Shown piece after piece: positions 1 to 64,000 of a stretch of DNA of 64,000 nucleotides. This DNA is from Thioalkalivibrio sp. XN279 (GTDB lineage: Bacteria > Pseudomonadota > Gammaproteobacteria > Steroidobacterales > XN24). Numbering within the stretch: the first letter of the stretch is position 1; each line of letters opens with the position of its first letter. A program made the position numbers and the translations under genes. The stretch covers positions 1-64,000 of the forward strand of contig NZ_JAANBD010000028.1 in NCBI RefSeq assembly GCF_011089885.1, given 5' to 3'. Under the pieces are notes generated by a model, which searched no databases, had not been told where the DNA came from, and saw only the letters and a list, made by a program, of their open reading frames with translations.

Positions 1-740
1 GCCGCAAACCCGCCGGCGCCGGCCACCAGTCCCACGTGCAGGCCGGAGATCGCCAGCAGGTGGCCGGTGCCGGTAGCGGCCAGGGCCTCGCGCGTGCCGG
101 CGTCCAGCCCGCCGCGGAAACCGAGGGTGATGGCCGTGAGCACGGCGGCCGACTCGGCGTCGCCGACGATTTCCTGGATGTGGCTCGCAGCGCGGCCGCG
201 CCAGCGCAGCAGCCGATCAGCCGCGGCGTCGAGACGTTGCCCGGCGGCTGTGCCGCTGGCGTAGCCGGTGACGGTGATCCCCTGGCGCAGCAACCATGAT
301 TCCCGGCTGCTGCTGCCGGTGTTGAGCAGGCCGCGCGGGCGCTGCACCTTGGCCGCGAAGCGCCAGCGCTCGCCCGGCGCCGGCAGTTCCTGTCCTTCGA
401 ACCAGGACAGCCTCAGGCGCCCGCGCAATTCCGCGGGTTGCTCGAGGCGCAGCGTGAGCACGACGCGCCGCTGCTCTCGCCGCGGCAGGTCGTCGACCAC
501 GCCGACCAGCACCAGGCGCTGGCCGTCGAGCGCAGGTTCGAGGCGCTGCGCCAGGCCCTGGTCCAGGGCGACGGCCGCCAGCGTGAGACCGAAACCGAGC
601 CCTGCCGCCAGCCAGCGGCCGCGCCACGCGACCGCGACGGCCACCAGTAACATGGCCGGCGCGAGCCACGCGGGCGCCGGCCCGAACACATGCAGCACGA
701 GCCACGCGCCGCCCAGCATGCCGAGGCCAAACACGGGCAT
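1..740 (-). CDS. comEC: ComEC/Rec2 DNA-uptake channel, N-terminal part (cut by window edge)
   Basis: Inner-membrane channel that carries single-stranded DNA into the cytoplasm during natural transformation. About 246 codons are present and the frame stays open past base 1, so the C-terminal part is missing. The N-terminus (MPVFGLGMLG) has hydrophobic segments. An OB-fold-like stretch follows, with the family hallmark GLLNTGSSSRESWLLRQGI and then TGYASG. Near the edge comes the competence-domain motif HLLAISGLHVGL. The start is ATG at 740, the only ATG or GTG close upstream in this frame. It is transcribed divergently from the DUF2062 gene. Whether the organism is transformable cannot be judged from this fragment. 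Confidence 0.9.
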   Translation of the reverse strand, partial: MPVFGLGMLGGAWLVLHVFGPAPAWLAPAMLLVAVAVAWRGRWLAAGLGFGLTLAAVALDQGLAQRLEPALDGQRLVLVGVVDDLPRREQRRVVLTLRLEQPAELRGRLRLSWFEGQELPAPGERWRFAAKVQRPRGLLNTGSSSRESWLLRQGITVTGYASGTAAGQRLDAAADRLLRWRGRAASHIQEIVGDAESAAVLTAITLGFRGGLDAGTREALAATGTGHLLAISGLHVGLVAGAGGFA

Positions 741-773
741 GGCCGTGCCGGGCGCTGCTACGTGATAATGCGA

Positions 774-786
774 CGAGAATTTCTCG
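774..786. promoter_or_regulatory. 13-bp perfect palindrome between divergent comEC and DUF2062 genes
   Basis: CGAGAATTTCTCG reads the same on both strands and lies in the 56-bp gap between the two divergent starts. Such a site is a reasonable operator for a dimeric regulator, but no known consensus is recognised, so the function is inference only. Confidence 0.35.
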
Positions 787-796
787 ACGAGTGGCA

Positions 797-1333
797 ATGC
801 CCCGAAATCTCCTCAACCGGGTGCTCCCGGCGCGCGCACGGCTCCGCGAACAGTGGTTCCTGCGCCCGTTCAATGCCTTGCTGCACGACCCGGCGCTCTG
901 GGCCACCCATCGTAAAAACGTGCTCAAGGCCTTGGCAGTGGGCCTTTTTGCCAGTTTCCTGCCGATACCCGGGCAAACCGTGCTGGCAACGCTGGTAGCG
1001 TTGTGGCTCAGGGTCAATCTCCCGGTGGCCGTGCTGGCCTCGTGGTTCGCCAATCCCGTCACCATCGGCCCGATGTACTACGCCTGTTACCGCCTCGGCT
1101 CCTGGCTGCTCGAACGCAAGCCCGGCGGCTTCCCGGAAGCAGTCACCTTCGAATGGCTGTGGAGCGAGATCGGACGGGTCTGGCAGCCGCTGCTGCTGGG
1201 TTGCCTGGTGCTCGGGACCGTGGTGACCGCCTTCTCGGTACTGCTGCTGAACCAGGTATGGATTCGCATGTCGCGCCGGCGCTTTCGCGACCGGCGGCAC
1301 TTCCACCCCTGGCGCCGTCAGCCGCCCGCCTGA
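797..1333 (+). CDS. DUF2062 family membrane protein
   Basis: Function unknown. The 178-aa product matches the DUF2062 family: a basic N-terminus, a hydrophobic stretch around [18 protein letters not shown] (roughly residues 48-65), further hydrophobic segments including [13 protein letters not shown], and a C-terminal hydrophobic helix followed by a basic tail ([13 protein letters not shown]). Start ATG 797 is preferred over GTG 791 because GAG lies 5 nt upstream. The gene is divergent from comEC, and its last 16 bp overlap the end of lolD on the other strand. This comEC/DUF2062/lol neighbourhood occurs in other gammaproteobacteria. Confidence 0.85.
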
Positions 1334-2025
1334 ACCTCTCGGGGCGGCTGCAGCCGGCCGTCATAGAGTTCCACGACCCTGCCCATGCGATGCGCCAGGG
1401 CAAGGTCGTGGGTGACCACCACCAGCGCCGTGCCGAGTTCGCGATTCAGCTCCAGCATGAGCTCGAACACCGTGTTGCCGGTGCGCGCGTCGAGGTTGCC
1501 CGTGGGTTCGTCGGCGAGCACGACCGCCGGCCGCGTGATCAGGGCCCGCGCCACGGCCGCGCGCTGGCGCTCACCCCCGGAGAGCTTGGCCGGGCGATGG
1601 TCCAGGCGCGCGCCGAGCCCGACGCGCCCGAGCAGGTCGGCCGCGGCTGCCTTCGCCTTCGGCACGTCCATGCCGCGAATAAGCAGCGGCATCGCCACGT
1701 TCTCCAGCGCGGAAAATTCGGGCAGCAGGTGATGGAACTGGTACACGAAACCCAGCGCCTCGTTGCGCAGCCGTCCGCGTTGCGCGTCGTTCAGGGTAGA
1801 GAGGTCCCGTCCCTGCACGCGCACTGCACCGCTGGTCGGCAGGTCGAGGCCGCCGAGCAGCTGCAGCAAAGTGGTCTTGCCGGAGCCGCTGGCGCCGACG
1901 ATGGCGAGGCGGTCGCCGGCCCGGACCTCGAGCTCCACGCCGTTCAGCACGTCGACGACGTTCGCGCCTTCGACGAAGCGCTTGCACAGCGCATGGCAGG
2001 CGAGAACGGTTGCGGGCTCACTCAT
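1318..2025 (-). CDS. lolD: Lipoprotein-releasing ABC transporter ATPase LolD
   Basis: ATPase that powers extraction of outer-membrane lipoproteins from the inner membrane and hand-over to LolA. It has 235 aa, the usual size. Visible motifs are Walker [10 protein letters not shown] (about residues 44-52), the Q-loop region, the signature [15 protein letters not shown], Walker [13 protein letters not shown] and the switch histidine in VVVTHD. The start overlaps the stop of the upstream permease by 8 bp (ATGAGTGA), so translation is probably coupled. The 3' end runs 16 bp into the convergent DUF2062 gene. Confidence 0.95.
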
Positions 2026-3265
2026 GTCGCAAGGCCTCCGCCGGCTGGCTGCGCGCCGCGCGCCACGCCGGATAGATGGTCGAGAGCACCGTCAGCACGA
2101 AGGCCGTGCCACAGATGCGCCAAAGGTCGCCGACGCGCAGTTCCGCCGGCAGGTCGCTCATGAAATACACGTCGGGCGCGAGAAAGGTCGTGCCCACCAG
2201 CGCTTCCAGCACATGCACCAGTTGCTCCACGTTCAGGGCCAGCAGCATGCCGAGGCCGAGCCCGGCCAGGGTGCCGACGGCGCCTATGAGCGTGCCCTGG
2301 ATGATGAACACGGTCATGATCCCGCCCGGCGAAGCGCCGAGAGTGCGCAGGATGGCGATGTCGCCCTGCTTGTCTTTCACCACCATGACCAGCGTGGAGA
2401 CGATGTTGAAGGCGGCGACGGCGACCACCAGCAGCAGGATGGTGAACATCATCTGCTTGGAAAGCTGGATGGAACGGAAGAAATTGACGTGCTGGCGCGT
2501 CCAGTCGTTGACGTAGAAGCCGCCGCCGAGCGCGACGGCGATCTCGCGCGACAGCTCGGGCGCGCGGAACATGTCCTCCAGCGTCACGCGCAGGCCGGTG
2601 ACCTTGTCACCCGTGCGCCACAGCCGCGCGGCATCGTCCAGGTGTACGAACGCCAGGCTGCGGTCGAAGTCGTACATGCCGGCCTCGAACACCCCGCCCA
2701 CGGTGAAGCGCCGCAGCCGCGGCACCACGCCGGCCGGCGTCACCATGCCCTGGGAGATGGCGAGCACGACCTGGTCGCCGACGCCAACGCCCAACTCCCG
2801 CGCCAGCGCGCTGCCGAGCAGGATGTTCCAGCGGCCCGCCGAGAGCGCATCCAGCGAGCCGGCCACCAGCAACGACTCCAGCCCCGACACGCGGCGTTCC
2901 TGCTCCGGCAGGATGCCGCGCACCAGCGCGCCGCTCACGGCTTCGCCCTGCAGCAACATGCCCTCGCCCTGCACATAGGGCGCGGACGCCGTCACCTCGG
3001 GCACGGCTTCCACTTCCGCCGCCACTGCGCGCCAGTCCGCGATGCCGTCGCCGAACCCTTCCAGCGAGGCATGCGCGGCCAGCGACAGGATGCGCGTGCG
3101 CAGCTCGCTCTCGAAGCCGTTCATCACCGACAGCACGACGATCAGCACCGCGACGCCGACCGCCACGCCGAGAATGGAAATCGCCGAGATGAAGGAGACG
3201 AAGCGGTTGTGCGTGCGTGCGCGCAGGTAGCGCGTGCCGACCAGCCAGCGCCAGCGGCTACTCAT
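2018..3265 (-). CDS. lolC: LolC/LolE-family lipoprotein-releasing permease
   Basis: Transmembrane subunit of the LolCDE complex, 415 aa. The N-terminal membrane helix contains [20 protein letters not shown] and is followed by the family motif [10 protein letters not shown] large periplasmic domain comes next, then three C-terminal helices of the FtsX type beginning near [21 protein letters not shown]. It overlaps the upstream permease gene by 8 bp and lolD by 8 bp. LolC and LolE cannot be told apart reliably by eye, and the C/E labels here are provisional. Two permeases in tandem ahead of lolD differ from the lolC-lolD-lolE order of E. coli and Pseudomonas. Confidence 0.88.
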
Positions 3266-4505
3266 AGCGCAACGCCTCCGCCGGCTCGGTGCGCGCGGCG
3301 CGCAGCGAGGGATAGAGCGTGGACAGCAGGCACAGCACCAGGGCGATCCCGGTCACCACCGAGACCTGCCCCCAGCGCAACTCCGAGGGCAGCCGGGAGA
3401 TGTAGTACACGTCCGCCGGCAGCAGGCTGAAGCCGAACACCGACTCCAGCGCCGGCATGATACTGCCGGCGTTGATCGCCAGGGGCACCCCGAGCCCAAC
3501 GCCGAGCAGGGTGCCGACGCAACCGATGAGCGCACCCTGCACGACGAAGATGCGCATCACGCTCCCCGGCGGCAGGCCCATGGTGCGCAGGATGGCGATC
3601 TCCGCGCGCTTGTCGCCGACGACCATCACCAGCGTGGCGACGATATTGAAGGCCGCGACGGCGATGACCAGCGACAGGATCAGCGTCATCATGGTCTTTT
3701 CGATGCGCACCGCACGGAAGTAGCTGGCATTCTCCCCGGTCCAGTCGCGCGCCTCGTAGCCCGGGCCCAGCGCTGCCGCCAGCCTGCGCGTCACTTCCGG
3801 TGCGGCGAACAGGTCGGCAAAGCGCAGGCGCAGGCCCGAGACCTCGCCGGGCCGACCGCGTGCCGCGGCGGCATCCTCCAGGTGGGCCAGTGCCAGCGTG
3901 CCGTCCTGCTCCTCCATGCCGACCTCGAACAGGCCGACCACGGTGAAGCGCCGCATGCGCGGCACCAGGCGGGTGCCGCCGTCCACGCCCGCCGGCACCA
4001 GCAGGCTCACGGCATCGCCCAGCCCGACCTGCAGGCGCGCAGCGAGCAGGCGGCCCAGCAGCAGCGCATCGCTGCCCGGCTGGAGCGCTTCCAGGCTGCC
4101 GCCCAACAGGTGCTGGTCCACTTCCGAGACCGCGCCCTCCAGCGCCGGGTCAATGCCCCGCAGCAGCGTGCCTTTCAGGCGTCCCTCGCTGGAAAGCATC
4201 GCCTGCACCTCGACGAACGGCGCCGCCCCGGTGACGCCGGGCATGGCTTTGACCTGCGCCAGCGGGCCGCGCCAGTCCTCGAGGCCGCCGCCGGGTGCAG
4301 TCACCACGCCGTGCGCACTGAGGTTGAGCAGCCGCCCGCGCAGCTCCTGCTCGAAGCCGTTCATCACCGACAACACCACGATCAGGGCGGCCACGCCGAC
4401 GGCGACGCCGAGCAGCGAGACCAGCGAGATGAACGACACGAAGCGGCTCGCCCGCCGGGCGCGCAGGTAGCGCAGGCCGATACAGATTTCCAGCGGACGA
4501 AACAT
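3258..4505 (-). CDS. lolE: LolC/LolE-family lipoprotein-releasing permease (first gene of lol operon)
   Basis: Second membrane subunit of the lipoprotein-sorting ABC transporter, also 415 aa. It opens MFRPLEICIGLRYLRARR, the usual N-terminal amphipathic start, followed by a helix and [13 protein letters not shown]. The C-terminal FtsX-like domain includes AAFNIVATLVMVVGDKRAEIAILRTMG and ends [17 protein letters not shown]. It resembles the downstream permease throughout, so the pair probably arose by duplication and works as a heterodimer with LolD. Assignment as E rather than C is provisional. The gene is divergent from the small periplasmic protein at 4611, with 105 bp between them. Confidence 0.85.
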   Translation of the reverse strand: MFRPLEICIGLRYLRARRASRFVSFISLVSLLGVAVGVAALIVVLSVMNGFEQELRGRLLNLSAHGVVTAPGGGLEDWRGPLAQVKAMPGVTGAAPFVEVQAMLSSEGRLKGTLLRGIDPALEGAVSEVDQHLLGGSLEALQPGSDALLLGRLLAARLQVGLGDAVSLLVPAGVDGGTRLVPRMRRFTVVGLFEVGMEEQDGTLALAHLEDAAAARGRPGEVSGLRLRFADLFAAPEVTRRLAAALGPGYEARDWTGENASYFRAVRIEKTMMTLILSLVIAVAAFNIVATLVMVVGDKRAEIAILRTMGLPPGSVMRIFVVQGALIGCVGTLLGVGLGVPLAINAGSIMPALESVFGFSLLPADVYYISRLPSELRWGQVSVVTGIALVLCLLSTLYPSLRAARTEPAEALRYE

Positions 4506-4576
4506 GGCGCGCCATTAAATCACAGCCCGGGACGCAAAATGAGACATTGATGCCGACTGCAACCGGCCCGCGGTGG

Positions 4577-4603
4577 TATATTCTGTGCGTCAAACGACCG
4601 GAG
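4577..4603 (+). promoter_or_regulatory. Candidate promoter -10 and ribosome-binding site for the 4611 gene
   Basis: TATATTCT at 4577-4584 offers a -10 hexamer (TATTCT), with a weak -35 candidate CTGCAA about 16 bp upstream. GGAG at 4600-4603 is a good Shine-Dalgarno sequence 7 nt before the ATG. The promoter call rests on these matches only. Confidence 0.35.
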
Positions 4604-4610
4604 CCGCGCC

Positions 4611-4907
4611 ATGTCCAAGACGCTTTTCGCACTGGCCATCATCAGCCTGCTGGGTGCACTCCCCGCGGCACGGGCCGACGTGCTGATCATTGAGAAGCTC
4701 GAGGCCGAGAAGATCGAGATGCCCGTACGCGGCGCCACGATGCAGCGCGTACAGCAGGTCTTCGGCGCGCCGCAGAGCGTCTCGGGTCCCGTCGGCGAGC
4801 CCCCGATCACGCGCTGGAATTACGACAAGTTCGTCGTGGTGTTCGAACACAACCGCGTCATTCACAGCGTCGCGAGGCATGACCGGCCGCCGCGGCCCGC
4901 GAACTGA
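4611..4907 (+). CDS. Small conserved periplasmic protein
   Basis: The 98-aa product has a clear Sec signal peptide: MSK, a hydrophobic core LFALAIISLLGALP, then ARA before DVLI, giving likely cleavage after residue 22. The mature part carries MQRVQQVFGAPQSVSGPVG followed by ITRWNYDKFVVVFEH and VIHSV. This short module (MxxVxxxFGxP, then a tryptophan/tyrosine beta stretch) recalls the SmpA/BamE-like fold and recurs in uncharacterised gammaproteobacterial proteins. No cysteine follows the signal, so it is soluble rather than a lipoprotein. Function is not known. The amidase gene starts 16 bp downstream. Confidence 0.8.
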   Translation: MSKTLFALAIISLLGALPAARADVLIIEKLEAEKIEMPVRGATMQRVQQVFGAPQSVSGPVGEPPITRWNYDKFVVVFEHNRVIHSVARHDRPPRPAN

Positions 4908-4923
4908 GCCCGCTGTCCCGCCT

Positions 4924-5811
4924 ATGTCCTCCAGCACCCTGAAAACCGGGCTGGTCCAGCACGCCGTCGGCGCGGACCTGGCCGCCACTCGCGCCCTGAC
5001 CGAGGCCGGCGTCCGTGACGCCGCCGCGCGCGGCGCGCGCCTCGTGCTCCTGCAGGAGCTGCACCAGAGCAGCTATTTCTGCAAGGTGGAGGATCCCGAG
5101 CTGTTCGACCTGGCGGAACCCATCCCGGGGCCGGGCACGGAGTGGCTCGGGCGCCTGGCCGCCGAGCTCTCGGTGGTCATCGTCGGCTCGCTGTTCGAGC
5201 GGCGCGCCGCCGGCATCTATCACAACACGGCGGTGGTGCTCGAGTCGGACGGGCGCCTTGCGGGGCGCTATCGCAAGGCCCACATCCCTGACGACCCGGC
5301 CTATTACGAGAAATTCTTCTTCACCCCCGGCGACGACGACCTGCGCCCCATCGAGACCTCGGTAGGACGCCTCGGGGTCCTGGTGTGCTGGGACCAGTGG
5401 TACCCGGAGGCCGCGCGCCTGATGGCACTGGCCGGCGCGGACATGCTCCTCTACCCCACCGCCATCGGGCGCTCCGCAGAAGATCCCCCGGAAGAGCAGC
5501 GCCGCCAGCAGGACGCCTGGGAGACCGTGCAGCGGGGCCACGCCGTGGCCAACGGCTTGCCGGTGCTGGCCTGCAACCGCGTGGGCTTCGAGCACGACCC
5601 CTCCGGCGCCACCAGGGGCATCACCTTCTGGGGCAACAGCTTCGCCTGCGGCCCCCAGGGCGAAGTGCTGGCGCGGGCCGGAGACACGCCGGAAACCCTG
5701 GTCGTGGACCTCGACCTGCAGCGTTCGGAGCGCGTGCGCCGCATGTGGCCCTTCCTGCGCGACCGGCGCATCGACGCCTACGGCGACCTGCTGCTGCGCT
5801 ACCGGGACTGA
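4924..5811 (+). CDS. aguB: N-carbamoylputrescine amidase
   Basis: Carbon-nitrogen hydrolase that converts N-carbamoylputrescine to putrescine, CO2 and ammonia in the arginine/agmatine route to polyamines. It has 295 aa. The nitrilase triad is visible as E45 (LLQELHQ), K118 (YRKAHIPD) and C155 (VCWDQWYPE). RKAHIPDDPAYYEKFFFTPG is typical of the AguB subfamily. The ATG at 4924 starts the homologous region (MSSSTLKTGLVQH). An upstream in-frame extension overlaps the preceding gene and looks non-coding. The usual partner, agmatine deiminase (aguA), is not adjacent. mfd follows after 6 bp. Confidence 0.9.
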   Translation: MSSSTLKTGLVQHAVGADLAATRALTEAGVRDAAARGARLVLLQELHQSSYFCKVEDPELFDLAEPIPGPGTEWLGRLAAELSVVIVGSLFERRAAGIYHNTAVVLESDGRLAGRYRKAHIPDDPAYYEKFFFTPGDDDLRPIETSVGRLGVLVCWDQWYPEAARLMALAGADMLLYPTAIGRSAEDPPEEQRRQQDAWETVQRGHAVANGLPVLACNRVGFEHDPSGATRGITFWGNSFACGPQGEVLARAGDTPETLVVDLDLQRSERVRRMWPFLRDRRIDAYGDLLLRYRD

Positions 5812-5817
5812 GCAGGC

Positions 5818-8800
5818 ATGAAGACTGCCTGGAAACACCTGCCCTTACCCGAGGCAGCCGGCCCGCCGTTGCCGTGGGGCCAGCTCTACGGCGCTGCACC
5901 CGCCCTCGCCGTCGCGGAGGCCGCACGCCACCACCCCGGGCCCGTGCTGGTGCTGGCCCGGTCCCCGCGGCAGGCGGACCAGCTCGCCGCGGAGATCGCT
6001 TTCTTCGCCGGCAGCGATTACGACGTCATGCTGCTGCCGGACGCCGAGACCCTGCCGTGGGACGCGTTCTCGCCCCATCCCGACATCACCTCGCGGCGCC
6101 TGGCCACGCTGGCGCGGCTGCCGGGGCTGAAACGCGGCGTGGTGGTGGCCGCCAGCCAGGGCCTGCTGCAGCGCCTGCCGCCCCCGGCCTGGACCGCCAC
6201 GCAGGGGCTCGAAGTGCGCGTCGGGGATGCGCTGGATCCCACCCTGCTGCGGCAGCAGTTGCAGGATGCCGGCTACCTGGCGGTGCCGCAGGTCAGCGAG
6301 CATGGCGAGTTCGCATTACGCGGCTCGCTGCTCGATCTCTACCCGATGGGCAGCGAGCTCCCTTATCGCATCGACCTGTTCGACGACACCGTGGACTCCA
6401 TCCGGCGCTTCGATCCCGCCACCCAGCGGTCGCTGGACAAGCTGGAAAACATCCGCCTGCTGCCCGGGCGCGAGTACCCCTTCTCCGCGGAGGCGATCCG
6501 GGTCTTCCGCGAGCGCTTTCGTGAGCGCTTTCCGGGCGACCCGTCGCGCGTCGGCCTGTATCGCGACATCGGCGAGGGCATCGCCGCAGGTGGCCTCGAG
6601 TACTATCTGCCGCTGTTCTTCGCGACGCTCGCGAGCCTGCCGGACTATCTGCCGCCCAGCACACTCGTGGTCGAGGCCGAACCTGCCGAGGGCGTCCTGG
6701 AACAGGCCTGGGCGGGCGCACTCGAGCGCCACGGGCAGCTGGCCCATGACATCGAGCGTCCCATCCTGGACCCGGAGGAGGTGTTCCTGCCGCCCGCGGA
6801 GCTGCTCAGCCGCCTGCGCGAACTCCCCGCCATCGAACTGGCTCCGTTCAAGCAGGCCGGCGGCGGGCACGACCTGGGCACGGCGGCGCCGCCCGCGCTG
6901 AAGCTGGATCCGCGCGCTGCCGAGCCGGCGCGGGCGTTGCTGGATTTCCTGCTCGGCTTCGACGGGCGCGTGCTGTTCACGGCTGAATCCCCCGGTCGAC
7001 GCGAAATGCTGCGCGGCATGCTGGGCGGGCACGGCATCGCCACTGCGTCCTGCGATGGCTGGGACGCCTTTCTCCAGGGCGCAGAGCCGCACGGCCTGGC
7101 CATCGCTCCGCTGGAGGAAGGCCTGCTGCTCCCTGGTGCCGGGCTGGCCGTCATCGCCGAGTCCCAGCTCTTCGGCGAGCGCGTGCGCCAGCGCGCCCGG
7201 CGCAAGCGCGGCGCGCGCGATCCGGAAGCCGTCATCCGGGAGCTGTCCGACCTGCGCGCGGGCGCCCCCGTGGTGCACGTCGATTATGGCGTCGGCCGCT
7301 ACCTCGGCCTGGTCACGCTCGATGTGCAGGACCGGCGCGCAGAGTTCCTCGCCCTGGAATACGCGGGCGGCGACAAGCTCTATGTCCCGGTGCATTCACT
7401 CGACCTCATCAGCCGTTACACCGGCGCGTCGCCGGATGCGGCGCCGTTGCACCGCCTCGGCGGCGACCAGTGGCAGAAGGCCAGGCGCCGCGCCGCCGAG
7501 AAAGTCCGCGACGTGGCTGCCGAACTGCTCGACCTGCATGCACGCCGCGCCGCGCGCCGTGGACACGGCTTCGCCCTGGCCGAGCAGGACTATGCGGCGT
7601 TCCGCGATGCATTCCCCTTCGACGAGACCCCGGACCAGCGCGACGCCATCGATGCCGTGATCGCGGACATGACCACGGCGCAGCCGATGGACCGGGTGAT
7701 CTGCGGGGACGTCGGCTTCGGCAAGACCGAAGTGGCGCTGCGGGCGGCGTTCGTGGCCGTACAGGACGGGCGCCAGGTCGCCATGCTGGTGCCCACCACG
7801 CTGCTCGCGCAACAACATTTCCAGACCTTCGCCGATCGCTTTGCCGACTGGCCCGTGCGCGTGGAGGCGCTGTCGCGCTTCCGCTCACCCAAGGAGGTGG
7901 AGCGTGTCGTCGAGGGCCTCGCCTCCGGCGCCGTCGACGTCGTCATCGGCACGCACAAGCTGCTGCAACACACGGTGCGCTTCAAGAACCTGGGCCTGGT
8001 GATCATCGACGAGGAGCATCGTTTCGGTGTGCGCGACAAGGAGCGGCTCAAGGCGCTGCGGGCGGAGGTCGATGTGCTGACGCTGACCGCCACGCCGATC
8101 CCGCGCACCATGAACATGGCCCTCGGCGGCCTGCGCGACCTGTCGATGATCACCACGCCGCCCACCGAGCGGCTCGCGGTGCAGACTTTCGTCACCGAGT
8201 GGAAAGACGACCTGGTGCGCGAGGCCTGCCTGCGCGAGATCCGGCGCGGCGGGCAGGTCTATTTCCTGCACAACGAGGTGCAGACCATCGAGGACGCGGC
8301 GCGCAAGCTGGGCGAGCTGGTGCCGGAAGCACGTATCCGCGTGGCGCACGGCCAGATGCGCGAGCGCGACCTGGAGCAGGTGATGCTCGACTTCTACCAC
8401 CGGCGCTTCAACATCCTGGTGTGCACGACCATCGTCGAGAGCGGCATCGACGTGCCGACCGCGAACACCATCATCGTGCAGCGCGCCGACAAGCTCGGCC
8501 TCGCGCAGCTGCACCAGCTGCGCGGCCGCGTCGGGCGCTCGCATCACCGCGCCTATGCCTACCTGGTGACACCGCCGCGCAACGCGATCACGGCGGATGC
8601 CGCCAAGCGCCTGGAAGCCATCGAGTCCCTGGAAGACCTCGGCGCCGGCTTCACCCTGGCGACTCACGACCTGGAAATCCGCGGCGCCGGCGAGCTGCTC
8701 GGCGAGGAACAGAGCGGCCAGATCCACGAGGTGGGCTTCACCATGTACATGGAGATGTTGCAGCGGGCCGTGGAAGCGCTGCGCAGCGGAAAGGAACCCG

Positions 8801-9318
8801 ACCTCGACCGTCCCCTGGACGCCGGCGTGGAAGTGGAGCTCGGGGTGCCTGCCCTGCTCCCGGACGACTACGTGCCCGACGTGCACCAGCGGCTGGTGCT
8901 GTACAAGCGTATCGCCGGCACCGCCGACGCGGGTGCCCTGGAGGACCTGCAGGTGGAGCTCATCGATCGCTTCGGCCTGCTGCCGCCACAGGCGCAGACC
9001 CTGTTCCGCGTCGCAGCGGTGCGCCAGCGCGCGGCGCGGCTGGGCATCCGGCGCATCGAGGCGAACTCGGCCGGCGGCAGTTTCCTGTTTCGCCAGGACA
9101 CTTGCGTCGAGCCCCTGGCCCTGATCCGCCTCATCCAGTCCGACTCGCGCCGTTATCGGCTGGACGGCCAGGACAAACTGCGCTTCAATCTCGACCTGTC
9201 CGAGCCACAGGCTCGCTTCGACGCGGTGCACGCGCTGCTGGACCGGCTGGCCCCGCAGCCCGACACAGCCAGCGCAGAGGTGCCGCTCGGCCCGGGGGTA
9301 CGGAAACATGTCCATTAG
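5818..9318 (+). CDS. mfd: Transcription-repair coupling factor Mfd
   Basis: DNA translocase that removes RNA polymerase stalled at lesions and recruits UvrA for nucleotide excision repair. It has 1166 aa, close to the E. coli length of 1148. In order come a UvrB-homology region (about 1-210), the CarD-like RNA-polymerase-interaction domain starting near VVHVDYGVGRYLGL (about 480), Walker A GDVGFGKTE (about 630), the DEEH box IIDEEHRFGV (about 730), TATPIPRTM, helicase motif VI GRVGRSHHRAYAYL (about 900), and the C-terminal TRCF domain. It begins 6 bp after aguB and its end overlaps csiV by 11 bp. Confidence 0.97.
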   Translation: MKTAWKHLPLPEAAGPPLPWGQLYGAAPALAVAEAARHHPGPVLVLARSPRQADQLAAEIAFFAGSDYDVMLLPDAETLPWDAFSPHPDITSRRLATLARLPGLKRGVVVAASQGLLQRLPPPAWTATQGLEVRVGDALDPTLLRQQLQDAGYLAVPQVSEHGEFALRGSLLDLYPMGSELPYRIDLFDDTVDSIRRFDPATQRSLDKLENIRLLPGREYPFSAEAIRVFRERFRERFPGDPSRVGLYRDIGEGIAAGGLEYYLPLFFATLASLPDYLPPSTLVVEAEPAEGVLEQAWAGALERHGQLAHDIERPILDPEEVFLPPAELLSRLRELPAIELAPFKQAGGGHDLGTAAPPALKLDPRAAEPARALLDFLLGFDGRVLFTAESPGRREMLRGMLGGHGIATASCDGWDAFLQGAEPHGLAIAPLEEGLLLPGAGLAVIAESQLFGERVRQRARRKRGARDPEAVIRELSDLRAGAPVVHVDYGVGRYLGLVTLDVQDRRAEFLALEYAGGDKLYVPVHSLDLISRYTGASPDAAPLHRLGGDQWQKARRRAAEKVRDVAAELLDLHARRAARRGHGFALAEQDYAAFRDAFPFDETPDQRDAIDAVIADMTTAQPMDRVICGDVGFGKTEVALRAAFVAVQDGRQVAMLVPTTLLAQQHFQTFADRFADWPVRVEALSRFRSPKEVERVVEGLASGAVDVVIGTHKLLQHTVRFKNLGLVIIDEEHRFGVRDKERLKALRAEVDVLTLTATPIPRTMNMALGGLRDLSMITTPPTERLAVQTFVTEWKDDLVREACLREIRRGGQVYFLHNEVQTIEDAARKLGELVPEARIRVAHGQMRERDLEQVMLDFYHRRFNILVCTTIVESGIDVPTANTIIVQRADKLGLAQLHQLRGRVGRSHHRAYAYLVTPPRNAITADAAKRLEAIESLEDLGAGFTLATHDLEIRGAGELLGEEQSGQIHEVGFTMYMEMLQRAVEALRSGKEPDLDRPLDAGVEVELGVPALLPDDYVPDVHQRLVLYKRIAGTADAGALEDLQVELIDRFGLLPPQAQTLFRVAAVRQRAARLGIRRIEANSAGGSFLFRQDTCVEPLALIRLIQSDSRRYRLDGQDKLRFNLDLSEPQARFDAVHALLDRLAPQPDTASAEVPLGPGVRKHVH

Positions 9319-10039
9319 CAAACTTGCGCCTCGGCGTACGCATGGCCTGATCGCTGGCGCGGCCAGCTTGCTCGCCGCCATGGCGTCGCCTGGCGCAGCC
9401 CTGGCGCAGGACAAGCCGCAGTATTACCAGGTCGAAGTGGTGGTATTCCTGCAGCCCGCAGGAATCAGTGCCGAGCGCCCGCCGCTGCCCGCCATGCCGG
9501 CGGCGACCGGCGGCCCGGCCGCGGCTGATGAGTCGCCCGCGCCACAGGGCGTTGCCGCGCCGGACGGCCGGGTGGATGCGGCGCCCGAACAGTCGGTGTT
9601 GCCGCCAGGCTTCGCACCACCCCGCGCCGAGCGGTCGCTCGACGCCGCGGCCCGTGCATTGTCGCGGCGTGGCTACGACGTGCTCTGGCACCAGGCCTGG
9701 GTGCAGCCGCCAGCACAGCGCCAGGGGTCCGACCTGGCGCTGCTGGCCGCACTGGGCCAGGGCCCGGCGCAACCTGGCCTGACCGGATCCGTCAGCCTAA
9801 GTACCGGGCGTTTCCTGCATCTCGGCGTGGCACTCGAATGGCAGGTCGACGGCGCGCTCGCGGCAAAGATGGACCAGCGTCGCCGTATTCGTCCCGATGC
9901 AGAGCATTATTTCGACCATCCGCGACTCGGTGTGCTCGCGGTCATCCGGCGAGTCGACCAGTCCGGGGTCGATCAGTCGGAATCTGCGCTTTCTCCCGCT
10001 GCGGACGTCGCGTCCCCGGCCTCTGCATCCAGTCCATAG
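9308..10039 (+). CDS. csiV: CsiV-family periplasmic protein
   Basis: The 243-aa secreted protein belongs to the CsiV (peptidoglycan-binding, formerly DUF2803) family. After the signal peptide, cleaved near ALAQ (about residue 34), come the hallmarks YYQVEVVVFLQ, a Pro/Ala-rich linker, ALSRRGYDVLWHQAWVQP, SVSLSTGRFLHLGVALEW and AEHYFDHPRLGVLAVIRRV. In Vibrio, CsiV cooperates with the D-amino-acid stress response at the cell wall. That role is not demonstrable here. It overlaps mfd by 11 bp, and its C-terminal tail overlaps the convergent PAS gene by 67 bp. csiV directly after mfd is a common gammaproteobacterial order. Confidence 0.85.
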   Translation: MSISKLAPRRTHGLIAGAASLLAAMASPGAALAQDKPQYYQVEVVVFLQPAGISAERPPLPAMPAATGGPAAADESPAPQGVAAPDGRVDAAPEQSVLPPGFAPPRAERSLDAAARALSRRGYDVLWHQAWVQPPAQRQGSDLALLAALGQGPAQPGLTGSVSLSTGRFLHLGVALEWQVDGALAAKMDQRRRIRPDAEHYFDHPRLGVLAVIRRVDQSGVDQSESALSPAADVASPASASSP

Positions 10040-10998
10040 TCCTGCACCACCACCTGCTCGACCCCGTGTTCCTGCGCCTCGGCGAGGGTCGTGCGGCCCA
10101 TCTCCAGCAACGCACGCCAATCGTGTGCCTGTGCCGGCAGGGCATGGATCACGGCCGCGCTCAGGCTGAGGTTGCTGACGCGCGGCGCGCGCGGGTTGCG
10201 GATCGCCAGGGCGCGGACGCGCTCACACACCTGTGCGGCGTGACGCTCGATCACTTCTCGAGGCATGTCCACGCCGATCGCAGCAAACCTGGCGTCGCCG
10301 ATCCGGGCTGAAACGTCCGTGGTGCGCCGGAAGGCACCCGCCACGGCATGGGCCACCATGCGCAGGCAGGAGTCGCCGGTGACCTTGCCGAACGTCTCCA
10401 GATAGACGTCGAAATAGTCGGGCGCAAAAAGGAACAGCGTCAGGGCACGGCGGTCGCGGGCACAGGAGAACCACGCCAGCTCCAGGGCCAGCTCGAAGGC
10501 ATGCGACGCCTGCAGGCCGGTCAGGCGGTCCACCGTGTCCGCATCTTCGAGCCGGCGCTGGGCGAACTCTGCCCGCGCATCGTGGCGGCCCAGGAGCATC
10601 GCCATTTCGCGCTCCGCCGACACGTCGCGGGCGAACGCCAGCCACCAGGGGTGATCTGCCGCATCGAGCACGGGTTCCAGCCGCAGGCTGCACCAGTACA
10701 GCGTGCCATCGGGACGATAGCAGCGCAGCAGGGCGCTGCAGCCGTCGGTGCCGGCAACCGCGGCCTGCAGCTCGGCCAGGCCCGGTTGTTCCCGGTCCGT
10801 ACCGCAGATCACCCACAGCGCATTGCCGGCCAGTTCTGCGCGCCCGAAGCCCGTCATGCGGGCGAAGGCCGGGTTCAGCCACTGCATCGAGGCACGCGCT
10901 CCGTCAGCCGCGAGCACCGCGACGCCCTCCCCGGCATGCTCCAGCGCCGGCAGGGCCAGCCCCGCGGGCAGGGCACCAGTGGCGGGTCGCCCGCTCAA
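9973..10998 (-). CDS. PAS protein with degenerate GGDEF domain
   Basis: The 341-aa product starts at TTG 10998, whose TTGA overlaps the stop of the preceding phosphorylase gene. The only longer start lies well inside that gene. The N-terminal half is a PAS domain (about 25-145), with MQWLNPAFARMTGFGRAELAG and a PAC-like ending AFARDVSAERE. The C-terminal half follows the GGDEF fold: DRLTGL at its start, then FLFAPDYFDVYLETFGKVTGD, and SARIGDARFAAIG where an active cyclase has RxGG(D/E)EF. With the signature reduced to IGDAR it is probably not a diguanylate cyclase. It may bind c-di-GMP or a nucleotide, or only dimerise. The signal sensed by the PAS domain is unknown. Confidence 0.8.
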   Translation of the reverse strand: MSGRPATGALPAGLALPALEHAGEGVAVLAADGARASMQWLNPAFARMTGFGRAELAGNALWVICGTDREQPGLAELQAAVAGTDGCSALLRCYRPDGTLYWCSLRLEPVLDAADHPWWLAFARDVSAEREMAMLLGRHDARAEFAQRRLEDADTVDRLTGLQASHAFELALELAWFSCARDRRALTLFLFAPDYFDVYLETFGKVTGDSCLRMVAHAVAGAFRRTTDVSARIGDARFAAIGVDMPREVIERHAAQVCERVRALAIRNPRAPRVSNLSLSAAVIHALPAQAHDWRALLEMGRTTLAEAQEHGVEQVVVQDYGLDAEAGDATSAAGESADSD

Positions 10999-11738
10999 GA
11001 TGTCGCCCCCGCGCCCAGCGCCGCCTCGATCAGTCGTCGCGCCGCCGCCATGCCGGTCTGCACCCAGGCCTCGAGTTCGGTGTGAATGTCCCCGCCGCGC
11101 CCGGCCGCCCAGTTCACCACGACGGCGCAACAGGCATACTCGAGCTTGAGCTCGCGCGCCAGCGCGGCCTCCGGCATGCCGGTCATACCGACGATGTCGC
11201 AGCCGTCACGCTCCAAACGATCGATTTCCGCGGCCGTCTCGAGCCGCGGCCCCTGCGTGGCGGCGTAGGTGCCGCCGTCACGCGGCTCGATGCCGGCCGC
11301 CGCGCCCGCCCACAGCAGCCATTCGCGCACGGTGTCAGAGTAGGGCGCAGTGAAGTCGACATGCTCGAGCGGCATGGCCGTGCCGTCGCAATAGCTGTGC
11401 GCGCGTCCCCAGCTGTAGTCGATCAACTGGTCCGGAACGACCAGCGTACCCGGCGCGCAGTCGGCACTGATGCCGCCGACGGCATTCACGGCGATGACCC
11501 GGCGTACTCCGGCGTCTCGCAGCGCCCAGACGTTGGCGCGGTAGTTGATGGCGTGCGGCGCAATATCGTGGTCGCGCCCGTGCCGCGCCAGGAAGACCAC
11601 GGGCATGCCGGCATAGCGCCCCCTGACCAGGGGCGCGGACGGCTCGCCCCAGGGCGTCACCGCGCGCTCCTCGCGCTCGATCTCCAGCCCCGCCAGCTGC
11701 GCCATGCCGGTACCGCCGATGATGCCCGTAGGGATCAT
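10995..11738 (-). CDS. S-methyl-5'-thioinosine phosphorylase
   Basis: Phosphorylase of the MTA/PNP family, 247 aa. It releases hypoxanthine and methylthioribose-1-phosphate from methylthioinosine and thus recycles the by-product of polyamine and homoserine-lactone synthesis. IIGGTGMAQLAGL, ARHGRDHDIAPHAINYRANVWAL, AVNAVGGI, QLIDYSWGR and TQGPRLETAAEI with DIVGMTGMPEAALARE match the Pseudomonas MTIP subgroup, which prefers methylthioinosine over methylthioadenosine. ATG 11738 overlaps the stop of hpt by 4 bp (ATGA). Co-transcription with hpt fits, because hypoxanthine is the substrate of Hpt. Some preference for methylthioadenosine cannot be excluded. Confidence 0.85.
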   Translation of the reverse strand: MIPTGIIGGTGMAQLAGLEIEREERAVTPWGEPSAPLVRGRYAGMPVVFLARHGRDHDIAPHAINYRANVWALRDAGVRRVIAVNAVGGISADCAPGTLVVPDQLIDYSWGRAHSYCDGTAMPLEHVDFTAPYSDTVREWLLWAGAAAGIEPRDGGTYAATQGPRLETAAEIDRLERDGCDIVGMTGMPEAALARELKLEYACCAVVVNWAAGRGGDIHTELEAWVQTGMAAARRLIEAALGAGATS

Positions 11739-12295
11739 CCGTGGTCGTCCTCCGCGGCCAGCGCGTACACACCCTGGTGCTGCCGATGGTGCTCGTGGAA
11801 ATCCATGCCGCAACCGAACAGGTAGCGATCCTCCAGTTTCATGCCCACGTAGTCCGCCTGCATGTTCTTGTAGCGACGCGGATGCTGCTTGTCGATCAGC
11901 ACCGCACTGCGCACCTGGGTGGCGCCGCGATCACGACAATCCTCGAGGATGGCGTCCAGCGTGTAGCCCTCGTCGAGGATGTCGTCCACCACCAGGACGC
12001 TGCGGCCGCGCAAGGAGGTGCGCGGCCGGGCAACCCACTCCAGCTCGGCGATGCCGCGCGTACCACCCTGGTACCGGGTGGCGTGCACGTAGTCGAGTTG
12101 CAACGGGAACGCGAGCCGCTGCAACAGCCAGGCCGTGGGGAGCAGGCCGCCGACCATGACCGCCAGCACCACCGGGTCGTGCTCGCCGAGGTCACGCCGG
12201 ATTTCGACCGCCATCTCGTCCAGTGCCTGCGCCACCCTGGCCGGGTCCGCGAGCAGGTCGGCCCGCGCCAGGATCGCATCGTAGTTCTCACGCAT
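11735..12295 (-). CDS. hpt: Hypoxanthine-guanine phosphoribosyltransferase
   Basis: Purine-salvage enzyme that joins hypoxanthine or guanine to PRPP, giving IMP or GMP in the cytoplasm. It has 186 aa. The PRPP-binding loop is VLVVDDILDEGYTL (about 98-111). AVMVGGLLPTAWLLQRL near residue 45 and LIDKQHPRRYKNMQADYVG near residue 132 fit the Pseudomonas-type Hpt proteins. It ends in a 4-bp overlap with the methylthioinosine phosphorylase, which produces hypoxanthine. nagZ lies 44 bp upstream. Confidence 0.92.
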   Translation of the reverse strand: MRENYDAILARADLLADPARVAQALDEMAVEIRRDLGEHDPVVLAVMVGGLLPTAWLLQRLAFPLQLDYVHATRYQGGTRGIAELEWVARPRTSLRGRSVLVVDDILDEGYTLDAILEDCRDRGATQVRSAVLIDKQHPRRYKNMQADYVGMKLEDRYLFGCGMDFHEHHRQHQGVYALAAEDDHG

Positions 12296-12339
12296 CGCTC
12301 ATCCCTCGGTTTGCTTGCCGCGGCGGCGCGCGGCGTCCT

Positions 12340-13386
12340 TCAGTCCCCTTCCAGCACCAGCCTCGGCCGCTCGTCCTCGAACTCCCGCACCAGCGCTTCG
12401 GTGCGGCGCCACTCTGGCGACGCCTGCAACTCGCCTTCGAGCGTGTTGCGCCCGCGCAGGCGCGCCAGGCGCAGGTGCCCTGCCGGCTCGTACCAGTCGC
12501 CCAGCGCCTCGACCACGGCCACCGCGGCAGGGCGATCGTTGCACACCAGGACGACGTCGCAACCAGCCTCCAGCGCGAGCTTAGCGCGTTCCGGCGGCGT
12601 ACCGGCAACCGCGGCCCCCGCCATGGAAAGATCGTCGGAGAACACTGCGCCCTGGAAGCGCAGGCGGATGCGCAGCTCGTTGTGCAGCCACCAGCGCGAA
12701 AATCCGGCCGGCAACCGGTCGAGCCGCGAGTACACCACGTGCGCCACCATGACGCCGCCCAGCCCCTCCTCGATCAGGCGCTCATAGGGCCGCATGTCGT
12801 CGAGCAGGTCGGCATAAGGGCGCCGGTCTTCCGGCAGCGCGTGATGCGAGTCCGCGGCGACGCCGCCGTGTCCCGGGAAATGCTTGCCCACGGCGGCCAT
12901 GCCCGCGCGCCGCATGCCGGCGGCGAAACGCCCGGCCAGGCGCGCCACGACCTCCGGATCGCGGTGAAAGGCGCGGTCGCCGATGACCTCGCTCAAGCCG
13001 TAGTCGAGATCGAGCACGGGGGCAAAACTCAGGTCCACGCCCAGCGCACGCAATTCGGCGGCCATCAGCCAGCCGCAGCGCTCTGCAAGCTGCAGGGCCT
13101 GTTCCCGTTCCAGGTCGTACTTGTGGCCCAGTGCATGCATCGCCGGCAGCGGTGTAAAGCCGTCGCGGAAACGCTGCACCCGGCCGCCCTCCTGGTCCAC
13201 CGTGACGACCAGCTCGGGCTGGCGTAGTGCGTGGATCGCGGTCGTCAGGGCGCGCAATTGCTGCGCCGACTCGTAGTTGCGGCTGAACAGGATCACGCCG
13301 CCGACGTTGGGATGCGCCAGCAGCTCGCGTTCCTCGGCCGTCAGCACCGTGCCCGCGACGTCCAGCATTACCGGGCCGAGCGTCAT
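12340..13386 (-). CDS. nagZ: Beta-N-acetylhexosaminidase NagZ
   Basis: Family 3 glycoside hydrolase that removes N-acetylglucosamine from anhydro-muropeptides in the cytoplasm during peptidoglycan recycling. Its products induce AmpC in species that carry AmpR. It has 348 aa. Seen are VTVDQEGGRVQRF, LSFAPVLDLD, the signature AAVGKHFPGHGGVAADSHHALP (catalytic His and Asp loop) and VFSDDLSM with the nucleophile aspartate. No signal peptide, as expected. The start overlaps the stop of the upstream YkuD gene by 4 bp, so the two are probably translated together. Confidence 0.95.
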   Translation of the reverse strand: MTLGPVMLDVAGTVLTAEERELLAHPNVGGVILFSRNYESAQQLRALTTAIHALRQPELVVTVDQEGGRVQRFRDGFTPLPAMHALGHKYDLEREQALQLAERCGWLMAAELRALGVDLSFAPVLDLDYGLSEVIGDRAFHRDPEVVARLAGRFAAGMRRAGMAAVGKHFPGHGGVAADSHHALPEDRRPYADLLDDMRPYERLIEEGLGGVMVAHVVYSRLDRLPAGFSRWWLHNELRIRLRFQGAVFSDDLSMAGAAVAGTPPERAKLALEAGCDVVLVCNDRPAAVAVVEALGDWYEPAGHLRLARLRGRNTLEGELQASPEWRRTEALVREFEDERPRLVLEGD

Positions 13387-13883
13387 GCCTCGCCCCCCTC
13401 GTGGATCAGCACCTCGGTGCCGGCCGGCGCCAGCTCGAACAGCTCGATGACGTCGTCGTTGCGCATGCGGATGCAGCCGTGCGAGGCGGGCACGCCCATG
13501 GGCTGGTCGTCAGGCGTGCCATGGATGTAGATGTAGCGTCGCATGGTGTCGAGCGTGCCGAGGCGATTGCGCCCGGGCTCCAGGCCGCTGAGCCACAGGA
13601 TGCGGGACAGTATCCAGTCGCGCTCCGGATGCGCCCGGGCCAGCGCCGGAGACCAGATCTCACCGGTCGGGCGCCGGCCCACCAGCACGGCGCCGCGCGG
13701 CAGCCCGGCGCCGATGCGGGCGCGCACCACGTGCCGCCCTCGCGGCGTGCAGCCGCTGTCCCGGGTCTCGCCCGGCCCCTCGCGCGACGTGGAGACCGGC
13801 CAGGCCAGGCTGGCCTGGTCGGGCCGGGCCAGCGTCAGGGACTGCGCTGCGAGGTCGACGAAGATGCGCGCTGCGTCGCTCAT
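13383..13883 (-). CDS. Cytosolic-type YkuD (L,D-transpeptidase fold) enzyme
   Basis: The 166-aa product is little more than a YkuD domain. The active site is intact: YIYIHGTPDDQPMG followed by SHGCIRMRNDD, with cysteine C137. Start ATG 13883 lies 7 bp after rlmD. A longer start at 13922 would overlap rlmD and adds no signal peptide. No secretion signal or membrane helix is seen, which is odd for a wall cross-linking L,D-transpeptidase. Its 4-bp overlap with nagZ suggests a muropeptide-recycling role, like the cytosolic YkuD L,D-carboxypeptidases described in Acinetobacter and Vibrio. That function is inference. Confidence 0.85.
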   Translation of the reverse strand: MSDAARIFVDLAAQSLTLARPDQASLAWPVSTSREGPGETRDSGCTPRGRHVVRARIGAGLPRGAVLVGRRPTGEIWSPALARAHPERDWILSRILWLSGLEPGRNRLGTLDTMRRYIYIHGTPDDQPMGVPASHGCIRMRNDDVIELFELAPAGTEVLIHEGGEA

Positions 13884-13890
13884 GGCGTGC

Positions 13891-15213
13891 TCAGCCCCGG
13901 TCCTGGCGCTCGAACAGCGCAATGGACTCGATGTGCGCCGTGTGCGGAAACATGTCCATCACCCCCGCGCCGCTGAGGCGGTAACCGTGTTCATGCACGA
14001 GGATACCGGCATCGCGCGCCAGCGTCCCGGGATGGCACGAGACGTACACGATGCGCGCCGGTCGCAACGCCGGGACGAGGCCGAGAGCGGCCTCGGCGCC
14101 CGCTCGCGGCGGATCGAGGAGCAGCCCGTCGTAGCCACGCCGCGCCCACGGCAGCGGGCGGCAATCATCGAACAGGTTGGCGACGTGGAACTCGGCCTCG
14201 AGCCCGTTGCGCACGGCGTTGGCGCGCGCCCGCTGTACCAGCGCTGCGTCGCCCTCGACCCCGCAGACGCGTGCGCCGGCGCGGGCCAGCGCCAGGCTGA
14301 AGTTGCCGAGCCCGCAGAACAGGTCGAGCACGCCCTGCCCCGGATTGGGCGCCAGCAGTTCGACCGCACGCGCCACCGCGCGCGCATTCACGACGGCGTT
14401 GACCTGGACGAAGTCGGTCGGGAGGAACTCGAACTCGAGGTCGAATTCCTCCAGGCGGTAATGGGGCGGCGGCGCGTCCTCCGCAAGCGGCCGCGCGGTC
14501 TCGTTCCCGCCCGGCTGCAGCCAGACGTCGACGGCCCGGGTCTTGCCGAACTGCGCCAGTTGCGCCAGGTCGTCCGCGCTGGGCGGGTCCAGCACGCGGA
14601 ACACCAGCACGCGGCGATCATCACCGACGGCCACCTCGACCTGCGGCACGCGGCGCGCAATGCTGAGGCTGGCGATGAGCGCCCCGATCGCCGGCAGCAT
14701 GTCGCCGATACCGCCCGCGAGGACCGCGCAGCTGTCCATGTCCGCCAGCAGCGGCGCACGGCGCTCGCGGAACCCGACCAGCACGCGTCCCTTCTTGTCG
14801 ACCTTGCGCACGCCGAGCCGCGCCTTGCGCCGATAGCCCCACGACGGCCCGGGGATCGGCTCCCAGCTGGCCTCCGGCACCACGCGCCCGATCCTGTGCA
14901 GGTTCTCGTGCAGGACATCCTGCTTCGCCGCCAGCTGCGCGGCAGGCGCCAGGTGCTGCAGGCTGCAGCCGCCGCAGGTACCGAAATGCGGGCACCGCGG
15001 CGTGACCCGGTCCGGTGATGGTTGCAACACCTCGAGCAGTTCGGCTTCGTCATGGCTGCGGCGCTGGCTGACCCGGCTGGCGATCACGCGTTCACCCGGC
15101 AGGGCGTCGGCCACGAACACGGTCTTGCCCTCGACCCGCGCCACGCCGCGCCCGTCGTGGGCGAGATCCAGGATCCCGACTTCGAAAGGCGTCGGATCGA
15201 CCCGTCGGCTCAT
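13891..15213 (-). CDS. rlmD: 23S rRNA (uracil-1939-C5) methyltransferase RlmD
   Basis: SAM-dependent enzyme that makes m5U1939 in 23S rRNA, 440 aa. An N-terminal TRAM domain (about 1-65) precedes iron-sulfur cysteines C74, C80 and C83 (CPHFGTCGGCSLQHL) and C162 (DMDSCAVL). The catalytic domain shows VLDLFCGLGNFSLALA for SAM binding, LLLDPPRAGAEAAL, and VYVSCHPGTLARD containing the nucleophilic cysteine. The start overlaps the stop of the exonuclease gene by 4 bp. Fused-frame alternatives on the opposite strand are shadows. Confidence 0.95.
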   Translation of the reverse strand: MSRRVDPTPFEVGILDLAHDGRGVARVEGKTVFVADALPGERVIASRVSQRRSHDEAELLEVLQPSPDRVTPRCPHFGTCGGCSLQHLAPAAQLAAKQDVLHENLHRIGRVVPEASWEPIPGPSWGYRRKARLGVRKVDKKGRVLVGFRERRAPLLADMDSCAVLAGGIGDMLPAIGALIASLSIARRVPQVEVAVGDDRRVLVFRVLDPPSADDLAQLAQFGKTRAVDVWLQPGGNETARPLAEDAPPPHYRLEEFDLEFEFLPTDFVQVNAVVNARAVARAVELLAPNPGQGVLDLFCGLGNFSLALARAGARVCGVEGDAALVQRARANAVRNGLEAEFHVANLFDDCRPLPWARRGYDGLLLDPPRAGAEAALGLVPALRPARIVYVSCHPGTLARDAGILVHEHGYRLSGAGVMDMFPHTAHIESIALFERQDRG

Positions 15214-15983
15214 GCGCGACCCCAGGCCGCGAGGAACTCGAGCAGGTGTGGCCGTCCGTCCTCGCGCAACAGCGCCGCGACGAGATCGAGTTCTTGCTCG
15301 AGTTCGGCGGGCGAGCGCCGCCCGCGCATCAGCTCGAAGCGCAGGAACACCAGCCAGGTGTTAAGTACGTCTGTCTCGCAGTAGTCCCGGATGGCGTCGA
15401 TGCGCCCGGCGCGCCATTCGTCCCAGACGCGGTCGCCGCTGAGCCCGATCTTGCCCGGAAACCCGAGCAGCACCGCGGCCTCGTCGAGCCGCGCCGCGCC
15501 CCGAAACTGGAAGCCCGACAGCACGTCCATCAGGTCGAGGTGCCGCCAGTGAAAACGGCTGAGGTAATTGTTGTAGCGAAAGTCGCGGTCGGCGTCGCCG
15601 GTCTCCCAGTAGCGCGTCGCGACGACGCCGTGGCGCAGGGCCCGGTAGTGCAGCACGGGCAGGTCGAAGCCGGAGCCGTTCCAGGACACCAGCTCCGGGC
15701 TGAAACGCTCGATGCCGTCGAAGAAGCGCGCCACCAGCTCGGCCTCGTCGCTGTCGGGATCTCCCAGGGTCCAGAGCTTCAGCCCCTCGCGCGAGCGCAT
15801 GACGCAGGAAATGGCCACGACACGATGCTGGTGCAGCGGCAGGAAGTCGTTGCCCGACTGTTCGCGCCGACGCTGGAACATCGCCTGCGCCACGGCCTCG
15901 TCGGCGAGATCCTCGAGGCCGAGATAGCGGCGGCCGAAGTCAGTGTCGGGCACGGTCTCGATGTCGAACACCAGCGTGTTCAC
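15210..15983 (-). CDS. Predicted PolB-like 3'-5' exonuclease
   Basis: DnaQ-superfamily nuclease related to the exonuclease domain of DNA polymerase B, 257 aa and without any polymerase domain. DEDD motifs are visible as FDIETVPD (Exo I, about residues 6-13), VSWNGSGFDLPVL (Exo II, about residues 98-110) and YCETDVLNT (Exo III). Between them lies HWRHLDLMDVLSGF. Its role in repair or RNA turnover is not established for the family. It is linked by ATGA overlaps to acpS upstream and rlmD downstream. Confidence 0.88.
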   Translation of the reverse strand: MNTLVFDIETVPDTDFGRRYLGLEDLADEAVAQAMFQRRREQSGNDFLPLHQHRVVAISCVMRSREGLKLWTLGDPDSDEAELVARFFDGIERFSPELVSWNGSGFDLPVLHYRALRHGVVATRYWETGDADRDFRYNNYLSRFHWRHLDLMDVLSGFQFRGAARLDEAAVLLGFPGKIGLSGDRVWDEWRAGRIDAIRDYCETDVLNTWLVFLRFELMRGRRSPAELEQELDLVAALLREDGRPHLLEFLAAWGRA

Positions 15984-16366
15984 GACTGCGCCCTCATGAG
16001 GACGGCGAAAGCGACCACCAGTCCCGCCTCGTCGGTCAGGCTGACGTGGCCGTCGCCGATGCCCATCTGCTCGCAGAGTGCGCGCCCGCGCGCCGAATAG
16101 ACGATCTCCGGCTTGCCGCGCGCATCAGCGACGATACCGACGTCGCGAATCCACATTCCGTGCCGAAAGCCGGTCCCCATGGCCTTGACGACGGCCTCCT
16201 TGCCCGCGAAACGCATCGCCAGGAAACGCGCCTTGCGCTTGTGGCGACGGTACTGCGCCTCTTCCTCCGGCAGCAACAGCCGGCGCACGAAATGCTCGCC
16301 GAAGCGCGCCAGCGTTGCCTCGACCCGGTCCAGCCGCACCATGTCCGTGCCGATGCCGAAGATCAC
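15980..16366 (-). CDS. acpS: Holo-acyl-carrier-protein synthase
   Basis: Transfers phosphopantetheine from CoA to acyl carrier protein, activating fatty-acid synthesis. It has 128 aa, the usual size. The start [15 protein letters not shown] contains Mg-binding D8, and [15 protein letters not shown] contains E57 and the K-E-A motif. It lies within the pdxJ-acpS pair universal in proteobacteria and overlaps pdxJ by 4 bp. Confidence 0.96.
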
Positions 16367-17100
16367 TGCAGCCTCGCCTCGGTCATGAGCCTTTTCATCT
16401 CGATCACCGCCGTCGACAGTCCGTCGAAAATGGCGCGCGCCACGATGGCGTGACCGATGTTGAGCTCGGCGATCTCGACGATCCGCGCGATGGGCTGCAC
16501 GTTGTGGTAATTCAGCCCGTGGCCGGCGTTCACCGCCAGTCCCAGCGCCGCGCCGTGGCGCGCGGCCGCGATGACCCGCTCGAGCTCGCGCTGCTGCTGC
16601 GGCTCGTCCGGCGCATCCGCATAGGCGCCCGTATGCAGCTCCACCACGGGCGCGCCCGCCGCAAGGGACGCATCGAGCTGCGCCGGCTCCGGATCGATAA
16701 ACAGCGACACGCGGATGCCCGCCGCGGAGAGTCGCGCCACCGCCTCACGCACGCGCTCCAGCTGTCCGGCCACGTCCAGTCCGCCCTCGGTGGTCAGCTC
16801 CTCGCGCCGTTCCGGCACCAGGCACACGTCCCGCGGCTGCACCTCCAGCGCGATGTCGATCATTTCGTCGGTCACGGCCATTTCCAGGTTCATGCGCGTC
16901 TGCAGCACGTCCTTCATGGCGCGCAGGTCGCGATCCTGGATATGGCGCCGGTCCTCGCGCAGGTGCAGGGTGATGCAATCTGCACCCGCCTGCTCCGCCA
17001 TCAGGGCCGCGTACACGGGATCGGGATAGCGCGTGCGGCGCGCCTGGCGGATCGTCGCCACGTGGTCGATGTTGACGCCGAGGGCAATGGTGTCTTTCAT
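16363..17100 (-). CDS. pdxJ: Pyridoxine 5'-phosphate synthase
   Basis: Condenses 1-deoxyxylulose-5-phosphate with amino-acetone phosphate to give pyridoxine 5'-phosphate. It has 245 aa. Recognisable are [22 protein letters not shown] at the N-terminus, [36 protein letters not shown] and [12 protein letters not shown] near the C-terminus. It follows recO after 84 bp with no obvious signal in the gap, and overlaps acpS. The dxr gene at the right edge of the window feeds the MEP pathway, which also consumes deoxyxylulose phosphate. Confidence 0.96.
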
Positions 17101-17184
17101 GCTGGCTCCCCCGCTATGGGCCTGTATTGCACATGATACGGCCTCGGCAGACTGCGGACAGTCCCCCTGGGAAACCGTGGCCGC

Positions 17185-17892
17185 CTAGCGACGCAACTGC
17201 GCCAGCAGCTCGCGTGTCTTCAGCGGCCGTCCGTCCAGGTGCACGTCCAGCGCCGCGCGCAGCAGCCGGCGCGCGTCCGCCAGCGCGCGGCCGTCCGGGA
17301 ACTCGTCCGCGGCAAGGGCCAGCAACGAGGCGCCCAGCAGCGCACCTGTCGCATCCTCGCGGCAGGGCGCGAGGCCCGAGGCAGGCAGGTAGCTGTAGGC
17401 CTGGGCCGGATCGATCGGCTGCCCGGCGGCGTCGAAGCGCAGCTCGGGCCCGTAGCCGAGCACGTCCAGCAGCCGTTTCTCGAAACGCCGCAGCTCCGGC
17501 GCGAGCCCCTCTCCCGCGGCCAGGGCCGCCACTGCGCCCGCGTAACCTTCATACAGGCCGGGATGGGGATCCAGACGTGCGGTCAGCCGGAGCAGCAGCT
17601 CGTTGAGGTAGTACAGCCCGAGCAGGGTTTCCCCGCCGGGAAACGAAGGCAGCGTGGCCGTGTCGTTCTCTGCAGCCGTGAGCGTGCCCAGCTCGCCGCG
17701 CAGCTGCCATGACAGCAGCAAGGGCCTGAAGGGTTGCAGGATGCCCTTCATGCGGCTGCGCGGACCCCGGGCGCCGCGCGCCACCAGGCCGACGCGGCCG
17801 TGATCGCGGGAGAGCACCTCGAGCAGCAGGCTGGTGTCGCGGAAAGGCCGCTGGTGGAGAACGAAACCCGGCTCCAGCTCGACGCGCAGCAC
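17185..17892 (-). CDS. recO: DNA repair protein RecO
   Basis: Mediator that loads RecA on SSB-coated DNA in the RecFOR pathway, 235 aa. It starts at GTG 17892, 5 bp after the era stop. A longer frame would run through era and has no homology there. The product begins MLRVELEPGFVLHQRPFRDTS, the OB-fold start typical of RecO, then LVARGARGPRS, a helical core with LLGLYYLNELLLRLT, and LDVLGYGPEL. era-recO-pdxJ-acpS is the standard order. Confidence 0.93.
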   Translation of the reverse strand: MLRVELEPGFVLHQRPFRDTSLLLEVLSRDHGRVGLVARGARGPRSRMKGILQPFRPLLLSWQLRGELGTLTAAENDTATLPSFPGGETLLGLYYLNELLLRLTARLDPHPGLYEGYAGAVAALAAGEGLAPELRRFEKRLLDVLGYGPELRFDAAGQPIDPAQAYSYLPASGLAPCREDATGALLGASLLALAADEFPDGRALADARRLLRAALDVHLDGRPLKTRELLAQLRR

Positions 17893-17897
17893 CGCGG

Positions 17898-18803
17898 TCA
17901 GTCGCCCTCGTAGCCGAGCCGCTTCAGGTCGGCCTCGCGCTCGGTCCAGCGCTCGCGCACCTTGACCCAGATCTCCAGGTGCACCGGGCGTCCGAACCGG
18001 GCCTTGAGCTCCAGCCGCGCCGCCTGGCCGACGGCCTTGAGCATTTCCCCGCCCTTGCCGATGACGATGGCCTTGTGCGCTTCGCGCTCGACCCAGACGA
18101 TGGCGCGCACCTCGAGGCGCCGCCCCTCCTCGCTCTCGGCCAGCCGTTCGATCTCCACGGCGACCCCGTAGGGCAACTCCTCGTGCAGCCGCCGCATGAG
18201 TTTCTCGCGCACGATCTCGGCGACGTGGAAACGCTCGTCGCGATCGCTCCACTGCTCCGCCGGGAACAGCGCCGGACCCTCGGGCACCGCCGCCTCGAGC
18301 AACTGGCGCAGGCGTTCCAGGTTTTCCCCGCGCTCGGCCGAGACCGGCACAACGGCCACGAAATCCCCGCGCCCGGCGGCCTGTTCCAGCATCGGCAGCA
18401 GCGCGGCGCGCGGCTTGACCCGGTCGACCTTGTTGAGCACCAGGAACAAGGGCCGCCCCGAGGCGCGCGCGCGTGCCAGTGCGTCCTCGTCTGCATCGGT
18501 CCAGCGTCCGGCCTCGGTGACCAGCACCACCACGTCGGCGTCGGCAACCGCCGACTGCGCGCTGCGGTTCATGAAGCGGTTCAGCGCCTTGCCCTCGCGC
18601 CGGTGCATACCGGGCGTGTCGACGAACAACAGCTGTGCCTCCGGGCCGGTAGCCACCCCGACGACACGCTGGCGCGTGGTCTGCGGCCGGCTGGTGACGA
18701 TGCTGACCTTGTGGCCGACCAGGGCGTTCACCAGCGTCGACTTGCCGACGTTGGGACGGCCGACGACCGCCACGAACCCGCAGCGATAGGCGTCCTCAGT
18801 CAT
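17898..18803 (-). CDS. era: GTPase Era
   Basis: Essential GTPase that binds the 3' end of 16S rRNA and helps 30S maturation, 301 aa. The G motifs are VGRPNVGKST (G1), FVDTPGMHR (G3), LVLNKVDRV (G4) and VPVSAERGEN (G5). A C-terminal KH RNA-binding domain contains KAIVIGKGGEMLKAVG. Start ATG 18803 (MTEDAYRCGFVAVVG) overlaps the rnc stop by 8 bp. A further upstream ATG at 18890 lies inside rnc and gives an unrelated tail. Confidence 0.96.
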   Translation of the reverse strand: MTEDAYRCGFVAVVGRPNVGKSTLVNALVGHKVSIVTSRPQTTRQRVVGVATGPEAQLLFVDTPGMHRREGKALNRFMNRSAQSAVADADVVVLVTEAGRWTDADEDALARARASGRPLFLVLNKVDRVKPRAALLPMLEQAAGRGDFVAVVPVSAERGENLERLRQLLEAAVPEGPALFPAEQWSDRDERFHVAEIVREKLMRRLHEELPYGVAVEIERLAESEEGRRLEVRAIVWVEREAHKAIVIGKGGEMLKAVGQAARLELKARFGRPVHLEIWVKVRERWTEREADLKRLGYEGD

Positions 18804-19470
18804 CCAGTTGCACCAGCATCGTGGCCGCAGCCGCCTGCTCCGCAGCCCGCCGACTGCGCCCGTGCCCGCTGGTCTCGGCGTCGAGTGCATCCACCCGGCA
18901 GGTCACGCTGAAGTGCTGCGCATGGTCCTCGCCCTGCACCGCATCGACGCGATAATCGGGCACGGAGAGGCCGCGGGCCTGCAGCCGTTCCTGCAGCCTG
19001 GTCTTCGGATCCTTGAGCGTCTCGTGGGGCGGCAGCTCGTCGAGCCGCGCGCCGTACAGGCACAGCACGACGGGACGCAGCGCCTCGATCCCGCCGTCCA
19101 GGTAGACGGCTCCGAGCAGCGCCTCGAGCGCATCGGCAAGGATGGAATCGCGCCGGAACCCGCCGCTCTTCAGTTCCCCCGGCCCGAGCCTGAGCCGCGC
19201 CGGGATGCCGACCTCGCGCGCCATGGGGGCCAGGGCGGTGCGCCTGACGAGGCTGGCACGCAGCCGGCTCAGGTGACCCTCCGGGGCGTCGGGCAGGCGC
19301 TGGTAGAGCGCTTCGGCAACGACCAGGCTGAGCGCCGCATCGCCGAGATATTCCAGCCGCTCATTGTGGCGGCCGCCGGCGCTGCGATGCGTCAGGGCCT
19401 GGTGCAACAACGCGGCATCCGAGAAGCGGTGGCCGAGCGCCTGCTCGAACCACCTCAGGTCATCGGTCAA
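18796..19470 (-). CDS. rnc: Ribonuclease III
   Basis: Double-strand-specific endoribonuclease that processes rRNA precursors and mRNAs, 224 aa. The catalytic signature NERLEYLGDAAL is at about residues 36-47 and a second metal-site stretch is DSILADALEALLGAVYLD (about 109-126). A C-terminal double-stranded-RNA-binding domain spans about 153-221, ending RRAAEQAAAATML. It overlaps the DUF4845 gene upstream (ATGA) and era downstream. Confidence 0.96.
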   Translation of the reverse strand: MTDDLRWFEQALGHRFSDAALLHQALTHRSAGGRHNERLEYLGDAALSLVVAEALYQRLPDAPEGHLSRLRASLVRRTALAPMAREVGIPARLRLGPGELKSGGFRRDSILADALEALLGAVYLDGGIEALRPVVLCLYGARLDELPPHETLKDPKTRLQERLQARGLSVPDYRVDAVQGEDHAQHFSVTCRVDALDAETSGHGRSRRAAEQAAAATMLVQLDD

Positions 19471-19832
19471 CGCAATACCTCGACCGACTTGTCGAAGTCG
19501 ACCAGGAAATAGACGTTGGCGATGAACGGCGTGCGGCCCTCGTAGTCGGCCTGGACGCGATAGCCGTTGGCGGTGCGCTCGATCACGATATCTTTCGACT
19601 TCAGGTTGCGCACGCTCTCGATGTCGAAGCGGCGCTCGAGCGAGGTGCGGATCTGGCCCGGGCCGGCATTGCTGCCGTCGAGGTCGCGCTTCATTGCGTC
19701 CAGCGCCGAGTCGACTTTCATGTACTCCAGGTACACCGGGACCAGCCGGATGGCCGCCAGCACGAAGATTCCGGCGATCATCGCCACGATGACCATCCCG
19801 ATCAGGGTCATGCCCTGTTGTTTCCTGCGCAT
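19467..19832 (-). CDS. DUF4845 membrane-anchored protein
   Basis: Unknown function. The 121-aa product has a pilin-like N-terminus, KQQGMTLIGMVIVAMIAGIFVLAAIRLVP, which is a short basic head followed by one membrane helix. A soluble part follows (MKVDSALDAMKRDL, FDIESVRNLKSKDI, NGYRVQADYEGRTPFIANVYFLVDFDKSVEV). Genes of this family sit between lepB and rnc in many gamma- and betaproteobacteria. True prepilin cleavage is doubtful because the usual glycine-phenylalanine junction is not present. Confidence 0.82.
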   Translation of the reverse strand: MRRKQQGMTLIGMVIVAMIAGIFVLAAIRLVPVYLEYMKVDSALDAMKRDLDGSNAGPGQIRTSLERRFDIESVRNLKSKDIVIERTANGYRVQADYEGRTPFIANVYFLVDFDKSVEVLR

Positions 19833-19888
19833 TTCCTATCCCCCTCGCATGACGTCGCGGCCGGCGGCGCGGCCGTGTCCAGGTCGAC

Positions 19889-20689
19889 TCATTCTATGCG
19901 GTCGCCGATACGGTGCCACAACGGACCGCCGGCTTCCGCGTCCCAGTTCATCCAGATGCGCACTGCGCGCCCCACCAGGTTCTCGGCCGGAATGTAGCCG
20001 ATAATACGCCCGTCACGGCTGCAGTCGCGATTATCCCCCATCACCAGGTACTGGCCCTGTGGCACCGGCCGGTCGAGGAAAGGGCTGGCACGGTCGCGCT
20101 GCTCACCGAGGAACACCATGTGGCGGTCCCCGCCGAGCGTCTCGTACGCCACGCGGGCGTCGAACCAGAAGCCGCCGCATTCGACCTCGAGGGCTTCGCC
20201 GGTGAACTCCAGCGGCACCGGCTCGCCGTTGATCATCAGCTGCTTGTTGCGCATCGAGACCACGTCGCCCGGGGTCCCCACCACCCGCTTGATGTAATTG
20301 GTCCCCGGGTCGGACGGCAGGCGGAACACGGTGACGTCCCCCCGCTGCGGCCGACCCAGCGCCAGGATCTCGGTGTTCAGCACCGGCAGCCGCAGCCCGT
20401 AGCTGAACTTGCTGACGAAGATGAAATCGCCCACCCGCAGGGTCGGCATCATCGAGCTCGAAGGAATCCGGAAGGGTTCGTAGAGGAAAGAGCGGATCAG
20501 CAGCACCGCCAGCACGACGGGGAAGAACGAGCGGCTGAACTCGACCAGCGCCGGCTCCCGGGGCGGCTCCGCACCCTCGCCCGCCGCTGCCGCAGCCGTC
20601 GCGCGCTGGCGCCTGAGCAGGGCCACGTCGAGCGCCCAAATGAAGCCCATGGCAAAAGTCAGCAGAACTAAAATAAGAGAGAAATCCAA
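19889..20689 (-). CDS. lepB: Signal peptidase I
   Basis: Inner-membrane serine protease that removes Sec and Tat signal peptides, 266 aa. There are two N-terminal membrane helices (about 3-25 and 54-70). The catalytic serine is S79 in FRIPSSSMMPTL and the general base is K134 in NYIKRVVGTPGD. The C-terminal box is GDNRDCSRDGR. It lies between lepA and the DUF4845 gene, as expected. It probably shares a transcript with lepA, the gap being 33 bp. Confidence 0.96.
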   Translation of the reverse strand: MDFSLILVLLTFAMGFIWALDVALLRRQRATAAAAAGEGAEPPREPALVEFSRSFFPVVLAVLLIRSFLYEPFRIPSSSMMPTLRVGDFIFVSKFSYGLRLPVLNTEILALGRPQRGDVTVFRLPSDPGTNYIKRVVGTPGDVVSMRNKQLMINGEPVPLEFTGEALEVECGGFWFDARVAYETLGGDRHMVFLGEQRDRASPFLDRPVPQGQYLVMGDNRDCSRDGRIIGYIPAENLVGRAVRIWMNWDAEAGGPLWHRIGDRIE

Positions 20690-20722
20690 TGCTTGTCCTC
20701 TATAGTTCGCGCGAAGTATTCG

Positions 20723-22516
20723 CTATTTGCGTTCCACCTGCAAGACCGAGAGGAAGGCCTCCTGGGGAATCTCCACGTTGCCGACCTGCTTCATGCGCCG
20801 CTTGCCTTCTTTCTGCTTCTCCAGCAGCTTGCGCTTGCGCGTGATGTCGCCACCATAGCACTTGGCCGTGACGTTCTTGCGCAGCGCTTTCACGCTGCTG
20901 CGCGCGATCACCTGGCCGCCGATAGCGGCCTGGATGGCGACCTCGAACATCTGCCGCGGGATGAGCTCGCGCATCTTCTCCACCACCTCGCGCCCGCGCC
21001 GGTACGCGCTCTCGCGGTGCACGATCACGGACAGGGCGTCGACCCGGTCACCGTTGACGAGGATGTCGAGCTTGGTCAGCGGCGCCGCCTGGTAGCGTTC
21101 GAAGCGATAGTCGAAGGAGGCATAGCCCCGGCTGCAGGACTTGAGCCGGTCGAAGAAGTCCAGCACCACCTCGGAGAGCGGCAGCTCGTACTCGACCTGC
21201 ACCTGGCTGCCGGTGTAATGCATGCGCTTCTGTACGCCGCGTTTCTCGATGCACAGCTTGATCACTGCGCCGACGTGCTCATGCGGCACGAGAATGCTGG
21301 CGGTGATGATCGGCTCCCGAATCTCGGCCACGAGGTTGCTGCCGGGGAGGCGCGACGGGTTGTCCACTTCCAGGAGCGTGCCGTCGGTCTGCAGCACCTG
21401 GTAGACCACCGTCGGGGCGGTGGTGATCAGGTTCAGCTTGTATTCGCGCTCCAGCCGTTCCTGCACGATTTCCATGTGGAGCATGCCGAGGAAGCCGCAG
21501 CGGAAGCCGAAGCCCAGCGCGGTCGAAGTCTCCGGCTCGAAATGCAGCGCGGCGTCGTTCAGCCGCAGCTTGTGCAGCGCCTCGCGGAAATCCTCGTAGT
21601 CCTCGGAGTTGATGGGAAACAGGCCGGCGAACACGCGCGGCTGCACCTGCTTGAAGCCGGGCCACGGCTTCGGGCACGGCGCGTTGTCCAGCGTGACGGT
21701 ATCGCCCACCGGCGCGCCGTCGATTTCCTTGATGCCCGCGATGAGGAAGCCGACCTGGCCGGTCCCGAGGCGCTCGCCGTCGGTCCGCTTGGGCGTGAAG
21801 ATGCCCACGCGGTCTGCGTTGTGGGCGCGACCGGTGGACATGACCCGGATACGGGCGCCCTTCTCGAGCACGCCGTTCATGACGCGGACGAGCGACACCA
21901 CGCCGACGTAGTTGTCGAACCAGGAGTCGATGATCAGCGCCTGCAGCGGGCCCTCCGGGTTGCCGGCCGGGGGCGGGATGCGCTGGATGATGGCCTCGAG
22001 GACGTCTTCCACGCCCTGCCCGGTCTTGGCGCTGGTCAGCACCGCCTCGTGGGCCTCAATGCCGATGATCTCCTCGATCTCGGCCTTCACTTTTTCCGGC
22101 TCAGCGGAAGGCAGGTCGATCTTGTTGATCACCGGGATCACCTCGAGCCCGGCCTCGACGGCGGTGTAGCAGTTCGCCACGCTCTGGGCCTCGACGCCCT
22201 GCGCCGCGTCCACGATCAGGATCGCGCCCTCGCAGGCCGCCAGCGAGCGCGACACCTCGTAGGAGAAATCGACGTGTCCCGGCGTGTCGATGATGTTGAG
22301 CTGGTACTCGCGCCCGTCGCGCGCCTGGTAGCGCAGCGTGACGGCCTGGGCCTTGATGGTGATCCCGCGCTCGCGCTCGATGTCCATGGAGTCCAGCACC
22401 TGGGCCGCCATCTCCCGATCGGCCAGCCCGCCGCAGACCTGTATGAACCGGTCGGCCAGCGTGGACTTGCCGTGATCGATGTGGGCGATGATGGAGAAGT
22501 TTCGGATGAGGTCCAT
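20723..22516 (-). CDS. lepA: Elongation factor 4 (LepA)
   Basis: Ribosome-binding translational GTPase, 597 aa. G motifs are [28 protein letters not shown] and [12 protein letters not shown]. Elongation-factor domains II, III and V follow, and the LepA-specific C-terminal domain includes [22 protein letters not shown] 22516 gives the family start [12 protein letters not shown]. An ATG 39 bp upstream is in frame but adds residues not typical of the family. A TATAAT box upstream suggests a promoter of its own. Confidence 0.96.
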
Positions 22517-22553
22517 GGGAGCACGCAGCATGCCGGCTACGTGCCGGCCGGGC

Positions 22554-22559
22554 ATTATA
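22554..22559 (-). promoter_or_regulatory. Candidate -10 element for lepA
   Basis: On the minus strand the gap between the glutaredoxin-like gene and lepA reads CCGGTATAATGCCC. This contains a perfect TATAAT 37 bp before the lepA ATG. No good -35 hexamer stands at the usual distance, so the call is tentative. Confidence 0.4.
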
Positions 22560-22585
22560 CCGGTCCGCGGCCCCGGCAGCGCTAG

Positions 22586-22828
22586 CTAGCCGGCGCCCAG
22601 CGCCGACCTGAGGCGCTCGGCATCGAGGAAATGCTTGCACACCACCTCGCCGTCGAGACACAGCACCGGGACGTCGCGGCCGAACCGCTCGACCAGCGCC
22701 GGCACGTCGTCGATGTCGACCAGGCTGATGCGCGTGTCCGGCCCCGCGACCTCGCGCACCGCGGCCTCCATCTGCTCGCACAAGCCGCAGTCGCGCCGGC
22801 TGTAGATCACCAGGCCGTCGCGCGTCAT
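22586..22828 (-). CDS. Glutaredoxin-like (DUF836) protein
   Basis: Small thioredoxin-fold protein, 80 aa. The redox motif CGLC is at residues 14-17 (IYSRRDCGLCEQM), followed by ISLVDIDDVPAL and the cis-proline motif DVPVLCLDGEVV. This matches the glutaredoxin-like DUF836 family, whose partners are unknown. It overlaps rseC by 4 bp, tying it to the sigma-E operon. In pseudomonads and xanthomonads a mucD/degP-type protease gene often occupies this place. Confidence 0.85.
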   Translation of the reverse strand: MTRDGLVIYSRRDCGLCEQMEAAVREVAGPDTRISLVDIDDVPALVERFGRDVPVLCLDGEVVCKHFLDAERLRSALGAG

Positions 22829-23289
22829 GCCTCGCCGCCCGCGCAGCGCTCGCCGTCGCTCAGCCCCAGCACCACCGGCTGCAGGGTCGCGTCCGCACCA
22901 TGGCGCTCGCCATAGCCCCGCGCCCAGCGCAGGCCGAGGACCAGCCCGAGCCCTGCCCCGGCCACCGCGCCGAGTTCTCCCCCGGGCAGGACCAGGCCCA
23001 GCGCCACGCCGCCGGCCAGCGCGGCCAGCAGCGGCACCAGGTAGACCGCTGCCGCCGCCCGCAGCACGGCATCCTCGCTCAATCCGATCAGCACGCGGTC
23101 TCCGGGCGTCACGGGCACGGCGCCGGTCGCGGCCCGCACCTGGTGCAGCCGGTCACCGAGCAGCTTGCCGAGCACGCCGCCGCCGCAGCCGCGGCCTGCA
23201 GCGCAGCGGGCGCACTCGACCTGGCGGCGGCAGGCGACCAGGGCCCATTCGCCCTCGACCTGCAGCACCCGGCCGGTCTCCGTGATCAA
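22825..23289 (-). CDS. rseC: Sigma-E regulatory protein RseC (MucC family)
   Basis: Inner-membrane protein of the RseC/MucC family, 154 aa. The N-terminal part carries four closely spaced cysteines in VECARCAAGRGCGGG (about 25-39), likely ligands or redox groups. Two membrane helices lie at about 80-120 (VYLVPLLAALAGGVAL and LGAVAGAGLGLVLGL). RseC modulates sigma-E output and has been linked to redox enzymes such as Rsx/Rnf. It overlaps rseB and the glutaredoxin-like gene by 4 bp each. Confidence 0.9.
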   Translation of the reverse strand: MITETGRVLQVEGEWALVACRRQVECARCAAGRGCGGGVLGKLLGDRLHQVRAATGAVPVTPGDRVLIGLSEDAVLRAAAAVYLVPLLAALAGGVALGLVLPGGELGAVAGAGLGLVLGLRWARGYGERHGADATLQPVVLGLSDGERCAGGEA

Positions 23290-24272
23290 TTCCGCGTCGC
23301 CTCCGCCGCACGCAGCGAACGCGCCATGCGCTCGACAGTCTTGGGCGGCACCTCGCCCACGGCCGTCACCTGCCGTCCCTCGATGACCAGCGTGAAGGCG
23401 TGGGCGGCACCCATGCGCGACAGTCCGGCGAGTTCGCCGTCGGCGGCATCAACCGGCTCCACGAACAGCGACACCGAGGCGAGTCCGTCGGAGTAGACGA
23501 GATGCTCCACCGGGTGGTCGCCGCCGGGCAACGTGCGCACCCGCGACTCACTCAGCGTGAAGCCGGGCGGCGGATCAGCCACGCGCCACGCCGCCCCGGC
23601 CGCTGCGGGATCTTGCGCCGGGGCGCCCTGCTCGAACCAGGTGAACCCGTCCACCTGGACATCAGGCTGCAGCCGCGCGTCCGGGATCTCGGCCGGCACC
23701 ACGATGCTCACGAACTGGATTTGTTCCACCGTAAGCCCGGCGGGGTCCAGCAGTTGCACCTTGAGCGGGATGGCCGTCAGCTGGTCGATCCAGAGGCGAT
23801 GACCATAACGGAAGTCGTCCTGGGGGCGGATCTCGATGATGCTGGCATTGCGGCCGAGCTTGCTCTCCTCACCCGCCAGCTCGAAGGCATACCATTGCTC
23901 GATGTCGCTGGAACTCTCCAGCAGTGCGCCCAGCAGGGGGGCGCCGTGCCGGCTGCTCCTGCGCTCCACCAGCACTGTCTGCTGGTCGGCGAAGATGCAG
24001 GTCACCTTGCCGTTCTGGCGCAGGATCTCCCGGCCCGGCTGGTCGCGCGAGTACAGCCGCTCCGCAATCTGTCCGTCCACGGCGCGGTGGATCACGTGCA
24101 TGGTCTCGATGCGGTTGCCCACCATGTGCACGAAGGTGCCCTCGTAGCTGAGGGACTCGACCGCGTTCTCCATGCGCGACAGCAACTCGCGCGCCTCGCC
24201 GGCGAACCCCGTCGCGGGCAGGACACACAGCAGGGAGGCGAACAGCGTCGGCCGAAGCTGAGACCGGGTCAT
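23286..24272 (-). CDS. rseB: Sigma-E regulatory periplasmic protein RseB (MucB)
   Basis: Periplasmic sensor that shields the anti-sigma factor from DegS cleavage and responds to mislocalised lipoproteins and LPS, 328 aa. After the signal peptide (ending near GFAGEA, about residue 27) comes a LolA-like domain: ENAVESLSYEGTFVHMVGNRIETMHVIH, EREILRQNGKVTCIF. The C-terminal domain includes VEHLVYSDGLASVSLFVE and HAFTLVIEGRQVTAVGEVP. It overlaps rseA and rseC by 4 bp on each side. Confidence 0.94.
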   Translation of the reverse strand: MTRSQLRPTLFASLLCVLPATGFAGEARELLSRMENAVESLSYEGTFVHMVGNRIETMHVIHRAVDGQIAERLYSRDQPGREILRQNGKVTCIFADQQTVLVERRSSRHGAPLLGALLESSSDIEQWYAFELAGEESKLGRNASIIEIRPQDDFRYGHRLWIDQLTAIPLKVQLLDPAGLTVEQIQFVSIVVPAEIPDARLQPDVQVDGFTWFEQGAPAQDPAAAGAAWRVADPPPGFTLSESRVRTLPGGDHPVEHLVYSDGLASVSLFVEPVDAADGELAGLSRMGAAHAFTLVIEGRQVTAVGEVPPKTVERMARSLRAAEATRN

Positions 24273-24865
24273 TGCGGCTTGCCACCCTCCTCAGCTGGGA
24301 CAGCCTCGCGGTCCGGCTCCGGCTCCTGGCCCAGGGCGGATTCCGGCTGGATGACAATGATGCGCGTGAGCGTGCCGCGCCCGCTCATCGCCGGCGCGTA
24401 CTCGCTGTGATTGACGTAGTAACGCGTCAGGCGGTCCGGGCCGCCGCCGGCTGCACGCGTGTACACCGGCTGGATCATCGTGCGCTGCTCCGGCGCCGGA
24501 GACGCTACCTCGGTCGCGGAAAAATTGGGCGGCGGCAGCTCTTCCTGCCCGCCGGGCAGGGCGACCAGCGCGACCAGCGCCACCGACGCAGCGACCGCGA
24601 ACCCGGCGGCCAGGCGGCCCGCGTTCCCGCTGCGGCGCACAGGCTCCGAAGACACCCCGGCATCGATCTCGGCACGCACTCGCTCGACCAGCCCTGCGGG
24701 ACGCCCGGCCGGGAGCTCACCGCGCAAGGCATCGCCGATCAGGCTGTAGCGCAGGGTGGCGTCGCGCAACGCGGGGTCGCGCGCCAACCGTCGCACCGCC
24801 ATCGGCACCTCGGCCTCCGGGAGCTCACCGTCCAGCAGTGCAGAAAGCTGCTCTTGCGCGTTCAT
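24269..24865 (-). CDS. rseA: Anti-sigma-E factor RseA (MucA)
   Basis: Single-pass inner-membrane protein that sequesters RpoE, 198 aa. The cytoplasmic N-terminal domain starts MNAQEQLSALLDGELPEAEV and contains RDATLRYSLIGDALRGEL. One membrane helix spans about 84-103 (RLAAGFAVAASVALVALVAL). The periplasmic tail includes RLTRYYVNHSEYAPAMSGRG. RseP, encoded at 61657-63024 in this window, would perform the intramembrane cut. The gap to rpoE is 12 bp. Confidence 0.93.
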   Translation of the reverse strand: MNAQEQLSALLDGELPEAEVPMAVRRLARDPALRDATLRYSLIGDALRGELPAGRPAGLVERVRAEIDAGVSSEPVRRSGNAGRLAAGFAVAASVALVALVALPGGQEELPPPNFSATEVASPAPEQRTMIQPVYTRAAGGGPDRLTRYYVNHSEYAPAMSGRGTLTRIIVIQPESALGQEPEPDREAVPAEEGGKPQ

Positions 24866-24877
24866 ATCATCATTCCC

Positions 24878-25462
24878 TTATTTCCCCGGCTCGAGCAGGG
24901 GCTTCAGTCGTTTGTCTATCGCCTCGCGGGCGCGGAAGATGCGCGAGCGCACCGTCCCTACCGGGCACTCCATCGCACCCGCGATCTCCTCGTAGCTCAT
25001 GCCCTCGACCTCGCGCAGCACGATGGCTGTCCGGAGGTCCTCCGGCAGGGCTTCGATGGCGTCGTTGACGGTGCCGCGAATCTCCTCGGACAGGGCAATG
25101 CCCTCGGGCGTGTCTTCCTCGCGCAGGCGGCCGTGGAGCTCGTACTGGTCCGGGTCCTGCAGGTCCAGCCCGATGTCGTCCGCCCGCCGCTTGTTCGCAG
25201 CCAGCTGGTTCTTCGCAGTGTTGATGGCGATGCGGTACAGCCAGGTGTAGAAGGCGCTGTCGCCGCGGAAAGAGGCGAGCGCGCGGTACGCCTTGATGAA
25301 GGCCTCCTGCGCGACGTCCAGCGCCTCGTCGGGGTCGCGCACATAGCGGCCCACCAGCTTGACGATCTTGTGCTGGTACTTGCCGACGAGAATGTCGAAC
25401 GCCGCCTTGTCACCCTGCTGGACCCTTTCGACCAGCAGCTGGTCGCTGCTCTTGGTGCCCAT
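24878..25462 (-). CDS. rpoE: RNA polymerase sigma-E factor (RpoE/AlgU)
   Basis: Extracytoplasmic-function sigma factor that directs the envelope-stress regulon, 194 aa from ATG 25462. Region 2 is seen in ERVQQGDKAAFDILVGKYQHKI and DVAQEAFIKAYRALASFRGDSAFYTWLYRIAINTAKN. Region 4 is EALPEDLRTAIVLREVEGMSYEEIAGAMECPVGTVRSRIFRAREA. A GTG 12 bp upstream is possible, but GAGGT at 25472-25476 is better spaced for the ATG. A perfect 10-bp hairpin sits just upstream of that ribosome-binding site. Confidence 0.96.
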   Translation of the reverse strand: MGTKSSDQLLVERVQQGDKAAFDILVGKYQHKIVKLVGRYVRDPDEALDVAQEAFIKAYRALASFRGDSAFYTWLYRIAINTAKNQLAANKRRADDIGLDLQDPDQYELHGRLREEDTPEGIALSEEIRGTVNDAIEALPEDLRTAIVLREVEGMSYEEIAGAMECPVGTVRSRIFRAREAIDKRLKPLLEPGK

Positions 25463-25934
25463 TCGGGCGCGCACCTCGGAATGCCGGCGTTAATGCTGCC
25501 GGCATTCTATCGCGTCCTTCGTGCAAAGCTGTAATGACTCTCATCCGTCGCCATTCGTCCGTAGTCAGCGCGTCTCTGGGCAGCAACACGCGCCACGCGG
25601 CGCCGCCAAGATCAAAATGCATGAACACTGCGGATTTTGTGACCACGGAAGTGCCCCGTAGTTCCATGCTGTCTCGGATATCCCCTATGCCGAGGCGCGC
25701 CCAGCCCGTGTCAGCGCGCCAGGCGAGCCCGCGCACCCCGCGCCCGCACGGGCGGAGCGCATGCCGCAGGGCGCAGCACAGGGACAGCGGCAGGAGGAGC
25801 AGGCACCACGCCGGCAACGCCGACACCAGGATCGCCACGCCGGCGAGGAAATGGCCGGCGGCCAGCCAGGAGGCCAGCGCCCGCGAGGCGCCGGGGCGGA
25901 ACTCAATCAGCTCGTCGTAGGCACTCAAGGACAC
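25410..25934 (-). CDS. cptA: YgfX/CptA-like membrane protein
   Basis: Partner of sdhE (ygfY/cptB), 174 aa from GTG 25934. It starts MSLSAYDELIEFRPGAS and then has two hydrophobic segments (about 19-50). The C-terminal YgfX motif is AAWRVLLPRDALTTDEWRRMRVITAL. E. coli YgfX was described as a toxin acting on FtsZ/MreB and, later, as linked to SdhE; that function is uncertain here. It overlaps the sdhE end by 32 bp. The frame continues about 40 residues past the conserved part, through the rpoE leader and 53 bp into the rpoE coding region, so its real end deserves a check. Confidence 0.75.
   Translation of the reverse strand: MSLSAYDELIEFRPGASRALASWLAAGHFLAGVAILVSALPAWCLLLLPLSLCCALRHALRPCGRGVRGLAWRADTGWARLGIGDIRDSMELRGTSVVTKSAVFMHFDLGGAAWRVLLPRDALTTDEWRRMRVITALHEGRDRMPAALTPAFRGARPNGHQEQRPAAGRKGPAG
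25479..25507 (-). promoter_or_regulatory. rpoE: Perfect 10-bp hairpin in the rpoE leader
   Basis: On the minus strand GAATGCCGGC, a 9-nt loop AGCATTAAC, then GCCGGCATTC form an uninterrupted stem. It ends two bases before the GAGGT ribosome-binding site of rpoE. The stem is not followed by a U-tract, so a classical terminator is unlikely. It could affect translation, processing or attenuation of rpoE. The same bases also lie in the reading frame of cptA. Confidence 0.6.
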
Positions 25935-26172
25935 TCGCCAGGGCCTCTGTGTCCGGCGCCAGGCGACCGACCAGCAGCGCGTTGATCTCCGGGTCCTGCC
26001 ACTCCAGCAGGTCCGCGAAGGCCGCACGCTGGGCCGCGCCGGCCTGCGGCCAGTCACGCTCCAGGTAACGCATCAGCAACACGTCGAGCTCGCGCATGCC
26101 GCGCCGGCAGCGCCAGCGCAGCCGGCCGAGCTCGGCGGGAGTGATGTTGCCTGCCGAAGAGGGCGAGGTCAT
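25903..26172 (-). CDS. sdhE: FAD assembly factor SdhE
   Basis: Small protein that promotes covalent flavinylation of SdhA (and FrdA), 89 aa. The hallmark is RGMRELDVLLMRYLERDW, with the conserved RGxxE at about residues 24-28. It is also named CptB/YgfY. The gene lies 25 bp downstream of sdhB and overlaps cptA at its 3' end, so flavin insertion is encoded in the same transcript as its target enzyme. Confidence 0.94.
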   Translation of the reverse strand: MTSPSSAGNITPAELGRLRWRCRRGMRELDVLLMRYLERDWPQAGAAQRAAFADLLEWQDPEINALLVGRLAPDTEALASVLECLRRAD

Positions 26173-26197
26173 GCGTGATTTCCGGGGGAAACCGCGC

Positions 26198-26980
26198 TTA
26201 ATGCTGCCGCTCGGCGAGCTTGAGCTTGATCTCGGCGATGGCCTTGGCGGGGTTGAGGCCCTTCGGGCAGGTCCGCGTGCAGTTCATGATGGTGTGGCAG
26301 CGGTACAGCTTGAAGGGATCCTGCAGCGCGTCGAGGCGCTCGCCGGTGGCCTCGTCGCGGCTGTCCACGATCCAGCGATACGCCGCCAGCAGCGCGGCCG
26401 GGCCGAGGTAGCGGTCGCTGTTCCACCAGTAGCTCGGGCACGCGGTGGAGCAGCAGGCGCACAGGATGCAGGCCGAGGGCTCGTTGATCTTTTCCTGGTC
26501 GGCCTTGGACTGCAGCCGCTCGCTGTCGGGCGGCGCCGGCGTGCGCGTCTGGATCCAGGGCTTGATGGAGGCGTACTGGGCGTAGAAGTTGCTCAAATCC
26601 GGCACCAGGTCCTTGACCACCGGCATGTGCGGCAGCGGGTAGACCTTGACGTCGCCGCCCACCTCGTCGATGGCCTTGGTGCAGGCCAGGGTGTTGGTGC
26701 CGTCGATGTTCATGGCGCAGCTGCCGCAGATCCCCTCGCGGCAGGAGCGGCGGAAAGTGAGCGTGGGATCGATCTCGTTCTTGATCTTGATGAGCGCGTC
26801 GAGAACCATCGGCCCGCAGCGCTCGGTGTCCACCTCGTAGGTGTCCATGCGCGGGTTCTCGCCGCTGTCCGGGTCGTAGCGATAGACCACGAAGCGCTTC
26901 ACCTGCTTCGCGTCCGCGGATGCCTGGAACTGCTTGCCCGGGCGAATCTTCGAGTTGGCCGGCAGCCTGAATTCAGCCAT
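26198..26980 (-). CDS. sdhB: Succinate dehydrogenase iron-sulfur subunit
   Basis: Electron-transfer subunit of complex II, 260 aa. All three cluster motifs are intact: [16 protein letters not shown] with a later cysteine (2Fe-2S), [17 protein letters not shown] (4Fe-4S and the quinone-site tryptophan) and [17 protein letters not shown] (3Fe-4S and last 4Fe-4S ligand). It lies 15 bp downstream of sdhA. The order on the transcript is sdhC-sdhD-sdhA-sdhB-sdhE. Confidence 0.97.
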
Positions 26981-26995
26981 GTCAGCTCATCTCCC

Positions 26996-28789
26996 TCAGT
27001 AGGTCCGCGCCTTGGGCGGGATCGGGTCCGCGTCGCTGGTGAGCGTCTGCTGGTGCACCGGGCGGTAATCGAGCTTCACCTCGGCCGTCGCCGTGCGCCA
27101 GGCCAGGGTGTGCTTCATCCACTCGCCGTCGTCGCGCTCGGCGTAGTCCTCGCGCGCGTGCGCCCCGCGACTCTCCTTGCGGTTCTCGGCAGAGACGATG
27201 GTGACCAGCGCCTGGCCGAGCAGGTTGTCCAACTCGAGGGTCTCCACCAGGTCGGTGTTGAACACCATGGAGCGGTCGGCGACCTTCACGTCGGCGAAAG
27301 ATGCGGCGATTTTCTTCAGCTTCTCCACGCCCTCGGCCAGCACCTCGCCGGTGCGGAACACGGCGGCATGCTCCTGCATGGCACGCTGCATCTCGAGGCG
27401 GATCTCTGCCGTGGGTCGCTCGCCGTCGGCGTAGCGCAGCCGGTCGAGCCGCGCGATGGTGGCTTCGCCCGCGTCCGCCGGCAGCGGCGCATGGCGCGTG
27501 CCGGGCTTGAGCGTGGCGCCGCAGCGCTTGGCCGCGGCGCGGCCGAACACCACCAGGTCGAGCAGCGAGTTGGAGCCCAGCCGGTTGGCGCCGTGCACCG
27601 ACACGCAGGCCGCCTCGCCCACCGCCATGAGCCCGGGCACCACGTGCTCGGGATCGCCGTCCTTCAGCGTCACCACCTCGCCGTGGTAGTTCGCCGGGAT
27701 GCCGCCCATGTTGTAGTGCACCGTGGGCAGCACCGGGATCGGCTCCTTGGTCACGTCGACGCCGGCGAAGATGCGCGCCGTCTCGGCGATGCCCGGCAGG
27801 CGCTCGTGGATCACCTCCGGACCGAGGTGCTCCAGGTGCAGGTGGATGTGGTCCCTGTGCTCGCCGACCCCGCGGCCCTCGCGGATCTCGATGGTCATGG
27901 AGCGGCTCACCACGTCGCGCGAGGCCAGGTCCTTGGCATTGGGGGCGTAGCGCTCCATGAAGCGCTCGCCCTCGTTGTTGGTCAGGTAGCCGCCCTCGCC
28001 GCGCACGCCCTCGGTGATGAGGCAGCCGGCGCCGTAGATCCCGGTGGGGTGGAACTGCACGAACTCCATGTCCTGCAGCGGCAGGCCGGCGCGCAGCACC
28101 ATGGCGTTGCCGTCGCCCGTGCAGGTGTGCGCCGAGGTGCAGGAGAAGTAGGCGCGGCCGTAACCCCCGGTGGCGAGGATCACCGTGTGGGCGCGGAAGC
28201 GGTGCAGGTCGCCGGTCTCGAGGTTCCACGCCATGACGCCGCGGCAGGCGCCCTCCTGGTCCATGATCAGGTCGAGGGCGAAATACTCGATGAAGAACTG
28301 CGCCTGGTGCTTGAGCGACTGCTGGTACAGGGTGTGGAGCATGGCGTGGCCGGTGCGGTCGGCCGCGGCGCAGGTGCGCTGCGCCGGCGGGCCCTCGCCG
28401 AAGCGCGTGGTCATGCCGCCGAAGGGCCGCTGGTAGATCTTGCCTTCCTCGGTGCGCGAGAACGGCACGCCGTAGTGCTCCAGCTCGATGACGGCGTCCG
28501 GCGCCTCCTTGCACATGTACTCGATGGCGTCCTGGTCGCCGAGCCAGTCCGACCCTTTCACGGTGTCGTACATGTGCCAGCGCCAGTCGTCGTCGCCCAT
28601 GTTGCCCAGCGCGGCGCTGATGCCGCCCTGCGCCGCCACGGTGTGGCTGCGGGTCGGGAACACCTTGGTCACGCAGGCCGTGCGCAGGCCCTGCTCCGCC
28701 AGCCCGAAGGTGGCGCGCAGCCCGGCGCCGCCGGCGCCCACCACGACCACGTCGTAGCTGTGGTCAACGATCTTGTATGCGCTCGTCAT
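26996..28789 (-). CDS. sdhA: Succinate dehydrogenase flavoprotein subunit
   Basis: Catalytic subunit that oxidises succinate to fumarate, 597 aa. The dinucleotide fold is [17 protein letters not shown]. Covalent FAD attachment is expected at H49 in [13 protein letters not shown]. Substrate-site motifs [21 protein letters not shown] and [18 protein letters not shown] are present. It follows sdhD after only 2 bp. Both flavinylation and assembly factors (SdhE and the SDHAF4 homologue) are encoded at the two ends of this operon. Confidence 0.98.
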
Positions 28790-28791
28790 CT

Positions 28792-29172
28792 TCAGCGTCC
28801 TCCGAGGGCGATCTGCAGCACCGCCACCACGCCCACCGCCGCCGCAATGGCATGGACGAACTGGAGCGCCATCAGCAGCGGCACCTTCAACGCGCCGTGC
28901 ACGTAGTCTTCTGCGATGACGCGCGTGCCGAGCTGCGAATGCCAGGCCGCGGTCAGCACCAGCAGCACCAAAAGCGCGGCGTTCAGCGGGCGGGCGATCC
29001 AGGCCACCAGCGCGGCGCGATCGCCGAGATCAGCGCCGAGCAGCGAAAAGGCGAACCACAGGCCGAGCAGCGCCAGCGCCACGGCCGTGACGCGCTGCTG
29101 CCACCACTGCGACGTGCCGTCGCCGGCCGGCCCCAGGCCGATGGCGCGGCCGAGTGGAGTGCGCAGGCTCAT
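28792..29172 (-). CDS. sdhD: Succinate dehydrogenase membrane anchor subunit
   Basis: Small membrane subunit that binds haem b and quinone together with SdhC, 126 aa. Start ATG 29172 overlaps the sdhC stop by 4 bp. It begins [33 protein letters not shown], matching the family's conserved SGxxHWWxQR region. Three membrane helices follow. The second contains the haem-type histidine stretch [23 protein letters not shown]. Further upstream in-frame ATGs belong to the sdhC region. Confidence 0.93.
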
Positions 29173-29561
29173 GCCCCACCTCCGGACAGCAACAGGCCCC
29201 AGGCAATCAGCGTGAGCGCAGCCGCGGCGACGAGCACGATCCAACCCGAACGGTAGACCTGCGCAATCTCGAAGCCCCGGCCCGAATCCCACCACAGGTG
29301 CCGGATGCCATTGCACAAGTGGTAGAAGAAGGCGAACACGCCGAGGAACAGCACGATCTTCACCGGCCAGGCGCCGAGCACCCCCAGCGCCGCGGCATAC
29401 GCCGACTCGCCGGCCGCCAGCGCCGCCAGCCAGTAGACCAGCAGCAGCAGTCCGGCGGCGAGCGCCGCGCCCGTGAAGCGATGGGAAATGGACAGCACCG
29501 AGGTGATCTGCGGACGGTAGATCTGCAGGTGCGGCGAAAGGGGCCTCTTGCCGGCAGTCAT
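29169..29561 (-). CDS. sdhC: Succinate dehydrogenase cytochrome b556 subunit
   Basis: Membrane anchor subunit of complex II, 130 aa. The quinone-site segment RPLSPHLQIYRPQITSVLSISHRFTG is at about residues 6-31, and the haem-ligand histidine lies in FFYHLCNGIRHLWWD (about 78-92). Three membrane helices are visible. It is the first subunit gene of the sdh operon. An 88-bp gap separates it from the SDHAF4 homologue. Confidence 0.96.
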   Translation of the reverse strand: MTAGKRPLSPHLQIYRPQITSVLSISHRFTGAALAAGLLLLVYWLAALAAGESAYAAALGVLGAWPVKIVLFLGVFAFFYHLCNGIRHLWWDSGRGFEIAQVYRSGWIVLVAAAALTLIAWGLLLSGGGA

Positions 29562-29649
29562 GGGCCAGGTCCTCCTTGGCAGGACGAGCGCTTGGTCATG
29601 CGAACCATGGAACGGCGCACCGTCGAGGGACGAACGCGCCGCGAAAGTG

Positions 29650-29829
29650 TCAGAAGTCTATGCAACGGCCGTTCTTTTCCCAGTCGCCGTAACGCACCGG
29701 CTCCGGGCCCTCGCGTCCCCCGATTTCTTTCGGCAGCGGCCTGGCGGCGGTTTCGGACACAGGATCCACGCCGGCCTCGGCCGCTTCGCTGTCGGGACTG
29801 CCAGGGTTGTCTTTGGCCTGCTCGGACAT
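29650..29829 (-). CDS. SDHAF4-family (DUF1674) succinate dehydrogenase assembly factor
   Basis: Tiny protein, 59 aa from ATG 29829, or 65 aa from ATG 29847. The C-terminus PKEIGGREGPEPVRYGDWEKNGRCIDF carries the DUF1674 signature shared with mitochondrial SDHAF4/Sdh8. In mitochondria this factor binds flavinylated SdhA before it joins SdhB. The N-terminal half is acidic and probably disordered. Its place immediately upstream of sdhC supports a bacterial counterpart role, but this is inference from family and context. It is divergent from ygfZ. Confidence 0.85.
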   Translation of the reverse strand: MSEQAKDNPGSPDSEAAEAGVDPVSETAARPLPKEIGGREGPEPVRYGDWEKNGRCIDF

Positions 29830-29885
29830 GACTGAGGATTTTGCCATGCACCGCAACAACAGGCCAGCGCCGCGTGAACGCGCGG

Positions 29886-29891
29886 TAGAAT
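29886..29891 (+). promoter_or_regulatory. Candidate -10 element for ygfZ
   Basis: GGTAGAATTCC in the divergent ygfZ/SDHAF4 gap contains TAGAAT 36 bp before the ygfZ ATG. The same TAGAAT box occurs on the minus strand upstream of prfB (33915-33920, GGTAGAATTCG) and rpoE (GATAGAATGCC). That recurrence supports its use as a -10, though -35 matches are weak. Confidence 0.35.
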
Positions 29892-29926
29892 TCCACGTTC
29901 GCCGGAACCCCTGGAGCCCAGTGCCG

Positions 29927-30760
29927 ATGACCTCTCCCGCCTGCACCCTGCCCATGCTCGGAAGCCTCGTCGTCCGCGGCGACGATGCCCGCAGCTTCCT
30001 GCAGAACCAGCTTTCCTCGGACCTCGCCCTGGTGACGGACACGAGCGGCCAGCTGTCGGGCTGGCATGACCCGAAGGGCCGCGTGCTGGCGTTCCTGCGC
30101 GTGCTGCCGCATGCGGAAGGATTCCTGCTGGTCATGCACGCCGGGCTCCTGGCGACCGTCGCGCAACGCATGCGCATGTTCGTGCTGCGCGCCCGCGTCA
30201 CCATCGAGGCCGGGCCCGCCGTTTACGGCGTCTCCGCGGAGGCGCTGGCGACGCTGCTGGGCCCGGGCATGTCATTGCCCGAGACCAGTCATCCCGAGTC
30301 GGGCGGTCCAGTGTCCGCCGGCGCGCTCCCCGCCATCGTCACCGGCCGCCGCAGCGCCCTGCGCCTGCCCGGCGCGGCCGGCTGGCTGGTCGCGGGCGAA
30401 GTGCCGCCCGAGCAGGTCGCCGACGACGCCACCGCCTTGGCCGCATGGGAACGCGCCGAACTCGAAGCCGGCCTGCCCGAGGTCTATCCCGAGACCAGCG
30501 GTGAGTTCGTGGCGCAGATGCTCAACCTCGACCGCATCGGTGCGATCAGCTTCACCAAGGGCTGCTATCCCGGCCAGGAGATCGTCGCCCGGGCGCACCA
30601 CCTCGGCCGCGTCAAGCGCCGCGCCCAGGTGTTCCGCCTGCCCGGGCCGCCGCCGGCGCCCGGCGCCGTGCTGGACGAGCCCGCCGGCAAGGTCGTGCGC
30701 GCGGTGCCGCTGAACGGCGAGTCGCTCGTGATGGTCGTGGTCGCCGAGCCGGAGGGCTGA
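29927..30760 (+). CDS. ygfZ: Folate-binding protein YgfZ
   Basis: Tetrahydrofolate-binding protein of the GcvT fold that supports iron-sulfur enzymes such as MiaB and succinate dehydrogenase, 277 aa. The signature is KGCYPGQEIVARAHHLGRVKR (about 205-225), whose cysteine is functionally important in E. coli. It starts at ATG 29927 (MTSPACTLPMLGSLVVRGDDA), with GGAG upstream. Divergence from the sdh operon fits a role in maturing the three iron-sulfur clusters of SdhB, although that link is inferred. Region A with paired hairpins follows. Confidence 0.93.
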   Translation: MTSPACTLPMLGSLVVRGDDARSFLQNQLSSDLALVTDTSGQLSGWHDPKGRVLAFLRVLPHAEGFLLVMHAGLLATVAQRMRMFVLRARVTIEAGPAVYGVSAEALATLLGPGMSLPETSHPESGGPVSAGALPAIVTGRRSALRLPGAAGWLVAGEVPPEQVADDATALAAWERAELEAGLPEVYPETSGEFVAQMLNLDRIGAISFTKGCYPGQEIVARAHHLGRVKRRAQVFRLPGPPPAPGAVLDEPAGKVVRAVPLNGESLVMVVVAEPEG

Positions 30761-30787
30761 CCTGCCCCGGTCGTGCACGCTTTCAGA

Positions 30788-30877
30788 CCTGCCCGCGGGG
30801 CCGGACCGTCATCGCCCTGTCTCCCTCGGAAATCTTTATCTCGCTCGACAGGGCGATGACGTCCCGACCCCGCTGCC
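30788..30877 (+). repeat. Palindromic element A1, behind ygfZ
   Basis: The core stem GTCATCGCCCTGTC (30808-30821) pairs perfectly with GACAGGGCGATGAC (30847-30860) around a 25-nt loop containing GGAAATCTTTAT. The outer flanks (GGCCGGACCG left, GTCCCGACC right) extend the pairing imperfectly. It lies about 47 nt after the ygfZ stop. The reverse complement of A2 matches it closely in flanks and loop but has a different, self-compensated stem. Confidence 0.8.
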
Positions 30878-31124
30878 CCGCCACGGGTCCAGCCGAGCCG
30901 GGTGCAGTAACGCTCGGTCAGGCTCCCAGGCTAGCCGGCCGGCGATGTGCCAGACGTGGCTTGGCTACCGCCGCGCCATCGCAGTTCCGCCCAAGCATTC
31001 CGCGCGGACACCGACCTGCGCCGCCGGCCGCGGGCAAGCGGCCATACAGCCATAGCGCTGATACCGGTCGTACCGGCCAAGCCATCGCGGCCCCGGTGCG
31101 CTTGCGACGCTGACGAACCTCAAA

Positions 31125-31215
31125 GGCAGCGCGGTCGGGACGCACGATGCCCATCGAGCGATATAAAGATTTCCTGAGCGAGAGGGGCATCGTGCGGTCC
31201 GGCCGCGCGGTCAGG
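31125..31215 (-). repeat. lysS: Palindromic element A2, behind lysS, inverted copy of A1
   Basis: CGCACGATGCCC (31141-31152) pairs perfectly with GGGCATCGTGCG (31185-31196). Read on the minus strand, in the lysS sense, the flanks GGCCGGACCG and GTCCCGACC and the loop GGAAATCTTTATATCGCTCGA match A1. The stem differs from A1 on both arms in a compensated way. It lies about 73 nt after the lysS stop. Confidence 0.8.
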
Positions 31216-31268
31216 GCGGGGGCCACACGGCGGTCTGGGCGGGCCGTCGCGCGGCCGGGGGCACGCGG

Positions 31269-32765
<1,497 letters not shown>

Positions 32766-32782
32766 GTCGATTCCCCGTGCGG

Positions 32783-33878
32783 TCAGAGGCCTTGCTTCAG
32801 GCTCGCCTCGATGAACTGGTCCAGGTCGCCGTTGAGCACGGCCTGGGTGTTGCCGACCTCGACGCCGGTGCGCAGGTCCTTGATGCGGGACTGGTCGAGC
32901 ACGTAGCTGCGGATCTGGCTGCCCCAGCCGATGTCGGCCTTGGTCTCTTCCAGCGCCTGGGCCTCGGCGCGCCGCTCCTGCATTTCCTTCTCGTAGAGCT
33001 TGGCCTTGAGCTGCTTCATGGCCGTGGCCTTGTTCTTGTGCTGGCTGCGGTCGCTCTGGCACTGCACCACGATGCCGCTGGGCCCGTGCGTGATGCGCAC
33101 GGCGGACTCGGTGCGGTTGACGTGCTGGCCACCGGCGCCGCTGGCGCGGTAGACGTCGATGCGCAGGTCGGCGGGGTTGATCTCGATGTCGACCTCGTCG
33201 TCCACCTCGGGCGAGACGAACACGCCGGCGAAGCTGGTGTGGCGCCGGTTGCCGGAATCGAACGGCGACTTGCGCACCAGGCGGTGAATGCCGGTCTCGG
33301 TGCGCAGCCAGCCGTAGGCATAGGGACCGGTGACATGGACCGTGGCGCTCTTGATGCCGGCGACCTCGCCCTCCGAGGCCTCGATGATCTCGGCCTGGAA
33401 GCCGTGCGCCTCCATCCAGCGCAGGTACATCCTGAGCAGCATTTCCGCCCAGTCCTGGGCCTCGGTGCCACCCTGCCCCGCATTGATGTCGACGAAGGCG
33501 TTGTGTTCGTCCATGGCGCCGGAGAACATGCGCCGGAACTCAAGGTCGCCGACTTTTTTTTCCAGCGAATCGGCGTCGGCGGCGATGCCGGCGACGGTAT
33601 CTTCGTCCCCTTCCTCGATGGCCATCTCGAGCAGGTCGCGGCCGTCGTTCACGCCGCGCGAAATCTGGTCGAGGACGGCGACTACACCCTCGAGCTGGGC
33701 GCGTTCCCGACCCAGGGCCTGGGCCTGCTCCGGCTTGCTCCAGACGTCGGGGTTCTCAAGCTCGCGCATGACTTCCTCGAGCCGCTCTTTCTTGCCCGGG
33801 TAGTCAAAGGTACCTCCTCAGGGCATCGGCCCTGTCGGCGAGGTCGTTCAGTTGCTGGCGAAGCTGCGCGGTTTCCAT
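32783..33878 (-). CDS. prfB: Peptide chain release factor 2, with programmed +1 frameshift
   Basis: Class I release factor for UGA and UAA, 364 aa when the frameshift is taken. It begins at ATG 33878 ([24 protein letters not shown]), meets an in-frame TGA at 33806-33804, and continues in the +1 frame with [15 protein letters not shown]. The anticodon-mimicking tripeptide SPF is in [16 protein letters not shown], and the hydrolysis motif GGQ is in [14 protein letters not shown]. Automated calls starting at 33769 would miss the first 36 residues. lysS follows in the same operon. Confidence 0.97.
33804..33818 (-). promoter_or_regulatory. prfB: prfB programmed +1 frameshift site
   Basis: On the minus strand AGGAGG-TAC-CTT-TGA-C. 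A Shine-Dalgarno-like AGGAGG (33818-33813) sits 3 nt before the slippery CTT codon and UGA stop. This is the known autoregulatory arrangement: low RF2 slows termination at UGA and favours slippage from CTT to TTT, restoring full-length RF2. Confidence 0.95.
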
Positions 33879-33965
33879 GGCGATGAGTGTTTTCGCTGCT
33901 CAGGGCAAACGCGAATTCTACCACGCAGCCTGCAGCTGACGGCGGCCGCGAGCGGGCGGTGCGGC

Positions 33966-35666
33966 TCAGGCGGGCTCGAGGTATTCGACCACCAGCTGCG
34001 CGGACCTGAGACCGTTGTACTCGTTCACGTCGAGGCGATACGCGAGGCGCAGGCGCGCCGGTCGCGCGTTGCCGAGACGGTCCGCCTGGCGGAACGCAAT
34101 GGCATCCATGATGCGCCGCCCGCCCGCCGGGCGAACCCGCATCTTGAGATGGTCAAGACCCACCGTGCGCGCATCGAGCAGCTCGAAGCAGCCATCGAAC
34201 AGCGGCTCAGGAAACCCCTGCCCCCACGGCGCGGCATCGCGCAGCAGCTCAGCGGTGGCCAGGCCCAGTGCCTCTTCCGGCAGTTCGCCGTCGGAAACGA
34301 TCTCCCCGTCCAGCAGCCCGGGTTCCAGTCGCGCAGCCACAGCCGCGGCCAGCGCCGCACGGAAATCGTCCAGCCCGGCCGGGGCCAGCGTCAGCCCGGC
34401 CGCCATGGCATGGCCGCCGAAGCGCTCCATCAGCCCGGGATGCGTGGCATCGACATCCGCCAGGGCATCGCGGATGTGCAGCCCGGGCACCGAGCGCGCA
34501 GAGCCCTTGAGCATGCCGCTGTCGTCTGCCGCGAAGGCCACGACGGGCCGGTGATAGCGCTCCTTGAGGCGTGCCGCCACCAGTCCGACCACGCCGCTGT
34601 GCCAGCCGGCCCGGTGCACGCACAGCACCGGCGGCAGGCGGCCCGCCGCGGGCTCCAGCCCGGCCACGGCGCGCAACGCCTCCTGCTGCATCTGCGCCTC
34701 GATCTGCTTGCGCTCCTCGTTCAGGCTCGACAGCAGCATGGCCAGCTCCTCCGCACGTCCGGGGTCGTCGCTGAGCAGGCACTCGATGCCCACGGACATG
34801 TCGTCCAGCCGCCCGGCGGCGTTCAGGCGCGGCCCGGCGGCAAAGGCCAGGTCGGTCGTCACGACGGTGCGCGGGTCGCGGTTGCCGGCGCGCAGCAACG
34901 CGGTCACGCCCGGACAGCAGGCGCCGGCCCGGATACGGCGCAGCCCGTGCTCGACCAGGATGCGGTTGTTGCGGTCCAGCGGCACCAGGTCGGCCACCGT
35001 GCCCAGCGCGACGAGATCCAGCAGGCCGGGCACCAGGCCCTTGTCGGCGCCGAGCTGGCGCGCCAGCGCCGCGGCCAGGTAGAACGCCACGCCCACCCCG
35101 GCCAGGCAGCGGCTGGGGAACGCCTGTCCCGGCAGCGCCGGATTGACGATGGCCGTGGCCGCCGGCAGCGTTTCGCCCGGCAGGTGGTGGTCCGTGACCA
35201 GCACTTCCATGCCGAGTTCGCGTGCCAGCGCCACGCCGGCGTGGCAATTGATGCCGCTGTCGACCGTGACCAGCAGCGCTGGCGCGTGCTGCTCGGCATC
35301 GCGCACCAGTGCCGTGCTGAGGCCGTAGCCGTGCACGAAGCGATCGGGCACGAGGTAGGACACAGCGGCGCCGAGTGCGCGCAGCACGCGCACCAGCAGC
35401 GCGGTGCTGGTGGCGCCGTCGGCGTCGAAGTCACCGATCACCAGGATGCGCGAACCGCGCGCGACGTGCCCGGCGAGCAGCGCGGCCGCCGCTTCGACAC
35501 CCTCGAGGCTGCCGACCGGGGCCAATCCGCCGAGCCCGAGATCGAGCTCCGCCGCAGCGCGCACGCCGCGCGCGGCGTACAGGCGCGCCAGCACCGGCGG
35601 CGAACCCGCCAGCGCCGCCAGCGCGGCGGCATCGACGTCGCGGCGGCGGATGGGCCGGGTCAGCAC
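33966..35666 (-). CDS. recJ: Single-stranded-DNA-specific 5'-3' exonuclease RecJ
   Basis: DHH-superfamily nuclease for recombination and mismatch repair, 566 aa. Motifs seen are VIGDFDADGATSTALL (about 74-89), VTVDSGINCHAG, VLVTDHHLPGE (the DHH), GTVADLVPLDRNNR, AGRLDDMSVGIECLL and the DHHA1 region RFGGHAMAAGLTL. A C-terminal OB-fold follows. It overlaps the RpfE-like gene by 7 bp and lies 87 bp upstream of prfB. The recJ-prfB-lysS order is shared with xanthomonads. Confidence 0.96.
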   Translation of the reverse strand: MLTRPIRRRDVDAAALAALAGSPPVLARLYAARGVRAAAELDLGLGGLAPVGSLEGVEAAAALLAGHVARGSRILVIGDFDADGATSTALLVRVLRALGAAVSYLVPDRFVHGYGLSTALVRDAEQHAPALLVTVDSGINCHAGVALARELGMEVLVTDHHLPGETLPAATAIVNPALPGQAFPSRCLAGVGVAFYLAAALARQLGADKGLVPGLLDLVALGTVADLVPLDRNNRILVEHGLRRIRAGACCPGVTALLRAGNRDPRTVVTTDLAFAAGPRLNAAGRLDDMSVGIECLLSDDPGRAEELAMLLSSLNEERKQIEAQMQQEALRAVAGLEPAAGRLPPVLCVHRAGWHSGVVGLVAARLKERYHRPVVAFAADDSGMLKGSARSVPGLHIRDALADVDATHPGLMERFGGHAMAAGLTLAPAGLDDFRAALAAAVAARLEPGLLDGEIVSDGELPEEALGLATAELLRDAAPWGQGFPEPLFDGCFELLDARTVGLDHLKMRVRPAGGRRIMDAIAFRQADRLGNARPARLRLAYRLDVNEYNGLRSAQLVVEYLEPA

Positions 35667-36631
35667 GCCAGCGCCCAGTGGCGCGGACGCCGCCAGAACT
35701 GCAGCAGGCCGGCTGCGCCGAGTTCATGCGTGGCGCGACCCGTGGCAAGGCGCAGGCGCATCCCGGGGCTGCGCCTCAGCCGTGCGAGCAGCGGTGCAAT
35801 GACCTCGCGATCGATCCGTGCCAGCGCCTCGACCTGGAATGCTTCGGGCGCCAGCGCCCAGGTTGGTGCCTCGTCGCGCGCGCCCGACTGCAGCGGCACG
35901 ACGCCGAGACGGCGTAATCCCGCGAGATACGGCTCGCCCGCTCCGGGGACGGCCGGCACCTCGACCGCTGCGCGCGCGGGCAGCTCAAGCCGCCCGCCGC
36001 CCCAGGGGTGCAGCCCGGCCACCAGTGGCAGGCCCTGCTCACGCCGCGCTGCATTCACAGGGTGCGCGAAGAACAGCATTTCCGCCTCCGACAACAGCTT
36101 TCTCAGCGCGGGCTCCGGCGGCGCCGGCCGATGCGCCGGGTCGAGCAACAGCGACGGCGTCGCAAAGCCGCGCCAGGGCACGCCTGCGCTCTCCTGCCAG
36201 AGGTACCAGCGCACCGGCGTGGCCACCTGCAGCCGCACGCCGTCAGCGGCGAAAGCTGCGTTGAAGCCTGCTGCAAGCGCCTGCGCCTCTGCCGAGGTCA
36301 GGGCCAGCGCTGGCGCCCGCAGGCGGAACGCCCCGCGCTGCTCGGCGTCCATGCCCAGCGGCTCCACCCGCAGGCAAGCAGACGCGGCCGCGCCGAGATC
36401 AGCCAGCGCGCTGACCGGGCCGACCGGCCAGCGCCCCAGGTCGCCGCCCGCCTGCGCCGCCAGCAGCGCCCAGCAGCATCCGCCCGGGCGCGACCGCGCG
36501 CGCGCCAGCAAGCGTTCGAGCGCCGGCAGGCGCGGCGCGTCCTGCTGCGCGACCGTCTCCAGGCCGGGGAGAAAAAGGGTGGACCGGGTGGGCACGATGT
36601 CGTTACGTCTTGAGCTCGGGAGCAGATCCAT
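35660..36631 (-). CDS. RpfE-like / phosphoglycerate-mutase-like conserved protein
   Basis: Function unknown, 323 aa. It resembles the cytoplasmic protein next to recJ in many beta- and gammaproteobacteria, called RpfE in Xanthomonas and often annotated as phosphoglycerate-mutase-like. Typical segments are CWALLAAQAGGDLGRWPVGP (about 52-71), ACLRVEPLGMDAEQRGAFRL, LALTSAEAQALAAGFNAAF and VRWYLW. The second half has AGLHPWGGGRLE. No catalytic residues of a mutase can be named. The start ATG at 36631 is only 12 bp from the divergent ATG of the next gene. Confidence 0.75.
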   Translation of the reverse strand: MDLLPSSRRNDIVPTRSTLFLPGLETVAQQDAPRLPALERLLARARSRPGGCCWALLAAQAGGDLGRWPVGPVSALADLGAAASACLRVEPLGMDAEQRGAFRLRAPALALTSAEAQALAAGFNAAFAADGVRLQVATPVRWYLWQESAGVPWRGFATPSLLLDPAHRPAPPEPALRKLLSEAEMLFFAHPVNAARREQGLPLVAGLHPWGGGRLELPARAAVEVPAVPGAGEPYLAGLRRLGVVPLQSGARDEAPTWALAPEAFQVEALARIDREVIAPLLARLRRSPGMRLRLATGRATHELGAAGLLQFWRRPRHWALAC

Positions 36632-36643
36632 TATCGTAACCGG

Positions 36644-37015
36644 ATGCGACTGACACTCGACAGCCGGCCCGGCGCCAATCTCGTCACCCGCATCGGGCCC
36701 GCGGGCATCCAGGTGGGCGAAGACGTCCTGGACGCCAGCTTCATCATCAGCCCCGGCGAACTCCTGCGCCGCTGGGCAGTGAGCGACGCCGCCACCCTCG
36801 ACCTGGCGGCACTGGCGCCGGCGCTGGCGCTGGAACCGGAGATCCTGGTGCTCGGCACGGGCGCCCGCATCCAGTTCCCGGCGCGCGCGCTGTTCGCGGA
36901 ACTCGCCGCTAAAGGCATCGGCCTGGAAGTGATGGATACTGCGGCCGCCTGTCGCACCTACAACGTGCTGGCTGGCGAAGAGCGGGCGGTGGTGGCCGCG
37001 ATCATCCTGCCCTGA
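36644..37015 (+). CDS. Mth938-domain (DUF498/NDUFAF3-like) protein
   Basis: Small cytoplasmic protein of the Mth938-like fold, 123 aa. It shows the family's ISPGELLRRWAV, ALEPEILVLGTGARIQFP, GIGLEVMDTAAACRTYNVLAGEERAVVAAIILP. The human relative NDUFAF3 helps assemble complex I, while bacterial members are uncharacterised. It is divergent from the RpfE-like gene with almost no leader, and convergent with rpoS, whose stop lies 36 bp away. Confidence 0.87.
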   Translation: MRLTLDSRPGANLVTRIGPAGIQVGEDVLDASFIISPGELLRRWAVSDAATLDLAALAPALALEPEILVLGTGARIQFPARALFAELAAKGIGLEVMDTAAACRTYNVLAGEERAVVAAIILP

Positions 37016-37027
37016 GCGTCCTGCAAC

Positions 37028-37049
37028 GGGCCGCGCGTGGCGCCGGCCC
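37028..37049. terminator. Weak bidirectional hairpin between the Mth938 gene and rpoS
   Basis: GGGCCG (37028-37033) pairs with CGGCCC (37044-37049) across a 10-nt loop in the 36-bp convergent gap. It is followed by CTTCAGTCC on the plus strand. There is no U-tract on either side, so it is at best a weak shared terminator. Confidence 0.35.
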
Positions 37050-37051
37050 CT

Positions 37052-38095
37052 TCAGTCCAGCAGCGTGTCCAGGGACAGGCCGTGGCTCTCCATGATGCTG
37101 CGCAGCCGCGCGAGCGCGTCGAGCTGGATTTGCCGTACCCGCTCGCGGGTCACGCCGATCTCCTCTCCCACCTGCTCCAGCGTGAGCCGCTCGCAGCCGT
37201 GCAGCCCGAAACGCCGCTCCACCACCGCACGCTGCTTGTCGCTGAGGCGCTCAAGCCAGTGCTCCAGCACCATGTGCACGTCGTCGAGCTGCGCCAGGTT
37301 GGCGGGCTCCATCTCTTCCGCGCCGGGCAACAGGTCGAGCAGGTTGCGCTCGCCGTCCCGCCCCTGCACGTTGGCGCTGGTGACCTGCCGATCATTGAGA
37401 CCGAGCGCACGCGACACGTCGTCCGGCTCGCAGTCCAGCGCCGCCGCGATCTCCTCGGCCGTCGGGTCGCGGTCCAGCTCCTGCGTCAGGCGTCGTGCGG
37501 TGCGCAGGTAGACGTTGATCTCCTTGAGCACGTGAATCGGCAGCCGGATGGTGCGGGTCTGGTTCATCAACCCGCGCTCGATGGCCTGCCGGATCCACCA
37601 GGTTGCATAGGTCGAGAAGCGAAAGCCTTTCTCCGGATCGAACTTCTTCACCGCATGGATCAGGCCGAGGTTGCCTTCCTCGACCAGGTCCAGCAGCGGC
37701 AGGCCGCGGTTCATGTAGCGCCGGCTGATCTTCACCACCAGGCGCAGGTTGCTCTCGATCATGCGCTTGCGCGCCGCCTCGTCACCGGACCGCGCACGGC
37801 GCGCGAAGTACACCTCTTCCTCGGCGGTCAACAGGGGAGAGAAGCCGATCTCCGAGAGATACAGGCGGGTCGCGTCGGGGGCTTCGCCGTCTGCGTGGCG
37901 GGCATGGGGTGCAGTGGACGCAGCGGCATCGGGATCGGCATCGGCATCGGCATCGGCATCGGGCTCATCGACCACGGCGTCGTCCCCGAAAGCCCCGTCC
38001 TCGACGGCGGCAAGTTCCGGCTCGTCCGTGTCGATTTCCGGCGCCTCGTCGACGTCGGGACTGCGACCTTCGTCCTTGTCGCGCTTCTTGCCCAT
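37052..38095 (-). CDS. rpoS: RNA polymerase sigma factor RpoS
   Basis: Stationary-phase and general-stress sigma factor, 347 aa. The first 75 residues are acidic and low-complexity, including a DADADADAD run encoded by a DNA hexamer repeat. Then follow region 1.2 ([16 protein letters not shown]), region 2 ([51 protein letters not shown]), region 3 and region 4 ([21 protein letters not shown]). [24 protein letters not shown] and the nlpD neighbour identify RpoS rather than RpoD. Its main promoter probably lies inside nlpD, as in relatives. Confidence 0.95.
37928..37963. repeat. rpoS: Hexanucleotide tandem repeat inside rpoS
   Basis: Six consecutive units of ATCGGC/ATCGGG (GATGCC on the coding strand), the inner four identical. 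They encode the Asp-Ala run near residues 45-57 of RpoS. Gain or loss of units would stay in frame and alter only the length of the acidic N-terminal linker. Confidence 0.9.
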
Positions 38096-38124
38096 GTCGC
38101 CCCAGTGCTTGATCGGAACCCGTT

Positions 38125-38865
38125 TCAGGGACCCTGCCGGACCGGCAAATAAACGACCGGATCGATCGGCTTGCCGTCCCGCCTGATCTCGAAGTGCAGC
38201 AGGGGACGGTCGCCGGGACCTCGCCCCATCAGGGCGATGACCTGTCCGGATTTCACCTGGTCCCCCTCCGCGACTCTCAGCGACTGGTTGTAACCGTAGG
38301 CGCTGAGATACGAATCGTTGTGCTTCAGGATAATAAGCTGGCCGTAACCGATCAGTCCACTACCGCTGTAGACCACCTGGCCGTCCGCTGCAGCAAGAAT
38401 TTCCAGGCCGTCCCGTCCCGCAATACCGATCCCGGTCGGATTCCGACGGCTCTCGCCGAAGCGCCAGACCATCGCTCCCTGTGCCGGCCAGCGCCATTGC
38501 GGCGCAGGCTGGTTGGCGCCCTGCCGCGGCGGCACCGTGGTGACTCGCGGCGGCGCAGCGTCGCCCGCTCGCTGCGGTGGCGCGGTTCTCACGACCGGCC
38601 CCGTGCCGCCGCGCGCCGGCTTCAGGCGAATGTGCTGGCCGGGATAAATGCGGTTGGCATCGGTGATGCCGTTCCAGCGCGCCACCTCGCGCCAGTCCAG
38701 CCGGTAACGGAAAGCGATCTGGAACAGCGTGTCGCCCCGCTGCACCACGTGGACGTCCGGCCTGTCGGCGACGCTCTGCTGGGGAGGATAAGGATCCCAG
38801 CGCGTCAGTTCGGCGCAGCCGGCCGAGACGATCAGCGCGGCCACGAGCAGCCAGCGCCAGGTCAC
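38125..38865 (-). CDS. nlpD: Lipoprotein NlpD (LysM, degenerate M23 domain)
   Basis: Outer-membrane lipoprotein that activates amidase AmiC at the division site, about 246 aa. The N-terminal signal ends in a lipobox around [10 protein letters not shown] LysM domain spans about 38-82 ([29 protein letters not shown]). The C-terminal M23 domain is degenerate: GIGIAG replaces the metal-binding HxGxD and the final motif is LHFEI, as expected for a non-enzymatic activator. GTG 38865 overlaps the upstream stop by 4 bp (GTGA). GTG 38883 is the alternative. rpoS follows 29 bp downstream. Confidence 0.92.
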
Positions 38866-39440
38866 GCCTGCACGATGAACCACGCCAGCAACAGCAGCGC
38901 GACGAGCAGCCAGCCGAGGAACTCGACGTTGTGGCGCAGCTTCTGCTCCATTGGCGCCCCGCCCCAGCGGATCAGCCCGGCGACGAGAAAGAATCGTCCG
39001 CCCCGCCCGACGATGGATGCCAGCACGAAGGCCGGCAGGAACATGGCGAGCGCGCCGGCCGCCACGGTGAACATCTTGTAGGGAATGGGCGAGAAACCCG
39101 CCGCCAGGACGGCCCAGAAACCCCAGGTCTCAAACCAGTCCCGGGCCTGCAGGTAGCCTTCCCAGTAACCGGCGGAAACCAGCCAGGGCTCGATGGCTTC
39201 CAACGCGAAGTAGCCAATTGCATAACCCAACAAGCCGCCGGCTACCGAGGTGAGCGTCGTCAGCAGGGCCAGGCGCCAGGCACGGTCGGGCCGCGCCAGC
39301 GCCATCGGCGCCAGCATCACGTCAGGCGGAATGGGGAAAAAGCTGGACTCGGCAAAGCTCAGCCCGCCGAGATACCACGGTGCCTTGGGATGCGCCGCCC
39401 AGCGCAGCACGCGGTCGTACAGCGGCCCGAACAGGCGCAT
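38862..39440 (-). CDS. YqaA/DedA-family membrane protein
   Basis: Polytopic inner-membrane protein of the VTT/DedA superfamily, YqaA branch, 192 aa. Recognisable are YLGGLSFAESSFFPIPPDVMLAPMAL (about 23-48), LTSVAGGLLGYAIGYFALE, and GFSPIPYKMFTVAAGALAM with the conserved proline-rich loop. DedA relatives take part in undecaprenyl-phosphate or phospholipid flipping; the substrate of the YqaA branch is not established. It lies between pcm and nlpD, joined by TGATG and GTGA overlaps. Confidence 0.9.
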   Translation of the reverse strand: MRLFGPLYDRVLRWAAHPKAPWYLGGLSFAESSFFPIPPDVMLAPMALARPDRAWRLALLTTLTSVAGGLLGYAIGYFALEAIEPWLVSAGYWEGYLQARDWFETWGFWAVLAAGFSPIPYKMFTVAAGALAMFLPAFVLASIVGRGGRFFLVAGLIRWGGAPMEQKLRHNVEFLGWLLVALLLLAWFIVQA

Positions 39441-40108
39441 CAGGCGGTACCGCCGAGCAAAGGCACGAAACTCACCAGCCCAAGGCTGCGCCGCTCGTAC
39501 TGGTCGCCGTGACGGGTGATTTCCAGCAACTCCTGGCGGCCGCGGGGCCCGACCGGAATCACCATCCGGCCGCCGTCCTCGTCCAGCTGCTCGAGCAACG
39601 CCTGCGGCACCTGGTCCGGGGCCGCAGTGACGAGAATGCCGCCAAAAGGCGCATGACGCTTCCAGCCCTCGAAGCCGTCCCCATGGCGCAGATGGACGTT
39701 GTAGAGGTCCAGCGAGCGCAGCAGGGGGCGTGCACGCCTGACCAGCGGCGCGAGGCGCTCGATGCTGTAGACCTGCGGCACGATGCCGGCCAGCACCGCG
39801 GTCTGGTAGCCGCAGCCGGTGCCGATCTCCAGCACCTTCTCCGGCGTCGGCTCGGCCACGATGGCCTCGGTCATGCGCGCGACCACCCAGGGCTGCGATA
39901 TGGTCTGCCCCAGCCCGATCGGCAGCGCCGTGTCCTCGTAGGCGCGACTGGCCAGGGCCTCGTCGACGAACAGGTGGCGCGGCACGCTGCGGATCTGCTC
40001 CAGCACGCGATGGTCAGAGATGCCCTGCTCCTTCAGGCGCTGCACCAGCCGGTCGCGCGTGCGGGCCGAGGTCATGCCGATGCCGTGGTGGTCCAGGCGG
40101 TCGTTCAC
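39440..40108 (-). CDS. pcm: Protein-L-isoaspartate O-methyltransferase
   Basis: Repairs isoaspartyl residues in aged proteins using SAM, 222 aa. It has [19 protein letters not shown], the SAM motif [16 protein letters not shown] and [11 protein letters not shown] near the end. It sits in the conserved surE-pcm-nlpD-rpoS stationary-phase cluster. It overlaps surE by 4 bp and the YqaA gene by 1 bp. The first 11 residues before [15 protein letters not shown] may be a non-conserved extension. Confidence 0.96.
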
Positions 40109-40857
40109 CCGCCGTCTCTCCCGAGCCAGTCCGCGATTTTCTCGACGTGCTCGTGCCGCGTGAGATCCACCTTCAGCGGTGTCACCGCCACCCGGCCCGA
40201 CTCGATGGCGTGAAAATCGGTGCCCGGTCCCGCATCCTGGCCGGGGCCGGCGAAACCCACCCAGTACAGCGGGCGACCGCGCGGGTCGGTGCTGCGGATC
40301 ACCGGCTCCGCCTTGTGGCGGTAGCCGAGGCGTGTCGCCTCGAAGCCGTCCAGCTCTTCCCAGGCGACATCCGGCACGTTGACGTTGAGGATGGTCTGCG
40401 GCGGCAGCTCACGTTCCAGCGCCTGTTGTACCAGGCGCCGGGCCACCCGCCCGGCCGTGTCGAAATGACGGTGCTTGCCCCACACCAGGGAAATGGCGAT
40501 GGTCGGCAGGCCGAGGAACCGACCCTCCATGGCGGCCGCCACGGTGCCCGAGTAGATCACGTCGTCGCCCAGGTTGGCGCCGTCGTTGATACCCGAGATC
40601 ACCATGTCGGGCTCCTCGTCCAGCAGGCCGGTGAGGGCCAGGTGGACGCAATCCGTCGGCGTGCCGTTGACGAAGTAAAAGTCAGGCCCGACCTCGGTGA
40701 GGCGCAGCGGCTGCTCCAGCGTCAGCGAATTGCTGGCGCCGCTGCAGTTGCGCTCGGGCGCGACGATGACGATGTCGGCGAGGTCGCGCAGGTGCTCTGC
40801 GAGACAGCGCAGGCCCTCGGCGCGATAACCGTCGTCATTTGCAAGCAGGATTCTCAA
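40105..40857 (-). CDS. surE: 5'/3'-nucleotidase SurE
   Basis: Metal-dependent nucleoside monophosphate phosphatase, 250 aa. The N-terminal metal site is [19 protein letters not shown] (Asp8, Asp9), [10 protein letters not shown] carries the next ligand, and [26 protein letters not shown] forms the active-site loop. It heads the surE-pcm-YqaA-nlpD-rpoS operon. On the minus strand GGTATAGT (40895-40890 plus upstream GG) could be an extended -10 in the 64-bp gap shared with smr. Confidence 0.96.
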
Positions 40858-40921
40858 GGGTGGACAACCGGCCCCGGAAGATGGCAGTTACTATACCGGC
40901 GAGCCACGGGAGGAACCAGCG

Positions 40922-41443
40922 ATGAGCCCCTCAGACGACGACCGCGAGCTGTTCCGCAAGGCCGTCGAGGACGTCCGGCCCATCGCAGGCCGCGAAGAGC
41001 CCCCGGCGCGCCCGACGCCCCCGCCGCGCGCCCGTTTCCGCCGCCGTGACGAGGCCGAGGTGCTCGCAGAGAGCCTGGCCGCCGATCCGGAAGCCGAAGG
41101 CGAGACCGGTGAGCACCTGGGCTTTCGCCGCCCGCAGGTTGGCTTGCCGCTGTTCCGCAAGCTGCGCCGCGGCGAGATCAGCGTGCGCGACGAGATCGAT
41201 CTGCACGGCCTCACCGCAGCGGAAGCCCGCGCCGCGCTGTACGAGTTCCTCGCCGAGGCCGGCCGCCTCAACTTCCGCTGCGTGCGCGTGATCCACGGCA
41301 AGGGCAAGCGCTCGGGCCACGGCGGGCCGGTCATCAAGCGCAAGATCGGGCGCTGGCTGCAGCTGCGCGAGGACGTGCTGGCTTATTGCTCGGCGCGGCC
41401 GGTGGACGGCGGCACGGGCGCTGTCTACGTCCTGCTCGGCTGA
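40922..41443 (+). CDS. Smr-domain DNA endonuclease SmrA
   Basis: The 173-aa protein has a charged, flexible N-terminal half and a C-terminal Smr domain (about 90-170) with the two hallmark motifs EIDLHGLTAAEA and VIHGKGKRSGHGG. Smr domains nick DNA or RNA; the physiological role of SmrA is not settled. A strong ribosome-binding site GGGAGGAA (40908-40915) precedes the ATG. It is divergent from surE and convergent with truD, with gap B in between. Confidence 0.9.
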   Translation: MSPSDDDRELFRKAVEDVRPIAGREEPPARPTPPPRARFRRRDEAEVLAESLAADPEAEGETGEHLGFRRPQVGLPLFRKLRRGEISVRDEIDLHGLTAAEARAALYEFLAEAGRLNFRCVRVIHGKGKRSGHGGPVIKRKIGRWLQLREDVLAYCSARPVDGGTGAVYVLLG

Positions 41444-41498
41444 CGGCCTGCTCGGCTGACAGTCAGTTCGGCGAGGGCTCCGGGGGCTGGGCCGCGAC

Positions 41499-41547
41499 CT
41501 CGTCATGTTCCCTCTTGGCTCAGATGCCTGCGAGTGAACATGACGAG
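41499..41547 (+). repeat. Hairpin element B1, behind smr
   Basis: CTCGTCATGTTC (41499-41510) and GAACATGACGAG (41536-41547) form a perfect 12-bp stem with a 25-nt loop that contains CTTGGCTCAGATGCCTGCG. It begins about 56 nt after the smr stop. The loop is repeated in B2 on the other strand while the stem sequence is different. Confidence 0.85.
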
Positions 41548-41721
41548 TCCGCGCCCCTGCTTCGCGGGTTCACTCGGATTCCTGCCATCGCCACGACGGT
41601 GGCCGTCGGACCTCACTGACCCAAAGCCCTGGCGGTCCGCCTCGCGCGTGTCGGCCGAGGCATAGGCGCCGACTGTGCGCCTTTGTCATTATCCCGACCA
41701 CGACACAGTGGCAGCGGCCGT

Positions 41722-41764
41722 GCACGCCTCGCGCGCAGGCATCTGAGCCAAGCGGGAGGCGTGC
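41722..41764 (-). repeat. Hairpin element B2, behind truD, inverted copy of B1
   Basis: GCACGCCTC (41722-41730) and GAGGCGTGC (41756-41764) form a perfect 9-bp stem around a 25-nt loop. Read in the truD sense the loop again contains CTTGGCTCAGATGCCTGCG. It starts 46 nt after the truD stop. The stem shares little with B1, so both arms changed together. Confidence 0.85.
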
Positions 41765-41810
41765 GCGGTCGCTGTCGCGGTCAGGGATGGCGGGGGGATC
41801 GCCGGGGCGA

Positions 41811-42812
41811 TCAGTCGACGTCGAGCAGCTCGCGCAGCACGGCCGTGGCGAACGCCCCGGCGGGCAGGCTGAAAGACAGCTCGAGGACATCGTCCTCGGT
41901 GCGCCACGCGAGCTCTGCCACGCGCAGGCGCAGCGACCGCCGCTCCTGCTCCAGCCCGTGCGCCGCGAGTCCCGCGGCGAATAGCGGGAAGCGGGCGGCG
42001 ACGACGCGCTCGAGTTCGGCGCCGGGGCCGTGGCCGGGCGGTTCGCCCTGGCCCCAAAGCGGACCCGTGGGATGCACGTCCAGCGCCGCGAGACGGGCAG
42101 GCAACGCGTCGTCGCCGGCCTCGGCGATGAACCAGCTGCCGCTGCCGTCGAGCTGCACGGGGTCGCCCGCTGCCGCTGTCTCCCAGCTACCCGCTGATAT
42201 GCGCGCGGCGAGGACCGCGTTGAAGATCAGCGAACGCGCCGCCGACAGGGCGAATCCGCGCTCGTCACGCCGTGGGCGCAGCTCGCCGCTGAACCAGCGC
42301 TCTGCAAGGCGCAGGTTGCCCTGCTCGCGACCGAAGCGCTGCGGGCCGAAGGCATTGGGCACGCCGCGCGTCGCGATCGCCCGCAGGCGCGGCTCGAGCA
42401 GGCCCGGGTCGGCTTCCAGCCCGGTGACACGCAGGCGAAAAGTGTTCCCGCGCAGCGCGCCGCGCTTGAGCTTGCGGTCGTGCGACCGCCATTCGAGCAA
42501 TTCCACGCCCTCGATCATGAGCGCGGCGGGATCCGGATGCCGGCCACCGGGACAAAGCACGCTGAACCACTGCTCAGTGACGGCATGGCGGTCCTTGAGG
42601 CCGGCGTAGCCGACGTCGTGGCGCGGCCGCCCGGCCCAGCGCGCGAGCTGCCCCGCCACCCAGGCCGTGTTGCAGCCCGTCTCGCGCAGCCGCAGGAAGA
42701 GATGCTCGCCCTCACCTTTCAGGGCGAAGCTGAGCTCCTCGGTGACGACGAAATCCGCGGGCTCCGCACGAATACGGCCTTTGCCGGCCGGGCCGCCGAA
42801 GGCGAACGGCAA
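41811..42812 (-). CDS. truD: tRNA pseudouridine synthase TruD
   Basis: Makes pseudouridine-13 in tRNA-Glu, 333 aa as called. The catalytic aspartate lies in VGYAGLKDRHAVTEQWFSV (about 67-85). Further conserved parts are GNTFRLRVTG, VPNAFGPQRFG and ARSLIFNAVLAAR. No ATG or GTG exists at a suitable place: TTG 42812 is the first standard start. A CTG at 42845, overlapping the ispF stop as CTGA and preceded by GAGGAAG, would add 11 residues that look family-like (FDPWRDLPFAFGG). The true start is therefore uncertain. Confidence 0.9.
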   Translation of the reverse strand: MPFAFGGPAGKGRIRAEPADFVVTEELSFALKGEGEHLFLRLRETGCNTAWVAGQLARWAGRPRHDVGYAGLKDRHAVTEQWFSVLCPGGRHPDPAALMIEGVELLEWRSHDRKLKRGALRGNTFRLRVTGLEADPGLLEPRLRAIATRGVPNAFGPQRFGREQGNLRLAERWFSGELRPRRDERGFALSAARSLIFNAVLAARISAGSWETAAAGDPVQLDGSGSWFIAEAGDDALPARLAALDVHPTGPLWGQGEPPGHGPGAELERVVAARFPLFAAGLAAHGLEQERRSLRLRVAELAWRTEDDVLELSFSLPAGAFATAVLRELLDVD

Positions 42813-42841
42813 ATCACGCCAGGGATCGAAGGCTGGCTGGC

Positions 42842-43321
42842 TCAGGAGGCTTCCTCGAGCAGTGCCACGGCATGCGCCGCCAGGCCTTCACCGCGCCCGA
42901 TGTAGCCGAGACGTTCAGTGGTGGTCGCCTTGACGTTGACGCGCGCCGCGGCGATGGCGAGGTCGGCGGCGATGCGCTCGCGCATCTGCGGGATGTGCGC
43001 CGCCATGCGCGGCGCCTGCGCGACGATGGTGACATCCGCGTTGGCGACGCGCAGGCCGTGCTCCGCGACACGCGCAACCACGGCGCGCAGCAGGTCGCGG
43101 CTGTCCGCGCCTTTCCATTGCGCGTCGGTGTCCGGGAACATGCCGCCGATGTCGCCCAGCCCGGCGGCGCCGAGCAGCGCGTCGCACAGCGCGTGCAGCG
43201 CAACGTCACCGTCGGAATGCGCCACCACGCCGCGCTCGTGCGGGATGGCCACGCCACCGACGTGCACCACGTCGCCCTCCCCGAAGGCGTGAACGTCGAA
43301 TCCATGGCCTATGCGCATCAT
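42842..43321 (-). CDS. ispF: 2-C-methyl-D-erythritol 2,4-cyclodiphosphate synthase
   Basis: Fifth step of the MEP isoprenoid pathway, 159 aa. Zinc ligands are in [11 protein letters not shown] (D and H) and the second site in [42 protein letters not shown] closes the CDP pocket. ATG 43321 overlaps the ispD stop by 4 bp, so the two enzymes are translationally linked. dxr, the first committed step, is at the right window edge. Confidence 0.97.
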
Positions 43322-44013
43322 TTCTCCTCGCGGGACCGCAGCACCGCGTCGGCCAGCGCCAGGTCTTCCGGCGTGGTCACCTTGAGGTTCGCGCCTGAAC
43401 CCGCCACCAGTGCCGGGCGATGCCCGGCCCGCTCCATCGCCGCGGCCTCGTCGGTGACGGGCTCACCGGCCTCGACAGCATCGGCCAGCGCCCGGCGCAA
43501 CAGCCCGTAGCGAAACATCTGCGGCGTCAGCGCGCGCCACAACTTCTCGCGCGGGACAGTTCCCACGACGCGGTGTTCATCATCCGCCTGCTTGAGGGTA
43601 TCCGCCAGCGGCAACGCCAGCAGCCCGCCGACCGGGTCGTTGCCGATCTCCGCGAACAAGGACTCGAGATCCGCTGACGAAAGGCAGGGACGCGCCGCGT
43701 CGTGCACCAGCACCCAGTCGTCCTCCGCCGCGCGGTCAGCGAGCGCTTCGAGGCCGCTGAGCACGGAGTGGCAGCGCTCGACACCGCCCGGCGCGGTGAG
43801 GATCCGCGGCCCGGGGGAGACGGCCTCCTGCCAGCGCCTGTCCCCGGCCGCGATGACGAGCACCACCGCGTCGATGCGCGAGCAGCTCAGCAACGGGGCC
43901 AGGGAGTGAGCGAGCAGGGGCCGTCCGCGCAGCGGCAGGTACTGCTTGGCGGTCGCTGCGCCCATCCTGCGCCCGCTGCCGGCGGCGGGCACGACGGCCC
44001 AGGCGCGCGCCAT
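43318..44013 (-). CDS. ispD: 2-C-methyl-D-erythritol 4-phosphate cytidylyltransferase
   Basis: Joins MEP to CTP, 231 aa. The nucleotide-binding start is [28 protein letters not shown] (about 7-34) and [12 protein letters not shown] lies near residue 105. The C-terminal [11 protein letters not shown] and [16 protein letters not shown] are typical. It starts on the last base of the ftsB stop (TGATG), the usual ftsB-ispD-ispF arrangement. Confidence 0.96.
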
Positions 44014-44321
44014 CAGCGCCCCCCGGACACGGCGTCGAGCGATGCTTCCTCGAGCTCGACGACCTGGAACAGGGTCTCGCCCTCGCGGATCATGCCCAGT
44101 TCACTGCGCGCGATCTCCTGCACCGCGTCCAGGCCGGTCTTGAGATCGGAGACCTCGGCCGCCAACGCGCGGTTGCGTTCGCGCAAGGCTGCGTTCTCCA
44201 CCTCCTGGGCCGCCACCTGCTCGTCCAGCCGCCAGGCCGCGCGGTAGCCGCCGTCGGACACCCACAGGCGCACCTGGAGAAGGAGCAGCAGCGCCGCCAG
44301 GATGAGGATCACCGCCCGCAC
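44013..44321 (-). CDS. ftsB: Cell division protein FtsB
   Basis: Bitopic divisome protein that pairs with FtsL and FtsQ, 102 aa. The N-terminal membrane helix is VILILAALLLLLQVRLWV (about 4-21). A coiled coil follows (about 32-68: LDEQVAAQEVENAALRERNRALAAEVSDLK), and the conserved periplasmic part is EIARSELGMIREGETLFQVV. It lies 18 bp downstream of eno, the common eno-ftsB-ispD order. Confidence 0.94.
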   Translation of the reverse strand: MRAVILILAALLLLLQVRLWVSDGGYRAAWRLDEQVAAQEVENAALRERNRALAAEVSDLKTGLDAVQEIARSELGMIREGETLFQVVELEEASLDAVSGGR

Positions 44322-44339
44322 TCGCGGCCCTGGCCCGCC

Positions 44340-48131
<3,792 letters not shown>

Positions 48132-48179
48132 TCAGGAGGAATGGCGCGCCACCGGCGCGTGAAACGACGGGAAGTCAGG

Positions 48180-49571
48180 TTAGCAGAAGGCCGCTCCGCC
48201 CACAATGAATTCCTCCGCGCCGGGCAGCTCGCACCTCTCCCAGCGCAGGCGCCAGGCCGGCTCCCCCGCAGGCGCCCACCACGCGGCGTCAACCCACTGC
48301 GCGCCTGCTGCCGCCAGCGCGCCGCCGATCTCCAGCAGCGGCATGCGCGTCCGGATCCACGGCGGCACCCCCGCGTCCTGCAGCAACTTTTTCAGCGCGC
48401 GCGATCCTGCGCGCCCCGGCAGCTCGAGCCGTTCCCCGCCGCGCCGCGCCACCACCCGCCACGGCCCGGCTGCCAGCGCCTTGCCTGCCAGCCCGCCGCG
48501 GTCGCTCGGGACCAGGGCGAGCGTGCCGAGACCCGGGCCCAACGCGAGCGGCTGGCGCGGATCGGGCCAGTCCAGCGCCCCCGCCGGTTCGGGCAAGGCA
48601 TGTGCCGGGGCGAGCCAGAGCAGGTCGCCGTGACGCAGGGCCACGACCTCGCCCCACTCCACCTGCGGCTGCGCGTCCGGGGCCGCCTCCAGCACTTGCG
48701 CCAGCAAGGTGGCCAGCCGGCGCTCGTCCGGCACCGCCAGCCCCAGCTGGCGTGCCTGCCAGCGCGCCAGGTTGCGCTGCCTTCCCGCGGACAGTCCCCG
48801 CAGGGCCGATAGGCGAATCGCATGTCCCGCCACGCAGTGCGCTGCATCCAGCGCCGCCAGCTCGTCCAGCAGGCCCGACGCTTCCGCGCAGTGGCGCGCG
48901 CTGCGCCCGGCCGCCGCCGCGGCACCAGGCCAGTGCGCGCGCAGCGCCGGCAGCACCTCGCTGCGCAGGTGATTGCGCGCGTAGCGCAGCTCCTCGTTGG
49001 CCGGATCGAGGAGCCAGCCGGAGAGACCCTCGCGCGCAGCCCAGTCGGCCAGCGCGGCACGCGTGAAGCCCAGCAACGGCCTGAGATGCAGCCCGGGGCC
49101 GAAGCTCGCTGCCGCCGGCATCGCCGCCAGCCCGGCCACGCCCGCGCCGCGCAACAGCTGGATCAGCACCGTCTCGAGCTGGTCGTCGGCATGGTGCGCC
49201 GTGAGCAGTGCCTCGCCGCGCTCCAGCGCCTCCGCCAGCGCCGCGTAGCGAACTTCCCGCGCTCGCGCTTCCGGACTTTCACCCGGGGCCGGGCGCGCAT
49301 CGACCCGCAGTACGGTCAACGGCACGCCCAGGCGCACGCACAACGCTTCGCAATGCCGCGCCCAGCCATCCGCATCCTGATGCAGGCCGTGATGCACGTG
49401 GATCGCCCGCAGCCCGTCGCCTGGCAGCCGGTCACGCAGCCGGCACAAGGCCTCGAGCAGCACCGTGGAGTCCAGCCCGCCGCTCAGCGCCACGCAGAGG
49501 CGCCGGGCGGCGGCCTGCGCGTCGATCGCAGCGAGCGTGTCCCGCAGCGCGGTCGGGCTGAAAGCGTTCAT
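48180..49571 (-). CDS. tilS: tRNA(Ile)-lysidine synthetase TilS
   Basis: ATP-dependent ligase that converts cytidine-34 of tRNA-Ile (CAU) to lysidine, 463 aa. The PP-loop motif is LCVALSGGLDSTVLLEAL (about 26-43). Then come IHVHHGLHQDADGWARHCE, LLTAHHADDQLETVLIQLLRGAG and DPANEELRYARNHLR, followed by the C-terminal tRNA-binding domains (SRALKKLLQDAGVPPWIRTRMPLL). ATG 49571 is the first that gives the family N-terminus. A longer open frame runs back into gap C and is Arg/Ala-rich noise. Confidence 0.95.
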   Translation of the reverse strand: MNAFSPTALRDTLAAIDAQAAARRLCVALSGGLDSTVLLEALCRLRDRLPGDGLRAIHVHHGLHQDADGWARHCEALCVRLGVPLTVLRVDARPAPGESPEARAREVRYAALAEALERGEALLTAHHADDQLETVLIQLLRGAGVAGLAAMPAAASFGPGLHLRPLLGFTRAALADWAAREGLSGWLLDPANEELRYARNHLRSEVLPALRAHWPGAAAAAGRSARHCAEASGLLDELAALDAAHCVAGHAIRLSALRGLSAGRQRNLARWQARQLGLAVPDERRLATLLAQVLEAAPDAQPQVEWGEVVALRHGDLLWLAPAHALPEPAGALDWPDPRQPLALGPGLGTLALVPSDRGGLAGKALAAGPWRVVARRGGERLELPGRAGSRALKKLLQDAGVPPWIRTRMPLLEIGGALAAAGAQWVDAAWWAPAGEPAWRLRWERCELPGAEEFIVGGAAFC

Positions 49572-49665
49572 GGCGGCTATTCTGCCCCGCGCGGCTGCCC
49601 GGTGCGACGGAGCTTCACCAGCGCGACCGCGGGCAGCACCGTGCAGGGCCCCTCCCGGGGCCGCT

Positions 49666-49713
49666 GTGAATACGTCCCTGTACGCTCGCTCGCGCACGTC
49701 CTGTGCGCGAGCG
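49666..49713 (+). repeat. Inverted repeat C1 with internal hairpin
   Basis: The element starts GTGAATACGTCCCTGTACGC and ends in a perfect hairpin, CGCTCGCGCAC / GTGCGCGAGCG with loop GTCCT. It matches the reverse complement of C2 at 46 of 48 positions. The 246 bp between the copies would form the loop of a large cruciform. Confidence 0.9.
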
Positions 49714-49959
49714 CCCCGCGACGGGCCATGCGCGTTCCCGCCCGCTGCGTGGTCAGAGGGGACGCCCCGTGCCCCGCGGAGCATCGAGGCAGGGCCCGGA
49801 ATGAACGTAATGCGCCGATCCGGACTGGCCCGCCCGGCGGCTCCCATGGTGAAGCCGCGACGGCGCGCCCGGATGCCGGCTACGGCAGCTTGGGTGGCGG
49901 GCACAGGCGCCTGGCGGGGGCATGGGGTGGGCGGGGGACGTCACCTGCGCGCCGGGAGG

Positions 49960-50007
49960 CGCTCGCGCACAGGACGTGCGCGAGCGAGCCTACATGGACG
50001 TATTCAC
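49960..50007 (-). repeat. Inverted repeat C2 with internal and outer hairpins, behind accA
   Basis: Read on the minus strand, in the accA sense, it starts GTGAATACGTCCATGTAGGC and ends in the same hairpin as C1. It is itself enclosed by outer arms GTCACCTGCGCGCCGGG (49940-49956) and CCCGGGGCGCAGGTGAC (50016-50032), complementary at 16 of 17 positions. It begins about 42 nt after the accA stop, counting the outer arm. Confidence 0.9.
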
Positions 50008-50074
50008 GGCGTCCGCCCGGGGCGCAGGTGACGGCCTCCGCCAGGAGCCCGGTGGCCGGCGCGCCAGGGACCAG

Positions 50075-51034
50075 TCAGCCCTCGCGGAAATCCCCATAAC
50101 CGACCAGCCGCTCATACCGCTGCGCCAGCAGCTGGTCGCGCGGCAAGTCATCCAGCTGGGCCAGGTGCTGCGCCAGCCGCTTGCGCAAGGTTGCCGCCAT
50201 GGCGTCGTAGTTGCGGTGCGCGCCGCCGAGCGGCTCGGGCACGACCTCGTCGATCAGGCCGAGCTCGTGCAGCTTCTGCGCGGTGATGCCCATGGCCTCG
50301 GCGGCGTCGGCCGATTTCTCCGCGCTCTTCCACAGGATGGAGGCGCAGCCCTCGGGAGAGATGACGGAGTAAATGCTGTACTGGAGCATCAGTACGCGGT
50401 CGGCGACGCCGATGGCAAGCGCGCCGCCGGAGCCGCCTTCGCCGATGACCACGGCGAGGATGGGCGTCTTCAGGTCGGACATCTCGAGCAGGTTGCGGGC
50501 GATGGCCTCGCTCTGCCCGCGCTCCTCGGCGCCGACACCGGGATAGGCGCCCGGGGTGTCGATGAAGGTGATCACCGGCAGGCCGAACTTCTCCGCCAGG
50601 TGCATCAGCCGCAACGCCTTGCGGTAGCCCTCCGGGCGGGGCATGCCGAAGTTGCGCTGTACCTTGGCCTTGGTGTCGCGGCCTTTCTGCTGGCCGATGA
50701 CCATCACCGGTCGGCCGTCGAAACGCGCCAGCCCGCCCACGATGGCGGCGTCGTCGGCGTAGGTGCGATCGCCGTGGAGCTCCTCGAAATCGGTGAACAG
50801 GCGCTCGATGTAGTCCAGCGTGTAGGGTCGCTGGGGATGGCGCGCGACCTGCGATACCTGCCACGCGCTGAGCGCGGAGAAAATGCTGCGCGTCAGGGCG
50901 TCGCTCTTCGCCTTGAGCTTCTTGATCTCCGAGGAGATGTTGACCTGGGAGTCGTCGCCGACAAAGCGCAGCTCGTCGATCTTCGCCTCGAGTTCGGCGA
51001 TGGGTTGTTCAAAATCAAGGAAATTCAGGTTCAT
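50075..51034 (-). CDS. accA: Acetyl-CoA carboxylase carboxyltransferase subunit alpha
   Basis: Alpha half of the carboxyltransferase that makes malonyl-CoA, 319 aa. It starts [22 protein letters not shown]. Also typical are [74 protein letters not shown] and [22 protein letters not shown]. It lies 58 bp downstream of dnaE. In the gap the minus strand reads GAGTATGTTAATTTC, a possible -10. accD is not in the window. Confidence 0.97.
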
Positions 51035-51092
51035 GGGCGCTGTCGCAGGGCGTTCAGGATGCTGAAATTAACATACTCGCGGGCGGTGGCGT

Positions 51093-54000
51093 TCAGTGCG
51101 CCGGCTCGCCGTAAAGCATGCGCACGTTGTCCGGCCCGAGGAGAGCGCCGGCCCGGTGCAGCAGTTCCAGTCCGGGGCGCACGCGCCACTGCTCGCCCAG
51201 CTGCACGCGCGCCGTCGCCGTCTCACCACGATAAACCAGGGTCACCGGGCAGCCGCCGCCGCGGAAAGGCTCCAGCGCATGTTGCAGCTCGGCCACGAAT
51301 CCGGGCGCCGGCTTGTCACAGCGCAGCATGAGCCGCCGCCCGCGCTCGGCCATGGCGGTGTCGAGGTCCACCACGCGCTTGGCCGTGAGGCGCCAGTCGT
51401 CGATGAAATCGTCGAAGCGCAGGTTGCCTTCGGCGATGACGATGGCGTCCTTGGCGACCACGTGACGGCACTGCTGGTAGGTCTCCTCGAACATGGTGAC
51501 CTCCAGCCGGCCGCTGCGATCGTCCAGCACCAGCGTGATCCGGTTGCCGCGACGGCGCATGTCGACGATGAGCCCGGCGACGACGAGATCCCGGCGCCCG
51601 GCGGCGTAGCTGCGCTCGCCCTCGGCGGGACGGTCCGCCGCGAGCTCGCCGATGCGCGTCCCGGCCAGGGCCGCGAGGTCGTGTGCCACTTCGTCCACCG
51701 GATGCCCGGTGAGGAACAGCCCGAGGGTGTCGCGTTCGCCGGCCAGGCGCTCGGCCGAGCTCCAGTCGGGCAGCGCCTCGCCCTCGTCGGGGGGATCGCC
51801 GGCGCGACTGGGACCGGGCGCGGGCGCGATGCCGAACAGGTCTTCCTGCCCCGCAGCCGCTGCGCGCGCGCTCTGCTCGGCGTGGCCGATAGCCCCCGGC
51901 AGGCGGTGCATGAGAGTGGCGCGGTTCGGCCCGATGCTGTCCAGCGCGCCGGCGCGGATCAGCGCCTCGATGGTGCGGCGGTTGACGCGCTGCAGGTCGA
52001 TGCGGGAGCAGAAGCCGGTCAGCGAGCTGAAGCGGCCACCCTGCTCGCGCTCGTCGATGATGGCCTGGACCGCGGCGTGGCCCACGCCCTTGATGGCGCC
52101 CAGGCCGTAGCGCAGGCGGCCCGTGCCGGCGACGTTGAAGGTGTGCTCGGACTCGTTCACGTCCGGCGGCGCCACCTCCAGGCCCATCTGGTGGCACTCG
52201 TCGATGAGGGTGACGATCTTGTCGGTGTGGTCCATGTCGGTGGACAACACCGAGGCCATGAAGGCTTCCGGGTAATGCGCCTTCAGCCACGCGGTCTGGT
52301 AGGACAGCATGGCGTAAGCCGCGGAGTGGCTCTTGTTGAAGCCGTAGCCGGCGAACTTCTCCATCAGGTCGAAGATGTGCGTGGCCGTGCCGCGATCCAC
52401 CTCGCGCGCCACCGCGCCGTCGACGAAAATCGAGCGCTGCTTGGCCATCTCCTCGGCTTTCTTCTTGCCCATGGCACGGCGCAGCAGGTCGGCGGCGCCC
52501 AGGCTGTAACCGGCCAGCACCTGCGCGATCTGCATCACCTGCTCCTGGTACAGGATGACGCCGTAGGTCGGCTTGAGCACCGGCTCCAGCTCGGGATGGA
52601 AGTAATCGATGGGGCCGTCCTGGCGGCCGTGCTTGCGGTTGATGTAGTCGTCCACCATGCCGGACTGCAGCGGGCCGGGGCGGAACAACGCCACCAGGGC
52701 GACGATGTCGTCGAAGCTGTCCGGCTGCAAGCGCTTGATGAGGTCTTTCATGCCGCGCGATTCAAGCTGGAACACGGCGGTGGTGCGGCAGGCGCGCAGC
52801 AGCTGGAAAGTGGGCGTGTCGTCCAGCGGGATGCGCGCCATGTCCAGCGCCTCTTCGCCCGCCCGGGCACGCAGGTCGTTCACGCGATGCACCGCCCGGT
52901 CGATGATGGTCAGCGTGCGCAGGCCGAGGAAGTCGAACTTCACCAGGCCCGCCGCTTCGACGTCGTCCTTGTCGAACTGGGTGACCGGCGCCTCGCTGCC
53001 TTCTTCGCAGTACAGCGGGGTGAAGTCGGTCAGGACCGTCGGCGCGATCACCACGCCGCCGGCGTGGCGCCCGGCGTTGCGCGCCAGGCCCTCGAGCGAC
53101 TTCGCCAGGTCGATCAGTCCCCGGACCTCGTCCTCCTCCTCGTAGAGGCGCCTGAGCTCCGGCTCCTGGGCCAGCGCCTTGTCCAGCGTCATGCCGACCT
53201 CGAAGGGGATCAGCTTGGCGATGCGGTCGGTGAAACCGTAGGGATGGCCCAGCACGCGGCCCACGTCACGCACCACGGCCTTCGCCGCCATGCTGCCGTA
53301 GGTGATGATCTGGGCCACGCTGTCCCGGCCGTAGCGCTGCGCGACGTAATCGATCACGCGGTCGCGGCCGTTGATGCAGAAGTCGATGTCGAAGTCCGGC
53401 ATCGACACCCGCTCTGGATTGAGAAACCGCTCGAAGAGAAGGTCGTAACGCAATGGATCTAAATCAGTTATTCCAAGAACGAAGGCGACCAGCGAGCCCG
53501 CGCCCGAGCCGCGCCCCGGTCCCACGGGGATGTCGTTGTCCTTGGCCCAGCGGATGAAGTCCGCGACGATGAGGAAGTAACCGGGGAAGCCCATGTCGCA
53601 GATGACGTCGAGCTCCCGCTCGAGCCGGGCCCGGTAGGCCGCGGCGTCGTCGCCCGGGTTGTCGGCCAGCAAGGCGTCGAGGCGCTGCGCCATTGCGCTG
53701 GCCGAGAGCTTGCGCAGGTGACTGGCCGCATCCTCCCCCGCCGGCACCGGGAAATCGGGGAGGAAAGTCTCGCCCAGGCGCAGGTCCATGCTGCAGCGCC
53801 GGGCGATCTCGACACTGTTCTCCAGCGCCTCCGGCAAGTCGGCGAACAGCGCCGCCATGTCCGCGGCGCTCTTGAGGTACTGTTCCGCGCTGTAATCGCG
53901 CGGCCGGCGCGGGTCGCTGAGGGTATGTCCCTGGTGGATGCAGACGCGCGCCTCGTGGGCGTCGAAGTCGTCGGCGTGGAGGAAGCGCACATCGTTGGTG

Positions 54001-54593
54001 GCCACCACGGGCGTGCCGGTGGCCGCCGCCAGGCTCACTGCCTCCGCGACATGGTACTCGTCGCCCTCGCGCCCGGTGCGCTGCAGTTCGAGGTAGTAGC
54101 TGCCGGGGAAGCGCGCGCGCCAGAACTCCAGGCACTCCGCGGCGGTGTCCTTGCGTCCCGACATCAGGGCGCGGCCGACGTCGCCTTCGCGGGCGGCGGA
54201 GAGCGCCACGAGACCGGCGCAGGCCTCCGGATCCAGCCACTCGCGCTGCACCAGCACCTGGCCGAGGCGGCGGCCCTCGAGGTAGGCACGGCTGAGCAGG
54301 CGGCAGAGGTTTCTGTAACCGCGGTCGTCGCGGCACAACAATGCCAGCCGGGTCGGGTGGCGGGGGTCGCCCGGCTCGTCGATCCAGATGTCGGCGCCTA
54401 CCAGCGGCTTCACGCCTTGTTTCAGTGCGCCGCGATAGAACTTCACCATGCCGAACAGGTTCACCTGGTCGGTCACCGCCACTGCGGGCATGCCCAGTTC
54501 CGCCACGCGCTGCAGCAACTGCGGGATACGGATGACGCTGTCGGCCAGCGAGTACTCGGTGTGCAACCGCAGGTGGATGAAGCCCGCGCTCAT
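51093..54593 (-). CDS. dnaE: DNA polymerase III subunit alpha
   Basis: Replicative polymerase, 1166 aa, standard for DnaE1. An N-terminal PHP domain starts with [17 protein letters not shown]. The palm holds the catalytic aspartates in [21 protein letters not shown] (about 393-413), preceded by [19 protein letters not shown]. Then come fingers, the beta-binding region, a helix-hairpin-helix with [27 protein letters not shown], and a C-terminal OB-fold ([33 protein letters not shown]). It overlaps rnhB by 4 bp. Confidence 0.98.
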
Positions 54594-55195
54594 CGTCCCG
54601 CCCTCGCCAGCAGCTCCGCCACCGGCGCGAAGCTGCGCCGATGCGCAGCGCAGGGCCCGAGCCTGCGCAATGCGTCCCGGTGTGCCGCTGTGGGATAGCC
54701 CTTGTGCTGGGCGAAACCGTAGCCCGGGTAGCGAGGTTCGAGGCGCTCCATCCAGGCGTCGCGCCAGGTCTTGGCGAGGATGGACGCAGCGCTGATGGCC
54801 GGCACGCTCGCGTCACCGCCGATCACCGCCTCGACCCGCAGCGTGGCCGCAAAGCGCGGGCAGCGGTTGCCATCCACCATCACGTGCTGCGGCGCCGGCG
54901 CCAGCCGCTCCACGGCCCGGCGCATGGCCAGCAGGCTCGCGGCAAGGATGTTCAAGGCGTCGATCTCCGCGCTGTCGGCCCACGCGATGGCCCAGCCGGC
55001 CGCACGCGCCCGGATCAAGGCGGCGAGCTCGATGCGATCCGCGGCGGCGAGGCGCTTGGAATCGGCGAGCCCGTCGATCTCGCACTCCGGGTGCAGGATC
55101 ACCGCCGCCGCCACCACGGGCCCCGCCAGCGGTCCCCGGCCCGCCTCGTCGACGCCGGCCATGCGCCGCGCAACAGCCTGCAGCGGCACGCTCAC
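54590..55195 (-). CDS. rnhB: Ribonuclease HII
   Basis: Removes ribonucleotides from DNA, 201 aa. It starts at GTG 55195, which overlaps the lpxB stop as GTGA. The active-site carboxylates are in [24 protein letters not shown] (Asp-Glu pair), with [20 protein letters not shown] (third aspartate) and [12 protein letters not shown]. The much longer open frame upstream is the antisense-like third frame of lpxB and is not used. lpxB-rnhB-dnaE is a common order. Confidence 0.95.
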
Positions 55196-56412
55196 GGGCT
55201 CGTCTCCGGCGCCGTGGGCGGCCACCGTCCTGCCATCGCCAGCACGGCCTCGGCCGCCTGGCGGTCCGCATCGCGGCGCAACAGCTGGTGCAGGTCGGTG
55301 AAGCGGGCCTCCAGCCGCGCCCGGCGCGGCGCGTCGTCCAGCAGCGCTTCGGCCTCGCCCGCGATCCGCTCCGGCGTAGCGGCGTCCTGGATCAGCTCCG
55401 GCACCAGCATCTCGCCGGCGAGGAGGTTCGGCAGCGCAAAGCGCTCCGTCTTCATCAGCCGCAGCCCGCGCACGATCCCGGCCGTCAGCGGTGCCACCCG
55501 GTAAGCGACCACCATCGGCCGCTTCAACAGGGCCGCCTCCAGGGTGGCCGTGCCGGAGGCCAGCAGCACGATATCGGCGGCCGCCATCACCGTGCGCGAG
55601 CGCCCTTCCACCAGGCGCACCTCCACGCCCGGGGCGTGCGCCGCAAGTTGCGCGCCGAAACGCGCGCGCAGTGACGGCGAGGCCATGGCCGCGATGAAGC
55701 GGATTCCGGGCCGGCGCGCTGCGAGCAATCCGGCGGCCGCAGCCAGCAGCCCGCCGACGCGTTCCACCTCGCCGTGGCGGCTGCCCGGCAGCAGCGCCAC
55801 CAGGGGCCCCTGCCCGGCCTGGTCGACACCCAGTTCGAGCCGCGCCGCCGCGTGGTTCGGCTGCAACGGGATGTCGTCCGCCATGGGGTGGCCGACGAAG
55901 CGGGCCGCCACCCCGTGGGCCGCGTACAGCTCCGGTTCGAAGGGCAGCAGGCACAGCACCTCGTCGACGGCGCGCGCGATGGCGTGCACGCGCCCGGGGC
56001 GCCAGGCCCAGATGGAGGGACTGACGTAGTGCATGGTGCGCACGCCGCGCGCACGCAGGCGCCGCTCCAGGCCGAGGTTGAAGTCGGGCGCGTCGATGCC
56101 CACCACGACGTGGGGGCGAAAGCGCTCGAAGGCGCCTAGGAGCCCGCGTCGCAACGCCAGCAGGCCAGGCAGGTGGCGCAGGACCTCGGCCAGGCCCATG
56201 ACGGAAAGCTGCTCCATCGGCGCCCAGCTCCGTACGCCCGCGGCCTGCATGGCCGGCCCCGCGATACCCTCCAGCCGGGCATCCGGATAGCGTCGGAGCA
56301 GCGCCCGCGCGAGGCCAGCGCCGAGCAGGTCGCCGGACGCCTCGCCCGCGACCAGGCCGATGCGCAGCCCGCCGGGCGGCCAGGAAGATGATTGAACGCC
56401 GTGGCCAGGCAT
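55192..56412 (-). CDS. lpxB: Lipid-A-disaccharide synthase
   Basis: GT19 glycosyltransferase that joins UDP-2,3-diacylglucosamine and lipid X, 406 aa. It shows [23 protein letters not shown] (about 16-38), [51 protein letters not shown] and [34 protein letters not shown] marks the donor site. ATG 56412 lies 11 bp after lpxA. No good ribosome-binding site is seen, so a start a few codons further in remains possible. Confidence 0.95.
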
Positions 56413-56423
56413 TGCGCGCCCGG

Positions 56424-57194
56424 CTAGCGAACGATACTGCGGTTGGAATCGCGGATCGAGGCGACGAAGATCTCGAGCTCGGGCTGCTCCGCGGCGAGCC
56501 GTTCCAGCTCCGCCAGCGCCTCCGCCAGCTTCAGCCCGCTGCGATAGAGCACCTTGTAGGCGTGCCGGATGTTGGCGATCTGTTGCGCCGAAAATCCGCG
56601 TCGCTTGAGGCCCTCGCTGTTGATGCCGTGCGGCGCCGGCGGCGTGCCGGCCACCATCACGTAGGCGGGCACGTCCTGGCTCAACCCGGCGTACTTGCCG
56701 AGGAAGGCGTGCGCGCCGACGCGGCAGAACTGGTGCAGGCCGGAGAAGCCGCCGAAAATCACCCAGTCGTCGACGTGGCAATGGCCGGCGAGGGCCACGT
56801 TGTTGGCGAGAATGATGTTGTTGCCCAGTACGCAGTCGTGGGCGATGTGCACGTAAGCCATGATCCAGTTGTCGTTGCCGATCACGGTCTCGCCCTGGTC
56901 CTGCACCGTGCCGCGATTGATGGTCACGCACTCGCGGATGGTGTTGCGGTCGCCGATCACCAGGCGCGTCGGCTCCCCGGCGTACTTCTTGTCCTGCGGT
57001 TCGTCGCCGATGGAGGCGAACTGGAAAATACGGTTCTCGCGGCCGATGACGGTCGGCCCGCGGATGACGACATGCGGGCCGATGACGCTGCCGGCGCCGA
57101 TCTCGACGTCGGCGCCGATGACGGTGTAGGGACCGACCTCGACGTTCTCGTGAATGCGGGCGCTGGATGCGATGACGGCGGTGGGATGGATCAC
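56424..57194 (-). CDS. lpxA: UDP-N-acetylglucosamine acyltransferase
   Basis: First step of lipid A synthesis, 256 aa. Left-handed beta-helix hexapeptide repeats run through the first two thirds (IHPTAVI, IGADVEI, IGPHVVI). The catalytic histidine is H119 in [11 protein letters not shown]. The C-terminal helical part includes [15 protein letters not shown]. The gene overlaps fabZ by 4 bp and ends with TAG, unlike most genes here. Confidence 0.97.
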
Positions 57195-57649
57195 TGCTGC
57201 CCGCCCTCCGGCGCGATCATGATCTCGGCCGAGGCCACGCGGCGGCCGTCCACGAAGGCCTCCGTGCTGAAGCGCCAGATGGTGCGGATGCGACGCCCGT
57301 AGGTGGCCTTGAGCACGAGCTGGTCGCCGGGACCGACCGGCGCGCGGAAGCGGGTCTTGTCGATGCCCACGAAGTAGAAGGCGAAACTCTCGTCAGGCTC
57401 GACGCCGGCGGTACGAAAGGCGAGCACGCCCGCCGCCTGGGCCATGGCCTCGACGATGAGCACGCCGGGCATCACCGGGCGGGAGGGGAAATGGCCCTGG
57501 AAGAACGGCTCGTTGATGGTGACGTTCTTGATCGCCGTCAGGTCCTTGCCCGGGGTGTGCTCGAGCACCCGGTCGATGAGCAGGAACGGGTAGCGATGCG
57601 GCAGGTAAATCATGATGCGCTGGAGATCCAGCGCGCTGTCTTCAGTCAT
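57191..57649 (-). CDS. fabZ: 3-hydroxyacyl-ACP dehydratase FabZ
   Basis: Hot-dog-fold dehydratase of fatty-acid elongation, 152 aa. It has [16 protein letters not shown], then the active-site histidine H53 in [21 protein letters not shown] with the glutamate E67 on the adjacent helix. FabZ and LpxA compete for 3-hydroxyacyl-ACP, so their overlap in one operon links lipid A and phospholipid supply. It overlaps lpxD by 8 bp. Confidence 0.97.
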
Positions 57650-58670
57650 CCTCGGCCTCTCCAGTGCCGCGCTCCAGGCGCGCCACGCGTTTTGCCAGCT
57701 TGTCCAGCTGGCGGAACCGTGCCGCGTTGCGGCGCCACTGCGCGGCTTCGTCCAACGGCAATGCCCCCGAGTATACGCCCGGCTCGCGGATCGAATGGCT
57801 CACCATGCTCAGGCCCGTGATCACCACGCCGTCGGCGATTTCGATGTGCCCCGCAATGCCCACGGCGCCGGCGATCATGCAGTTGCGACCGATGGTCGTG
57901 CTGCCCGAGATGCCGGCGCAGCCGGCCACCACGGTGTGCGCCCCGATGCGCACGTTGTGGGCCACCTGGATCTGGTTGTCGAGCTTGACGCCGTCCTCGA
58001 TCACGGTGTCCTCGATGGCGCCGCGATCGATGGTGGTGTTGGCGCCGATTTCCACGTCGTCGCCGATCACCACGCTGCCGACCTGGGGCACCTTGATCCA
58101 GCCGGCCGGCTCGCGTGCGATGCCGAAGCCGTCGGCACCGATCACCACGCCCGGGTGCACCAGCACGCGCGCGCCGAGACGCACGCCGTGGCACAGCGTG
58201 ACGCTGGCGACCAGGCGGCTGCCCGGGCCCACCTCGGCGCCCGCGCCCACCACGCAATTCGGGCCGATCCAGGCGCCCGCACCGACGCGCGCTCCGGCCT
58301 CGATCACGGCACCAGGCGCGACCCCGGCGTCGGCGGCCACCTCGGCGCCTGCAGCGACGTGGGCGGCCGGGCTGATCCCGGGGGTGAACTCCGGCGCCGG
58401 GTGCAGGTCCGCGGCAATACGCGCATAGGCGGCGTAAGGATTCTGCGCCACCAGCACCGGCACTGCGCACTCGTCCGCAAGGGCCGGCTCGAGGACGACC
58501 GCCCCTGCGCGCGTCGTGGCCAGGTACTTGCGATAGCGCGGGTTGGCGAGAAAGGACACCGCGTCGGGGCCGGCGCCGTGCAGCGTACCGACGCGCTCAA
58601 CCCGCGCGTCCGGGTCACCGCGCAACTCGAGGCCGTGGCGGACGGCGAGCTCGGCCAGGCTCCGGCTCAT
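57642..58670 (-). CDS. lpxD: UDP-3-O-(3-hydroxyacyl)glucosamine N-acyltransferase
   Basis: Third lipid A enzyme, 342 aa. The N-terminal uridine-binding domain (about 1-100) includes [24 protein letters not shown] long beta-helix of hexapeptide repeats follows, with the catalytic histidine region [19 protein letters not shown]. The C-terminal helix [14 protein letters not shown] closes the trimer. It lies 15 bp after skp. Confidence 0.96.
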
Positions 58671-58685
58671 GCGCGTCGGTCGCGC

Positions 58686-59207
58686 TCAGCCGCCCTGGTG
58701 GCGTCGCTGCAGGACCTGCAGGACCTGCTGCGTGATGTCGAGCGAGTCGCTGGCGTGGATGAAGCCCTCGACCAGGACCAGGTCGAAACCCTGTGCCTGC
58801 CCGTAGGACTGGATCTCGGAAATGAACAGGCGCTGCAGCTCGCCAAGACGCTCGTTGCGGCGCAGGTTCACGTCCTCGACGAACTCGTTCTGGGCGCGCT
58901 GGAAGTCACGCTGCCCGTCGCGGAACTGCTGCTCCAGGCGACGGCGCTCCTCGTCCGACATGAAGTCGTCGGACTTCTGCAACCGCTCCTGGATCCCCAC
59001 CAGCTCCTCCTGCTTGGCGCGCAACTCGCGCTCGCGCGGCGCGAACTCCTCGGTGAGAGAGCGCTGCAGGGCCAGCGCCTGCGGCGCCTCTTCGAACAGC
59101 CGGTTGAGCTTGACCACGCCGATGCGTGCCTCCGCGGCCGCCGTGACCGGGACCGCGACCAGCGCCGCCAACAGCAGCGCAGCGAAAATACGAGTGAATG
59201 CGTTCAT
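58686..59207 (-). CDS. skp: Periplasmic chaperone Skp (OmpH)
   Basis: Trimeric jellyfish-like chaperone for outer-membrane proteins, 173 aa. The signal peptide is FAALLLAALVAVPVTAAAEA (cleavage about residue 26). The mature part begins RIGVVKLNRLFEEAPQALALQ and has long charged helices (about 60-130) for the tentacles. ILQ-rich segments end in FDLVLVEGFIHASDSLDITQQVLQ. It sits between bamA and lpxD, as in most gammaproteobacteria. AAGGA precedes the ATG by 10 nt. Confidence 0.94.
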   Translation of the reverse strand: MNAFTRIFAALLLAALVAVPVTAAAEARIGVVKLNRLFEEAPQALALQRSLTEEFAPRERELRAKQEELVGIQERLQKSDDFMSDEERRRLEQQFRDGQRDFQRAQNEFVEDVNLRRNERLGELQRLFISEIQSYGQAQGFDLVLVEGFIHASDSLDITQQVLQVLQRRHQGG

Positions 59208-59267
59208 GCTTGTGCGTTCCTTAATTGCAAATCTTGCGGGTCGTCTCGGACCCCTGCCGGCCCGGCT

Positions 59268-61649
59268 TCAGAAGGCCGAGCCCACGGTGAACTGGAAGCT
59301 TTCCGTCCGGTCGCCCGGCTCGTCGTTGATCGGGAAAGCGTAACTGAACCTGAACAGCCCCAGCGGCGCCAGCCATTGCACGGATACGCCCGTGGAATAG
59401 CGCATGTTGGAGAAGTCGAAGGTGTTGTCGATCGGCTCTCCGGTCACCCGGTCAAAGAACGGCGTCGTGTCGGTGGAGAATATATTACCGGCGTCGAAGA
59501 ACAAACTTAAACGCGTGGTATTGCCGACCTCGCCCGGCAGGGGGAACACCATCTCGACTTGCGAACTGACTTCGAGGTTGCCACCGAAGGGATTCTGGTT
59601 GGTGTCGCGCGGGCCGAGCCAGCCTTCGCGGAAGCCGCGCACCGAGCCGGGGCCGCCGCCGAAATAGCGCCGGAAGGGCGGGATTTCAGTGGTATCCCCG
59701 AGGGCCTCCGCGTAGGCCACTTCGCCGTTCCACTCGAGGAAGGTCGGACCGATGAAGGGGAAGTACTGCAATGCGTCCAGCCGGACCGTGTAGTACTCCA
59801 CCGAGCTGCCGGGGACGGTGTAGTTCAGCGAGATGCGATGACGCGCCCCGCGATCGGCGAAGAACACGCGGTTGCGTGTGTCGTAGATCCAGCCCAGCAC
59901 CAGCTCATAGGACTGGAACTGCGTCTCGAACAAGGTGCCGCCGCTGACGTCCCGCTCCCTGGAGTCGCCATTCAGCTGCACCCAGCGCAGGGACTGGAAG
60001 GGACTGGAGGCGTTGGTCAGGAGGCGCGAGTCATAAAGCTGCATGCCGAAGCGCAGGCGCGTGTACTCCGAGATGGGGTAGCCGTACTCGAGACCGAGCG
60101 ACGCCGTCTTGGTGCCGAACTCGGACGCGCCGGAGACGAACTGCGTGATGTCGCGGTAGGATGCGGACACGGTGCGCGAGACGCCGTCGGGCGTCACGTA
60201 GGGATCGGTGTGCAGGAAGCTGTACACGGTCGAGAAGCGGCCGGTGTTGAGGTCCGCCTCGATGCGATTGCCGGTGCCGAGAAAGTTCGTGTGCACGAAA
60301 TTGGCGTTGAAAATGACGCCCTGCAGGCCCGAGTAACCGATGCCGCCGCCGAAGCTGCCCGGCAGTCCCTCCTTGACCGCGAACTCGACGTCCACGAGGT
60401 CGTCGCTGCCGGCCACGGGATAGGTCTCGCGCTGCACGTCCTCGAGGTACGGCAGGCGACGCAGGCGCTGCTCGGAACGCTCCAGGGCGCGGTTGGACAG
60501 GTACGCGCCCTCCAGCTGCCGCATCTCGCGACGCAGCACCTCGTCGTTGGTCGAACTGGTGCCGGCGAAACTGATGCGCCGCACGTAGGCCCGCTTGCCC
60601 GGCTCGATGTAGAACGTGACCGAGACCTCGTTGGTCCCCGGCGTGACGGTCGGCACCGGGTCGACGCGGGCAAAGGCAAACCCGTCCTCGCCGAGACGGA
60701 AGGTCATGAGCTCCGCGGTCTGGGTGAGCTGGCGCCGGGAGAACGTGTCGCCGGGCTTGGTCAGTATCAGGGCGCGGAGCTGCTCCTCCGGTACCGCCGT
60801 CTTGCCGGCGATCCTGACCTCCGAGATGCGATGCGGCTCGCCCTCGGTGACGTTGATGGTGATGAAGATGTCCTGGCGGTCGGGCGAAATCTGGACCTGC
60901 GTGGAATCGACCTCGAAATTGGCGTAGCCGCGGTCCATGTAGAAAGACTGCAGCGTCTCCAGGTCGCCCACCAGCGACTCGCGCGCGTAGCGGTCGTCCT
61001 GGCGATACCAGGACAGCCAGTTGCGCGTGCGCAGCTGGAATTCATCCAGCAGCTCATCGTCGCTGAAGACCTCGTTGCCGACGATCGCCACCTGGCGGAT
61101 GCGCGCACGCTCCCCTTCCTGGATGTTGATGCTGATGTCGACCGTGTTCTCGGCCTCGTTCTCGACCACCTGCGTGTCGATGATCACGCCGTACTTGCCG
61201 CGGCTGTAGTACTGGTCGGTCATGAAGCGCTCGACCTCGTCCAGCACCGGCCGGTCGAAAGTGCGCCCGCGCGCGAGGCCGACGCCTTGCAGCGACTCCT
61301 CCAGGTCCTCGGTCTTGATGTCCTTGTTGCCGCTGATGGTGAGACGGCGGATGGAGGGGCGCTCGCGCACCGCGATCACCAGCGTGTCGCCGTCGCGACG
61401 GAACTCGACGTCGGAAAACAGCCCGGTGCCGAACACGGCACGGATCGCCTCCTGCACGCGCGCGCTGTCGATCCGGTCCCCGATGCTGATGGGCAGGTAA
61501 TTGAACACCGTGCCTTCGGCGATGCGCTGCAGTCCCTCGACGCGCATGTCGCGCACCGTGAATGCCTCGCTGTCCTGCGCCGCCGCGCCGCCGGTCCATC
61601 CCAGCACCAGCAGGCACGCCAACAGCCCTGTCCGCAAGAGTTGCTTCAC
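59268..61649 (-). CDS. bamA: Outer-membrane protein assembly factor BamA
   Basis: Omp85 beta-barrel that inserts outer-membrane proteins, 793 aa. The GTG at 61649 is chosen because GAGG stands 5 nt before it and the signal peptide follows (LLRTGLLACLLVLGWTGGAAAQ). Five POTRA domains (about 25-425) begin at FTVRDMRVEGLQRIAEGTVF. The barrel contains the conserved loop-6 motif in GSVRGFREGWLGPRD and ends LFRFSYAFPINDEPGDRTESFQFTVGSAF, with a terminal phenylalanine. A TTG at 61670 would overlap rseP. It lies 7 bp after rseP. Confidence 0.96.
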   Translation of the reverse strand: MKQLLRTGLLACLLVLGWTGGAAAQDSEAFTVRDMRVEGLQRIAEGTVFNYLPISIGDRIDSARVQEAIRAVFGTGLFSDVEFRRDGDTLVIAVRERPSIRRLTISGNKDIKTEDLEESLQGVGLARGRTFDRPVLDEVERFMTDQYYSRGKYGVIIDTQVVENEAENTVDISINIQEGERARIRQVAIVGNEVFSDDELLDEFQLRTRNWLSWYRQDDRYARESLVGDLETLQSFYMDRGYANFEVDSTQVQISPDRQDIFITINVTEGEPHRISEVRIAGKTAVPEEQLRALILTKPGDTFSRRQLTQTAELMTFRLGEDGFAFARVDPVPTVTPGTNEVSVTFYIEPGKRAYVRRISFAGTSSTNDEVLRREMRQLEGAYLSNRALERSEQRLRRLPYLEDVQRETYPVAGSDDLVDVEFAVKEGLPGSFGGGIGYSGLQGVIFNANFVHTNFLGTGNRIEADLNTGRFSTVYSFLHTDPYVTPDGVSRTVSASYRDITQFVSGASEFGTKTASLGLEYGYPISEYTRLRFGMQLYDSRLLTNASSPFQSLRWVQLNGDSRERDVSGGTLFETQFQSYELVLGWIYDTRNRVFFADRGARHRISLNYTVPGSSVEYYTVRLDALQYFPFIGPTFLEWNGEVAYAEALGDTTEIPPFRRYFGGGPGSVRGFREGWLGPRDTNQNPFGGNLEVSSQVEMVFPLPGEVGNTTRLSLFFDAGNIFSTDTTPFFDRVTGEPIDNTFDFSNMRYSTGVSVQWLAPLGLFRFSYAFPINDEPGDRTESFQFTVGSAF

Positions 61650-61656
61650 TGTCACC

Positions 61657-63024
61657 TCAGCCGGCAGCAATGCGCGCGATGTCGTTGTAAAAGGCGAATG
61701 TCATCAGCATCAGCAGCAGCGCGATGCCCACCTGCTGGCCCACCAGCTGGGCGCGCTCCGACACCGGGCTGCCCTTGGCGAGCTCGATGCACTGGTAGAC
61801 GATCTGGCCGCCGTCCAGCATGGGGATGGGCAGCAGGTTGATGATGCCGAGACTGATGCTGACGATGGCCAGGAAGCTGGCGAAGGCCGTGAGCCCTGCC
61901 GCCGCGGTGAAGCCGGCGGCCTGGGCGATATTGATCGGCCCGCTGATGTTTTTCACCGACACCTGTCCCATCACCATCCGCGCCATCATGGTCACGGTGA
62001 GCGCGGACATGCGCCAGGTCTCACCCATCGCCTTGCCGACCGCAGCCACCGGACCGTAGCGCTGCTCGGTGCGTACCGGGTCCCAAAGCTCAGGCGTCAC
62101 TTGCGGACCCGCGCCGATGCGGCCGACCTGCTGCCCTTCCTCGTCCGCGGCGCCGATGAACAGCTCGACCCGCTGCGGCTGCCCGTCGCGCTCGATGAGC
62201 AGGGCCACGGTTTCGCCGGGGCGCTCGCGCACGAAGGTCACCCAGCCGGCCCAGTCCTCGATCGGCTCGCCGGCGGCACTGACCACCCGGTCGCCGCCCT
62301 GCAGGCCCGAAGCGGCCGCGGTCCCTTCCGGCAAGAGCTCACCGATCACGGCAGGAATGCGCGGGCGCCACGGCGCCAGTCCGAGCTCCGGGAACATGGC
62401 CCCGGGCTCGGTCAAGGCTTGCGTGTCGCCCGCGTAGACCAGGCGCGCCTCGCGCTGCAGCCCGCTCTCGTCCTCGACCAGCAGGGTCGCACGTCCGCCC
62501 GGCACCATCGCCCCGAGCAGCTCCAACTGCGCGTCCATGAGCGTTGCCGTCACCACGTCGTCCACGGCCACGATGCGGTCGCCCTGCTCCAGCCCGGCCT
62601 CGGCTGCCGGCGAGCCCGGCGTGATCTCGCCGACCACCGGCTGCACCGCGGGCACGCCGGCGACGAACATAGCCCAGTAGGCCACGATGGCGAAAAGAAA
62701 ATTGAAGGCCGGCCCGGCGAACAGCACGGCGATGCGCCGCTGCGGCGACTGGCGGTTGAAACAGCGCGGCAGGTCCTCGGGCGCCACCCCACCCTCGCGC
62801 TCGTCGAGCATCTTCACGTAGCCGCCCAGCGGGATGGCGGAGATCCAGTACTCCGTGCCGTCGCGCCCGGTGCGTTGCCACAGCGCATTGCCGAAACCGA
62901 TGGAAAAGCGCAATACCTTGATGCCGAGCCGGCGCGCCACCCAGAAATGGCCGAACTCGTGCACCGCAACCAGCACGCTGATCGCGACCACGAAGGCCAG
63001 CACTGATGTGAGTATTTCGCTCAA
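61657..63024 (-). CDS. rseP: Site-2 intramembrane protease RseP
   Basis: Zinc metalloprotease that cuts RseA in the membrane and releases sigma-E, 455 aa. The active site is VAVHEFGHFWVARRLG (H22, E23, H26), with the third ligand in LLPIPMLDGGQIVYQC. Two periplasmic PDZ domains lie between, seen as VGEITPGSPAAEAGLEQGDRIVAVD and IGELLPEGTAAASGLQGGDRVVSA. Its target rseA is encoded at 24269-24865 in this window. It is followed by bamA, itself a sigma-E-controlled gene in relatives. Confidence 0.97.
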   Translation of the reverse strand: MSEILTSVLAFVVAISVLVAVHEFGHFWVARRLGIKVLRFSIGFGNALWQRTGRDGTEYWISAIPLGGYVKMLDEREGGVAPEDLPRCFNRQSPQRRIAVLFAGPAFNFLFAIVAYWAMFVAGVPAVQPVVGEITPGSPAAEAGLEQGDRIVAVDDVVTATLMDAQLELLGAMVPGGRATLLVEDESGLQREARLVYAGDTQALTEPGAMFPELGLAPWRPRIPAVIGELLPEGTAAASGLQGGDRVVSAAGEPIEDWAGWVTFVRERPGETVALLIERDGQPQRVELFIGAADEEGQQVGRIGAGPQVTPELWDPVRTEQRYGPVAAVGKAMGETWRMSALTVTMMARMVMGQVSVKNISGPINIAQAAGFTAAAGLTAFASFLAIVSISLGIINLLPIPMLDGGQIVYQCIELAKGSPVSERAQLVGQQVGIALLLMLMTFAFYNDIARIAAG

Positions 63025-63077
63025 CTTGTCGTCCGGTTCACCAAGAGGATCCCGCCGCGTCGCTGCCGCGGGAAGGT

Positions 63078-64000
63078 TTAGAGTGCCAAAGTCCTGATTT
63101 TCTCCGCGGCCGCATCCCGGCTGTGCACATCCAGCGCGAGGATGGAATCGAGGTCGCGCGGCTCAGGCCCGGCATATTGTGCCAGAACCGACTCGATCAC
63201 CGCGGCAATGTCGGTAAAGCCGATGCGCCCCTCAAGGAATGCGGCCACCGCGACCTCGTTGGCCGCGTTCAGCGCCACCGGTGCGCCGGCGTCGCCCGCG
63301 GCGGCCTGCATGGCCAGCGCGAGACACGGGAAACGTACCGGATCCGCCGGGCGGAAACTGAGCTGGCCGCGCGCCGCCAGGTCCAGTGGCGCGACGCCGG
63401 AGTGGATGCGCTCCGGCCAGGCCAGGGCGTGGGCGATGGGCGTGCGCATGTCGGGATTGCCCAGCTGGGCGAGGACCGAGCCGTCGCGGTACTCGACCAG
63501 CGAGTGGATGATGCTCTCCGGGTGCACCACCACCTCGACACGCTCCACGCCGACGCCGAACAGGCGGCAGGCCTCGATGATCTCCAGCCCCTTGTTCATC
63601 ATCGTGGCCGAGTCCACCGAGATCTTGCGGCCCATCTCCCAGTTGGGATGGGCGCAGGCCTGCTCGGGCGTAACGGCGGCGAGCGCCTCCAGCGGGGTGT
63701 CGAGGAATGGCCCGCCCGAGGCGGTCAGCAGCAGCCGCGTGACGCCGGCCGCGTCGGGGTCCGCGTCGCCACTCGGCGGCAGGCACTGGAACAGCGCGTT
63801 GTGCTCGCTGTCGATGGGCACCAGCTCGCCCCCGGACTCGGCCAGCGCCGCCCGCAGCAGCCCGCCCGCCATCACCACCGCCTCCTTGTTCGCCAGCAGC
63901 ACGCGCTTGCCGGCACGGGCCGCGGCCAGCGTCGGCAGCAAGCCCGCGGCGCCGACGATGGCGGCCATGACAAACTCCACGTCGGGCCGGGACGCGGCCT
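63078..64000 (-). CDS. dxr: 1-deoxy-D-xylulose 5-phosphate reductoisomerase, C-terminal part (cut by window edge)
   Basis: Second step of the MEP pathway (NADPH-dependent rearrangement to MEP). Some 306 codons are present and the frame is open to base 64000, so the N-terminal NADPH-binding start is missing. Seen are [34 protein letters not shown] with metal and substrate ligands, [45 protein letters not shown] and [13 protein letters not shown]. dxr directly upstream of rseP, with no cdsA between, resembles the pseudomonad order. Confidence 0.96.

Follow-up and report, generated by a model that had tools for sequence, protein, structure and literature searches.

Integron attC sites have as their hallmarks an R box (GTTRRRY) and a cassette array, and in IS200/IS605 elements the left and right ends lie on one strand. 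The ends of the latter are described as strand-specific hairpins with an irregular stem in which bases of the loop are read, and TnpA-REP is reported to bind single-stranded REPs strand-specifically via the GTAG tag and a mismatch that the stem must have, with the loop also read in one group (PMC8266576). GTAG REPs themselves are presented as imperfect palindromes with a strand tag, which often form dimers with different stems or loops and lie in convergent and tandem spaces (PMC3733652). Table 1 of that paper gives a size of 20–40, a stem of 5–13 bp and a loop of 2–20 nt; the arrangement with inward-facing tags is named TT in the same source, and the usual spacer is 20–100.

Here, we describe a family of hairpins that shares with the GTAG REPs a 5' GYAG tag, a strand-specific imperfect palindrome and an extragenic location in convergent or tandem spaces with inverted dimers. 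It departs from them in size (stem of ∼27 bp, loop of 17–27 nt), and no cognate RAYT (Y1) gene with neighbouring repeats was found in the genomes and loci searched. A search of the open-access literature returned no published description of this family.

The hairpin pair between smr and truD

The window is the whole stretch of DNA that was analysed, i.e. the 64,000 nucleotides at positions 1–64000 of contig C28 of a 3.13-Mb genome (G000; hereafter the source genome). The features discussed below are as follows.

40922–41443, plus strand: smr (named in the initial annotation), 173 aa, with orthologues in five of six relatives
41486–41560: hairpin B1, whole stem-loop, folded strand minus (opposite to smr), 24 of 29 pairs Watson–Crick
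41514–41532, plus strand: loop core of B1, CTTGGCTCAGATGCCTGCG, which reads CGCAGGCATCTGAGCCAAG on the folded strand
41557–41560, minus strand: GCAG tag (GYAG-type) of B1 at the 5' foot of the folded strand, place read from the sequence
41561–41704, no strand: spacer between B1 and B2, in which the codon model calls no gene
41705–41781: hairpin B2, whole stem-loop, folded strand plus (opposite to truD), 24 of 30 pairs Watson–Crick
41711–41714, plus strand: GCAG tag of B2 at the 5' foot, place read from the sequence
41734–41752, minus strand: loop core of B2, inverted copy
41811–42812, minus strand: truD (named in the initial annotation), convergent to smr, 333 aa, stop end at 41811
30795–30873: hairpin A1, same family, loop class A, folded strand minus, model R2 E-value 1.1e-18
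31129–31208: hairpin A2, inverted partner of A1, folded strand plus, model R2 E-value 2.1e-18

The initial annotation had reported two hairpins with an identical 19-nt loop core between smr and truD. Both copies of the core, CTTGGCTCAGATGCCTGCG, are indeed exact, and they are the only two matches in the window at up to three mismatches, against a chance mean of 0.03 and with two or more matches in 0 of 100 shuffles. Each copy is centred inside its own hairpin. The perfect inner stems (CTCGTCATGTTC, 12 bp, and GCACGCCTC, 9 bp) and the 25 nt between the arms were confirmed in both hairpins, and the distance of ∼45–55 nt from the stop codons, as previously given, was measured as 55 nt for smr and 46 nt for truD. 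The whole hairpins are larger than these inner stems. Their non-Watson–Crick positions comprise, on the minus strand of B1, one G.T, two A.G, one G.G and one A.A, and, on the plus strand of B2, four G.T/T.G, one A.G and one G.G. The two stems differ from each other, so that their description as unrelated holds for B1 versus B2; it does not hold for the genome as a whole, in which stems resembling that of B1 (at C25:27495) and that of B2 (at C25:25662) recur.

A de novo hairpin scan of the window returned four such hairpins, namely A1, A2, B1, and B2, compared with none in five shuffled windows, and the GCAG tag is present in all four. No T-run follows B1 or B2 in the sequence read for these two hairpins. 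Elsewhere in the window, at 2020–4480, there are several direct repeats 1,240 nt apart with 73–78% identity, which probably represent two tandem paralogous genes.

Occurrence, tags and genomic placement of the hairpin family

At up to three mismatches, the source genome contains 8 matches to the B core and 26 to the A core (GGAAATCTTTATMTCGCTC), with 0 for the reversed controls. Thirty-three of these 34 matches (8 of 8 for B) lie inside a hairpin detected by the scan, compared with 2 of 270 random positions, an outcome that favours the initial annotation, which had proposed a check for cores occurring without inverted repeats. The sole exception is an A match (L032). In the congeneric genome XN8, four of five B-core matches at the same threshold lie inside a detected hairpin, the exception being at C33:622553.

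In total, 118 hairpins were extracted from the regions around matches in three congeneric genomes, and 110 with a loop matching one of nine reference loops were kept (59 from the source genome, 34 from XN8, and 17 from G002); the regions were picked for having matches, and the set is hence a biased census. The eight hairpins that were dropped had low loop scores and appeared by eye to be non-members. The elements are hairpins of 80–100 nt, with a stem of ∼27 bp containing mismatches and a loop of 17–27 nt. Several loop classes are present and, as read on the folded strand, include A (GAGCGAGATAAAGATTTCCGAGCGA), A' (GAGCGGCATCAGATTTCCAAGCGA), C (GAGGGCATCTCATTAACCGA), and B (CGCAGGCATCTGAGCCAAG). 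B1/B2 and A1/A2 belong to this one family. Model R2, which was built from 42 sequences of A-like classes and holds neither a B element nor the A pair of the window, detected A1, A2, and B2 (1.4e-6 for the last) in the window, all on the folded strand, and did not detect B1.

Two long intervals between hairpins were found in the source genome. At C25:25662–27563 (L085), two B hairpins 1.9 kb apart enclose genes for a BlaI/MecI-like repressor and a BlaR1-like membrane peptidase, and at C29:226247–228798 (L096), a 2.4-kb stretch between two hairpins contains HicA-like and Fic-like genes (all named by eye); the latter stretch is missing at the orthologous XN8 site (L107). Both intervals were considered as candidates for an autonomous copy with a transposase between its hairpins, and neither shows a transposase by eye. 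In XN8, contigs break within family elements at the start of C17 (L105) and the ends of C62 (L139) and C6 (L138), and the assembly may therefore understate the length or the mutual similarity of the copies there.

A GYAG motif lies within 10 nt of the 5' foot of the folded strand in 87 of the 110 hairpins, 52 of them at one offset, and in 11 of 13 B-class hairpins. For comparison, the reverse-complement motif occurs at the 5' foot in 11 hairpins and GYAG at the 3' foot in 9, and the background is 20.5% of 20-nt windows. Neighbouring hairpins are inverted with the tags facing inward in 33 of 36 pairs; the other three pairs point in the same direction, and one of these contains a loop flipped within its stem. 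The spacer between paired hairpins is 77–281 nt (31 units). When genes were called with our own codon model, 70 clusters had called genes on both sides, of which 43 are convergent, 27 tandem, and none divergent, compared with 52 tandem, 5 convergent, and 5 divergent pairs among the adjacent genes of the window. Single hairpins account for 36 of the 70 clusters, and in the convergent clusters the median distance past the stop codon is 47.5 nt. Because inverted pairs sit between convergent genes, the cores come to lie in the sense orientation, and 30 of the 34 A- and B-core matches are located beyond the stop codon of a same-strand gene.

The identity of the loops within a pair, pointed out for B1 and B2 at the outset, proved to be a tendency in some genomes: the members of a pair have a common loop class in 16 of 22 pairs in the source genome (5.7 expected) and 4 of 6 in G002 (1.6 expected), but in 5 of 8 in XN8, close to the 4.5 expected. 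Mixed-class pairs exist (C/A twice, C/B once, and others), and pairing between the two loops of a pair, considered as a candidate function, is therefore not general.

Stem covariation, the folded strand and evolution in relatives

In an alignment of 24 rows, four to five of which are from another family of the order, all 21 stem pairs have changed on both sides. Two-sided changes amount to 158 cells, compared with 40 in shuffles and 25–39 when the partners were slid, and 93.1% of the cells pair, compared with 60.0% after shuffling. These changes, together with the related loops carried on unrelated stems elsewhere in the order, bear out the earlier suggestion that the loop rather than the stem is the common identity of the hairpins.

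The mismatches identify the strand that folds. With the orientation of the 110 hairpins fixed by the loop alone, the folded strand has 132 G.U against 7 A.C, 121 A.G against 2 C.T, and 67 G.G against 6 C.C mismatches, whereas the strand that is sense with the upstream gene has 121 C.T, 132 A.C or C.A, and 67 C.C but only 7 G.T. Each of the three genomes and each loop class shows the bias, which persists after collapsing to 75 distinct inner 12-mers (G.U 90 against A.C 4; 54 elements leaning one way and 1 the other). Two recurrent purine mismatches are found in the element stem. The folded strand is also the more stable one in 109 of 110 hairpins with DNA parameters and in 101 of 110 with RNA parameters, RNA and single-stranded DNA being indistinguishable by sequence. 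The strand bias of the non-Watson–Crick pairs thus places the folded strand opposite to the one proposed in the initial annotation: the loop had been taken to act on the sense strand of the upstream gene, and the tolerated G.U, A.G, and G.G mismatches, as well as the better fold, lie on the other.

Most XN8 elements are located at sites orthologous to elements of the source genome, with flanks that are 76–94% identical. The orthologue was nonetheless the best match in the partner genome for only 20 of 42 orthologous hairpin pairs, and a copy from the same genome was closer in both genomes for 24 of 42, all of them non-B (24 of 36 non-B and 0 of 6 B pairs); these counts are to be read with the knowledge that choosing the best of many copies favours paralogues, that one XN8 hairpin is used twice, and that a pair marked as flipped (L093/L128) is probably mis-paired. 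The lack of closer same-genome copies among the six B pairs indicates that the B class has been inherited site by site. At one orthologous site (C29:285828 in the source genome and C38:136667 in XN8), the stem is nearly the same, with loop A in one genome and A' in the other. Inversion of the loop within a preserved stem is seen between C24:12938 of the source genome and C28:6317 of XN8, and between C38:104307 of XN8 and C21:216325 of G002.

XN8 retains B2 next to truD (L126); its smr lies at a different place and has no element beside it. In G003, G004, and G005, smr directly adjoins or overlaps the gene that follows it, and no hairpin of the family was found at these sites. The B core gave weak three-mismatch matches in G004 (two) and G006 (one), which is the control level. 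A covariance model of class A built from 23 sequences matched the source genome, XN8 (G001), and G002, but nine further genomes from the family and order gave no match. R2 was run over 117 genomes of the order and matched five, with at least 36 matches in the source genome, at least 35 in XN8, at least 13 in G002, at least 3 in G077, and at least 1 in G116. In G077, which belongs to another family of the order, the loop TCGCTCGGGGAACTCTTACTCGCTC and close variants are carried on four hairpins with stems unrelated to those of the genus, and the 58-nt arms of one of these hairpins fill the space between two called convergent genes. The G116 sequence (C49:4356–4534, L179) is a perfect palindrome with 76-nt arms around a family loop at a contig end; the 3' end of an open frame falls within it, and it is possibly an artefact or fold-back of the assembly. 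A third model, run over 369 genomes of the class with strict filters and with 14 candidates per genome scored, matched, among the candidates scored, only the source genome, G012 (5.1e-5), and G132 (1.5e-4); few chance matches are expected at such values over 369 genomes, but the E-values are rough, and the overlap with the genomes searched earlier is uncertain. The family is largely confined to one genus. As candidate sources outside the relatives, viral contigs were considered, of which 0 stretches contain the exact B core, and one exact match elsewhere, in Actinacidiphila soli, has no detected hairpin, lies 37 nt from the edge of the stretch examined, and was taken as chance.

Interpretation and comparison with known systems

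In our reading, B1 and B2 form the ends of a single inverted pair of REP-like elements that are oversized and recognised partly via the loop, and we put the chance that this reading is right at about even; with it, we infer a RAYT-like enzyme, the loss of that enzyme, and the turnover of loops. In its favour are the strand bias of the mismatches, the more stable folded strand, the tag, the inverted pairs, the placement of the clusters, the covariation of the stems, the closer same-genome copies among the non-B hairpins, and the reported reading of tag, mismatch, and loop by TnpA-REP. The elements would have spread as folded single strands of DNA, acted on in trans by a nuclease or transposase of the RAYT/TnpA-REP (HUH) type that reads hairpins. 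This enzyme would read the tag, the mismatch, and the loop, and any perfect stem would serve, so that stems would drift by compensated changes. The loop class would follow the enzyme of the lineage, with copies being replaced by or converted towards it, and the source genome would have lost the enzyme. Effects on neighbouring transcripts, e.g. a barrier between convergent genes, would be secondary. Several findings stand against the REP-like reading, i.e. the oversized stem and loop, the long spacers, the inward (TT type) tags, the B class without replacement (0 of 6), the failure of R2 to detect B1, the lack of a clear target duplication or sharp end by inspection, and the absence of Y1_Tnp matches in the source genome at E-values up to 1. 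Seven Y1 loci from relatives likewise contain no hairpin of the family, and a RAYT association was thus not found in either search. XN8 encodes two Y1 proteins. The Y1 genes L157 (XN8 C27:158334–159164) and L162 (G004:C24:50742–52774) are flanked by other palindromes (CCTTACGTGACACA and GGGGACAGTTTACC, respectively), which are candidate REPs of their own.

A tentative alternative, which may be correct although we would not expect it to be, is a loop-defined class of elements not derived from REPs, in which the apical loop of ∼25 nt would be the heritable, recognised unit on any long palindrome at a site. A loop-specific factor would keep the loops alike across families, replace the loop class genome-wide in each lineage, and leave the stems free. 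This alternative fits with the finding, in a second family of the order, of related loops whose stems are unrelated and reach 58 nt per arm, and with the loop swap and the loop flips at orthologous sites with the stem kept. We consider it rather doubtful that the hairpins are structured RNAs of the folded strand, either small RNAs or the far ends of transcripts of the opposing genes; in the latter case, each convergent transcript would pass through the hairpin nearer to it and end at the farther one, immediately ahead of the 3' end of its neighbour. Tolerance of G.U on one strand combined with paired changes is the classic signature of RNA, the hairpins are placed right after stop codons in the convergent clusters, and in the alignment the non-B classes have tandem G.A pairs on either side of the inner G-C pairs of their loop. 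However, no Rfam 15 family was found, seven loci giving 0 matches at E-values up to 0.1 and window positions 29000–44000 giving mir-9456 on B1 at 28.3 bits, far below the 80-bit cut-off. In addition, B1 and B2 are not followed by a T-run, the preference for the folded strand is at least as clear with DNA parameters, and two-hairpin units also occur between tandem genes.

That the pairs are small transposons (MITEs) with long terminal inverted repeats, each with a hairpin, moved by a DDE or other transposase, appears improbable to us. In some cases, homology extends along the entire pair, with copies located at different sites and in either orientation (u2, u5, u6, and u14 over ∼400 bp at 77–79%; u4, x1, x3, and x4 over 373–442 bp at 79–85%), but other copies have only the hairpin in common (93% over 90 nt, 94.6% over 92 nt, and 97.6% over 82 nt), single hairpins are common, and the ends of 34 units were ragged by inspection, with no sharp common end or target duplication noticed. 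Still less credible, and in our judgement very unlikely, is the model of the initial annotation, in which the hairpin belongs to the 3' UTR of the upstream gene and is recognised via its loop on the sense strand. The position of most cores past the stop of a same-strand gene agrees with it, but the tolerated mismatches are wrong for a sense RNA and, where a pair lies between tandem genes, one of its hairpins lacks a gene of this kind. A sense-strand terminator was rejected because of the mismatch bias and, for B1 and B2, the missing T-run.

The mismatch test tells, from sequence alone, which strand of a palindromic repeat is under selection. So far, REP recognition has been elucidated for a small number of short elements whose loops are small, and this family, with its long conserved loop, its free stem, and its lineage-wise turnover of loops, offers a natural experiment on the features that a single-strand nuclease reads. 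If the hairpins act as RNA instead, they represent an undescribed strand-specific structure at many convergent gene ends.

Among the known systems, intrinsic terminators of convergent genes resemble these elements in having a hairpin shortly past the stop codon, but B1 and B2 have no T-run, the loop is conserved, and the mismatches are on the wrong strand for the proximal gene. Ends of the IS200/IS605 type are likewise strand-specific hairpins with an irregular stem; in contrast, the source genome has no TnpA and the two hairpins here are inverted. Compared with REP-RAYT systems, a Y1 transposase is absent from the source genome, and none lies beside family hairpins in the relatives examined. 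The stem is two to three times longer than that of GTAG REPs, the loop is longer and carries the conservation, the spacers are long (77–281 nt), and the tag is mostly GCAG. The likeness to GTAG REPs, BIMEs, and REPINs, as these are described in PMC3733652 and PMC3116915, extends to the imperfect palindrome with stem mismatches and a 5' G(T/C)AG tag on one strand, to inverted dimers that may differ in stem or loop, to the extragenic location in convergent and tandem spaces, and to species-specific variants. Although we do not file the family as a proven member of this group, its features suggest that it looks, and probably worked, like a REP.
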